DNA from: Anaerolineae bacterium | GTDB taxonomy: Bacteria > Chloroflexota > Anaerolineae > UBA4142 > SHND01 | Direction of reading: 5' to 3' | NCBI GenBank assembly: GCA_020851635.1 | Contig: JADZCJ010000004.1 | Coordinates: forward strand, 1 to 37,530 | Length of the DNA: 37,530 bases | Part shown: one piece after another, positions 1 to 37,530 of the stretch | How positions within the stretch are numbered: the first letter of the stretch is position 1 | How the letters are laid out: every line of letters starts with the position of its first letter | Program-made: the position numbers and the translations under genes | Notes under the pieces: generated by a model | The model's input: only the letters and a program-made list of their open reading frames with translations | Told to the model about the DNA's origin: nothing | Databases searched by the model: none

Positions 1-114
1 CGGTCCGACTAATCATCAGGCTCATGGCACCAAGGAAAGGACGACCTCTGTGCCAGCCGCACACGCGGAGTCTAGCATATTTTCATTATTGGTGGTGAAT
101 GCAATTCATGTGGA

Positions 115-951
115 CTAATCGGAAATCGCCGACTCGTGCCAATATAGCAGACGTTTTTCAAGCCAACTCACCAGGGCGGTTAAAAAAATGCCCATGCCGG
201 CGAGCACAACCACCGCGGCGAATACAGAGACCTGTTGCAGGTTCGCAGCCGCCGTAAAGACGACGCGCCCCAGCCCTTCCCCTGCTCCTGCCCACTCTGC
301 CACCAGCGCGCCAATCACGGCGAGACTTACCGAAGTCTTGAACGCGGACAGCACATACGGCAGTGCGTGCGGCGCGCGCAGTCGCCAAAACACTTCAAAT
401 TCGGATGCAGATACACTTTCCAGAAATTCGAGCGACGTTGGGTTGACCGAACGCAGCCCCACGATGGTATTCACAAGGATGGGGAAAAAACAGAGGAGTG
501 CAGCCATCACGATTTTGGGCGTGGGTCCATACCCCATCCATATAATCAGGAGCGGCGCAATGACAATCATCGGGGTCGCTTTGATCAACACAACAAGCGG
601 AAACACGGTCCGCTCCATAAAACGCGATCTGGCAAGCACGGCGGCGATGACCATTGCCACGATAGCGCCAAAGAGGAAACCGGCGACAGCTTCGTAAAAC
701 GTCACGACGCCGTTCCGAAAATAATAACTCGCGTTTTCGACGAGCTCTACAAATACAGCCGATGGCTTGGGGAGGATGATGGGCGAAATGTTTTGAACGG
801 TGACGATGATCTCCCAAAGCAGTCCGAGACTGATCAAAAAGAGCGCGGGGGGCAGCACAGATTCGACCAGGTAGCGCCAGCGCGTATCTGTCCGCTTGAC
901 CTCTTTGACCGCACCGCCGTCCGCGACCAGTTCACGCATCTGTTCCGCCAT
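115..951 (-). CDS. ABC transporter permease, NitT/TauT (SsuC/TauC-like) family
   Basis: Inner-membrane permease of an importer for a small organic anion or related solute, pairing with the ATPase encoded just upstream. The protein has about six hydrophobic segments after a charged N-terminus of roughly 30 residues. It carries the BPD_transp_1 cytoplasmic-loop signature (EFEVFWRLRAPHALPYVLSA), which couples to the ATPase. Length is normal for SsuC/TauC/ThiX proteins. An ATG exists at 957, but the GGGAGG on the coding strand touches it and sits six bases before the second ATG at 951, so 951 is the better start. The gene overlaps the end of the ATPase gene, which implies translational coupling. 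No periplasmic binding protein is visible in the window; it may lie to the left. The substrate cannot be read from sequence. Family call is firm. Confidence 0.93.
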   Translation of the reverse strand: MAEQMRELVADGGAVKEVKRTDTRWRYLVESVLPPALFLISLGLLWEIIVTVQNISPIILPKPSAVFVELVENASYYFRNGVVTFYEAVAGFLFGAIVAMVIAAVLARSRFMERTVFPLVVLIKATPMIVIAPLLIIWMGYGPTPKIVMAALLCFFPILVNTIVGLRSVNPTSLEFLESVSASEFEVFWRLRAPHALPYVLSAFKTSVSLAVIGALVAEWAGAGEGLGRVVFTAAANLQQVSVFAAVVVLAGMGIFLTALVSWLEKRLLYWHESAISD

Positions 952-1732
952 TTCCATCCTCCCGCAGCAATCGCTTTAGTTTTTCGTGATATTCGAGAAA
1001 CTCGGGCGTGCGTTCGATCTCTTCTGTGCGTGGGCGCGGCAGTTTGATTTCCACCACCCCGCGCACACGTCCCGGTCGCGCGGACATCACCGCGACAACG
1101 TCCGACAGGATTATGGACTCGGGGATGCTGTGCGTCACAAACACAACAGTTTTGCGCGACCGTTCCCAAATCCGCAGCAGCTCATAGCGCATCGCCGCGC
1201 GGGTGATTTCGTCCAGCGCGCCGAACGGCTCATCCATCAGCAAGATGCGCGGGTCGAACGACAATGCGCGCGCAATCGCCACACGCTGCTGCATCCCGCC
1301 CGACAACTGGTACGGGTATGCGTCCTTGAACGCGCTCAACCCCACCAATTCCAACAGTTCCGCCGTCGAATGTTGGAGCGGCTTGTTCGCCTTGCGGTTC
1401 ACCGTCAGCGGCACTTCGATGTTTCCCGCCACCGTTTTCCACGGCAGCAGCCCGGGGTCCTGAAAGACAAAACCAAATTCCTTGGCGCGCTGGGCATGAT
1501 GAGGCGTCTCGCCATTGCCGATGGTCACTTTGCCTGTCGTCGGCTCGATCAGTCCGCCCATGATCCGCAGCATCGTGGACTTGCCGCATCCGCTCGGACC
1601 CAGCACGGAATAAAACTGACCCGCACCGATACGCAAATACACATTGTCGAGCGCCCTGACCTGGATTTGCCCCTTGCCGCTCGCAAATACTTTATTCAGG
1701 TTTTGAATGACGATTTGATCTTGAGCAGACAA
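932..1732 (-). CDS. ABC transporter ATP-binding protein, NitT/TauT (SsuB/TauB-like) family
   Basis: Cytoplasmic ATPase that powers the permease encoded next to it. All nucleotide-binding motifs are intact: Walker A GPSGCGKST, Q-loop FQDPGLLPWK, signature LSGGMQQR, Walker B LLMDEP and the switch histidine in FVTHS. The PGLLPW sequence after the Q-loop is typical of the nitrate/sulfonate/taurine group. At 266 residues it has normal family length with no regulatory extension. It lies about 20 bp after the FGGY kinase gene and overlaps the permease start, so it belongs to the grd-kinase operon. The ABC subfamily is clear, but the transported compound is not. Confidence 0.95.
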   Translation of the reverse strand: MSAQDQIVIQNLNKVFASGKGQIQVRALDNVYLRIGAGQFYSVLGPSGCGKSTMLRIMGGLIEPTTGKVTIGNGETPHHAQRAKEFGFVFQDPGLLPWKTVAGNIEVPLTVNRKANKPLQHSTAELLELVGLSAFKDAYPYQLSGGMQQRVAIARALSFDPRILLMDEPFGALDEITRAAMRYELLRIWERSRKTVVFVTHSIPESIILSDVVAVMSARPGRVRGVVEIKLPRPRTEEIERTPEFLEYHEKLKRLLREDGNGGTDA

Positions 1733-1752
1733 CGTTCACTCCTTCGGACCAA

Positions 1753-3204
1753 TCATGGGGGACCCGTGACGACGTTCAATTTCGCATACAAAGGTTTCAC
1801 GCTCGTATACAATTCGCGATACACCCCATACAGGTCCTGATAACGGGCGTGGTTTTCGCGGTTCGGCTCGATCACTTGCTGCGGTCGCATCATCGCTCTA
1901 GCTCCGCGCCCAAAATCCTCAAATACGCCGACGCCCACTCCCGCAATCATGGCGGAGCCCAACACCGCCGCCTCTGTCACCTGCGGAACAACGATGCGCG
2001 TACCCGTTACGTCTGCTTTGATGCGGCACCACAGCTCGCTCGTCGCTTGCCCACCGCAGCAATGAATCTCATCCACTCTCGCGCCTGCGGTTTCGATCTG
2101 GTCCATAATGTGCCGTATCGAATACCCGACCGCTTCCAGAATCGCGCGGGTCATGTGTGCGCGCGTGTGATTCAGCGCCAGACCAAAAAATACCCCGCGC
2201 GCCGTCGTGTCCCATAACGGAGCCCGCTCGCCCGCCAAATACGGCAGAAAAATCAATCGCTCGCTGCCGTCTTGCGCCGCGCCCGCCTGCTCGACCATGG
2301 ACCAATCATCTGGCTCTGCGTAAAGCACATCGCTGCGCCACCAGTCCAGCGCGCGCCCCGATGTAAAGGTCGGACCGCCGAGATAAAACGAGCGCCCATC
2401 AAAGGATGGGATGCAGAAAATACCTTGCGCCGCAAGCGGCTCATCCCAGCACACATTAAAACTCTGCGAGGTCCCGCCATTGTCACACGCAACGCCCCGA
2501 CCCACCGCGCCGCTTCCCAAAATCCCGCCAAAATAATCAGTGATGCCGCCAATCACGGCAAGACCCTGCGGCAGTCCGGTCAATTCCGCGGCGCGCGACG
2601 TGACCGATCCGACCCGCTGACCCATCTCGCGCGTCTCGGGAAGTTTCCGCTCGTCGAGCTCTGATGTCTGCACCAGTCCCGCATCCCACGGCGTCACGCT
2701 CGCCCAGGTTGAGACCACCGGCTCGCCGGTCAGCTGCATCGCCACAAAATCCCATGCCTGGCAAAACCAGCGCGCCCGCGCATATGCGTCAGGGTTCGCT
2801 TCCGACAGCCACATTACTTTGGCAAGGAACGAATGGGACGGCACAGTCCGTTTTGCCCGCTCGGTCAGCGTTTGCGCGTGTCCCGCGGCCCGACGGTCCA
2901 TCCACGTCAGCGCCGGCGCAACCGGTGTCAGCGTTTCATCCACCGCCACCATGGTGGGACCCTGTCCGCCGACACAGACCCCCAGAATCGCGCCCGGCTC
3001 GACCTGTGCGGTCGTTTCTCGTATTGCTCTGACAACGTGCTGCCACCACTCGCGCGGGTCCTGTTCCGCCGCGTCCCCGTCGGTGCGCAGAGCGTCCGGA
3101 TAGTTCGCGACGCGCATTGCCGCCGCGCGCCCATCTATCCCGAACGCGCCCACCTTGACGCGCGTCGTCCCCACATCAATCCCCAACAGCAGCGGTCCAG
3201 TCAC
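1753..3204 (-). CDS. FGGY-family carbohydrate kinase (xylulokinase/LsrK-like)
   Basis: Cytoplasmic kinase that phosphorylates a sugar, polyol or related hydroxy compound with ATP. The N-terminal FGGY domain opens with the phosphate-binding motif GIDVGTTRVK (residues 8-17). The C-terminal half has the second actin-like nucleotide fold, with DNGGTSQSF, a LPYLAGERAPLWD segment typical of xylulokinase relatives, and GGQATSELW. At 483 residues it matches the family. Translation appears to start at GTG (3204-3202), one base after the TAG of the dehydrogenase gene, so the two genes are tightly coupled. With the LsrF-like aldolase two genes upstream it recalls the LsrK/LsrF pairing of autoinducer-2 degradation. 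The Grd genes and missing Lsr transporter argue against the AI-2 pathway itself. Specificity is unknown. Confidence 0.9.
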   Translation of the reverse strand: MTGPLLLGIDVGTTRVKVGAFGIDGRAAAMRVANYPDALRTDGDAAEQDPREWWQHVVRAIRETTAQVEPGAILGVCVGGQGPTMVAVDETLTPVAPALTWMDRRAAGHAQTLTERAKRTVPSHSFLAKVMWLSEANPDAYARARWFCQAWDFVAMQLTGEPVVSTWASVTPWDAGLVQTSELDERKLPETREMGQRVGSVTSRAAELTGLPQGLAVIGGITDYFGGILGSGAVGRGVACDNGGTSQSFNVCWDEPLAAQGIFCIPSFDGRSFYLGGPTFTSGRALDWWRSDVLYAEPDDWSMVEQAGAAQDGSERLIFLPYLAGERAPLWDTTARGVFFGLALNHTRAHMTRAILEAVGYSIRHIMDQIETAGARVDEIHCCGGQATSELWCRIKADVTGTRIVVPQVTEAAVLGSAMIAGVGVGVFEDFGRGARAMMRPQQVIEPNRENHARYQDLYGVYRELYTSVKPLYAKLNVVTGPP

Positions 3205-3205
3205 G

Positions 3206-4255
3206 CTATGGATTCACCACCACCCGGTACGTGCCCAAATCCACCGATGCTTCGAACGCCGGGGTAATCTCATCCAACGAATACGTCGCCGAAATGACAG
3301 AGCGCAAATCCAGAGCGCGCGAGCTCACCACCTGCGCCGATTGTTGAAACTCGATCGGCGAGGTGCTGATCGTGCCAGTCAACACAATCTCGTTGTCGTG
3401 AAACCAGTTTGGGTCCAGATTCAACAGCGCGCCCTTGGGCTCCATCCGCGCATACACCATCACGCGCCCCCCCTTTGCCAGCGCGCCGAACGATGCTTGC
3501 AGCGCGGGCACATAACTCGTCGCCACCACAATCACGTCCGCGCCCCGCCCGTTCGTCAGCCCTTTGACCTGTTCCGCAAAATCACCCGCATTCGGATCAA
3601 TCGCCGCCGACGCGCCAAATTTCAGCGAGTCCGCGCGCCGTCCCGCGTGCGGCTCGCTCACGATCACTTGCGCGCCGCGCCCTTTGCACACCATGACATG
3701 CAAGAGCCCCATCACGCCGCCGCCGACAATTACCACCGAATCACCCGCGACCACATTCGCCTTGTTCACGCTCCGCAGGACGCAGGCGAGCGGTTCGGTC
3801 AATGATGCTTCCAGCAAATCCGCGTCGGGAGAGAGCTTGAACACCTGGTATTCTTTGGCGAGTTTGTGCGTCGCCAGCCCGGCGGGACCCATCGGACCCT
3901 TTGGTTTTTCGCCGCCTGCACGCTTGAACCACACATTTTCGCACGCATATCCGCGCCGGCACGAATAGCAGCTGCCGCAGCGATCAATCGCCCAAATAGC
4001 CACCTTGTCGCCCGTCTTGATGTTGACGACCTGCGGTCCCGTCGCTTCCACGACGCCCGCCATCTCGTGCCCGCCATACAGAGGATAAAAACGCGTGTCC
4101 GCGCCCGTGAACGCCCGCTGTTCGAACGTGCATAGCGCCGAATGTCGCACGCGCACCAACACATCATCCCCAGCCAACCCCGGCAGCGCCGATTCTTCGA
4201 TCTCGACGCGTCGAGGTCCGACAATCACCGCTCTTCGCATCAATTCAGTAGCCAT
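3206..4255 (-). CDS. Zinc-dependent medium-chain dehydrogenase (threonine/sorbitol dehydrogenase-like)
   Basis: NAD(P)-dependent alcohol/polyol dehydrogenase of the MDR superfamily. The GroES-like N-terminal domain has likely catalytic zinc ligands Cys42 and His63-Glu64 (GGHEMAG). The structural-zinc cysteines are Cys93, Cys96, Cys99 and Cys105 in DRCGSCYSCRRGYAC. The Rossmann domain carries GGGVMG near residue 177. At 349 residues it has normal length. The gene sits between the class I aldolase and the FGGY kinase, which fits oxidation of a hydroxyl on the compound the operon degrades. Substrate and coenzyme preference cannot be assigned. The 137-base gap between it and the aldolase gene contains a short AATCAAAAATC-type repeat. 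Confidence 0.92.
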   Translation of the reverse strand: MATELMRRAVIVGPRRVEIEESALPGLAGDDVLVRVRHSALCTFEQRAFTGADTRFYPLYGGHEMAGVVEATGPQVVNIKTGDKVAIWAIDRCGSCYSCRRGYACENVWFKRAGGEKPKGPMGPAGLATHKLAKEYQVFKLSPDADLLEASLTEPLACVLRSVNKANVVAGDSVVIVGGGVMGLLHVMVCKGRGAQVIVSEPHAGRRADSLKFGASAAIDPNAGDFAEQVKGLTNGRGADVIVVATSYVPALQASFGALAKGGRVMVYARMEPKGALLNLDPNWFHDNEIVLTGTISTSPIEFQQSAQVVSSRALDLRSVISATYSLDEITPAFEASVDLGTYRVVVNP

Positions 4256-4392
4256 AATTCGCTCTAGTGACGACTTTCGTCATTCCTTTCAGCTTGACGG
4301 ATCGCATCCCCAAAAATTGCATCTCGCCAATCAAAAATCAAAAACCTGTCTTGGGCTCAGTAAAGGACCGAAATTCGAAAACTACTCAAGCT

Positions 4393-5190
4393 CTAGTCCC
4401 GCAACAGCTCCATCGCCTCTTCCACCGACACGCCGCCATGCACAATCGCCACAACCGCTTGTGTCATCTGCTTTACTCTGGCGTGCCCCCAAATGTTGCG
4501 CCCCATTGCCACCCCGCGCGCGCCCGCATCAACCGCCTCGCGCACCGTCCGCAGCGTGCCCGCATCGTCCTGGCTCTTGGGTCCGCCGAGCACCACAACG
4601 GGCACAAAACAGTTCTCGATCACCCTTTGAAAACTCTCGCGACTGCCCGTGTATTGCGTCTTGACAATATCCACACCCAGTTCCGCGCCCACACGCGCCG
4701 CCAGCGCCAGTGTTTCGGGCAGTCGCGCATCCTCGCCGCCTTCAAACCCGCGCGGCAGCATTTCACCCATCAGCGGCAAACCCCAATTCACACACTGTTT
4801 GCTTAATGCGGCGAGATACGACAGATTCTTGTCTTCGTTTTCCGAACCCGGAAAACCCATCACCACAACCCCGTCCGCGCCGAGTTTCAAAGCCGTTTCC
4901 GCATCATTGATCAGACTGCCGCGCCACGCCTTGCTGCCCAGCTTGGTCGCCCCGCCGTCTACCCGCAGAATCATCGCAGTCGGCATCAGCGGCTCGGCAA
5001 ATTTTTGCGCGATCCCCACCGTCGTCATGATCGCATCCGCGCCGCCTTCCACCACTTGCTCGATCAGCGGCAGCGGGTTCTCCAGCCCCGGTTGAATTCC
5101 AAAATATGCTCCGTGGTCCATCGCCACGATCACCGCGCGTCCCTCCGCCGAAAAAATTCGGCGCATTCGTCGCATTTTTCCAATGCTCAT
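4393..5190 (-). CDS. Class I aldolase/thiolase, DeoC/FbaB (LsrF-like) family
   Basis: TIM-barrel Schiff-base aldolase of the DhnA/FbaB/LsrF group, expected to cleave or transfer the carbon chain of a phosphorylated keto compound. Recognisable points are VAMDHGAYFG near the N-terminus, the likely Schiff-base lysine Lys177 in DIVKTQYTG, and the phosphate-binding C-terminus VVVLGGPK and GVAMGRNIWGH. At 265 residues it is slightly shorter than E. coli LsrF. It lies 64 bases after grdB and 137 bases before the dehydrogenase gene on the same strand. Kinase plus aldolase points to a phosphorylated intermediate split into two smaller metabolites. Fructose-bisphosphate aldolase activity is possible, but the neighbourhood argues for a specialised substrate. 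Confidence 0.9.
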   Translation of the reverse strand: MSIGKMRRMRRIFSAEGRAVIVAMDHGAYFGIQPGLENPLPLIEQVVEGGADAIMTTVGIAQKFAEPLMPTAMILRVDGGATKLGSKAWRGSLINDAETALKLGADGVVVMGFPGSENEDKNLSYLAALSKQCVNWGLPLMGEMLPRGFEGGEDARLPETLALAARVGAELGVDIVKTQYTGSRESFQRVIENCFVPVVVLGGPKSQDDAGTLRTVREAVDAGARGVAMGRNIWGHARVKQMTQAVVAIVHGGVSVEEAMELLRD

Positions 5191-5254
5191 AAGAGTCCGT
5201 TATATACAGCGCGACGCAGTCTTACCCGCCCGGGTAAACACTGCGCCGCGCCTT

Positions 5255-6568
5255 TTACGTTTCAAAGATGGTTTGTTTTTCGATCCGAGCTGCCAACGCA
5301 TCCAGCGAAACTTGCATCACGCGTTTGCGCCATTCCAATTCGTGTTCGGGGTCTTGGGTCGGGTCTCCGGTCGGGTGCGGGATCCGTCCCGCGCGCACGA
5401 TCCGATTTGCGCCGACGGCGGTCGCAACCGATGTCATCGCCGTAATCACAACGGCGGGGAGTCCTTCCCGTTCGATTTCTTTGACGAGCGTTGCGCCGCA
5501 ACGCGTGCCCGTCCCTCAGGTAGCTGTAATAATGATGCCTTCGATGCCCTCTTGCTTCATCCGGTTCGCCATCGCGCGCCCGATTTCCGTGCCCGTCGCA
5601 ATCGGCATCCCGCACCCTACGGTTGAAAAGAATGCATCATACAATTCTGCAAACGCGCCGCCCTTTTCCAGTACGCGCAGCGCGTCAACGGGGACCATGC
5701 GGTTCGGGTCCGCATTTGCAAACCGCGCGTCATATCCGCCGTGCGCCGATTCGTATCCACCCGCCGCAAGCGTGTCCATTCCAAGTATCGAGTAGGTTTG
5801 CCATCGGGTCGCGCGCACCGATTCGATATGGTCGGGATTTCCGGTCGGCACCGTGCCGCCTTCTGTGCCCACCGCAATTGTCGCGTGTTTCAAATCGTTC
5901 ACGGGGTTCGCGGGCGTAACGCGGTCATAGGTCGGCACACGCAGCTCGGTCTCGTATGGTTCGCCGCGCACCTTGCGCAGCAGCATTTGCACGCCGCGCT
6001 TGGCAGCCGTCTCTGGCACAAATACATTGCGCCGTTTGCCGCTCGGCAAATATCCTTCTTGCGCGGGCGTCCCGAGGGTTTCGCCGCGCGCCAATTTCAA
6101 ACCCAGCCGCGCCATCGGCGCAACCGCCTCGCGCATTTTCGCCGCCGTGCCGCCCGTCGGGACCACATAAATATACGGCGCATACACTTCGGCGGCAGGA
6201 TTTTCAGGGGCAACACCCGTGAGCGCAGGAATGCCCAGTTTTTCGTGCGCCACCACGCAAATCTTGCCGCACGCCATTCCATAACGACCCGAATCGAATG
6301 CGGGTCCCGCAATAATCAAGTCGGGCTTGTCGTCCGCGATCTGCGCAATCAAATCATCGGCGACGCGGTCGGCGTTTTCGTTAAAATAGGTGTCACCGCA
6401 CAAAATCGTCGCGACGATCTCTGCGTCCTGCCCAAATGCCGCCTGCAGCGCCCGTCCCGGACCCACCGCGCCTGCGCGCCGTTCCGGACGCGCGTCCGCC
6501 TTGTCCTCGCCGCCGATTCCGGCAAAGAACTGGTTAATGTAATGAACAACCCGAATTTTTTCGCTCAT
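5255..6568 (-). CDS. grdB: Glycine/sarcosine/betaine reductase component B selenoprotein subunit (GrdB-like), in-frame UGA as selenocysteine
   Basis: GrdB is the selenoprotein subunit of component B, which with pyruvoyl-carrying GrdE products binds an amine substrate and reductively cleaves its C-N bond. The reading frame begins MSEKIRVVHYINQFFAGIGG, the usual GrdB N-terminus, with substrate-domain hallmarks CGDTYF, AGPAFDSGRYG and GGTVPTGNPDHIES. A TGA at 5516-5518 interrupts the frame at residue 351, close to where selenocysteine sits in characterised GrdB. Reading through gives TATUGTGTRCGATLVKEIER and then a normal GrdB C-terminus (VGANRIVRAGRIPHPTGDP) ending at 5255, for 437 residues. 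A good stem-loop follows the TGA. The ATG at 6568 overlaps the oxidoreductase stop by four bases; a longer upstream start would add a low-complexity tail. The cysteine I expect three residues after Sec is glycine here. The specific substrate is unknown. Confidence 0.9.
5483..5513 (-). promoter_or_regulatory. Candidate bacterial SECIS element just after the grdB UGA codon
   Basis: On the coding strand the UGA (5518-5516) is followed by an apical stem of seven perfect pairs, GCGTTGC with GCAACGC (5488-5504), closing a GGC loop. A lower stem GACG/CGTC (5510-5513 with 5483-5486) lies below an asymmetric internal loop. The loop begins 19 bases after the UGA and its first base is G, matching the general bacterial SECIS model (short apical loop with G in the first two positions, within a few tens of bases of UGA). 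The stem also lies in coding sequence, so pairing is constrained by the protein. No folding energy was calculated. Confidence 0.65.
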
Positions 6569-7899
6569 CGTTTCCCTGCCACCATCTCCGCCACCCTCTC
6601 CCCCGAGCTCACCGCCGTCTCTTGCGAAGGAAAAATCCCCGTACAATCTCCCGCCAGGAACAATCCATCCCCCCACTCTATCGGCAGCGGCTGTTGGTTC
6701 GGCTGCGGCGCCGCCACGGCGGGACAAATCTTGTATTCGAGCACCTGCTCGTAGCGTTCGCCTTCAAACATCCTGCTCAACGGCTTGTCCGCGCCCGCGC
6801 CTCGATAGGTCAAGACGTTAAAATACTTTAGCCCCTGCGCATCCGTTTGCGCTTCACCGCCAAACAACACCGCACCTCCGTACCCCTCGGCTCGCCAGAG
6901 GTGGAGATTGCCGGGCACATTAGTCTTGCCGTGCAGCAGCCGCGCCGAGCCGCTTCCATACACCACGGCGCCCATTCTTGCGCGCATTTCCGGCACAACT
7001 GCGGCAGCCGCGTTCGCCGGAATCGCCACGACCAATCGCCGGGAACGCACCAGATGTATCACCTCGTCCTGTCTGTAATGCGTCACAAACCCGTCTGCGT
7101 CGCGTTCTACGGCGAGCGCCTGCGCGTTCGTTTCGATCAGCCCGTTCAAACGCGCCGCCAGCGCTTCGGGCAGCTGCATCAGCCCACCGGTCAAATTGGC
7201 GGGGTGACTCAGGTTGAATCCGAGCAGCAGCACTCCAAACGCGGCGGAAATTGTTTCGGGTGCGCTGAACGTGAACGCAATAAACGGGTCAATAAATTTC
7301 CGCCTTAAACTCTCGCCAAATCCAAATTGCGCCGCCCAATCGCTCACGGAACGGTCGTGCAGCGCCAAGAGTTCGTCAAAATGGGTGGGAGACGTCACGC
7401 GGCGCATGTAAAAATAAAATCGCAATAACTGCGCCGCTTCGCCCGGCGTAAAGACGCCCCGCCCCACCAGACCCCGCGCCCCTTCCGCGACCAGCGCGAG
7501 ATTGTTTGCGTGCATCACACGCCCGTCAATGCCCAATACCATCTCGCGCCGCGGAATGATCCGCACCTTGTCGCGCAGCCCCAGCTCGTTCACCAGCGCC
7601 ATATATCGCGGATACGCTGACGGTTGAAACGTCACTGCGCCCAGATTCAAAACATTCGATTCAATTTTTAAACTGCGTACGCGTCCCCCTACCGAGGGTT
7701 CGCGTTCCAACACCATCACATCATCCTGTGTGCAAGGTTTCGCGACTGCTTGCGTATAGCGGTACGCGCACGTCAACCCCGCCAGCCCTGCCCCCAAAAT
7801 CAACACCTGCGTTTGATGTTCTCTCTGCGCCCCGCCCGAGAAATCCTTGTCCTCCGGACTCTGGTCAAACGAAAACCGCTCTCCAAACGCAATCGCCAT
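6565..7899 (-). CDS. FAD-dependent oxidoreductase, flavin amine oxidase/protoporphyrinogen oxidase-like
   Basis: Flavoprotein with the FAD-binding Rossmann motif VLILGAGLAGL near residues 32-42, preceded by about 30 extra residues, then the VLEREPSVGGRV second glycine segment of the amine-oxidase superfamily. The C-terminus has GLFLAGDCTGIFPSQETAVSSGERVAEMV, the usual second FAD-contacting segment. There is no signal peptide or clear membrane helix, so it is probably cytoplasmic. It sits between grdE and grdB, with its stop overlapping the grdB start by four bases (ATGA), which strongly links it to component B. It could oxidise the substrate before cleavage or supply electrons to the selenoprotein. 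Both ideas are inference, because known glycine reductase operons use thioredoxin and thioredoxin reductase for electron supply. Confidence 0.88.
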   Translation of the reverse strand: MAIAFGERFSFDQSPEDKDFSGGAQREHQTQVLILGAGLAGLTCAYRYTQAVAKPCTQDDVMVLEREPSVGGRVRSLKIESNVLNLGAVTFQPSAYPRYMALVNELGLRDKVRIIPRREMVLGIDGRVMHANNLALVAEGARGLVGRGVFTPGEAAQLLRFYFYMRRVTSPTHFDELLALHDRSVSDWAAQFGFGESLRRKFIDPFIAFTFSAPETISAAFGVLLLGFNLSHPANLTGGLMQLPEALAARLNGLIETNAQALAVERDADGFVTHYRQDEVIHLVRSRRLVVAIPANAAAAVVPEMRARMGAVVYGSGSARLLHGKTNVPGNLHLWRAEGYGGAVLFGGEAQTDAQGLKYFNVLTYRGAGADKPLSRMFEGERYEQVLEYKICPAVAAPQPNQQPLPIEWGDGLFLAGDCTGIFPSQETAVSSGERVAEMVAGKR

Positions 7900-8008
7900 G
7901 ATCTATTCGCGAATCTTTTATCGCAAATCGCTGATCGCGGATCGCGGAGCGTCTACCCCTGACGTATCTCCCAATCGAAAATCAGCAATCAAAAACCTAA
8001 AATCTCTC

Positions 8009-9280
8009 TCAATACGCTTGCGCCATCATGTAACCCGCACCCAACTGGTTCGTCGAGCAGTACACCTTGTCCAGCATGATTTCGCGCGCCTGCGTCGCGG
8101 GTTGCGCCGTGTCCAGATACGCCACCCCGCCCAACACTTTGGCGATTTCGGGCAGGAGAATCGTCTTGTCACAGCTCCCCGTGCTCACAATCGTTTCCGC
8201 TTCCGGCACGCTGTCCACCAACGGAAAGTCTTTGCCCTCGGGACCGCCCAACTCGTAGGTAATCACCGTCGTCTTGATGCCGATGCGTTCACATTCCTGG
8301 AGCGTCAGCATCATGTCAATTGCCGAATTGCCCCCGCCTTCGCCCGTCAGCACCACGCCGTCCGCTTTCAAAAATTCGGCGAGCTTGGCTGCGTAATTTG
8401 CCGCGCGCTGTTTTTCCGCCTGCGTGTAATTGTGCCCGCGATAAAAAACAACGCCTGCAAAATCCAACGACTTGCTGTGCTCGGCATACAATTCCTTGAT
8501 CACGGGATTGTTCAAATGCAGATACGTCGGATTTTTGAAACAGGCATAGACAAAATTGGCGCTCACAATCGCCCCGTCCATCGTTTCGTTCGGGTGAATC
8601 AGCGTCGGCACAATATTATTGATTTGAGTTCCGTACAACAACGTGTCGGCGAGCGTCCCCTGCGATTGCGCTTGATAGATATACACGATGCGCGGCAGGT
8701 CTCGCTCGGTGGGCGTCAATTCATAGACCTCACTGCGGTCCGGCTCACGGCCGCCCACCTGTTGTGCAAGGTATTCTGCGAGGCGAAGCGACGCCACACG
8801 CATGGCGGAATCAAAATCGGCATTGTTGGCGCCGGGAGCAGGGACAAAATGCAGCACGAGGTTGGCGGTCGAGGAAAAAATCGAATACGTCGCGGCGGGA
8901 CCACTCATGTCCACCACCGCTTCGCGCGCCTGGAGCAGCCCACCGACCGGGACGGGGAACTCGGCAGTGGTCAGGATCGCCATCCCGTCCAGGCGGCATG
9001 TGCTCCCCGAACCCACCGTTGTGGGGTCGCCGAGCACACCGGGAAAGATTCGCCCGCGTCCCTCGAGCTTGCAGCGCGGCTCGACGGCGTCCAGCAGATG
9101 CACGATCCGCACCTCGTCGCCGGGGTGCGTGATCGCAATCTCGACATCCGCAATGGCCGGATGTTGGGTCAAGAGCGCGGAAATTTCGGCAAGATTCAGA
9201 TAGAGAGTGGCGTCAACGAGGCGCGTCCGGTCGGAAAATTCAAGCCGACGAACGGAAAAGGTGTCTAGTTGTAGGCGCAT
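8009..9280 (-). CDS. grdE: Glycine/sarcosine/betaine reductase component B proprotein (GrdE-like)
   Basis: GrdE is a proprotein that cleaves itself at a conserved cysteine to give two subunits, one carrying an N-terminal pyruvoyl group that forms a Schiff base with the amine substrate. The probable processing site is Cys247 in NFVYACFKNPTYLHLNNP, at nearly the position known for GrdE. Other hallmarks are GRGRIFPGVLGDPTTVGSG (near 74-92), FVPAPGANNADFDSAMR (145-161) and VLTGEGGGNSAIDMM in the C-terminal part. At 423 residues it is full length. It is the first gene of the operon, with a good promoter about 45 bases upstream and no clear Shine-Dalgarno sequence. Betaine- and sarcosine-specific homologues look much the same, so specificity is open. 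Confidence 0.92.
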   Translation of the reverse strand: MRLQLDTFSVRRLEFSDRTRLVDATLYLNLAEISALLTQHPAIADVEIAITHPGDEVRIVHLLDAVEPRCKLEGRGRIFPGVLGDPTTVGSGSTCRLDGMAILTTAEFPVPVGGLLQAREAVVDMSGPAATYSIFSSTANLVLHFVPAPGANNADFDSAMRVASLRLAEYLAQQVGGREPDRSEVYELTPTERDLPRIVYIYQAQSQGTLADTLLYGTQINNIVPTLIHPNETMDGAIVSANFVYACFKNPTYLHLNNPVIKELYAEHSKSLDFAGVVFYRGHNYTQAEKQRAANYAAKLAEFLKADGVVLTGEGGGNSAIDMMLTLQECERIGIKTTVITYELGGPEGKDFPLVDSVPEAETIVSTGSCDKTILLPEIAKVLGGVAYLDTAQPATQAREIMLDKVYCSTNQLGAGYMMAQAY

Positions 9281-9328
9281 TAGATGATTCGGCAGCGAAC
9301 TCTATGCAGTTTGGGGGAGATACCACCG

Positions 9329-9356
9329 ATTCTATCATAATTATCCAATTTGTCAA
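9329..9356 (-). promoter_or_regulatory. Probable sigma-70 promoter of the grdE operon
   Basis: On the minus strand TTGACA (9351-9356) and TAGAAT (9329-9334) are separated by 16 bases. Transcription would begin near 9322 and give a leader of about 40 bases before the grdE ATG at 9280. The region between grdE and the divergent protease gene is AT-rich compared with the surrounding coding DNA. Called from consensus match only. Confidence 0.6.
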
Positions 9357-9393
9357 ACAGATAGGGTATTTTCTTTTTCGCTTCCTTGTCAAG

Positions 9394-9414
9394 CGATACA
9401 AAACAGTTGTATCG
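9394..9414. promoter_or_regulatory. Perfect palindrome in the grdE/protease divergent region (operator candidate)
   Basis: CGATACAA (9394-9401) and TTGTATCG (9407-9414) form an 8-5-8 inverted repeat. It lies about 38 bases upstream of the grdE -35 box and 12 bases upstream of the protease -35 box. Such symmetry fits a dimeric repressor or activator of GntR or LacI type. No regulator gene is found next to it inside the window. Confidence 0.5.
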
Positions 9415-9426
9415 GCGCGATTTTCA

Positions 9427-9455
9427 TTGACATTGATTCCCAATCCCTGTATTCT
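9427..9455 (+). promoter_or_regulatory. Probable sigma-70 promoter of the secreted protease gene
   Basis: TTGACA (9427-9432) and TATTCT (9450-9455) are separated by 17 bases on the plus strand. The start codon at 9553 is about 90 bases downstream and has a strong AAGGAGG six bases before it. The -10 box matches four of six consensus bases. Confidence 0.5.
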
Positions 9456-9552
9456 TGCCGACATGCAAGACGAAACGTCTTGGCTTGGCTCTTGCCGTCG
9501 CCGCGGTTCGATTCAAGTGATATTCATTCGGCGCAGCTCAAGGAGGTTCACC

Positions 9553-10524
9553 ATGTTTCGTCAGGATACTGACCGTAGGCATTTGTTTCTCCTGTTTGCC
9601 TTTGCTTTGTTGATCGCACTGCTCGTTGCAGCAAATCCTTCTGAGGAGGCGCAAGCGAAAGGCAGAAAAAATCACCGGATGGTTGGAAGCTCCGGCACAA
9701 GACTGCTGGCGCCGGATGCGGCGGGCAGCGTGGAAGAATTGTTTGACGGGAGTGGTGACATGGCGGGGATTGTTGCGGCAAATGACGCTGCGGGCGAAAG
9801 CGAATTGCCCGCCATCCCGTCACCGCTTGGCATCGAAAGCGTCATTGGCTCGGACGGACGCGCGCAAGTGACCACCACGACAAACTATCCGTATCGCGCC
9901 AATGCGTTCTTGAAAGTAAAGTATAACGGAGGCAGCGGCACCTGCACCGGCTTTTTTATCGGCCCGCGCACCCTCGCTACGGCAGGCCATTGTGTGTATG
10001 ACCAAACGCTTGGCTGGGCAACATCCATCCAGGTCTTTCCCGGTCGCAATGGCGGCACCTCGCCGTATGGCAGCGCCTATGCATGTTACCTGTGGTCGGT
10101 TGATGGTTGGGTAGATAGCGGCAGTACGAACTATGATTATGGGGCAATCATTTTGCCGTCGAACAAAGCACTGGGCAACACCGTGGGTTGGTACGGATTC
10201 TTTTATACCACGGATGGCTCCTCGTTGGATGAAGACAGGGTGCGCATCTATGGCTACCCCGGCGACAAAACCTATGCCACACAGTGGGGTATGCGGGGCA
10301 GAATCAAAACCGTCAACAGCCGCAAACTGCATCACAATCTGGACACCGCCGGTGGGCAGAGCGGCTCGGCGGTCTACGAGACCCGCACCAACGGTCCATA
10401 CGCCAATTCGATTCACACCAACGGCGTCTATGGCACTTCTCCCTACAATCGTTCCACGCGCATCGTCAAGGGAGTATTTAACAATCTCAAGAGTTGGAAA
10501 GACAATCCTGACTGCACCCCATAG
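9553..10524 (+). CDS. Secreted V8-like (glutamyl endopeptidase family) serine protease
   Basis: Trypsin-fold protease of the S1B/V8 type, probably exported. The ATG at 9553 has AAGGAGG six bases upstream. It opens with a signal peptide: charged MFRQDTDRRH, hydrophobic LFLLFAFALLIALLVAA, then a likely cleavage region. A propeptide of roughly 90 residues precedes the catalytic domain. The triad is visible: His in GPRTLATAGHCVYD, Asp in TNYDYGAIILP, Ser in DTAGGQSGSAVYE. At 323 residues the size is normal for a V8-like zymogen. Earlier in-frame starts are unlikely because they would put the export signal about 80 residues in. It is one of only two plus-strand genes in the window. Substrate preference, including a preference for Glu, is not proven by sequence. 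Confidence 0.92.
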   Translation: MFRQDTDRRHLFLLFAFALLIALLVAANPSEEAQAKGRKNHRMVGSSGTRLLAPDAAGSVEELFDGSGDMAGIVAANDAAGESELPAIPSPLGIESVIGSDGRAQVTTTTNYPYRANAFLKVKYNGGSGTCTGFFIGPRTLATAGHCVYDQTLGWATSIQVFPGRNGGTSPYGSAYACYLWSVDGWVDSGSTNYDYGAIILPSNKALGNTVGWYGFFYTTDGSSLDEDRVRIYGYPGDKTYATQWGMRGRIKTVNSRKLHHNLDTAGGQSGSAVYETRTNGPYANSIHTNGVYGTSPYNRSTRIVKGVFNNLKSWKDNPDCTP

Positions 10525-10552
10525 AGTGCTCCCACAACTTGATTCTTGACAC

Positions 10553-10590
10553 AGCGCGCACAAGAGCATTTTTGTGCGCGCTTTGTTTTG
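10553..10590 (+). terminator. Rho-independent terminator after the protease gene
   Basis: AGCGCGCACAA (10553-10563) pairs perfectly with TTGTGCGCGCT (10572-10582) around a loop of eight bases, followed by TTGTTTTG. It lies 28 bases after the protease stop and before the lipoprotein start, so the lipoprotein gene would need its own promoter or read-through. Confidence 0.85.
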
Positions 10591-10644
10591 AAACCAATTG
10601 CTCTTGCCGGTCATCAGCCCGGTGTGTCTGTGTGGAGGTCCGCG

Positions 10645-11214
10645 ATGAAAATGCAATCAAACGGTCCTATCGGATATTTCAAGCTGCCGATGGTAATTCT
10701 GTGGATGCTCGGGGCAGGGATATTCCTTTGCGGTTGTGCCATGCTGGGGGGCACAAATACGCCGCAGGACCCCTTCACTTCTGACACGAGCGAGCCGCCC
10801 GCCATTGTTGGGAATACAGAAACGCCTATGCCACAAGATGCCACCCTCACCGTGCCCGGCGCAACCCCCTCGGCTGTCGGCGCCGACCAACCTGTCTCGA
10901 ATCCGGCGGCAGTCCCGTCCGGCACATCTCTTGTCACCGCCGAGCCGCCCGACCTCAATCGTCCGCACATTACGGGACACGTCACCGATACTCGAGGTGA
11001 GCCGGTGATAGAAGCCATTCTGATGATCACGCGCGGCACGGCGGAATATCCCGAGCGCACCTTTCTGACGGACGAACATGGAAGCTATATCATCACGGTG
11101 CCGCAGGGAACTTTTACGGTGGTGGCGAACGGGGAGGGATTCCGGACTGCGGAAAAGGAGGTCGTGGTCGGAGCCGGCGCAGCGATTCTCGATTTTGAAT
11201 TAGAGAGCGAATAA
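10645..11214 (+). CDS. Lipoprotein with carboxypeptidase-regulatory-like domain
   Basis: Probable surface lipoprotein of 189 residues with no known enzymatic role. The ATG at 10645 has TGGAGG about seven bases upstream. The N-terminus has a hydrophobic stretch (PMVILWMLGAGIFLCGC) ending in a lipobox-like LCGC. A Pro/Thr/Ser-rich low-complexity linker of about 75 residues follows. The C-terminal 80 residues (HITGHVTDTRGEPVIEAILM ... GSYIITVPQGTFTVVANGEG) form a CarboxypepD_reg-like beta-sandwich, common in cell-surface proteins. It follows the secreted protease on the same strand but is separated by a terminator. A functional link with the protease is plausible only by position. Confidence 0.8.
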   Translation: MKMQSNGPIGYFKLPMVILWMLGAGIFLCGCAMLGGTNTPQDPFTSDTSEPPAIVGNTETPMPQDATLTVPGATPSAVGADQPVSNPAAVPSGTSLVTAEPPDLNRPHITGHVTDTRGEPVIEAILMITRGTAEYPERTFLTDEHGSYIITVPQGTFTVVANGEGFRTAEKEVVVGAGAAILDFELESE

Positions 11215-11289
11215 ACCGGCTGCGGGGATGACCGCGCCTGCGTTGACCAATCCGCTTGTATGATTTTCAGTATCAACAATTCCGCGCCA

Positions 11290-14200
11290 TTAGTCCTCCC
11301 CCAACTCTACTTTTCCCTCATTCCAACGCACCATGCCGCTGATCACCAGATTCTCCATCGCCACCCCAATCCGCCGCTTGACCCTCTCACTCGCGCGCGG
11401 GTATCCCAACAATCGCGCCGTCAGCAGCACCCAGTCCTCTTGCGTCAACGACAACGCGTTTTTCAAATTCAAATACGCCGCACGGGCGATCTCTTCCAGC
11501 GCAATCTCCTGGATCGGACGCGGCTCGTCGCCCGGCGCGGGCTGCCGCACCACCACATCCATCGTCACAGGCGACCACAAGAAATCATCCCGCAGCAGCA
11601 CGCGTCCCTGCGCGATCAGCGCCGCCAGCATCCCATCCAAATGGCTCTCGACCGCAGGCGTCACGCGCGCAATGCCCCAGCAGCCCGCAATTCGCCGCGC
11701 CGCCGCATTCCAATGGATCGGACCCTCCTGGTCTGCCAGTTGCGCAAACAACCCTTGAAACGTTCGCTCGTGCGCGCGATAAAATTGCTCGGGCGTGCCC
11801 TGCCGCGCCAGCGCGACGGGCGCATAGATCGCCATCCCCGTCGGCACAAGCGCGCCGCCGTGCATGCCGTTCCCGTTCGCCGCGGCGTTCGTTCGCTGGG
11901 AATGGAGCGCGTTTTTTGCCCGCCATTCCCAGGCATCGGCGGGTGTGTCCAACACTGTGACCATCTGCTCGATTCGCTCCAGCTCCACATCCCGATTCGC
12001 CAACCAATCGCGCGCTCGCAGGCGATACACCTTCCACCCCAATTGCTCGAGGACCTGCACTCTCAGTCGCTCCCGCTCGCGCGCCGTGTTTGCATTGCGA
12101 TAGCCGTCCCCTTCCAACTCGATTCCCAGTCTATACCGTCCCTCGTCTTTGGCATCCACCAACGCCAGGTCCAGGCGCTCACTCCCCGCCCCCACCCGCG
12201 CGCGGACCTCGAACCCGCGCTCGCGCAGCGCATTCTGCACCAGTTGACGCAGTTCTGCTTCATCCCCGCCCGCGTCCGTTTCCGTCGGCGCAACCGTCCA
12301 TTCTGCCCGCCCTTGCTGCGCCGCATATTCCATGTATGCGCGCAGCAGCTGCGCGCCGCGGCTGTTTGTTCGCGTCAGGTCCAGGTCCACAGGTAAAATT
12401 GAACTCACCAATTTCACCTGGTCGCGCGCCCGCGTCACTGCCACGTTCAACCTTCGCGCTCCATCCTGTCCGTTCAACGGACCAAAATTCATTGTCAGCG
12501 TCCCGTTCAGGTCCCTGCCATAGCCGACGCTAAAGAGCATTACGTCACGTTCATCACCCTGCACATTTTCAAGACTCTTGATAAAAAATCCTTCGCTCCC
12601 TTTGCCGTTCAAATGCGTTTCAAATTCAGGATGCTCGTGGATCAACTTTTGCAATTCCAGATCGATCGCTCCGCGCTGCGCCTGGCTGAACGTCACGACA
12701 CCCAGCGAACGCTCGGGCGATTGCGTAAAATGCTCCAGCACCAGTCCCGCCACGCGCCGCGCTTCAACCACATTGGTCCGCGTGTTGGCGCGGTCATACA
12801 CCCCATCCGGCACATGCACCAACTCGACCCCCAACCGCGCGTCATGCGCCGCCGCATTCGGAAAGGTCACCAACCGGTCCTCGTAAAAATAATGATTCGA
12901 GAAACCCAACAACGCTTCGTGCCGACTGCGATAATGCCATTTCAAGCACACACTCGGCAAGACGATGGACGCTTCCTGCAGCAAACTCTCCAACACCATC
13001 GGCTCACCCACTTCTTGCTCTTCCAACTCGCCCAACGTTTGAAAAAATGGCGTCGGCGGCAGCTGTTGGTGATCGCCCGCCACGATGACTTGTTTTGCCC
13101 GCACAATTGCCGTCACCGCTTCTTCGGGCGGGATCTGTGACGCCTCATCAAAAATAACCAGGTCAAACATTACAGGCGCGGTCGCCAGATACTGGCTCAC
13201 CGACAGCGGGCTCATCATCAAGCACGGCTTGAGCGCCAGCAAAAGATTTGGAATCTCTGCCGCCAACCGTCGAATGGACTTGTGATGTTTCCGCTTTGCC
13301 ATCTCACGCTTGAGCAGCGTCACCTCCGAGCTCGGCGCGTCGCTCCACCCTATCGCGGGCCGCGCCGCCGCCAACTTGGTCACCAATCGTTCGCGCGCGA
13401 TCCTGAGCTGCTCCACATCTGACCGGCAGAATTGCGCCGCCCCCTTGCGATACACCTTTTCACCCTGTTCCAAGATGGGCGTCCGGGCATATACCCCGTC
13501 CAACCACAAGCGATAAAACCGTTTCAAGAACGCGGGTTTCAATTCGTCGCTCGGCAGTTTCGCCGCCCGCGCCGATTCCAAAAACGCGCCCCCGCCCAGT
13601 CTTGTCAGCTCTTTGCACTCGGCTCTCAGCGCCAGCCACATCTCCAGCTCGCCCACTCGCTCCAGCCGCAGCGCGAGCCAGCTCCGCACCACACTCAGAG
13701 TCTCGGCATACAAAACAGAGACCCAATCCGGAAAAAGATGCGCCAGATAATCCCATTCGCGTCGCCATTCCTCACGCACCGCCTCGAACTTTAGTATCAG
13801 AGGACGTTTCGCATTCAATCGCGCAGGACGGTTGCACACCAGGTTTGTCAGCCCCTCCGGCACGCTCTCGGGCGCAAAAAGGGCGGACAGCTCATCCACC
13901 CAGTTCAACTGCGTCAGGACCACGCCCCAGTCCGTCTCGCGTCCTGTAAATGCCCGCTCAAAGCGCGTCCGATACTCTGCCTGTCGTTCCTCGATTCGTC
14001 CGGTTCGTTCCTGCAGCTCCACCGCCTCCCGGACCGCCTCGATTGCGCTTGACGGCTCCACAGCTTCTTGTCCCCGACGCGCGGCGCGCACCAGTGCCAT
14101 GTCTTGCCGGTATTGTCCATCCAGAATGCGCAGGGGCTTGCCTTGTGCCGCCTCCAACCGCGTTTTTATCTCGACAAGGTCACTGCGCTCCAAAAACTCG

Positions 14201-16362
14201 TCTGTGTATCGCTCCGACCACCTTGCATACGCTTCGCCATATTCGCGCGCTTGCTTTTGCGCCTCCCACGCCAGCGCGCGCAGCTCGGACGTCTCACCCG
14301 CGCGAAACCATCCGCTCGGCGGCATCGGTGTTTCCAGCGCATGTTTCGCAATCGCGGCAAGCCGGTCAATACCCTCACAAGTTGCCGGTTTCGGCAGTCC
14401 AAACGACTCGGCAACTTGCTCTGCGGTGGTTTCCAACCCGGTCAACGCGCGCATCAGTTCACCCAGGCGATACTCTATCGCCGTCCGCGTGTGAAACGTA
14501 TATTTGGTCAGCTCCACCCCGCGCCAGGGGTTCGCCTCTTGCTGTTCCCACACCTCGCCGCGCGCCGCGAGATTCTCCAGTGACTCGTCCAACGCCGCAA
14601 ACTGGCTTGCGTCAATCGTCTCAACCGCAGGCAGCTCAAAATAAAGTTCAGGCGCATCGCCCAATCGCGCCAGCGTCACATATACATGAAACGGCGATTT
14701 ATTCAACGGCGCGACCGGCGTGTGCAGCGCGCGCGCATACGCATTCAATTCATCACGTAACTCTGCCAGTTGCGCCAATCGTTCCAGAGCGGGCGCATGT
14801 TCGGGATACGACTCGTACAACGCCTGTCCCAGTTGCGCGACCAGCGCCCCCCGGCTCGAGTTATGGCTGTGTGCCTCCAGATAAAAATTCGCCAGCCCGC
14901 ACTGTCCCAATCGTTTCGCCACCACATCCAACGCCGCCATTTTGGCGCTGACAAACAACACCTTTTTGTTTTGCGCCAATGCCTCGGCAATGATATTGGC
15001 AATGGTCTGGCTCTTGCCCGTTCCCGGCGGACCCTCGATCACAAAATTCGCGCCGCGTTTTGCCCATTCGATCGCCACCTGCTGGCTCGAATCCGCATCC
15101 AGCACTTGAAAATTCTCTGCGGGCCGAGTCCGGTCATCCAGGTCGCGCGCACCGGGCAGGTCGGTCGGGGGCGCGGGCAGCTGTGATGGGTCACCCGCCA
15201 ACGCCCGCAAAACCGGATGCGCCTCGATCTGTTGGGCATGTGCTTCCAAATCTCTGAGCATCACCAATTTTTCAAACGAATACAATTCCAAATAAACGTC
15301 CGGCGTAATCCTCCATGTCGGCAAATCCGGCAGGGCAGCGCGAATCAAGTCAAACACACCGCTCGGCGTCAGCCCTTCGCTCTCTTCCGGCAAGCGCGGC
15401 AGTTGAATTCGAAAATCCATATAGAGTTTGTGCGCCAGCGTCGGGTTCAACAAAATATCTTCATCCCGAATCGTCAGCGTAAACGGCTGTGTCACCGCCT
15501 GACGGTCCAACTGCACCGGCGCCAGCAGCAGCGGCGACTGCGCCGCTTCGCGCGTCGTCGGATCCACCCAGTGCAGCAAGCCAAACGACAAGAACAAAAC
15601 ATTCACCCCCTGCTCTTCCAGCGCCGTGCGTGCGTGCGCGCGCAGGTTATACAAGGTCGTCGCCAACGCCCCCTCATTCAACATCGTCCGCAGCTCATTC
15701 CGCCGACCCCCAATCTTTTCCGGCTCAGCAAGAGACTTGGCATCTCCCTCCGTCGGACCGGTCTCTTGTTCAGCAAGACAGATCACCGCAGAAATCTCGA
15801 CTCGCTCAACGGGAATCTGATTTCGAGCCGCAATGTCCTGCATCGCAGAAATATCCTCGCCGTCGGGACCGTTGTCATTTCGCGTCGCGAGGGGTTCTCT
15901 CGCTGCAATGTCCTCTATCGCAACGATGTCTTCCATCGCAGCGATGTCTTCTACCGCAGCGATGCCCTCCATCGCAAAAATCCCCTCACCGTCAGGACCC
16001 TTGCCATTTCGAGCGGCGCGAGAAACCTCTGCGCCCGCATCAATCGAACTCCCATTTCGCCCCGCGCCGTGCTCGATTGCCGCAATGCTCTCAATTGCCG
16101 CAATGCTCTCAATTGCCGCAATGCTCTCAATTGCCGCAATCTCTTGCCCTTCCTCAGGCAACGCGCCCCCTTCCTCATCCTCCCTCCCCACAAACGTCAG
16201 TTTTTTGCCTTTTTGCGCCAACGCCTCAAAAATCTCATCCGCGCCCGGCGCGACGATTTGCGCATGTCCCCGCCGCGGCGTCAGATACAACAGACGATTA
16301 CGCCTGCTCGTATCAAGCAGGCGTGTTTTCCAAACCGCAAATTTTTCCATCAATTCTGACAT
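11290..16362 (-). CDS. DUF4011 / superfamily 1 helicase / Vsr-like nuclease / DUF3320 protein
   Basis: Large cytoplasmic protein (1690 residues) predicted to unwind and probably cut nucleic acid. The N-terminal DUF4011 part starts MEKFAVWKTRLLDTSRRNRL. The SF1 helicase core has Walker A GPPGTGKS (444-451), Walker B VIFDEAS (Asp1072-Glu1073), motif III AGDHQQLPPT, motif V ENVQGDERD and motif VI VAVTRARDQ (about 1309). A Vsr/MTES_1575-like endonuclease domain follows (about 1370-1460), with LDLALVD and LGIELEGDGY supplying acidic residues. DUF3320 ends the protein (about 1500-1690). Related DUF4011-helicase-nuclease proteins occur in anti-phage systems such as Mokosh relatives. The N-terminal part is interrupted by a repeat-rich insertion (about residues 75-190). 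It is the last gene of a tight S41-HTH-helicase run. Exact function is unknown. Confidence 0.9.
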   Translation of the reverse strand: MSELMEKFAVWKTRLLDTSRRNRLLYLTPRRGHAQIVAPGADEIFEALAQKGKKLTFVGREDEEGGALPEEGQEIAAIESIAAIESIAAIESIAAIEHGAGRNGSSIDAGAEVSRAARNGKGPDGEGIFAMEGIAAVEDIAAMEDIVAIEDIAAREPLATRNDNGPDGEDISAMQDIAARNQIPVERVEISAVICLAEQETGPTEGDAKSLAEPEKIGGRRNELRTMLNEGALATTLYNLRAHARTALEEQGVNVLFLSFGLLHWVDPTTREAAQSPLLLAPVQLDRQAVTQPFTLTIRDEDILLNPTLAHKLYMDFRIQLPRLPEESEGLTPSGVFDLIRAALPDLPTWRITPDVYLELYSFEKLVMLRDLEAHAQQIEAHPVLRALAGDPSQLPAPPTDLPGARDLDDRTRPAENFQVLDADSSQQVAIEWAKRGANFVIEGPPGTGKSQTIANIIAEALAQNKKVLFVSAKMAALDVVAKRLGQCGLANFYLEAHSHNSSRGALVAQLGQALYESYPEHAPALERLAQLAELRDELNAYARALHTPVAPLNKSPFHVYVTLARLGDAPELYFELPAVETIDASQFAALDESLENLAARGEVWEQQEANPWRGVELTKYTFHTRTAIEYRLGELMRALTGLETTAEQVAESFGLPKPATCEGIDRLAAIAKHALETPMPPSGWFRAGETSELRALAWEAQKQAREYGEAYARWSERYTDEFLERSDLVEIKTRLEAAQGKPLRILDGQYRQDMALVRAARRGQEAVEPSSAIEAVREAVELQERTGRIEERQAEYRTRFERAFTGRETDWGVVLTQLNWVDELSALFAPESVPEGLTNLVCNRPARLNAKRPLILKFEAVREEWRREWDYLAHLFPDWVSVLYAETLSVVRSWLALRLERVGELEMWLALRAECKELTRLGGGAFLESARAAKLPSDELKPAFLKRFYRLWLDGVYARTPILEQGEKVYRKGAAQFCRSDVEQLRIARERLVTKLAAARPAIGWSDAPSSEVTLLKREMAKRKHHKSIRRLAAEIPNLLLALKPCLMMSPLSVSQYLATAPVMFDLVIFDEASQIPPEEAVTAIVRAKQVIVAGDHQQLPPTPFFQTLGELEEQEVGEPMVLESLLQEASIVLPSVCLKWHYRSRHEALLGFSNHYFYEDRLVTFPNAAAHDARLGVELVHVPDGVYDRANTRTNVVEARRVAGLVLEHFTQSPERSLGVVTFSQAQRGAIDLELQKLIHEHPEFETHLNGKGSEGFFIKSLENVQGDERDVMLFSVGYGRDLNGTLTMNFGPLNGQDGARRLNVAVTRARDQVKLVSSILPVDLDLTRTNSRGAQLLRAYMEYAAQQGRAEWTVAPTETDAGGDEAELRQLVQNALRERGFEVRARVGAGSERLDLALVDAKDEGRYRLGIELEGDGYRNANTARERERLRVQVLEQLGWKVYRLRARDWLANRDVELERIEQMVTVLDTPADAWEWRAKNALHSQRTNAAANGNGMHGGALVPTGMAIYAPVALARQGTPEQFYRAHERTFQGLFAQLADQEGPIHWNAAARRIAGCWGIARVTPAVESHLDGMLAALIAQGRVLLRDDFLWSPVTMDVVVRQPAPGDEPRPIQEIALEEIARAAYLNLKNALSLTQEDWVLLTARLLGYPRASERVKRRIGVAMENLVISGMVRWNEGKVELGED
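15897..16142 (-). repeat. 18-bp tandem repeats inside the helicase gene
   Basis: Four near-perfect copies of an 18-bp unit (plus strand CTCAATTGCCGCAATGCT) run from 16072 to about 16142. Diverged copies (15911-15928, 15929-15946, 15947-15964, 15965-15982) form a second block. Each unit adds six residues (ESIAAI, EDIAAM and similar) in frame, between conserved DUF4011 segments. Sequences around the blocks (CATTTCGAGCGGCGCGAGAA and a diverged copy near 15877) resemble an intergenic repeat. The array probably varies in copy number between strains. Confidence 0.9.
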
Positions 16363-16377
16363 CTGCCCACCCCCCGC

Positions 16378-16638
16378 CTACTGGTCCGGCGCACTTGTGC
16401 CCTTGCGCGATCGTCCCTTTCGTTTCCGCTTGGGCTTGTACACCGTCAACTTTTTCACCTCCGCCGCGCTGTAAAACACCCTCTGCCCGCCGCGTCCCAG
16501 CCCCGGCGTCCGCACACCCGTAATGCGTCCCGTCGCAATCCACTGGTTCACGATCCGCTGCGGGATCTGAAACAGCGCCGAAATCTGTCGCCGCGTCACA
16601 AATCCCAACTCGCCCTCTTCCGCGGGACTTGAAGCCAT
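16378..16638 (-). CDS. Small MerR/excisionase-like helix-turn-helix protein
   Basis: DNA-binding protein of 86 residues. The segment GFVTRRQISALFQIPQRIVNQWIATGRITG fits a winged helix-turn-helix of the MerR/Xis type. The wing RTPGLGRGGQRVFYSAAEVKKL follows, and the C-terminus is a basic tail (YKPKRKRKGRSRKG). There is no effector domain. Its ATG shares one base with the TGA of the S41 gene (TGATG), and the helicase starts 15 bases after its stop, so all three are probably co-translated. A role as local transcription regulator or DNA-targeting partner of the helicase is inferred. Confidence 0.85.
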   Translation of the reverse strand: MASSPAEEGELGFVTRRQISALFQIPQRIVNQWIATGRITGVRTPGLGRGGQRVFYSAAEVKKLTVYKPKRKRKGRSRKGTSAPDQ

Positions 16639-18845
16639 CAGCCAATCTCCTCCGCGCCCACTGTAAACTTTTTCACCGCCACCAATTCTTCATTCGCAAA
16701 CCCTCGCACCTCGATTCGTTTCGCCCGCTTGCCCAGCGCGACCGCGAGCATGGTCTTGCCGTCGCCCACATCCAGACTCGATTGTGGACGCCCCCCCACC
16801 CACATATCCAGGCGCTCGATATTTTTCGTCGTGACCGTAAGTTTGACCGTCCCGTTCTCTCGCGCTAGAAATTTCACGTCCAGCGTCTGTGCGCGCATCT
16901 CCGCCAGCAGCTGCGCCGCCCTGTTGATCAGGTCCTCATTCTTGTTCAACAAATCATTCGCCGTCATATGATGCAGCTCGTCCGGCGTCACGCCCAGCCC
17001 CTCCACCGGCACACCCGAACGCTCGCCGATGCGCGTCGTGCGGCGCACCGCCACCCGGAACGACGCGTTGTTTGGCAGCTCTCGAAACGGCGAATGAGGT
17101 CCCGGCACCAAATGTCGCAGCAATTCGTGCGTCCACACGTTCGCGCCGCCCGCGCCCATATTCCCGCTGGAACCCAGAATCTTGCCAATGTTGTGGTCTT
17201 GAAAACCCGCCGCAAAAATATCCGTCGTGCTATAGCACAGCGCATCCACGATCAACACCACCGGCCCATAATAGCGCTGTCCCAGTGTATTATTTTCTTC
17301 CGCCGGTTTGATCGGGAACCCATACGAAAACGCCGAACCGGTCTCTACCGCTTGCTCGATCGAATCATGCCACGGCGACAACCATTCGATCTTTTCGCAC
17401 AGGAATTGCGTGAGCGGCGTATTGATAAACTGCATGCGGCATGGCTCGATCGTGCGCGGTGTCAGGACCTGGAGCAATCGTTCCCCCGCCGTAATCAAGC
17501 CGCCGCCGTTCGCCCGCACATCAATGATCAAACCGTTTTGCGGCAGCATCTCGACAATGCGAATAAACTCGTCCACGAACGACACATCGTCGTTCACCAT
17601 AAACGTCCAGAGACGAATATATCCAAATTCGCCGTGCGGTGTTTCTACCGTCCGAAACGCAAAAATATCGGGCAACGTGCTGTGCTTTTTCAACTCGCGC
17701 GCCGCTGCTCTTTCGTCTGCCCCTTTGGGTTGTTGGCTTGCCGCCGGCGCGGTATTCGTCTGGCGCATGTCGCTCGATACGCGCATGTCGTTCAATGCGC
17801 TCATGCGCTGTTCGGTTTCTAGCGCTTTGGGCGCAAACAATGTCTTTTTTACGCGCCGCGCCGTCTCGGTAAGCGCGTCATAACCCAACCCATAGGATGC
17901 GATCTCGCCGATTGAATTTGGATCGAGACTTTCGGGCGCATACGTCGGCACCAGCACGCGCCATTGAAATCGAATATCGTGCGGCTCCTCTTTGGCGAGA
18001 TAGCGCACCATCACCCACTCTTCATCCGGCGGGATTGACATCATCAACGGGCGGATCGTCATCGCCTCCACCCCCCGCGCATGACGCGCTTCCGGATTGC
18101 TCCCCATCTGGTTCTCGGCGTTCAATTCCACCGCGCGCTCGATCGGCGTCCCGTTCCAATGCGTCACAACCACACCCGGCTTGAACCAGCTGTGCCGGAA
18201 ACCTTGCACCACATGCGAAACCATATACTTGCGCGTCCCATCCTCATAAAATTCTTCGATCAAAAAGGGCAGCAGCGCCGTGCGATTGCGGAACGGGTCG
18301 GGCAGCAAATAATTCGTGTGCAAATCGCGCAGCTCGGTAAAAATCGAAAGCATCTCGCGGCTGAATTGCAGTTCCGACAACGTTCCAAGACGCCGCCGCA
18401 ATAATTTCAATCTCTGCACGGGGTCAACCGCGTGCATCGCGCGTTTCAACGGCAAATGCACATACAACTGCTCCAATAAAAGCTGCGCCTGGTCCACCAC
18501 CCGCGCGCGGTCCCGAATATCAAACTGGCGCTCATCCGCCTCGAGCAAGAAATCATCCAGCATCACCGTCGTTCCCAAAATGGACTTGACGGGACGCTTG
18601 CGCGGTTTTCGCCTGGGCTTGGCTTGCGCCTCACCCTCAGCATGGTCATTGTCGGCATGCCCGTCATCTTTTGCAGCCGCCTGCTCCTCTATTCCCGGCT
18701 CGCCAACAGGCGCCCCCATGCTCGCTTCCAGTTCGAGCATCGCATCCGGCGCGCTCACAACTTGCGACGCCGCGTTCTCGCGCCCCTCGTTCCCATTTTC
18801 CCCAACCACATCCAATTCCTCTACCGCTGTTTTGTCATAATCCAT
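16638..18845 (-). CDS. S41 (tail-specific/tricorn-like) peptidase homologue, no signal peptide
   Basis: Protein of 735 residues with an S41 peptidase domain in its second half. It has GLIIDVRANGGG (about 440) and VVLIVDALCYSTTDIFAAGFQDH, where Ser539 is the expected nucleophile, followed by KILGSSGNMGAGG. The lysine of CtpA-type enzymes is not evident there, so a Ser/Asp/Glu or Ser/His relay as in tricorn-type members is more likely. Residues 1-90 are acidic then basic low complexity with no signal peptide, so it is probably cytoplasmic, unlike most S41 proteases. A C-terminal beta-rich part (about 650-735) is unassigned. The start at 18845 is preceded by a purine-rich GAGGTGGGGGTGGG. Linked by a one-base overlap to the HTH gene. 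Proteolytic activity is inferred. Confidence 0.85.
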   Translation of the reverse strand: MDYDKTAVEELDVVGENGNEGRENAASQVVSAPDAMLELEASMGAPVGEPGIEEQAAAKDDGHADNDHAEGEAQAKPRRKPRKRPVKSILGTTVMLDDFLLEADERQFDIRDRARVVDQAQLLLEQLYVHLPLKRAMHAVDPVQRLKLLRRRLGTLSELQFSREMLSIFTELRDLHTNYLLPDPFRNRTALLPFLIEEFYEDGTRKYMVSHVVQGFRHSWFKPGVVVTHWNGTPIERAVELNAENQMGSNPEARHARGVEAMTIRPLMMSIPPDEEWVMVRYLAKEEPHDIRFQWRVLVPTYAPESLDPNSIGEIASYGLGYDALTETARRVKKTLFAPKALETEQRMSALNDMRVSSDMRQTNTAPAASQQPKGADERAAARELKKHSTLPDIFAFRTVETPHGEFGYIRLWTFMVNDDVSFVDEFIRIVEMLPQNGLIIDVRANGGGLITAGERLLQVLTPRTIEPCRMQFINTPLTQFLCEKIEWLSPWHDSIEQAVETGSAFSYGFPIKPAEENNTLGQRYYGPVVLIVDALCYSTTDIFAAGFQDHNIGKILGSSGNMGAGGANVWTHELLRHLVPGPHSPFRELPNNASFRVAVRRTTRIGERSGVPVEGLGVTPDELHHMTANDLLNKNEDLINRAAQLLAEMRAQTLDVKFLARENGTVKLTVTTKNIERLDMWVGGRPQSSLDVGDGKTMLAVALGKRAKRIEVRGFANEELVAVKKFTVGAEEIG

Positions 18846-18973
18846 ATCCCACCCCCACCTCTTGCGCGTAGCATTTCACGGTCTGCGCCTGCCGTTACAT
18901 GTTTCAGATTCACTCGACGCTTTGTCACAGTCCACAATCCTCAGCGCTCACTGCTCACGCCCAACGCCGCCCC

Positions 18974-20281
18974 TCATGCCGGCTGCATCGAAACAAACCC
19001 ATACACATTTCTCCGCCGCGCCGGCGCAGGCGCCTCTGCCGCAGTCATCCCCCGGTCCAGTCCCAGACACTGCTCCAGCGCAAAAACGCGTTCCTCATCC
19101 ACCTGCGTCACGCGCGCCAGACCCGCCCACGCGCCCGCATGTGCAGGATTCAATTCCGTGGCGCGTCGAAACAACTGTGCCGCATAGTGGTCCAGTCCGT
19201 TTTCCCCCACAAAATTGCCCAGCTCGACCAGCCGGTCCAGTTCCGCATAGCGCACCGTCTCGATTCGCTCGATCAAACACGTCTCGAACACTTCAAGCGC
19301 GTCGGCGCTGTCCGGCTGTTCCACCAGTCCCAGAACGGCGTAACGTACCGCCTGATTCAGGTCCGCGCTGCTCTCGGCGCGCTCACGCCAATTGGGCGCC
19401 GTGTTTTCGTTATAAACCGGTGTCGCATCCGCCGCCGGCGCTACATCAATGATGGGACTTGCGAACGGCTCGTCGGCAAGCGTCCCAACATCCAGTTTGG
19501 CGCGTCCCGGCATCATCATCAAGAGCGGCATCTTGGTGCTCGGCTCTGCCGCGTTCGTCAACTGTTCCGCCAGCCGGTAAAAGGCGTGCGCGGCTTGGGA
19601 TGTCGGCGCATCGGCAATCACGCTGGTGCGTCGCCGTTCCGCCTGCCGGATCTCTGCCGATTCCGTCAAATACGCCGAAAAACAATTCACCGGACCCAGC
19701 ACCTCCAAGACGGTCGTCAACATTTCGCGGGCGCGTCGAAAGCGCGGGGAATAGTGCGCCAAAAACACACCCCCAAATTCCAATTCCGGGTTCATCACAT
19801 TGCCCGTCGCAATCAAGTCCGCGATGCGGTCGAGCGAATCGTGAAACGTCACCGCTTCGGAATCGAGAGGCACGATCACTGTGTTTGTCAATGCAAGCGC
19901 TTCGATCACCACCGCGCGTTCCGTCGTCGAACAATCCACCAGCACATAATCATACGCGTCAAACATGGACGCCAGCTCGTCATAGTATCCCGGTCGAGAC
20001 GTCAGGCGCTGTTTGATTCGCGCGTGCAGCAGCGGCACGCTCGCGCCGCCCGGCATCAGGTGCCATCCTTCCAACGTCAACAGAATTTTTGCCGTGCGGT
20101 CGGGTCGCGCCGCGCGCCCCGGATTGGGGAGCCGTATGCGGTGCAGCAGCTCCTCATCCGCGTTCAAATCCACCGCCAATACACTATGCCCGCGTCGTTT
20201 GAGCGCTGTTGCCAGGTTTACGACGGACGTCGTCTTGCCGCCGCCCTGTGCCAAATTCAAAAAGGAGATGACCTGGGTCAT
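18974..20281 (-). CDS. ParA/MinD-like ATPase with C-terminal TPR-like region, altered Walker A
   Basis: P-loop ATPase of 435 residues. The N-terminal domain is ParA-like (VISFLNLAQGGGKTTSVVNL, VLAVDLNADEE, YVLVDCSTTERAVV). The deviant Walker A of ParA is KGGxGKTT; here it is AQGGGKTT, so the signature lysine is replaced while the ATP-binding GKTT remains. Such a protein may bind ATP but form an altered dimer. The C-terminal region (about 310-420) has TPR-like helices including QLFRRATELNPAHAGAWAGL, clearly related to the C-terminal region of the longer ParA protein encoded at 22417-24453. No membrane helix is visible. It lies between the TIR protein and the S41 peptidase on the same strand. 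Function is unknown. Confidence 0.85.
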   Translation of the reverse strand: MTQVISFLNLAQGGGKTTSVVNLATALKRRGHSVLAVDLNADEELLHRIRLPNPGRAARPDRTAKILLTLEGWHLMPGGASVPLLHARIKQRLTSRPGYYDELASMFDAYDYVLVDCSTTERAVVIEALALTNTVIVPLDSEAVTFHDSLDRIADLIATGNVMNPELEFGGVFLAHYSPRFRRAREMLTTVLEVLGPVNCFSAYLTESAEIRQAERRRTSVIADAPTSQAAHAFYRLAEQLTNAAEPSTKMPLLMMMPGRAKLDVGTLADEPFASPIIDVAPAADATPVYNENTAPNWRERAESSADLNQAVRYAVLGLVEQPDSADALEVFETCLIERIETVRYAELDRLVELGNFVGENGLDHYAAQLFRRATELNPAHAGAWAGLARVTQVDEERVFALEQCLGLDRGMTAAEAPAPARRRNVYGFVSMQPA

Positions 20282-20297
20282 GATGGGGGGTATCGGA

Positions 20298-20340
20298 GCG
20301 AATCATCTTGTTGCGCCGCGAGCGTATCAAGATGATTCGC
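20298..20340. promoter_or_regulatory. 13-bp perfect inverted repeat upstream of the ParA-like gene
   Basis: GCGAATCATCTTG (20298-20310) and CAAGATGATTCGC (20328-20340) are exact reverse complements with a 17-base spacer. The repeat ends 17 bases before the ATG at 20281, which has no recognisable Shine-Dalgarno sequence. It has no T-tract, so it is not an intrinsic terminator. It could be a protein-binding site or an RNA hairpin. Confidence 0.7.
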
Positions 20341-20424
20341 CCCCATTGTTGACTTTACAATCAGCCGCGTATTTATGTTTGTCGTTCGTCCGCGCCATGC
20401 TTTGCCGCATCGTTCATTGTCGCC

Positions 20425-21522
20425 TTAGAGTCTCAGCGACGCAATCAATTTCTTTAATCCCTGTTGATAACGGTTGTCGCTCCGCGTCCAGCCGCGAAAA
20501 TCCGCCGCCACGCGTTCCTCGACCAGCCGCTTGTGCGGGTGCTGCCACGCCGTGTACAAAAAGTCATCCAGCAGGACCGGATAAAACACATCCTTGTGCT
20601 CCATCCGCTCGCGCTTCAAATTTGTATCAATCTCGTGCACGATCGAGCGCGGGTTGAGCGAATGTTTCGAGCAGACAAAAATCACCTTGTCGAAAATTCG
20701 GTTATAGATTTGAATTTCCTGAAAAAATTCTTTGCTGCGTTTCGAGTGTTTTGGAAAATACCACGTCCGAATCCCGCGCGCTTGCAGGTCGGCATACAGA
20801 CGATCACAAAAACGCTGGTCCGCGCCCGCATAACTGATCGTGCAGGCATACATCTGCTGCTTTTGCCCTTCCAGCGATTTTACAAATCCGATAAAACTCT
20901 CGGGCACCCCTGCCCCGCGCATAAACACTTCCGGAATCTCGCCATGCGAACGATACACTGTATCAATTCCGATGCTGGAGGGTCCGCTGTGCCGCACCGT
21001 CGAAAGCCCGACCACCTCCGACATATCCACGTTCCCGAATTTCGTCTCGGCGGCCTGCGCTTCCAAAAACACCGCCCCCGTCAGATTGGCGCCAAAAAAA
21101 TTCGCCCCCGTCAGGTTTGCGCCCGTCAATTTCGCCCCACTCAGGTCCGCCCCGCTCAGGTCCGCCCCGCTCAAATTCGCGTCGCTCAACATCGCGCCGC
21201 CCAGGTCCGCGCCTCTCAGGTCCGCCGAGCGCAAAAACGCCCAATCCAAAATCGCCCCGCGCAGACTCGCGCCCCGCAAACACCCCTCTGACAGGTCCGC
21301 TTCCGACAAGTCCGCTTCGGTCATGTCGGCGCTGATCAAGTCCGCTCCGCGCATGATCGCCCCGCGCAGATTCGCCCACGTCAGGTCACACTCGCGCAGC
21401 GTCACATCGCTCAAGTCGGGTCTGAGGACCGACTCGTGAAGCCGCCATTCGTTCCAGGCGTTGACCCCCTCATACAAAACAGCCAAATGCTCTTGAGTAG
21501 CCATAAATAATTTGCCCGTCAT
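20425..21522 (-). CDS. Pentapeptide-repeat protein with C-terminal TIR domain
   Basis: Protein of 365 residues. Residues about 40-175 are pentapeptide repeats of the A(D/N)LxG kind (for example ADLSGADLSGAKLTGANL) that fold as a right-handed beta-helix. A linker (IGIDTVYRSHGEIPEVFMRGAGVPESFI, given in two parts: IGIDTVYRSHGEIPEV, then FMRGAGVPESFI) is typical of a known pentapeptide-TIR family. The TIR domain (about 224-365) starts CTISYAGADQRFCDRLYADL and has a candidate catalytic Glu297 in RSIVHEID. Many bacterial TIR domains cleave NAD or make nucleotide signals during defence; that activity is not demonstrated here. The start at 21522 is chosen over an ATG at 21504 because the extra residues are few and either is possible. 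It lies 38 bases after the zinc-ribbon gene. Confidence 0.92.
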   Translation of the reverse strand: MTGKLFMATQEHLAVLYEGVNAWNEWRLHESVLRPDLSDVTLRECDLTWANLRGAIMRGADLISADMTEADLSEADLSEGCLRGASLRGAILDWAFLRSADLRGADLGGAMLSDANLSGADLSGADLSGAKLTGANLTGANFFGANLTGAVFLEAQAAETKFGNVDMSEVVGLSTVRHSGPSSIGIDTVYRSHGEIPEVFMRGAGVPESFIGFVKSLEGQKQQMYACTISYAGADQRFCDRLYADLQARGIRTWYFPKHSKRSKEFFQEIQIYNRIFDKVIFVCSKHSLNPRSIVHEIDTNLKRERMEHKDVFYPVLLDDFLYTAWQHPHKRLVEERVAADFRGWTRSDNRYQQGLKKLIASLRL

Positions 21523-21560
21523 CGTTGATCAGGCACCCCCCAATCAACGCGGCGTTCTTT

Positions 21561-22103
21561 CTACCTTTCTACTTCCAGCCATGCCGGTGGAACCAAGGTA
21601 TAAACGTGCTCCAGCTCACAATCCGGACAACGCACCATCAAATCAAGCACCAGCGCCTGCCGCTTGCCAATTCTCAAGGCGCGCCAATGCGCGGCAAACA
21701 AAGGGCGCGGCGCCAGCGCACGACGTTCGCGGCGTTCTTTGCATTTTCGGTTTTGACAAACAAATTGGTCGGCGGGCAACGCGGACGAGTCAATGACCCC
21801 GCGCGCGCCGGGTGTATCTGTAATTTCAAAAAGGGACGATTTTATCGGGTCTTGCGCGGGCGTAGTCTCGGTCGGGGCGGTTTCAGCGCATGGGGTATCG
21901 GCAGTCAGATTCTCCGTCTCGGAAAGCGGCGAACTACTGTGTAGGCGCTGGGGCAGAGGTGCGAACTTGCTCCACTCGGAAGGCGAGTCAGGTTGTGAAG
22001 CAGAATCCATTTCTTGTAGGTCGAGGGTCACTCGTTGACCCTGATATATGGTTGTGAATCGAGACGCGACCACTAAATAGCGGTACACGTTCGTATCGCG
22101 CAT
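21561..22103 (-). CDS. Hypothetical protein with C-terminal zinc-ribbon-like cysteines
   Basis: Unrecognised protein of about 180 residues. The middle (roughly 35-110) is a Ser/Thr/Pro/Glu-rich low-complexity linker. The C-terminal third has Cys pairs in FVCQNRKCKERRERR and VRCPDCELEHVYTLV, which would make a C4 zinc ribbon, followed by a short hydrophobic end. The ATG at 22103 is chosen; a TTG at 22130 would add nine residues. Neither has a clear ribosome binding site, so the start is uncertain. A palindromic AT-rich element lies about 35 bases upstream of the ATG. Downstream is the TIR gene on the same strand, suggesting a shared transcript. No function is assigned. Confidence 0.6.
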   Translation of the reverse strand: MRDTNVYRYLVVASRFTTIYQGQRVTLDLQEMDSASQPDSPSEWSKFAPLPQRLHSSSPLSETENLTADTPCAETAPTETTPAQDPIKSSLFEITDTPGARGVIDSSALPADQFVCQNRKCKERRERRALAPRPLFAAHWRALRIGKRQALVLDLMVRCPDCELEHVYTLVPPAWLEVER

Positions 22104-22136
22104 CTTACACCCAACGCGCGCGCGTGTCAATCCCTT

Positions 22137-22165
22137 TATTACAAACTGATTACAAATTGTAATAA
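22137..22165. promoter_or_regulatory. AT-rich palindromic element with three ATTACAA half-sites
   Basis: ATTACAAATTGTAAT (22149-22163) is a perfect palindrome. A third half-site ATTACAA begins at 22139, and the outer TTATTACAA and TTGTAATAA also pair. It lies just upstream of the zinc-ribbon/TIR genes in a region where the rest of the intergenic DNA is GC-rich. On the minus strand TTACAA and TAATAA inside it could act as -35 and -10 boxes with 15-base spacing, so an operator overlapping a promoter is possible. Confidence 0.5.
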
Positions 22166-22330
22166 ATGTGCTAAAATAGCTCTCGGAAAGCGCCGTTCTT
22201 CACCCAAATGGCGCCTCCAACAGCCCCTCGGAACGCTCGCGTCGCTCCCTGGGGCGATTTTTTTCAGCTGTCAAGCCCTCCGGCTCTCCGGTCTCCGCTC
22301 TCCAATCTCCCCGTCTACCCTCTCCCCCAA
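22166..22330. other. Intergenic stretch with CTCC-rich repeat, no gene seen
   Basis: The part at about 22281-22326 is built of CTCCGGTCTCC/CTCCAATCTCC elements ending in GTCTACCCT. It resembles the segment inserted in gltB at 31196-31245 read on the other strand. No supported reading frame or RNA gene was found here. Confidence 0.5.
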
Positions 22331-22370
22331 AACAAAAACCCCCTCTTCTGTTCAATCAGAAAAAGGGGGT
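22331..22370 (-). terminator. Rho-independent terminator after the long ParA gene
   Basis: Read on the minus strand, ACCCCC...CTG and CAG...GGGGGT arms (22338-22350 and 22357-22370) form a stem with a short loop, followed by TTTTTGTTTT. It lies 47 bases past the ParA stop and should separate that gene from the zinc-ribbon/TIR transcript. Confidence 0.85.
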
Positions 22371-22416
22371 CCACGACGCAGGTGCCGGTCTGAGCCACAA
22401 ACAGAGGGAGAGCCGA

Positions 22417-24453
22417 CTACCTCCCGGGCAGCACCCACGGCAGCGCAAAAAACAATACAACCATCCCGATCAACACAAGTCCCAGAAACACCGTGCTTTT
22501 CCTGTTCGCCTTGAACGTCCAACGCTCGGTCGGTTCCGCCTGCAAAAACGAGCCAAGAATCCCATACATTTCTTTTGCGTCCTTGTTGTGCGGGTTCAGC
22601 TGCCGGACCCGTTTCAAATAGTTCATCTTTTCCACCAGATTATCCGCCGTCCGCGCACATCCCAGCCAAGCCCGTTCATCGTTCGGGTCAATCGTCACTG
22701 CATACTGAAACAACATATGCGCCTGTGCCATCCGCTCGGGATCGCTCTGTGCCGTCCCCTCTTCCAAAAGCGTATACGCATGCTCTTGCAAAATCTGCCT
22801 CGCCACAGCCAATTCGCCCCGCAGTTCGCGCCCGGGTTTCAGATAGAGCGCCTTTTGAAGATGCTTGACGCGCTCCAGCGGGTCGTCGGTCAGCCGCGCC
22901 AGCCCGACCCAACCCTCGACCTGTCCCGGCTCGAGCTCGGTTACGCGTTCAAACACCTGCTGTGCCAGCGCGCCGAACCCTGTTTCCAGCAGGACCAAAG
23001 CATCCTCCATCAAGTCCTGCGCATCCTCACGCGTGCTTATAAACAACACATGCTCACAGTCCGTGCGCACGTCGCTCTCGAAAGCCGCGTCAACCGTGTC
23101 CGCTGCCGCTGCGCGCGCCGCCGCGCGCAGTGCCATGTGCGGATCAGTCGGCTGCGAGAGGAGTTCCGTCGTGCCTATTTCTTGCGCCGGGGTCAGACCC
23201 GGTTCGAACGCCGGTGTTGCTATGGTGAAATTGAATCGCGTCACATCCGCGCCGCTCCCGCCCAAGTCCCCGCCGCCGTTTCCAGTTCCCGCATAGTGCC
23301 AGTTGCCGCTCCCAGTGTTCGGCACAGTTTGTATCGGACTCGACACCACCGCATTTCCTCGCCGTGTCAAAAATGCTGGCACATTCGACGCCGCCGCGTC
23401 GCCTGTGGACGTGTCTGCGCCGCCCATGGCGACCACCGCCCCCACAGACGCACCGCCCGCCTTTGCAGGCGCCGCGATGGGTGTCGCCGCAACCGCAAAT
23501 GATTTCCCCACAGCCGCGAACGGCGCCGCCGGGACAGCGACCTGTGCTGGCGGTGTCACGCCCGGCGTTTGCCCGGACATGACGGTCGGCATCACTGGCA
23601 TTGTTCCGATTGCCCTGGCTGGCGCAACCACAATCGGAGCCAGCGTGCGCTCTGTCCCCTGCGACGACTCGTTCGCGACGGGCAGCGGCGTCGCAATCCC
23701 ATGAACGATCTCGTGCGCAATCACGCGATACGCTTTTGCCGCTTGCGAGTCCGGCGCATGTCTCAGCACGCTCTGCCCCAGAGACGGCGCTTCCTTGACC
23801 TTGACCGATTGCCGCACCACGGCGGAAAAAAACGGCACATCTTCATACGTCTCGTGAATCGTCGTCATAAAATCACGCGCATACCGCGTGCGCGTGTCAT
23901 ACATTGTCAGAAAAATCCCGCCCACCCGCAGCCGCGGGTTCACATTCTGCCGGATCGCCTTGATGATCCGAAACAACGAGCGCGAGACCTGAAACGCCAA
24001 ATAATCCGGCGTCAGCGGAATAATCACCTGGTCTGCCGCCGTCAGCGCCGCCCCGATCAATGGACCCGCGCTGGCGGGACAGTCCAGCAGAATAAAATCA
24101 TACCGCTCGCGCAAGGGATGCAGTCCCGCCGCCACTTTGGGGATGCGATGCGGATTGGTTTCCAACTCGTGCTCCAACACGCGCAAATCCACGTTCGCCG
24201 GAATAAAAGACCAGTTTTCTGCGGTTTCGCGAATGGGCCAGAGCGCCGTGCCGGGGCTTTCGAGCATTTGTCGAATGGTCACGGAAACCTGCTCCGGTTT
24301 CACACCCATTGACAGAGTCAAAGAGGATTGCGGGTCCAGATCAATGGCGAGGACGTTGAAATCGAGTTCGGCGAGGGCGGCGGAAAGATTGACGACGGTC
24401 GTCGTCTTGCCGACACCACCTTTAATGTTGGCCACGGCCAGAATGCGGGACAT
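22417..24453 (-). CDS. ParA/Soj-like ATPase fused to TPR-like region and C-terminal membrane anchor
   Basis: Protein of 678 residues with three parts. Residues 1-255 are a canonical ParA ATPase: ANIKGGVGKTTTVVNL (deviant Walker A with signature lysine), IDLDPQSSLTL and YDFILLDCPASAGPL. Residues about 260-450 are an Ala/Pro/Gly-rich linker. Residues about 455-640 are helical TPR-like repeats (QQVFERVTELEPGQVEGWVG and others), related to those of the shorter ParA protein at 18974-20281. The last 25 residues are one hydrophobic helix (STVFLGLVLIGMVVLFFALPW), so it is probably tail-anchored in the membrane. No parB lies beside it, so ordinary chromosome partition is unlikely from context. A promoter is seen at 24503-24530 and a terminator after the gene. 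Its role is unknown. Confidence 0.9.
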   Translation of the reverse strand: MSRILAVANIKGGVGKTTTVVNLSAALAELDFNVLAIDLDPQSSLTLSMGVKPEQVSVTIRQMLESPGTALWPIRETAENWSFIPANVDLRVLEHELETNPHRIPKVAAGLHPLRERYDFILLDCPASAGPLIGAALTAADQVIIPLTPDYLAFQVSRSLFRIIKAIRQNVNPRLRVGGIFLTMYDTRTRYARDFMTTIHETYEDVPFFSAVVRQSVKVKEAPSLGQSVLRHAPDSQAAKAYRVIAHEIVHGIATPLPVANESSQGTERTLAPIVVAPARAIGTMPVMPTVMSGQTPGVTPPAQVAVPAAPFAAVGKSFAVAATPIAAPAKAGGASVGAVVAMGGADTSTGDAAASNVPAFLTRRGNAVVSSPIQTVPNTGSGNWHYAGTGNGGGDLGGSGADVTRFNFTIATPAFEPGLTPAQEIGTTELLSQPTDPHMALRAAARAAAADTVDAAFESDVRTDCEHVLFISTREDAQDLMEDALVLLETGFGALAQQVFERVTELEPGQVEGWVGLARLTDDPLERVKHLQKALYLKPGRELRGELAVARQILQEHAYTLLEEGTAQSDPERMAQAHMLFQYAVTIDPNDERAWLGCARTADNLVEKMNYLKRVRQLNPHNKDAKEMYGILGSFLQAEPTERWTFKANRKSTVFLGLVLIGMVVLFFALPWVLPGR

Positions 24454-24502
24454 TGGTGGTTCACTCCAAAAAAAAATTTATGCGCGCTATTCGATTGCAA
24501 CC

Positions 24503-24530
24503 AGTGTAAGGGCAGAATCGCGTCTGTCAA
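24503..24530 (-). promoter_or_regulatory. Probable promoter of the long ParA gene
   Basis: Minus-strand TTGACA (24525-24530) and TACACT (24503-24508) have a 16-base spacer. Transcription would begin about 45 bases before the ATG at 24453. A GGAG lies ten bases before that ATG. Confidence 0.5.
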
Positions 24531-24540
24531 TACAACGCTA

Positions 24541-24725
24541 AAAAACCGCCGTCTATCCACATGTCTCCACAACCTTTCAACAATCGCAAATCAAAATAAA
24601 ACCTGCCCCCTTCCATCCGCCACTATATCTTGTATTCCACAACGTGTGGATAAAAATTTTTCGCGTGTCAGGCGCCTGTGGATTAAAATTTTAAGGTTCG
24701 CGCGCGCAAAACAATTATCCGTCAC
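24541..24725. other. AT-rich intergenic region with clustered DnaA-box-like sites
   Basis: A perfect DnaA box TGTGGATAA lies at 24645-24653. One-mismatch copies lie at 24553-24561 (CTATCCACA) and 24677-24685 (TGTGGATTA), with a weaker TTATCCGTC at 24714-24722. TCCACAACGTGTGGA around 24636-24650 makes two boxes face each other. Short AT tracts (AAAAATTTTT, TTAAAATTTTAA) lie between them. It could be a secondary origin, a DnaA-controlled promoter or a DnaA-titrating site. No dnaA, dnaN or rep gene is in the window. Confidence 0.45.
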
Positions 24726-24842
24726 CGTAGGCAACGCTCGCCGCAACATTCCCCACCACACCACCACCCACGTAAGGAACGCTCGCCACAGCGTTCCCCA
24801 CCACACCACCACCCGCGCTACACGCTCGCCGCAGCGTTCTCC
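24726..24842. repeat. 45-bp direct tandem repeat, two full and one partial copy
   Basis: Copies at 24726-24770 and 24771-24815 share CAACGCTCGCC/GAACGCTCGCC and CCCCACCACACCACCACCC, and a partial third copy runs to about 24842. The spacing is continuous, with no unique spacers. An apparent reading frame across it on the minus strand (Trp/Val-rich) looks like repeat translation, not a gene. Confidence 0.8.
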
Positions 24843-24940
24843 TATCCTTTGGGACCGAACCCGCGTTCGTTCCCTACCAAGCCCCATCCGTCTGCGTTCG
24901 CCTCCGACCGCCCGACGGTTGACCACTGCCCTTCTCTCCC

Positions 24941-25390
24941 TCATGTCTCACACTCTTCCCCCTCCAACACCCTCTTGATATTTCCCAACCCCGCCTCAAT
25001 ATCCCGCTTCAGACCCGAAGCGATAAACGGCTCCGCCAATTTCATCAGCCCCTTCGGGTCCAAGGTGAAATCCAGCGTCAGCCGCGTCCCCTCGGGCACA
25101 GCGACGAACTCGTACGATCCATACGCGTTCATCGCGTCTCCGGGAAGTGTGCGGTATCCTATCTTCTGATTCGATTCCAGCGCCGAAACCTCCGTCACCA
25201 TTTCCCGTTTGACCCCCATCGCGCTCCGCATCTCAAAAATCTGCGTGCCAAGGTGCAGCGGACCATCCGGCGACTGTCGGACCCTCAACAGCGCCGGATC
25301 ATAACGCATCCGATTTTTCGGAACGCTCATAAAGGCAAACACTTGCTCGACCGGGCAACGGATCACAATACTCGCTGTGTGATGAATCAT
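24941..25390 (-). CDS. SRPBCC (START-like) superfamily protein
   Basis: Protein of 149 residues with the helix-grip fold of polyketide-cyclase/START-like proteins. It starts MIHHTASIVIRCPVEQVFAFM, the usual first strand and helix, and continues with alternating strands and a long C-terminal amphipathic helix (LMKLAEPFIASGLKRDIEAG). The ATG at 25390 follows GGGAGG by seven bases; a start 33 bases upstream would precede this site and is rejected. The family binds hydrophobic ligands in a central cavity, but members differ widely in role. It follows the ANTAR regulator on the same strand, beyond a terminator, so it is probably transcribed separately. Confidence 0.85.
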   Translation of the reverse strand: MIHHTASIVIRCPVEQVFAFMSVPKNRMRYDPALLRVRQSPDGPLHLGTQIFEMRSAMGVKREMVTEVSALESNQKIGYRTLPGDAMNAYGSYEFVAVPEGTRLTLDFTLDPKGLMKLAEPFIASGLKRDIEAGLGNIKRVLEGEECET

Positions 25391-25502
25391 CGGCGGTCCT
25401 CCCGATTCTTTCAATTCTCTCAACGTATAAATCCTCGCGTCCGCTCGCGATTATACCCTCCCGCCATTCCGCCTTCAATCGTCCCGCGCGTCCCACAGAG
25501 AT

Positions 25503-25534
25503 ACAAAAAAAAGAGGCGGCTACCCTTTGCCGCC
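25503..25534 (-). terminator. Rho-independent terminator overlapping the ANTAR gene stop
   Basis: On the minus strand GGCGGC (25534-25529) and GCCGCC (25520-25515) pair across an eight-base loop that contains the TAG stop, followed by TCTTTTTTTTG. The stop codon of the regulator lies inside the hairpin. Confidence 0.85.
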
Positions 25535-26119
25535 CCCTTTTTTCGCTCTACTCTCTTTCTCATGCCGGTCCAAAATTTCCTGCGCCACCTGCTGCATCGT
25601 CACTCGCCGCGAACGACTGGCGCGGTGAATCTTGTTGAACGCCTGCTGTTCGGTCAGATTCTGCTGCTCTATCAACACATACTTGGCTCGATCCACCACC
25701 TCCCGCGCCTCCAAACTCCTCGTCAGGTCCTGCGCCTGCCGCTGCAGTTTTTGCCATTCTTTGAAACGCGTCACTGCCAAAGCGAGCGTCGCGTCCAGCA
25801 ATTCTTCCTTGACCGGTTTCACCAGATAGCCAAACACCGCTGCTTCGCGCGCCTCGTTCACCAGTTCGCGTTGACTAAAAGCGGTCAACATCACCACCGG
25901 CGTCGGTCGCTCTTGCATGATTCTGCGCGCCGCCGCCAGACCATCCATCCCCGGCATCTTGATATCCATCAAGATCACATCCGGGCGCTCGCTGCGCATC
26001 ATCTCTATCGCCGACGCGCCGTCCGTTGCCGTCGCCACGACCTTGTGCCCCTTGTCCTCCAACATCGTGCGCAAGCCCATGCGGATTACCGCCTCATCAT
26101 CTGCAATCAAAACCCTCAT
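25520..26119 (-). CDS. Response regulator with ANTAR RNA-binding domain
   Basis: Receiver plus ANTAR protein of 199 residues. The receiver domain (1-120) has phospho-acceptor Asp52 in VILMDIKMPGMDG and the lysine in YLVKPVKEE. The ANTAR domain (about 125-185) has DLTRSLEAREVVDRAKYVLI and LTEQQAFNKIHRASR, a three-helix domain that binds paired hairpins in mRNA leaders and prevents termination in EutV, NasR and AmiR. A lysine/glycine-rich tail ends the protein. It starts 15 bases after the histidine kinase, with GGGAGGG upstream. Its place after the amt-glnK-glt genes suggests these as targets, and the amtB leader has hexaloop hairpins. Confidence 0.95.
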   Translation of the reverse strand: MRVLIADDEAVIRMGLRTMLEDKGHKVVATATDGASAIEMMRSERPDVILMDIKMPGMDGLAAARRIMQERPTPVVMLTAFSQRELVNEAREAAVFGYLVKPVKEELLDATLALAVTRFKEWQKLQRQAQDLTRSLEAREVVDRAKYVLIEQQNLTEQQAFNKIHRASRSRRVTMQQVAQEILDRHEKESRAKKGGGKG

Positions 26120-26134
26120 CCGACCAACCCTCCC

Positions 26135-27799
26135 TCAGCGACTCGGACTGCTGCCGGTTTTCATTTTGGGAATCTTGAGAGTCGCCATCGTGCCGCGTTT
26201 CCCGCGCCGGTTCGCAATCTTGAACTCGCCGCGCAAGTCCTCGATCAAACCCTCGACAATCCGCAAACCCAGCGAATCACTTATCTTGAATCCGTCCGGC
26301 AGCCCGCCGCCCGTGTCTTGTACCGTGATTTTGCAAGACGTCGCGGTCTCTGACAACACCACATTCACCACCCCGCGATCCATGCGTTCGAATCCATGTT
26401 CCAACGCATTCTGGACCAGCTCGTTCACGGCGAGGGTCAACGTGGTCGCGGGTTGCGACGGCAGTCGAATATCCGCGCCCCGCACATGAATTTCAATCGC
26501 CTTGTCGGGATGCGCCATCGTCTGGTGCGCCATGAACGCGGTCTGCTGAATCAATTCGCGCACGCCAATCACGCGAAACCCGTCCTGCGACAATGCTTCG
26601 TGCACGGCGGCGATGCCCATGATCCGATTGATCGTCTGCGTCAAGACAACGCCCGCATCCAATTTACTGGCATCGCGCAGCTGCATCCGCAGCAGCATTG
26701 CCACGGTCTGCAGATTGTTCTTGATGCGATGGTGCATTTCGCGCACCAGCATCGAGCTCATGGCAAGGTTTGCGTTTTCCAGCGCAAGCGCGGTCTGATT
26801 TGCCAGCGTGGAAAACAACTCGATTTCTTTGGGCGTAAATTCGTGAATGCGGTTCAGATAGCAATTGAACGCCCCAATCACCTTGCCGCGCACGCTCACG
26901 GGCACCGACAAAAAAGAATGCAGCCCCTCGCGTTTTGCCAGCGCGCGATTCTTGTAGGATGGCTCCTCTTGCAGATCACGCACCACGACCGGCGCGCCGC
27001 TTTGAATCGCGCGTCCGGTCAAACTTGTGCTGACATCAATGGGCAGGACCTCGGCATGTTCCCGTTCAAGCCCGTGGGTGGCGCGCAGCCCCAGCGCGTC
27101 ATTCTCCTCGTCAAACAGCAGCAGCGTCGTGCCCTGCGCTCCCATGATCTGCGCCGCCATTTCGCAAATCACCGCCAGCATCTCATCCAAAAAAATCGGT
27201 TCGGTGATGGTCTTGCTGATCTGCGCCAGCGTGGCAAGCTCGTTGACCTGCCGCTGCAAGCCATCCAAAAGCTCGGCGCGTTCCAACGCCGCCGCCGCCA
27301 GTTCGCCGATCAATTCGAGCAAATCAATCTCGCTCGTCGTCCAGTCGCGGAACCGCCGCGTTTGGACGTTCATGGCGCCAATGACATTCCCGCGGCTGAT
27401 GAGGGGCACCGCCGCCAGCGACTTGAAACTCTCTTCACCCGTGCCCGGCACATATTTGAAACGCGGGTCATTCGGCGCGTCGCGCACCGCCTCCGCTTTG
27501 CCCGATTCCACTGCCGCGCCCGTAATCCCTTCGCCCCTTTGCAGCGTTCCGACATTGATCGCAGCCGGCGACAAACCCGTGCTCGCCTTGAGCACCAGCA
27601 GATTCCGCTTCTTGTCCCACAAATAGATCGAACACGAATCCAGCTCCATCACCTCTGTCGTCGTCTCGGTGATTTTGTGCAGGGTCGTGTTCAAATCAAA
27701 CGCCGCACTCAGCGCCGCGCCGATATTGTGCAGAGCTCTCAGTTCGGCGCGCGGGTCAGAAATGCGGCGATGCAGTTCGGGTTTGGTCGAGCGGGGCAT
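26135..27799 (-). CDS. GAF-GAF sensor histidine kinase (HisKA_2 type)
   Basis: Soluble kinase of 554 residues with no membrane segment. Two GAF domains cover about residues 20-165 and 185-340. A HisKA_2 dimerisation/phosphotransfer segment follows, with the phospho-acceptor His in VREMHHRIKNNLQTVAMLL (about 355). The HATPase domain has NELVQNALEHG (N box), VQDTGGGLPDG and SLGLRIVEGL. This kinase subclass commonly partners ANTAR regulators, as in EutW/EutV, and here the ANTAR gene follows after 15 bases. The signal is unknown; GAF domains may bind a small metabolite or sense redox. The 115-base gap to the glutamate synthase fragment upstream contains short GC palindromes but no clear promoter. 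Confidence 0.94.
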   Translation of the reverse strand: MPRSTKPELHRRISDPRAELRALHNIGAALSAAFDLNTTLHKITETTTEVMELDSCSIYLWDKKRNLLVLKASTGLSPAAINVGTLQRGEGITGAAVESGKAEAVRDAPNDPRFKYVPGTGEESFKSLAAVPLISRGNVIGAMNVQTRRFRDWTTSEIDLLELIGELAAAALERAELLDGLQRQVNELATLAQISKTITEPIFLDEMLAVICEMAAQIMGAQGTTLLLFDEENDALGLRATHGLEREHAEVLPIDVSTSLTGRAIQSGAPVVVRDLQEEPSYKNRALAKREGLHSFLSVPVSVRGKVIGAFNCYLNRIHEFTPKEIELFSTLANQTALALENANLAMSSMLVREMHHRIKNNLQTVAMLLRMQLRDASKLDAGVVLTQTINRIMGIAAVHEALSQDGFRVIGVRELIQQTAFMAHQTMAHPDKAIEIHVRGADIRLPSQPATTLTLAVNELVQNALEHGFERMDRGVVNVVLSETATSCKITVQDTGGGLPDGFKISDSLGLRIVEGLIEDLRGEFKIANRRGKRGTMATLKIPKMKTGSSPSR

Positions 27800-27914
27800 G
27801 TCAAATCGCTTTTCCGACTGCGCGAACGTCCGTTTCGCTCACGGAATTTTCTCCAAATATACAACGCCGCGACATCGGCGCACATTGCGCGACATACGAT
27901 AAACATTCACCCTT

Positions 27915-28790
27915 TTATTTCGGGACCACTCGCCAAAAATACTTGCTCGTGTCGCCCCAGCGCCAGTCCAGCACCTGTGCATAGCGGCTCTGGGTGGCAG
28001 CCGCATGTCCCTTGACGCACTCGCGCAGCCACGCTTCATCTTCTTCGCTGTCGAGCCGCTCCAACTTGACCATGTCGGGATTGAGCCGCGCGGGCAGTTT
28101 GTTGTCGCGATCATACACAAATGCAATCCCGCCGCTCATCCCCGCGCCAAAATTCCTGCCAAAATCGCCCAGAATGACGACGGTCCCACCCGTCATGTAT
28201 TCGCAGGCGTGGTCGCCCACGCCTTCAATCACTGCGACCGCGCCGCTGTTGCGGACACAAAATCGCTCGCCCGCTTGACCTGCCGCATACAACGTGCCCC
28301 CGGTCGCGCCATAGAGCACCGTATTGCCGAGGATGGCGTTCTCGTTCGATTCGAATGTGGCGCTGCGCGGCGGACGAATCACTATCTCGCCGCCACCCAT
28401 GCCCTTGCCCACGTAATCGTTCGCTTCACCGACCACAATCAGCTGCATCCCATTGATGCAAAATGCGCCAAAACTCTGTCCCGCGCTGCCCTCGAACGTT
28501 GCGACAACCGTCTTGTCCCGCAGACCCGCATCGGTATATTTTTGCGCGATATAGCCCGCCAGCCGCGCCCCCACGGCGCGGTCGGTGTTGCGAATCGCCG
28601 CCTTGAATTCAACGGGTTTCTTTTCATCCACCGCGCGTTTGCAGGCAAGAAACAACGCATTATCCAGTGTTTGACTTTCGGGACGGTCGTTGCGCGGCTG
28701 CTCATTCTTGCGCGATTTGGTCCCCGACGGATCGGGGTCCGCCAGCACACGCGCAAGGTCGAGCGGAAACATTTCATTGGAATCAGACAT
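27915..28790 (-). CDS. Glutamate synthase large subunit, C-terminal GXGXG domain as a separate protein
   Basis: Encodes only the C-terminal GXGXG beta-helix domain of glutamate synthase. Hallmarks are IRNTDRAVGARLAGYIAQ, GSAGQSFGAF, GEANDYVGKGMGGG, NTVLYGATGG and CEYMTGGTVVILG. The last residues WRVVPK match the usual protein end. The domain lies between the glutaminase and FMN sites in the complete enzyme and is structural. The frame is the same as that of the main gltB gene upstream, separated by one TAG (28860-28862). The intervening codons do not resemble conserved linker, so two genes are more likely than a recent nonsense mutation. ATG at 28790 is chosen; an ATG at 28820 is also in frame. 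The product probably assembles with the main subunit. Confidence 0.88.
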   Translation of the reverse strand: MSDSNEMFPLDLARVLADPDPSGTKSRKNEQPRNDRPESQTLDNALFLACKRAVDEKKPVEFKAAIRNTDRAVGARLAGYIAQKYTDAGLRDKTVVATFEGSAGQSFGAFCINGMQLIVVGEANDYVGKGMGGGEIVIRPPRSATFESNENAILGNTVLYGATGGTLYAAGQAGERFCVRNSGAVAVIEGVGDHACEYMTGGTVVILGDFGRNFGAGMSGGIAFVYDRDNKLPARLNPDMVKLERLDSEEDEAWLRECVKGHAAATQSRYAQVLDWRWGDTSKYFWRVVPK

Positions 28791-28859
28791 ATCGAGTTCT
28801 CTTGTTGGCGTTACAACCATCGTCGCGCCCAATTTCCAAAGACCAAACCATCCTCCCGG

Positions 28860-31800
28860 CTAATTCGCAACCTGCGCGGCGGGCGCATACACATACGGTG
28901 GGACGGATGCCGCCGACGGAGGGCGCATCATTTGCTGATACTGTTCGATGTGTGGGCGCGGCGTGTACCCCACCAGGTCCACCCGCCCCACAATCTCGTC
29001 CAGCGAACGCGCGCCAATACGCGCAAGCCACTCGCGCGTTTCCTCGGCAACAAACAAATAATACGCCATCACCCATTCTGCCACCTGCGGGAATTTTTTG
29101 CGCAGTTCCTGCTTTTGCGTCGCAATCCCGACCGGGCAGGTGTTCAGATGACACGCGCGCGCCATGATACAGCCACTCGCAATCAGCGCCGCGGTGCCGA
29201 ACGAAAACTCTTCTGCGCCCAACAGCGCGCCGATTACGACGTGGCGCCCGGTCTTGAATCCACCATCCACACGTAAACGGACGCGTCCCCGCAGATCGTT
29301 GGCTACTAGGACCTGCTGGGTCTCTGCCAGCCCCAATTCCCACGCAATCCCCGCGTGTTTGATCGAGCTTAACGGGGACGCGCCCGTGCCACCGCTGTGA
29401 CCCGAGATGTGAATGACATCGGCGTATGCTTTGGCAACCCCTGCCGCAATGGTGCCGACGCCATTTTGCGCGACCAATTTGACCGATACTTTGGCGCGTG
29501 GATTTATGCGTTTGAGGTCATAGATCAACTGCGCCAGGTCTTCGATCGAATAAATGTCGTGATGCGGCGGCGGCGAAATCAGCGTAATCCCCGGCTGAGC
29601 ATGCCGCACTGCCGCAATCTCCAGACTCACCTTGACGCCGGGCAGTTGTCCCCCTTCGCCCGGTTTCGATCCCTGCGCCATTTTGATTTGCAATTCCGTC
29701 GCGCTCATCAAATATGCGGGCGTCACGCCAAATCGCGCCGAAGCCACCTGCTTGATCGCGCTGTTGTATTCTGTGCCATAGCGCGATGGGTGTTCACCGC
29801 CCTCGCCGCTGTTCGCCAGCGCGCCGAGACGGTTCATCGCTTGACTCAGCGTCTGATGCGCTTCCAGCGAAAGCGCGCCATGCGACATGGCTGCCACGGA
29901 AAAGCGCTTGACCAGCGTCTCGACCGGCTCGACCTCACTCAACGGGACCGGCTCGCGCGGCACAAATTGCAAAAAATCGGCAAGGTCCGTCGCAGGGCGT
30001 TCGTTCACCAACGACGCATAACGCTTGTATTTTTCATACGCTTCTATCCAGTGGGCGCCCTTGTGCGTCTCGAACATAGCAGGTGAGCGCCGGTCAACGC
30101 CGGAACTCGTCTCCAACGCGCCGGGTGTGCGCACCGCATCATGCAGCGCATCCACAATCTCGGGATTAAAGGCATGATATTCCCCGCCCTTTTTGAATTT
30201 GAAATAACCATAATTATAGAGACGTTTCGCGGCGTCGCCGTTCACGCCAAACGCGCGCGCGTGATGGCGCAGCGTCGTATCGGCAATCTCGCCCAGTCCG
30301 ATCCCGCCGACGGACGACGACGTCCCCGTAAAGTATGGCACAATCACCGATTCGTCCAATCCGATACATTCAAACAGCTGCGCGCCGTGATAGGCGTCCA
30401 GCGTGGCAACGCCCATCTTGGACATGATTTTCAAAATGCCCTTGTTGGATGCCGCCGCATAATTTTCCTGCGCGCGGACCGCGTCCAGTTCTATCTTTTT
30501 ACTGCGGCGGTCCTCGAACATAGCGCGGACCGTTGCCAACGCCAGATACGGATTGAACGCGTTTGCGCCATAACCGATCAGACAGGCAAATTGATGCACG
30601 TCGCGCGCCTCACCCGTCTCGCTGATCAGACTCGTCTGCCACCGCAGACCCACCCGCAGCAAATGATGATGCGTCGCGCTCACCGCCAACAGCATCGGCA
30701 TAGGCGCGCGCTGTGCGTTTGTGTTGCGGTCGGACAAAATCAAGACCGTCTTGCCATCGCGAGTCAGACGTTCTGCCTCGGCGCACAGCCGTTCCACCGC
30801 ATCGCCCAAATCTTCGGTCACCGCAAAGGTCGCATCCAATGTCGCCTGCGGAAACTCGCCGCTCAGCGAGCGGATTTGCGCCAACTGCGCCTCTGTCAAG
30901 AACGGCGACAGCAGCTCCAGGAGATGCGCATGGGTCGGCGTCTCTTCCAGAATGTTGCCGCGTCCGCCCAGAAAAACGCGCGTGGACATGATCAATTCCT
31001 CGCGCAGCGGGTCAATCGGCGGATTTGTCACTTCAGCAAACCGTTGGCGAAAAAAATGATACAGCGGGCGATCAAATTCCGACAGAAACGCGTGTGGCGT
31101 ATCGTCACCCATCGCGCCAATTGCTTCCTGCTTGTTTTCCGCCATCGGTTTGAGCAAGACGACCAGCTCTTCGTCGGTATAGCCAAATAGAGATTGTAGG
31201 GTAGAGATTGAGGATTGGAGAGAGATCGGAAATTGGAGATCGAGCTCTTTTTGTTTCCCCGTTTCTCTGTCTGCCTGTTTCAACGTCCGAATATACTCAC
31301 CAACCCAGTGCGCATAAGGACGTCGCGAGGCATAGTGCGCCTTGATCTCGTCGTTCTTCCACAGTTTGTTGTAGTGTAGGTCTGCAACGATCATTTGCCC
31401 CGGACCGAGACGCCCCTTTTGTTTGATCCGCTCCGGCTCGATATCCAGAGCGCCCGCTTCAGATGCCGCCATGGCAAACCCATCGTGCGTCACCAGCCAG
31501 GTCGCGGGACGCAGTCCGTTGCGGTCGAGCGTCATGCCCGCCACGCGCCCATCGGAAAAGCAAATCGCCGCCGGTCCGTCCCACGGCTCCATCAGCGTCG
31601 CGTGATAGCGATAAAATGATTTGACTTCGGGCGCCAGGTCACGCACGTTCTCCCATGCTTCGGGCATCAACATCATAACCGCGTGCGGCAGCTCACGCCC
31701 TCCCAGCGACACCAGCTCCAGCCCATTGTCCAAAATCCCCGAATCGGACGAGCTCACATCCAACAGCGGCTGAAACGAACTCGCATTGGCGCCAAATTCA

Positions 31801-32654
31801 TCATAAAACAGTGACGAGGCAAAAAACGGTTCGCGCGCATTCATCCACGCAATATTGCCGGCGAGCGTATTGATTTCTCCATTATGACAGAGGCGGCGAA
31901 ACGGCTGTGCCAGTTCCCACGACGGAAACGTGTTGGTGCTGTAGCGTTGATGCACCAGCGCCAGCGCAGTCTCGAATGTGGGGTCGCGCAAATCAAAGTA
32001 AAACTGTCCCAGCAGTGGTGAAACAAACAACCCCTTGTAAACAATCGTGCGCGACGAAAGCGATGCCGCATAGAGGCGGCTGACCTTTTCCTTGAGCTTG
32101 AGTCGTTCGATTTCCTTGCGCGCAAAATACACCGCGCGTTCGTACGATTCGCCAATGCCCACGTGCTTGCCGCGCGCAATCAACGCCTGTGCGATATAGG
32201 GGCGCGTCTTGAAGGCATGCTCACCCAACGCGTCCAGATTCACCGGGACCTCGCGCCACATCAACAGCTGCAAATTCCGCCCCGCAAGCGTTCGTTCGAT
32301 GATTGCTTTGGCATGGGCGCGTCCTTCCCTCTCTCGCGGAATAAAAAACATGCCGACCGCGAGATCAGATTCGGGGGGCGGCGCGATCTTGTTTTGTTCC
32401 AGTTCTCGCGCAAAAAATGTATAGGGAAGCTGGGTGAGAATACCCGAGCCGTCACCCGTTTTGCCGTCCGCCGCCACCGCGCCGCGATGCGACAGATGCG
32501 CGATAGTCGTCAGCGCATCTTGCAGCAATTTGTGCGAAGGGCGCGCATGCAAGTCAGCCAAAAAACCGGTGCCGCATGCATCGCGTTCCAAGGCGGGGTC
32601 TGTCAGCAGAATGGGGTGCTGTCCGCGTGGGACAGCACGATCGTCGTGTGGCAT
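28860..32654 (-). CDS. gltB: Glutamate synthase large subunit, glutaminase and FMN domains (lacks GXGXG domain)
   Basis: Makes glutamate from 2-oxoglutarate and glutamine-derived ammonia. The 1264-residue product has a class II glutaminase domain whose nucleophile Cys27 (ERDACGTGFLAD) becomes N-terminal after removal of a 26-residue propeptide. A central domain follows, then an FMN-binding synthase barrel (NSGEGGEHPSRYGTEYNSAI, KPGEGGQLPGVKVS). The 3Fe-4S site CIMARACHLNTCPVG lies near residues 1163-1177. Usual length is about 1500; the missing C-terminal domain is encoded by the next gene. No small subunit GltD is in the window, so the electron donor may be ferredoxin or a GltD encoded elsewhere. 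An in-frame low-complexity insertion sits near residues 470-487. GAGGAG lies eight bases before the ATG. Confidence 0.95.
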   Translation of the reverse strand: MPHDDRAVPRGQHPILLTDPALERDACGTGFLADLHARPSHKLLQDALTTIAHLSHRGAVAADGKTGDGSGILTQLPYTFFARELEQNKIAPPPESDLAVGMFFIPREREGRAHAKAIIERTLAGRNLQLLMWREVPVNLDALGEHAFKTRPYIAQALIARGKHVGIGESYERAVYFARKEIERLKLKEKVSRLYAASLSSRTIVYKGLFVSPLLGQFYFDLRDPTFETALALVHQRYSTNTFPSWELAQPFRRLCHNGEINTLAGNIAWMNAREPFFASSLFYDEFGANASSFQPLLDVSSSDSGILDNGLELVSLGGRELPHAVMMLMPEAWENVRDLAPEVKSFYRYHATLMEPWDGPAAICFSDGRVAGMTLDRNGLRPATWLVTHDGFAMAASEAGALDIEPERIKQKGRLGPGQMIVADLHYNKLWKNDEIKAHYASRRPYAHWVGEYIRTLKQADRETGKQKELDLQFPISLQSSISTLQSLFGYTDEELVVLLKPMAENKQEAIGAMGDDTPHAFLSEFDRPLYHFFRQRFAEVTNPPIDPLREELIMSTRVFLGGRGNILEETPTHAHLLELLSPFLTEAQLAQIRSLSGEFPQATLDATFAVTEDLGDAVERLCAEAERLTRDGKTVLILSDRNTNAQRAPMPMLLAVSATHHHLLRVGLRWQTSLISETGEARDVHQFACLIGYGANAFNPYLALATVRAMFEDRRSKKIELDAVRAQENYAAASNKGILKIMSKMGVATLDAYHGAQLFECIGLDESVIVPYFTGTSSSVGGIGLGEIADTTLRHHARAFGVNGDAAKRLYNYGYFKFKKGGEYHAFNPEIVDALHDAVRTPGALETSSGVDRRSPAMFETHKGAHWIEAYEKYKRYASLVNERPATDLADFLQFVPREPVPLSEVEPVETLVKRFSVAAMSHGALSLEAHQTLSQAMNRLGALANSGEGGEHPSRYGTEYNSAIKQVASARFGVTPAYLMSATELQIKMAQGSKPGEGGQLPGVKVSLEIAAVRHAQPGITLISPPPHHDIYSIEDLAQLIYDLKRINPRAKVSVKLVAQNGVGTIAAGVAKAYADVIHISGHSGGTGASPLSSIKHAGIAWELGLAETQQVLVANDLRGRVRLRVDGGFKTGRHVVIGALLGAEEFSFGTAALIASGCIMARACHLNTCPVGIATQKQELRKKFPQVAEWVMAYYLFVAEETREWLARIGARSLDEIVGRVDLVGYTPRPHIEQYQQMMRPPSAASVPPYVYAPAAQVAN
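31196..31245 (-). repeat. CTCCAATC-type repeat inserted in frame in gltB
   Basis: The codons here read LDLQFPISLQSSISTLQSLF (about residues 470-489), a phase-repeated pattern rather than conserved gltB sequence. The coding strand shows CTCCAATTTCC, CTCCAATCCTC and TCTACCCT elements like those in the intergenic repeat near 22281-22326. Conserved sequence resumes immediately with FGYTDEELVVLLKPMAENKQ. The protein likely tolerates the insert as a surface loop. Confidence 0.6.
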
Positions 32655-32746
32655 CAGCTCGTCTCCTCATATCCCAGCTTTTTCGCCGCTTGATCTTGCG
32701 GGCGCAGGGGCGCCCCTCAAAGGAAAAAGTGTCTTGCGAACGCCCG

Positions 32747-32962
32747 TTACGAACTCGTGTGCGTGTTCGAGTCGGACGCGCGCAGGGATTCGTCACTGGC
32801 GTTCTTGTGCGTCCCCGCCACATATCGCCGCGCGCCTTCGATAAAGATCACTTGTTTGCAAATCACGCAATTGCTCTCGTCCAACGCATACGCAAATGCC
32901 ACTTCTTTGTCAAAGACGTTCGAGACCTGACGAAGATGTTTCTTGCACAAACCGGGTTGCAT
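32747..32962 (-). CDS. Small zinc-ribbon-like protein in the nitrogen operon
   Basis: Unrecognised protein of 71 residues. It has Cys in PGLCKKHLRQV and the pair CVICK in ESNCVICKQVIF, plus His in KKHL, a pattern that could hold one zinc ion. The tail is Ser/Asp/Asn-rich. The ATG at 32962 is chosen; the longer version starts at a TTG inside a large inverted repeat and is rejected. It lies between the PII gene and gltB on the same strand. Its presence in this operon suggests a regulatory or assembly role, which is inference from position only. Confidence 0.6.
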   Translation of the reverse strand: MQPGLCKKHLRQVSNVFDKEVAFAYALDESNCVICKQVIFIEGARRYVAGTHKNASDESLRASDSNTHTSS

Positions 32963-32986
32963 TTTTGATTCTCTTTCTCGCTCCCG

Positions 32987-33024
32987 GGCGTCATCACCCG
33001 TCAACTCGTGCGGGTGATGACGCC
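32987..33024. promoter_or_regulatory. 14-bp perfect inverted repeat between PII and zinc-ribbon genes
   Basis: GGCGTCATCACCCG (32987-33000) and CGGGTGATGACGCC (33011-33024) are exact complements with a ten-base spacer. No T-tract follows on the minus strand, so it is not a standard terminator. In the RNA it would form a strong hairpin about 25 bases before the small gene, possibly a processing, stability or partial attenuation element. Confidence 0.75.
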
Positions 33025-33085
33025 GTTGGGCGATCTGCTACAAATACATAACAACAACTATAGGTCCGACCGGTCCTGAATCCGC

Positions 33086-33499
33086 TCAGACCTTTGCCGT
33101 CGCCGCCGCCGTATGTCCATTTCCACTTGCCCGTCTGTCGTCAATGTCACCTTTATAATGCAGCGCCTGCGCGCCGCGTTCGCCCGTCCGGATGCGAATC
33201 ACATCATCAACCGGATAGACAAAGATGATGCCATCGCCGGGATTGCCTGTCTTGGCAGCTGCGCAAATCGTTTCAATCGTGCGCTCGACATTGTGATCGC
33301 TCAAAACGATATTCAATTGGTACCGCGGGAGCATGTCCACCTGATACGTCCCCGCGCGCCCCTCCAGTGTAATGCCGCCCTGCCGCCCATGACCTCTCAC
33401 CTCGACCACATTCATCCCGATAATCCCGATTTTGCGGAGCGCGTCCTTGACATCCTGGAATTTTTCTTCACGCAGAATCACTTCGATTTTTTTGGTCAT
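33086..33499 (-). CDS. glnK: PII signal transduction protein (GlnK/GlnB family)
   Basis: Trimeric sensor of 2-oxoglutarate, ATP and ADP that controls ammonium uptake and assimilation. The N-terminal strand MTKKIEVILREEKFQDVKDAL is typical. The T-loop runs GRQGGITLEGRAGTYQVDML, with Tyr52 matching the tyrosine uridylylated in enteric PII proteins. The B-loop is KTGNPGDGIIFV and the C-loop region is IRTGERGAQAL. At 137 residues it has about 24 residues more than most PII proteins, forming a charged then Ala/Thr-rich tail of unknown role. It begins 14 bases after amtB, the classical amtB-glnK pairing, so its product probably docks on the AmtB channel and blocks it when nitrogen is plentiful. Confidence 0.96.
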   Translation of the reverse strand: MTKKIEVILREEKFQDVKDALRKIGIIGMNVVEVRGHGRQGGITLEGRAGTYQVDMLPRYQLNIVLSDHNVERTIETICAAAKTGNPGDGIIFVYPVDDVIRIRTGERGAQALHYKGDIDDRRASGNGHTAAATAKV

Positions 33500-33513
33500 T
33501 TTGATTGGCTCCT

Positions 33514-34737
33514 TTAGGTGTAGGCGCGTTCGCCATGCTCGCTGAGGTCCAGACCGACTTCTTCCGCATTTTGCGACACTCGCAAGCGGAGAGTCGCATC
33601 CAGCGCCTTGGTGATGATGAACGTCAAGCCAAACGCAAAGACAATCGTTATGGCTGCGGCAACCACCTGCGTAACCAGCTGCTGCGGATTACCATAAAAA
33701 AGTCCATCGAACCCGGCAGCATTGACCGCTGTGGTGGCAAACAACCCCGTCGCAATTGCGCCCCACAACCCGCCCATACCGTGACATGCCCATACATCCA
33801 GCGATTCGTCGAGGTTCCGTTTTTGGCGCAGACGGATCGCATAATAGCTGATCGGGGCAGCAATCGCGCCAATGGCAATCGCGCCAATGGGTGTTACGTA
33901 TCCGGCGCCGGGAGTGATCGCAACGAGTCCGACAACCGCGCCGGTCACAATTCCCAACACACTCGGCTTGCCGTCTCGCCAGCTCAGAATCATCCAAATC
34001 AAGGCGCTGGCTGCCGCGGCTGTATTTGTCGTGACCAGCGCATTCACCGCCGCCGGATTCGCGCCCAGCGCGCTGCCGGCATTGAAACCGAACCAACCCA
34101 TCCAGAGCAAGCCCGCGCCGAGCACGGTATATGGGATGTTGTGTGGTTCCATTGCCGCTTTGCCAAAGCCCCGGCGTGCGCCAATGACCATCGCAAACGC
34201 CAGCGCCGAAAAGCCCGCGGTGATGTGGACCACCGTGCCCCCTGCAAAGTCGAGCGCACCCATGTTCCGCAAGAACCCGCCCACAGCCCAGACCCAATGT
34301 GCCACCGGGTCATAGACCAGAGTGGCCCACAAAACCGTAAACACGAGAAAGGGCAAAAAACGCACCCGTTCCACAAAAGAACCTGTGATTAGCGCCGGCG
34401 TAATGACGGCAAACATCATTTGAAAAGTGGCAAACAACAGGAACGGGATCGTGGCTGCATAGTCGCCGTTTGGCTCGGCGCCAACCCCGGCAAAACCGAG
34501 ATAATCCAACCCGCCGATGAAACCGCCAATATTCGGTCCAAAGGCGAGCGTAAATCCATAGAGCACCCACTGAATGCTCAAGAGCGCCATGATGATAAAA
34601 CTCAGATTGAGCGTCGAGAGAGCATTCTTTTTGCGAACCATCCCGCCATAAAAAAATGCGAGGGCGGGAGTCATTACCAGGACCAGCGCCGTGGCGGTCA
34701 GTACCCAGGCGGTGTCGCCTGCGCTCAAGTTCTCCAT
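33514..34737 (-). CDS. amtB: Ammonium transporter AmtB
   Basis: Trimeric inner-membrane ammonium channel, 407 residues with about eleven transmembrane helices. Twin pore histidines are His171 (GGTVVHITAG) and His317 (WACHGMGGLWG). The N-terminus ENLSAGDTAWVLTATALVLV and AFFYGGMVRKKNAL are classic Amt features. The ATG at 34737 is chosen because it has GGAGG six bases upstream and the preceding in-frame residues (PPRKNF...) are not Amt-like. The GGAGG is paired in a hairpin in the leader. The PII gene follows after 14 bases. Expression is expected to rise in nitrogen limitation. Regulation by the nearby ANTAR system is inferred. Confidence 0.96.
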   Translation of the reverse strand: MENLSAGDTAWVLTATALVLVMTPALAFFYGGMVRKKNALSTLNLSFIIMALLSIQWVLYGFTLAFGPNIGGFIGGLDYLGFAGVGAEPNGDYAATIPFLLFATFQMMFAVITPALITGSFVERVRFLPFLVFTVLWATLVYDPVAHWVWAVGGFLRNMGALDFAGGTVVHITAGFSALAFAMVIGARRGFGKAAMEPHNIPYTVLGAGLLWMGWFGFNAGSALGANPAAVNALVTTNTAAAASALIWMILSWRDGKPSVLGIVTGAVVGLVAITPGAGYVTPIGAIAIGAIAAPISYYAIRLRQKRNLDESLDVWACHGMGGLWGAIATGLFATTAVNAAGFDGLFYGNPQQLVTQVVAAAITIVFAFGLTFIITKALDATLRLRVSQNAEEVGLDLSEHGERAYT

Positions 34738-34743
34738 TACTGT

Positions 34744-34770
34744 CCTCCGTGTAAAGTTTTTACGTGGAGG
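34744..34770 (-). promoter_or_regulatory. Hairpin that sequesters the amtB ribosome binding site
   Basis: In the leader, CCTCC (34770-34766) pairs with the GGAGG ribosome binding site (34748-34744). An inner stem GTAAA/TTTAC closes a three-base loop. The site ends six bases before the ATG. A fold like this would lower translation unless opened. No energy calculation was made. Confidence 0.6.
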
Positions 34771-34782
34771 CATCTGGGCCGC

Positions 34783-34826
34783 TGTGCATCCCGATTGATA
34801 CACATTCTTTGTCGCTTCGATGCGAC
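34783..34826 (-). promoter_or_regulatory. Tandem hexaloop hairpins in the amtB leader (candidate ANTAR-binding site)
   Basis: The first hairpin (34826-34811) is GTCGC-ATCGAA-GCGAC, a five-pair stem with a six-base loop having A at position 1 and G at position 4. The second (34804-34783) has an eight-pair stem (one G-T) with loop AATCGG. They are six bases apart. ANTAR proteins of the EutV type bind tandem hairpins with six-base loops having A1 and G4; the second loop has C at position 4. The site lies 45-90 bases before the amtB start. Confidence 0.45.
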
Positions 34827-34910
34827 GCTTGCAGTGGGGAATGGATTGTGTGGATTAAATCTGTCTTGCCACCTCCTGATCATCTTTTATCTTGGCGAGA
34901 CCGGACGCTC

Positions 34911-35552
34911 TCACAACGCCTGCGAATCACAGTTTACAAAAATCCCGTCCAGATGATGCGCGTCGTTCAAAAGCGCGAGCCGGAAATGCCCATCGTCCAA
35001 CCGTTCCAGCATACTCAACGCGGCATTGTCAAAACGCCAACGCCAGAAATATTCGAGCCCCATTTGCAGACTTTGCATCACAATCACACGCAAGACGGCA
35101 TCGTGCGAGACAATCACGACATTTCCATCCACATGTTCCGCCAGCGCCTCTTGCAAAAAACTCGCGACGCGCACCGCAACATCTTGCAGCGACTCGCCGT
35201 CGGGCATCTTGACGCGATGCGGCTGGGTGCGCCATGTCAGATAATCGTCCGCGTACTGTTCGCGAATCACGTTTGCGGGATTCCCCTCCCACGTGCCGTG
35301 ATGAATTTCTTCCAATCGTGCGTCGAGCCGCAAAGGCAATTTTTTCAGCGCGGCGACGGGTTGCGCTGTCTCTTGCGCCCGCCTCAAGGGACTGGCATAA
35401 ATCGCTTTGACCTCCCAGGAGCGCAACCTCTCACCCAGCCGTTCCGCCTGCAGCTCGCCCAACCCGCTCAGCGGCACATCCGTGCGCCCCGTGTACAGGT
35501 GCTTGACATTCCACGCGCTCTCGCCGTGTCGTACCAAATAAAGTTTCAACAT
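34911..35552 (-). CDS. Histidine phosphatase superfamily protein, probable metal-independent phosphoserine phosphatase
   Basis: Phosphatase of the phosphoglycerate-mutase-like fold, 213 residues. The catalytic motif LVRHGESAWN is at residues 6-15, the likely general-acid Glu lies in EEIHHGTWEGN, and the second histidine is in VVIVSHDAVLRV. The C-terminal FDNAALSMLE and the GESLQDVAVRV segment recall the histidine-phosphatase-type phosphoserine phosphatase known from Hydrogenobacter. It starts ten bases after serA, which favours phosphoserine hydrolysis in serine synthesis. Alternatives are alpha-ribazole phosphatase or a general sugar phosphatase. The ATG at 35552 begins the family N-terminus; longer starts run into the serA 3' end. 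Confidence 0.8.
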   Translation of the reverse strand: MLKLYLVRHGESAWNVKHLYTGRTDVPLSGLGELQAERLGERLRSWEVKAIYASPLRRAQETAQPVAALKKLPLRLDARLEEIHHGTWEGNPANVIREQYADDYLTWRTQPHRVKMPDGESLQDVAVRVASFLQEALAEHVDGNVVIVSHDAVLRVIVMQSLQMGLEYFWRWRFDNAALSMLERLDDGHFRLALLNDAHHLDGIFVNCDSQAL

Positions 35553-35562
35553 GAGACATTCG

Positions 35563-37143
35563 CTAAAGGTCCAACGCCTTGTTCCATTGGATATCGAGCT
35601 CGTTCCGAATTTTTTCCAACACATCGGCGGGCACAGGGTCGTCGAGCGCAAGCACCATAATCGCATCCCCGCGCGGACCATCACGCGCCACCTGCATCGC
35701 GGCGATATTCACATCCGCCTGTCCCAGCAATGTGCCCACCCTGCCAATCATCCCCGGGCGGTCCCGGTGCCGCGTCAGCATCACATGTCCCTGCGGGACA
35801 AAATCCACCCAATTCCCATCCAATTGGACGATATGCGGTTCGTCGCGCAATAGCGTCCCCGACACGCGCCGCTCGCCCGTAATCGTAATCATGCTCTCAT
35901 AGCGCAAAGCGTGTCGGCTCTTGCGTTCGGTAATCTCAAGCCCGTGTGTGTGTGCCAACAGGGCGGCATTCACCAGATTTACACGAGTCTCGACAATCGG
36001 CTCGAGCAGCCCTTTGATGATGGCGGCGGTCAAAACACCTGTCTCTTCGCCGGCAATCTTGCCTTCGTATTGGATTTCGAGTTTCCCCAGCGGACCCCCA
36101 ACCCACTTGGTGTAAAACTTGCCCAACCGTTCCGCCAGCTCCATATACGGGCGCAGCACCTGTGCCAGTGAGACCGGCACCAGCGGCGCATTCACCGCAA
36201 ATTTTGCCGGTCGTCCGCCCAGCACCGCCAACACCTCTTGGGCAATTTCCTGCGAAACGCGAGTCGCCGCCTCCACTGTACTGCCGCCAATGTGTGGGGT
36301 AATCACTACGGCGGGATGGTTTAGCAAGCGTTCATTTCGGGTCGGCTCATGTTCAAACACATCCAACGCAGCGCCCGCGAGTTGTCCCGAATCCAGGGCA
36401 TCGAGCAGCGCAGTCTCGTCAATCAGTGCGCCGCGCGCCGCGTTCACCAGGCGGGCGCCCTTTTTGAATTTGGCAAACTCTGGTGCGCCGAGCAGTTTTC
36501 GGGTCTCTTGGGTCACCGGAGCGTGCAGCGAAACAAAATGGCTTGTGGACAGCACCTCGTCAAAAGAAAGCATTTTGACCTGCATCTGCGCCGCGCGTTC
36601 GAGCGAAACATACGGGTCAAATGCGACCACTTCCATACCCAAGCCCACCGCCCGCCGCGCCACTTCGCCGCCCACTCGTCCCAAACCGACCAGCCCCAGC
36701 CGCTTGCCCACCAGTTCCACACCGGAAAACTGTTCGCGCTTCCACTCGCCGCGCCGCACGCTGGCATCCGCTTGCGGAATGTTGCGCGCCAACGCCCACA
36801 GGATCGCCAGCGCATGCTCGGCTGCCGCAACGATATTGGTGGTTGGCGCATTAACAACCGTGATCCCGCGCCGGGTCGCGGCAGCCACATCAATATTGTC
36901 CACGCCCACGCCCGCGCGTCCCACGACGACCAGGTTCTTGCCCGCCTCCAGCAACGCTTCATCCACCTGCGTCGCGCTGCGCACGATCAACGCCTGATAT
37001 TTGGGCAGAATCGCCCTGAGTTCGTCGAGAGGCAATCTCAACACAACATCTACCCGGGAATGCTGTTGTAAAAGTTCAAGACCCTCTTTGCCGAGAGCTT
37101 CGACGACCAAAACATGCTGTTCGATCACGTCAGGGTGATTCAT
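35563..37143 (-). CDS. serA: D-3-phosphoglycerate dehydrogenase, long (ASB plus ACT) form
   Basis: First enzyme of serine biosynthesis, oxidising 3-phosphoglycerate with NAD. At 526 residues it is the long type I form. The NAD site is GLVGLGRVGGEVARR (about 150-164). Catalytic residues are Arg237 (NAARGAL), a Glu in DVFEHEP (about 264-266) and His284 (TPHIGGST). An ASB domain follows (about 310-440), then a C-terminal ACT domain (HVMLTRHRDRPGMIGRVGTL, about 453-526) that in homologues binds serine for feedback inhibition. The ATG at 37143 has no strong ribosome binding site. The leader holds a promoter and a terminator-like hairpin. The phosphatase gene follows ten bases later. Confidence 0.96.
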   Translation of the reverse strand: MNHPDVIEQHVLVVEALGKEGLELLQQHSRVDVVLRLPLDELRAILPKYQALIVRSATQVDEALLEAGKNLVVVGRAGVGVDNIDVAAATRRGITVVNAPTTNIVAAAEHALAILWALARNIPQADASVRRGEWKREQFSGVELVGKRLGLVGLGRVGGEVARRAVGLGMEVVAFDPYVSLERAAQMQVKMLSFDEVLSTSHFVSLHAPVTQETRKLLGAPEFAKFKKGARLVNAARGALIDETALLDALDSGQLAGAALDVFEHEPTRNERLLNHPAVVITPHIGGSTVEAATRVSQEIAQEVLAVLGGRPAKFAVNAPLVPVSLAQVLRPYMELAERLGKFYTKWVGGPLGKLEIQYEGKIAGEETGVLTAAIIKGLLEPIVETRVNLVNAALLAHTHGLEITERKSRHALRYESMITITGERRVSGTLLRDEPHIVQLDGNWVDFVPQGHVMLTRHRDRPGMIGRVGTLLGQADVNIAAMQVARDGPRGDAIMVLALDDPVPADVLEKIRNELDIQWNKALDL

Positions 37144-37219
37144 TTCTTTTCAAAAATACCTGCGGTTTGAATTTGACTACCCGCATCTTGGTTGCCGGTG
37201 TGTCATTATTTCTGGCGAA

Positions 37220-37275
37220 TATAAACAAAAATCCCTTGGACTCGTGTCGCGGTTCGCGCGAAAGGTGTCCAAGGG
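37220..37275 (-). terminator. Terminator-like hairpin in the serA leader (attenuator or small-RNA terminator)
   Basis: CCCTTGGAC (37275-37267) pairs perfectly with GTCCAAGGG (37241-37233) across a 25-base loop that can form an inner CGCG stem, and is followed by ATTTTTGTTTAT on the minus strand. It sits between the promoter and the serA ATG, so transcripts must pass it to reach serA. It may be an attenuator or end a short untranslated RNA of about 110 bases. Confidence 0.7.
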
Positions 37276-37336
37276 CTCCTGGGCCCCAAATAAATGGGCG
37301 GCGTCAGTGGCGCCAGACGACTATTCGGTTGGCAGT

Positions 37337-37364
37337 ATTATAGAGCTGGTCAAAAGATTGTCAA
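37337..37364 (-). promoter_or_regulatory. Strong sigma-70-type promoter upstream of serA
   Basis: Minus-strand TTGACA (37359-37364) and TATAAT (37337-37342), both exact consensus, have a 16-base spacer. Transcription would begin near 37330, about 190 bases before serA. It is the best promoter match in the window. Confidence 0.8.
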
Positions 37365-37530
37365 ACTTTTATCCAACCCCGGTTTCAGCAAGTATCCCGC
37401 TACCCGCTTAGCTGGACTTTATCCAATCTGAATCAGCCGTGCGTGTAGGACAGGGCTGAAGTCAGGCGGTTAATTTGGCGTTCCGATATTTTTTGCACAT
37501 CGCGTGTGCGCTTGCACATTGAAAAAAGCA

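Follow-up and report, generated by a model that had tools for sequence, protein, structure and literature searches.

A probable component B of a glycine-reductase-type system, lacking the GrdE pyruvoyl cysteine, in a putative eight-gene operon of an Anaerolineae bacterium

The GrdE- and GrdB-like proteins encoded near one end of the Anaerolineae DNA analysed here (37,530 nucleotides, hereafter the window) are, on balance, best understood as the substrate-specific component B of a glycine-reductase-type system split over two gene clusters, with GrdA, thioredoxin and GrdC encoded on another contig (C38) of the same genome. We consider it fairly probable that this system belongs to a divergent group within the phylum which dispenses with both the GrdE pyruvoyl and GrdD and which yields an acyl thioester. 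To our knowledge, few substrates of this selenium-dependent bond-breaking machinery are known, namely glycine, sarcosine, betaine and fluoroacetate, with D-proline for a related reductase. A divergent branch lacking both the pyruvoyl and the phosphate-releasing subunit would widen its chemistry as well as its energy-coupling step, and concrete residues and gene pairs can now be given for testing.

The families assigned to the eight genes at 115-9280 by the initial annotation were borne out by Pfam and NCBIfam for all eight minus-strand open reading frames:

8009-9280, minus strand: grdE-like component B subunit, 423 aa (PF09338, 5e-131; best NCBIfam match GrdG, 334 bits, below the cut-off of 780)
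6565-7899, minus strand: FAD oxidoreductase with amine-oxidase fold, 444 aa (PF01593, 3e-25)
5255-6568, minus strand: grdB-like selenoprotein, 437 aa, with Sec351 (TGA at 5516-5518; PF07355, 6e-139; read-through ORF)
5478-5515, minus strand: SECIS element RF01990 SECIS_4 (Rfam, 39.8 bits, gathering score 38)
4393-5190, minus strand: DhnA/LsrF-type class I aldolase (PF01791, DeoC/LacD, 1e-40; PRK07226, 253.9 bits, above the cut-off of 241)
3206-4255, minus strand: zinc-binding MDR polyol/alcohol dehydrogenase (PF00107/PF08240; best NCBIfam match IolM, 135.6 bits, below cut-off)
1753-3204, minus strand: FGGY carbohydrate kinase, xylulokinase/gluconokinase-like (PF00370/PF02782; XylB, 251 bits, below the cut-off of 380)
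932-1732, minus strand: ABC importer ATPase, TauB/SsuB/SaoA-like (PF00005; best NCBIfam match SaoA, 210 bits, below the cut-off of 360)
115-957, minus strand: ABC importer permease, TauC/SsuC/SaoP-like (PF00528; NCBIfam)

Read from 9280 towards 115, the genes run in the order grdE, FAD oxidoreductase, grdB, aldolase, zinc dehydrogenase, FGGY kinase, ABC ATPase and ABC permease, separated by 109, -4, 64, 137, 1, 20 and -26 nt; the stop of the FAD oxidoreductase gene and the start of grdB thus share 4 nt. Gaps in this range (-26 to 137 nt) make a single operon plausible. The contig (C4) ends 114 nt past the permease gene, so that the transport operon is cut there. The SECIS_4 element lies directly 3' of the grdB TGA and the frame is open to 5255. 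SelB (348.7 bits against a cut-off of 242) and tRNA-Sec (69.5 bits against a gathering score of 47) are both encoded in the genome. For the FAD oxidoreductase, no close relative was found among 400 genomes of the phylum, and its structure, predicted without an alignment, was set aside (pLDDT 38). The nearest solved structure to the aldolase is MJ0400. Elsewhere in the window, a helicase-like protein of 1690 aa (11290-16362) has, close to its N terminus, an 18-bp tandem repeat at 15900-16144 that keeps the frame and encodes IAAIES, and genes for glutamate synthase, P-II and an ammonium transporter stand in a row at 28860-34803.

In C. difficile GrdE, the pyruvoyl opens the peptide 242-266 (PMC9908766), and in those clostridial homologues whose start could be placed, position 242 is occupied by the SGNC cysteine. 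The window GrdE carries Phe243 in place of this pyruvoyl-forming Cys242, which contradicts the pyruvoyl Schiff base chemistry originally proposed for the locus. The cysteine is kept in GrdG of P. acidaminophilum and in all GrdE rows obtained for the named loci of other phyla (Firmicutes, Synergistota, Coprothermobacterota), and it is missing from every same-phylum GrdE row recovered. Betaine GrdI has a phenylalanine at this position, as the window GrdE does, and FarE has been reported to lack the cysteines including the pyruvoyl one (PMC10838667). The Sec region of the window GrdB reads TATUGTGTRCG, as opposed to TSTUGTCTRCG in the glycine, sarcosine and betaine enzymes (ATUGTG versus STUGTC). 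With this sequence, both the STUG serine, which has been proposed as a carbonyl source (PMC10838667), and the UxxC cysteine are gone. Judged from these residues, the component B of the window is probably pyruvoyl-free; the loss of Cys242 does not prove that every carbonyl cofactor is absent.

The residues that mark glycine- and sarcosine-type enzymes are also missing. The published whole-protein motifs that distinguish glycine-type from sarcosine-type GrdB (PMC9751293) were applied to a set with controls, in which 18 of 19 glycine-type sequences were sorted as glycine and GrdF as sarcosine. Neither motif fits the window GrdB or any other same-phylum sequence in the set. The best NCBIfam matches were GrdF for GrdB (527 bits, cut-off 800) and GrdG for GrdE, while the GrdH model scored 464 bits on GrdB (cut-off 775) and the FarE model 152 bits on GrdE (cut-off 675). 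Assignment as a sarcosine, betaine or fluoroacetate enzyme was rejected on these scores and on the failing motifs. A tree was built from 38 GrdB sequences. The window protein falls outside a clade (99/97) whose glycine, sarcosine and betaine enzymes come from other phyla and which holds all characterised substrate types sampled; it sits on a long branch among same-phylum sequences, its exact sister not being resolved. The missing residues make another substrate likely, and component B would thus probably act on a compound other than glycine, sarcosine or betaine, in line with the non-standard substrate first suggested for it. Plasmid searches returned reference enzymes only.

The lack of GrdA, GrdC and GrdD partners, on which the initial annotation had built, holds at the locus itself and, for GrdD, in the draft genome as well, but not for grdA, grdC and trxA. 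A whole-genome search placed GrdA (3e-54, with an in-frame TGA) at C38:19555-19992, in a co-directional run with TrxA and with GrdC (NF040746, 634.6 bits, cut-off 450). Rfam recognised no SECIS after the grdA TGA. As the genome contains exactly one GrdB copy, the grdA, trxA and grdC genes on C38 and the component B genes of the window form two halves that complement each other. The assignment of C4 and C38 to one organism rests on binning, with 3.2% contamination. The GrdD model NF040747 had no match in this draft of 144 contigs, and GrdD could sit in an unassembled part. Two PF02504 proteins were considered as GrdD candidates and rejected, both lying beside fatty-acid synthesis genes and leaving NF040747 unmatched. 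An operon for component B that is distinct from that for A/C has been described for the sarcosine reductase of Clostridium FS41 (PMC4417704) and a stand-alone component B for fluoroacetate reductase (PMC10838667), so that missing local partners are not in themselves unusual.

The C38 genes belong to a large co-directional catabolic cluster (C38:1-30400). Ahead of grdC, trxA and grdA, it encodes an NMT1-type binding protein, two hydantoinase pairs, a molybdenum hydroxylase, an isochorismatase-fold hydrolase and a CoA transferase; further genes encode Fe-ADH, ALDH, acyl-CoA dehydrogenase, MaoC, SDR, thiolase, luciferase-like, M20 and aldo-keto proteins. With two hydantoinase A/B pairs, isochorismatase-fold and M20 hydrolases and an NMT1-type binding protein around the grd genes, this run resembles the routes by which N-methylhydantoin degraders turn an N-heterocycle into an N-substituted glycine. 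Component B could then be a sarcosine (N-methylglycine) reductase that ends a pathway of the N-methylhydantoin or creatinine type, in which HyuAB and an isochorismatase-type amidohydrolase would deliver an N-substituted glycine and Grd would convert it to an acetyl thioester and an amine. Clostridium FS41 is known to have such a pathway with split gene clusters and Tissierella creatinophila to have the pathway, and the sarcosine models GrdF and GrdG are the best NCBIfam matches of GrdB and GrdE. Both scores are far under their cut-offs, however (527/800 and 334/780), the window GrdB does not match the sarcosine motif, real GrdG has the pyruvoyl cysteine that the window GrdE lacks, and the kinase, aldolase and dehydrogenase would be left unexplained. 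We therefore regard this alternative as unlikely, although the hydantoinase genes beside grdA suggest some N-substituted glycine as the substrate.

The two contigs may also divide an importer between them: ATPase and permease stand unpaired at the start of C4, and an NMT1 binding protein stands unpaired at the start of C38. In orientation these parts fit head to head, and C4 and C38 may possibly be adjacent in the genome; the contig ends share no 15-mers and do not overlap. In Thermosediminibacteraceae, a Tau-type importer (binding protein, permease and ATPase) follows complete grd operons, for example at 6656-9431 of locus L051, and by analogy the importer of the window most likely serves the Grd substrate.

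The survey of relatives covered 400 genomes of the phylum as well as the 80 best named GrdB loci from GTDB r220. GrdB proper was found in 11 of the 400 genomes, including the present one (one case being partial, at a contig end), but in no other sampled member of the source's own class; a wider search of one class for further GrdB loci found none. Some of the same-phylum genomes that carry GrdB have three or four copies. No GrdD over the cut-off was found in any of the ten GrdB-bearing relatives (G019, G169, G270, G193, G329, G065, G252, G137, G231 and G073). The window proteins were searched with tblastn around 13 other same-phylum loci and the best 80 named ones. Near these 93 loci, no relatives of the aldolase, the dehydrogenase or the FAD oxidoreductase were detected, and a single, distant FGGY kinase was. 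Apart from that kinase, no other locus examined links the kinase, aldolase or dehydrogenase to grdB and grdE, and the joint pathway that the initial annotation had seen in them therefore rests on one genome. Such a lack of linkage is one of the two outcomes that the initial annotation had named as refuting its proposal; the presence of grdA and grdC on C38 is half of the other, which also called for co-regulation with the locus.

The same three enzymes do form a unit of their own elsewhere. FGGY kinase, DhnA/LacD aldolase and MDR dehydrogenase, all present in the window, make up a ketose kinase-class I aldolase module, and such sets occur without grd genes in G201 and, together with Gfo/Idh oxidoreductases and an RpiR-type regulator, in G105 and G209. 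An aldolase-dehydrogenase pair with 42-46% identity is likewise found without grd genes in G011 and G145; in G145 it stands alone, and in G011 it adjoins methylamine-type methyltransferase and PTS genes. At that locus (L141, G011:C518), the aldolase and dehydrogenase relatives lie beside MttB-like and MtbB-like methyltransferases, a corrinoid protein and a mannose-type PTS. The operon might accordingly be fortuitous, with two unrelated units side by side, one of grdE, FAD oxidoreductase and grdB, the other a sugar module of aldolase, dehydrogenase, kinase and importer. The 64-nt gap between grdB and the aldolase gene would suit such a boundary, whereas importers of the type found at the far end also accompany grd operons in Thermosediminibacteraceae. 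We rate this arrangement as a serious possibility, if a somewhat doubtful one; it is compatible with our preferred explanation of the Grd part.

In a modified form, the original idea of one pathway would have component B cleave an alpha substituent (amine, ether or thioether) of a sugar-like or polyol-bearing carboxylate, after which the freed polyol would be oxidised, and then phosphorylated and cleaved by the FGGY kinase and the aldolase, respectively, all within one pathway. The co-directional genes with their short gaps are consistent with this, and polyol dehydrogenase, FGGY kinase and aldolase give a coherent ketose-phosphate route. Among the relatives, a LacI regulator lies directly upstream of the Grd genes in G019 and G193 (only 2 of the 93 loci scanned), and genes for sugar ABC transporters, enolase-superfamily proteins or fucosidases are found near other same-phylum Grd copies. 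Between some of these sugar neighbours and the grd genes, however, other genes intervene, the importer is of the Tau/NMT1 kind rather than a sugar importer, and the three enzymes are linked to grdEB in the present genome alone. A single pathway of this kind thus seems improbable. In locus L185 (G019:C38:62000-75708), genes for a NagA-like deacetylase, a SIS-domain protein and an AnmK-type anhydro-N-acetylmuramic acid kinase occur at 2535-6002, some kb downstream of a Grd operon.

Returning to the preferred reading of a two-cluster system, we infer a mechanism in which the importer would bring in the substrate and the selenocysteine of GrdB would attack the alpha carbon of a compound of the type X-CH2-COO- without a Schiff base. 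As with betaine or fluoroacetate, the leaving group would not have to form a Schiff base. The carboxymethyl group would then pass on to the selenocysteine of GrdA, from which the FabH-like GrdC could free an acyl thioester, probably acetyl-CoA rather than acetyl phosphate, so that GrdC would have to transfer the acyl group to CoA unaided. The dehydrogenase, FGGY kinase and aldolase, as a common ketose-phosphate module, may process a polyol-like remainder or may represent a separate sugar pathway. The clues to the substrate disagree, as the hydantoinases on C38 point to an N-substituted glycine and the LacI regulators at two relatives to something sugar-like; in view of these regulators and of the sugar-related genes near other same-phylum copies, the substrate may be sugar- or polyol-like. 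Extended to the phylum, one could imagine that the GrdE-GrdB-GrdC-TrxA-GrdA systems, free of pyruvoyl and GrdD, strip an alpha substituent from sugar-derived or polyol-bearing carboxylates to give acyl-CoA, and that the polyol released here is channelled through this operon's dehydrogenase, FGGY kinase and aldolase; we hold this to be a speculative and rather unlikely generalisation.

Compared with the glycine reductase GrdABCDE, the genome shares GrdB and GrdE homologues, a selenocysteine in GrdB, a GrdA selenoprotein, thioredoxin and GrdC, but it differs in lacking GrdD, Cys242 in GrdE, the glycine-type GrdB motif and STUGTC. The sarcosine reductase GrdF/GrdG of Peptoclostridium acidaminophilum has the same two subunits with a selenocysteine in GrdF (46% identity for GrdB), and some species encode its component B away from A/C (PMC4417704); its GrdG has the pyruvoyl cysteine and its GrdF the TSTUGTC sequence and sarcosine motif, whereas the window has none of these. 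Fluoroacetate reductase FarB/FarE of Cloacibacillus resembles the window system as a stand-alone component B that feeds GrdA/C, in which FarE lacks the pyruvoyl cysteine and FarB the CxxC (PMC10838667). The FarE model nevertheless stays at 152 of 675 bits, and radical SAM and antiporter genes are lacking from the window operon. In the betaine reductase GrdH/GrdI (Enterococcus gilvus plasmid record), GrdI also has a phenylalanine in place of the pyruvoyl cysteine, but identity is only 40%, GrdH keeps TSTUGTC and the operon includes grdD and a BCCT transporter. The Grd operon of G019 (L042) differs in that its five Grd genes stand together behind a LacI regulator and in that FAD oxidoreductase, kinase, aldolase and dehydrogenase are lacking. 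It shares the absence of the pyruvoyl cysteine and, in its genome, of GrdD, and all five Grd proteins of the present genome match this one operon (GrdE 53%, GrdB 51%, GrdC 58%, TrxA 53% and GrdA 62%).

Follow-up and report, generated by a model that had tools for sequence, protein, structure and literature searches.

The grdB-type gene in the stretch of DNA analysed here (37,530 nucleotides; hereafter the window) very likely encodes the selenoprotein GrdB of a component B, made by SECIS-directed recoding of an in-frame UGA and working in a system that is probably pyruvoyl-free and passes its product from GrdC to CoA. Judged by the sequences compared below, this system belongs to a branch of Grd selenoenzymes in Chloroflexota that lacks both GrdD and the pyruvoyl-forming Cys of GrdE. 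Selenocysteine in GrdB is a textbook trait; reading the UGA in this way corrects a probably truncated annotation, while the trait itself is already known and ordinary for the family.

The grdB frame continues past an in-frame UGA

The features of the grdB region are as follows.

5255..6568, minus strand: grdB-type gene of 437 codons with UGA(Sec) at codon 351, for the substrate-binding selenoprotein of component B (PF07355, TIGR01918, translation)
5516..5518, minus strand: in-frame UGA, codon 351, the single TGA in the frame; Sec motif UGTGTRC
5478..5515, minus strand: SECIS element (Rfam RF01990, SECIS_4) immediately 3′ of the UGA, with the hairpin CGUUGC-GGC-GCAACG
6565..7899, minus strand: FAD-dependent amine-oxidase/protoporphyrinogen-oxidase-like protein (PF01593, 3e-25)

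Translation of 5255-6568(-) with the TGA read as selenocysteine gave 437 residues and a stop. An earlier note on this DNA had placed the TGA at 5516-5518 and at residue 351, and translation bears out both the coordinates and the residue number. The 87 further codons that it counted after the UGA are 86 residues, with the stop codon as the 87th, and the two motifs it named there, GTRCGATLVKEIER and IPHPTGDP, are both found in the read-through part. Its warning that the gene is easily misannotated as truncated was apt: the mechanical ORF under the standard bacterial code spans 5516-6727 and ends at the TGA, and for the remainder 3′ of the TGA the mechanical list gives nothing of 80 aa or longer in the grdB frame.

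Profile searches matched the window protein to PF07355 (GRDB; E 6e-139, 463.6 bits against a cut-off of 22) over residues 4-350 only and to TIGR01918 with 515 bits (cut-off 65), and the full-length curated models TIGR01918 and NF040794 reach residue 436, across the UGA. Passing curated cut-offs over its full length, the protein belongs to the GrdB selenoprotein family (PF07355/TIGR01918). The earlier note had called for an alignment with characterised GrdB. Alignments show the C-terminal read-through part to be conserved, and 101 homologues spanning the UGA site were compared; 19 of these come from Chloroflexota genomes, most of the others being from Bacillota and Synergistota. Rather than a true stop with nothing conserved downstream, UGA stands in the site column of all 101 homologues, with conserved sequence beyond.

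The SECIS_4 match at 5478-5515(-) scores 39.8 bits against an Rfam gathering score of 38. The hairpin, CGUUGC-GGN-GCAACG, is almost invariant among homologues, and five of them carry paired stem changes (CGUAGC/GCUACG in L027 and L034, CGCUGC/GCAGCG in L050 and L109, AGAUGC/GCAUCU in L069); in a sixth, L105, the uppermost part of the stem is altered on both sides. Folded by itself, the 45-nt element is thermodynamically only mildly better than shuffled sequence (z = -1.9), and the case for the SECIS therefore rests on the covariance model and the comparison.

The window Sec motif UGTGTRC has the form UxxGxxC, in which the middle Cys of UxxCxxC is missing. UxxCxxC is common, not universal, in the GrdB family; it occurs in 89/101 homologues and in only 9/19 copies from Chloroflexota genomes. 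The STUG motif of the window GrdB has Ala instead of Ser.

An AlphaFold2 model of the read-through protein (13 sequences; mean pLDDT 84.7, pTM 0.57) places Sec351 between strand 344-348 and helix 352-367, at the helix start, and residues 361-437 are mostly at pLDDT 87-97; as modelled, the residues encoded beyond the UGA form an integral piece of the predicted GrdB fold. Searching the PDB with the window GrdB by phmmer gave no match, and Foldseek of the model returned weak Rossmann-like matches only (TM ≤0.3) and no close solved structure.

If the UGA were instead a true stop, leaving a functional 350-residue protein or marking a decaying gene, one would expect standard gene calling to halt there and the PF07355 match to end at residue 350, as both do. 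We consider this most improbable given that UGA is universal at the site among the homologues, that TIGR01918 and NF040794 run to residue 436, and that a SECIS and all Sec genes are present. Decoding as another amino acid such as Trp, through a code change, or a sequencing error is less probable still, and nothing was found in favour of either. The same UGA occurs in independent genomes of several phyla, and the stop of the adjacent FAD gene is a TGA that overlaps the grdB ATG (ATGA), so UGA also terminates in this genome.

Selenocysteine machinery and component A and C genes lie on other contigs

Contig C4, the window, belongs to a draft genome of 144 contigs (97.7% complete, contamination 3.2%). 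SelA, SelB, SelC and SelD, predicted by the earlier note to be encoded elsewhere, are all present: tRNA-Sec (selC) on C22 (69.5 bits; called tRNA-SeC with anticodon TCA by ARAGORN) and, each above its curated cut-off, SelB on C25 (348.7 bits), SelA on C65 (593.9 bits) and SelD on C107 (365.5 bits, with an in-frame UGA of its own). The genome thus has the very machinery whose lack the note had held would count against its reading. Homology, the conserved UGA, the SECIS and the Sec machinery all agree on a selenoprotein gene, as the note had proposed, and at the level of sequence they confirm selenocysteine as the predicted reading of the UGA in grdB.

Contig C38 encodes, in the order GrdC, thioredoxin, GrdA, a GrdC of 635 bits (cut-off 450) and a GrdA with an in-frame UGA within a CYVU motif, and a Grd complex could in principle be assembled in trans from the products of C4 and C38. 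The C38 cluster as a whole (L020, G000:C38, 1592-9992) comprises an isochorismatase-fold amidohydrolase, hydantoinase B, hydantoinase A, a CaiB CoA-transferase, GrdC, thioredoxin and GrdA(UGA), after which come aldehyde and acyl-CoA dehydrogenases; the component A/C genes there stand in another catabolic context than the component B genes of the window.

There is a slim chance of misbinning, in which case the window contig would come from another genome than the Sec genes. GrdB was found in 0/5 same-genus relatives, and the contamination value would allow a stray contig. Against this, the same bin holds grdA, grdC and the thioredoxin gene on another contig, and the relatives lack grdA as well. 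Short interspersed repeats of the AATCNAAAATC type lie between genes in both contigs (window 4329 and 7973; L020 1558 and 8946-8973) and in 0/6 control loci, and G+C agrees between the two (0.583 against 0.582); these shared repeats and equal G+C argue that the two contigs are one genome. The conservation of the UGA and the SECIS would hold even for a misbinned contig.

The window GrdB falls outside the curated substrate classes

The window GrdB scored below the cut-off of each substrate-specific model: 467 bits against 602 for TIGR01917 (glycine GrdB equivalog), 527 against 800 for NF040794 (sarcosine GrdF, the best full-length NCBIfam match) and 464 against 775 for NF040795 (betaine GrdH). 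It also fails both substrate motifs published for GrdB and GrdF (PMC9751293). Among Chloroflexota genomes, 0/20 GrdB copies (from 19 loci and one fragment) matched either motif, and the GrdB motif was matched by 70/82 other sequences, which include L112 from the same contig as L042 of G221. Motif filters in print thus overlook the whole Chloroflexota Grd branch. The label GrdB given by the earlier note is right at the family level only; the ordinary glycine reductase that it implied is contradicted by the missed cut-offs and motifs, by a GrdE without the pyruvoyl Cys and by the absence of GrdD, and the surrounding system is not canonical glycine reductase. The window enzyme system probably acts on a different compound, with a different end product.

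GrdE lacks the pyruvoyl-forming Cys and GrdD is absent

The grdE-type gene of the window lies upstream of the FAD gene.

8009..9280, minus strand: grdE-type gene for a chain of 423 residues, without the pyruvoyl-forming Cys (PF09338, 5e-131; alignment)

In Clostridioides difficile GrdE, Cys242 becomes an N-terminal pyruvoyl group, seen in peptide 242-266 (PMC9908766), and this numbering holds in a GrdE sequence of the MRLELG type. Where clostridial GrdE reads SGNCVSACDKN, with Cys242, the window GrdE reads SANFVYACFKN, with Phe245. In the alignment the pyruvoyl-forming Cys is present in 0/14 Chloroflexota GrdE versus 78/80 others. The second motif Cys, C249, is retained in the window GrdE and might conceivably take over from the lost one. 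GrdE-type subunits without these Cys residues are also known from fluoroacetate reductase and from betaine GrdI (PMC10838667).

The GrdD model NF040747 had no match in the source genome and none above its cut-off in any of the 11 GrdB-positive Chloroflexota genomes, 9 of which have GrdA, with GrdC usually present too. A home-built clostridial GrdD profile found 71 ORFs in non-Chloroflexota loci and none in Chloroflexota loci. At grdC loci, GrdD was present in 60/62 non-Chloroflexota versus 0/8 Chloroflexota cases, and the two GrdD-less non-Chloroflexota loci stop at a contig end. GrdD bears the thiol that forms acetyl phosphate, and acetate kinase would be the user of that product. Acetate kinase was not detected in the source genome nor in 8 of the 10 other GrdB-positive Chloroflexota genomes, and it scored above cut-off in only one of the 11 (G077).

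The absence of GrdD from the source genome alone could be a gap in the 144-contig draft; as a general cause such a gap is unlikely because GrdD is absent across 11 genomes. An unlikely reading, if by no means a negligible one, is that of an ordinary reductase of glycine or sarcosine yielding acetyl phosphate, with a GrdD that fell into a gap of the assembly or has diverged beyond recognition. It would fit the best full-length match to sarcosine GrdF at 527 bits, the presence of GrdC, GrdA and thioredoxin, and the hydantoinase A/B pair and isochorismatase-fold amidohydrolase of C38, which could feed sarcosine. That same score lies far under the GrdF cut-off, however, and the glycine score is below its own; both published motifs fail, the pyruvoyl Cys is lost, GrdD is absent in 11/11 genomes and the source genome shows no acetate kinase.

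GrdC is a distant relative of the KAS III/thiolase enzymes. At its position 384, His is found in 7/8 GrdC from GrdD-less systems and Gln in most others. As a marker this residue is weakened by L049 (Synergistaceae), which has both His and GrdD, and we take His384 as a hint only of a GrdD-less system.

Neighbouring genes and clues to the substrate

Downstream of grdB, the window encodes on the same strand:

4393..5190, minus strand: DeoC/LacD-fold class I aldolase (DhnA/LsrF type)
3206..4255, minus strand: zinc-dependent alcohol dehydrogenase-like protein
1753..3204, minus strand: FGGY sugar kinase-like protein, best match xylulokinase, below cut-off
932..1732, minus strand: ABC transporter ATPase of the nitrate/sulfonate/taurine type
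115..957, minus strand: ABC transporter permease of the SsuC/TauC type

These same-strand neighbours (FAD oxidoreductase, aldolase, alcohol dehydrogenase, FGGY kinase and ABC transporter) suggest an imported organic compound. The FAD oxidoreductase and the aldolase stand beside none of the other GrdB loci examined, and for the alcohol dehydrogenase and FGGY kinase only isolated matches of 25-30% occur near other GrdB loci; since the window neighbours are not kept elsewhere, the substrate is not readable from a conserved cluster.

The isochorismatase-fold amidohydrolase of C38 bears a distant similarity to N-carbamoylsarcosine amidohydrolase; together with the hydantoinase A/B genes there, it would be in keeping with the supply of a sarcosine-like compound. 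A route from creatinine or N-methylhydantoin to sarcosine was considered for these genes; they miss the curated models by far, and the route is only a lead.

Elsewhere in the window, pentapeptide repeats are fused to a TIR domain at 20425-21522(-), a possible signalling or defence effector. A nitrogen cluster at 25520-34803(-) comprises an ANTAR response regulator, a GAF histidine kinase, glutamate synthase, PII and an ammonium transporter; the GXGXG domain of the glutamate synthase (27915-28832) is an ORF separate from the rest (28860-32654), either a split gene or a frameshift. A short tandem repeat, AAIESIAAIESIAAIE, occupies about 16100-16250(-) within a large helicase-like protein (11290-16362).

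A Chloroflexota branch of Grd selenoenzymes

A quick tree of 98 GrdB sequences, rooted at the midpoint, joins the 18 included from Chloroflexota genomes and a single Bacillota sequence, L120, in one group (SH-aLRT 100); within it the branch of the window GrdB is long, and which sequence is its closest neighbour is uncertain. Full-length GrdB was found in 1/60 near relatives and in 11/400 genomes sampled across the phylum, and the lack of GrdB in the same-genus relatives suggests that its loss or transfer is frequent. Several genomes hold more than one GrdB copy, five in G221 (L143, L144, L154), three in G122 (L142) and two in G318 (L148), with at most one GrdA found in each, which suggests that a single A/C core is fed from several substrates. 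The GrdB copies of L148 alternate with SBP_bac_5 solute-binding proteins. In G077 (L141), grdE, grdB, grdC, trx and grdA follow one another in a contiguous cluster. We found no description of a GrdD-less, pyruvoyl-Cys-less Chloroflexota Grd branch in the literature searched, a search with most subscription journals outside its scope.

Proposed mechanism

We propose that SelB and Sec-tRNA recode UGA 351 as directed by the SECIS hairpin that follows it. GrdB, as the Sec-bearing substrate subunit, would form component B together with the GrdE-like protein, whose gene lies two upstream of grdB; going by the family, component B most likely splits a compound X-CH2-COO(-) by selenium attack. As the GrdE lacks the pyruvoyl-forming Cys, substrate binding probably does not go through a pyruvoyl Schiff base. 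The carboxymethyl group would pass to the Sec of GrdA, encoded on the other contig beside GrdC and thioredoxin, as a carboxymethyl-selenoether, and GrdA, reduced by thioredoxin, would give an acetyl group to GrdC. With GrdD absent, GrdC probably hands the acetyl group to CoA rather than releasing it as acetyl phosphate.

More tentatively, and with rather less than even confidence, we suggest an old, separate Chloroflexota Grd branch without pyruvoyl and GrdD, in which GrdC alone would deliver to CoA, and whose substrate, other than glycine, sarcosine or betaine, would be imported by the adjacent ABC transporter. This wider pattern carries more weight than the UGA: loss of both the pyruvoyl Cys and GrdD would mean that acetyl phosphate formation, usually seen as the point of the system, is not universal.

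Comparison with known systems

GrdB and GrdE have been reported in Chloroflexota, from Dehalococcoidia of serpentinite springs (PMC9751293); the GrdB motif by which that survey selected its sequences fits none of the 20 copies from Chloroflexota genomes here, and its main text makes no mention of GrdC or GrdD. FarB/FarE of Cloacibacillus porcorum MFA1 (PMC10838667) share with the window system a GrdE-type subunit without the pyruvoyl Cys and a Sec motif without the usual Cys residues, but the window match to FarE is 152 bits against a cut-off of 675, and neither an MFS transporter nor a radical SAM gene is among the window neighbour genes examined. The sarcosine reductase subunits GrdF/GrdG are the best full-length NCBIfam match for both window subunits, yet these lie far under the curated cut-offs (527 vs 800; 334 vs 780) and the GrdF motif is unmatched. 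Compared with GrdB and glycine reductase of Clostridia and Synergistota, the window system differs in an identity of about 52% at most, in its UxxGxxC motif, in a GrdE without Cys242, in having no GrdD and in carrying its B and A/C genes on separate contigs, whereas it shares with them the protein family, the position of the UGA, the SECIS, the GrdE partner, GrdA (CxxU) and GrdC.
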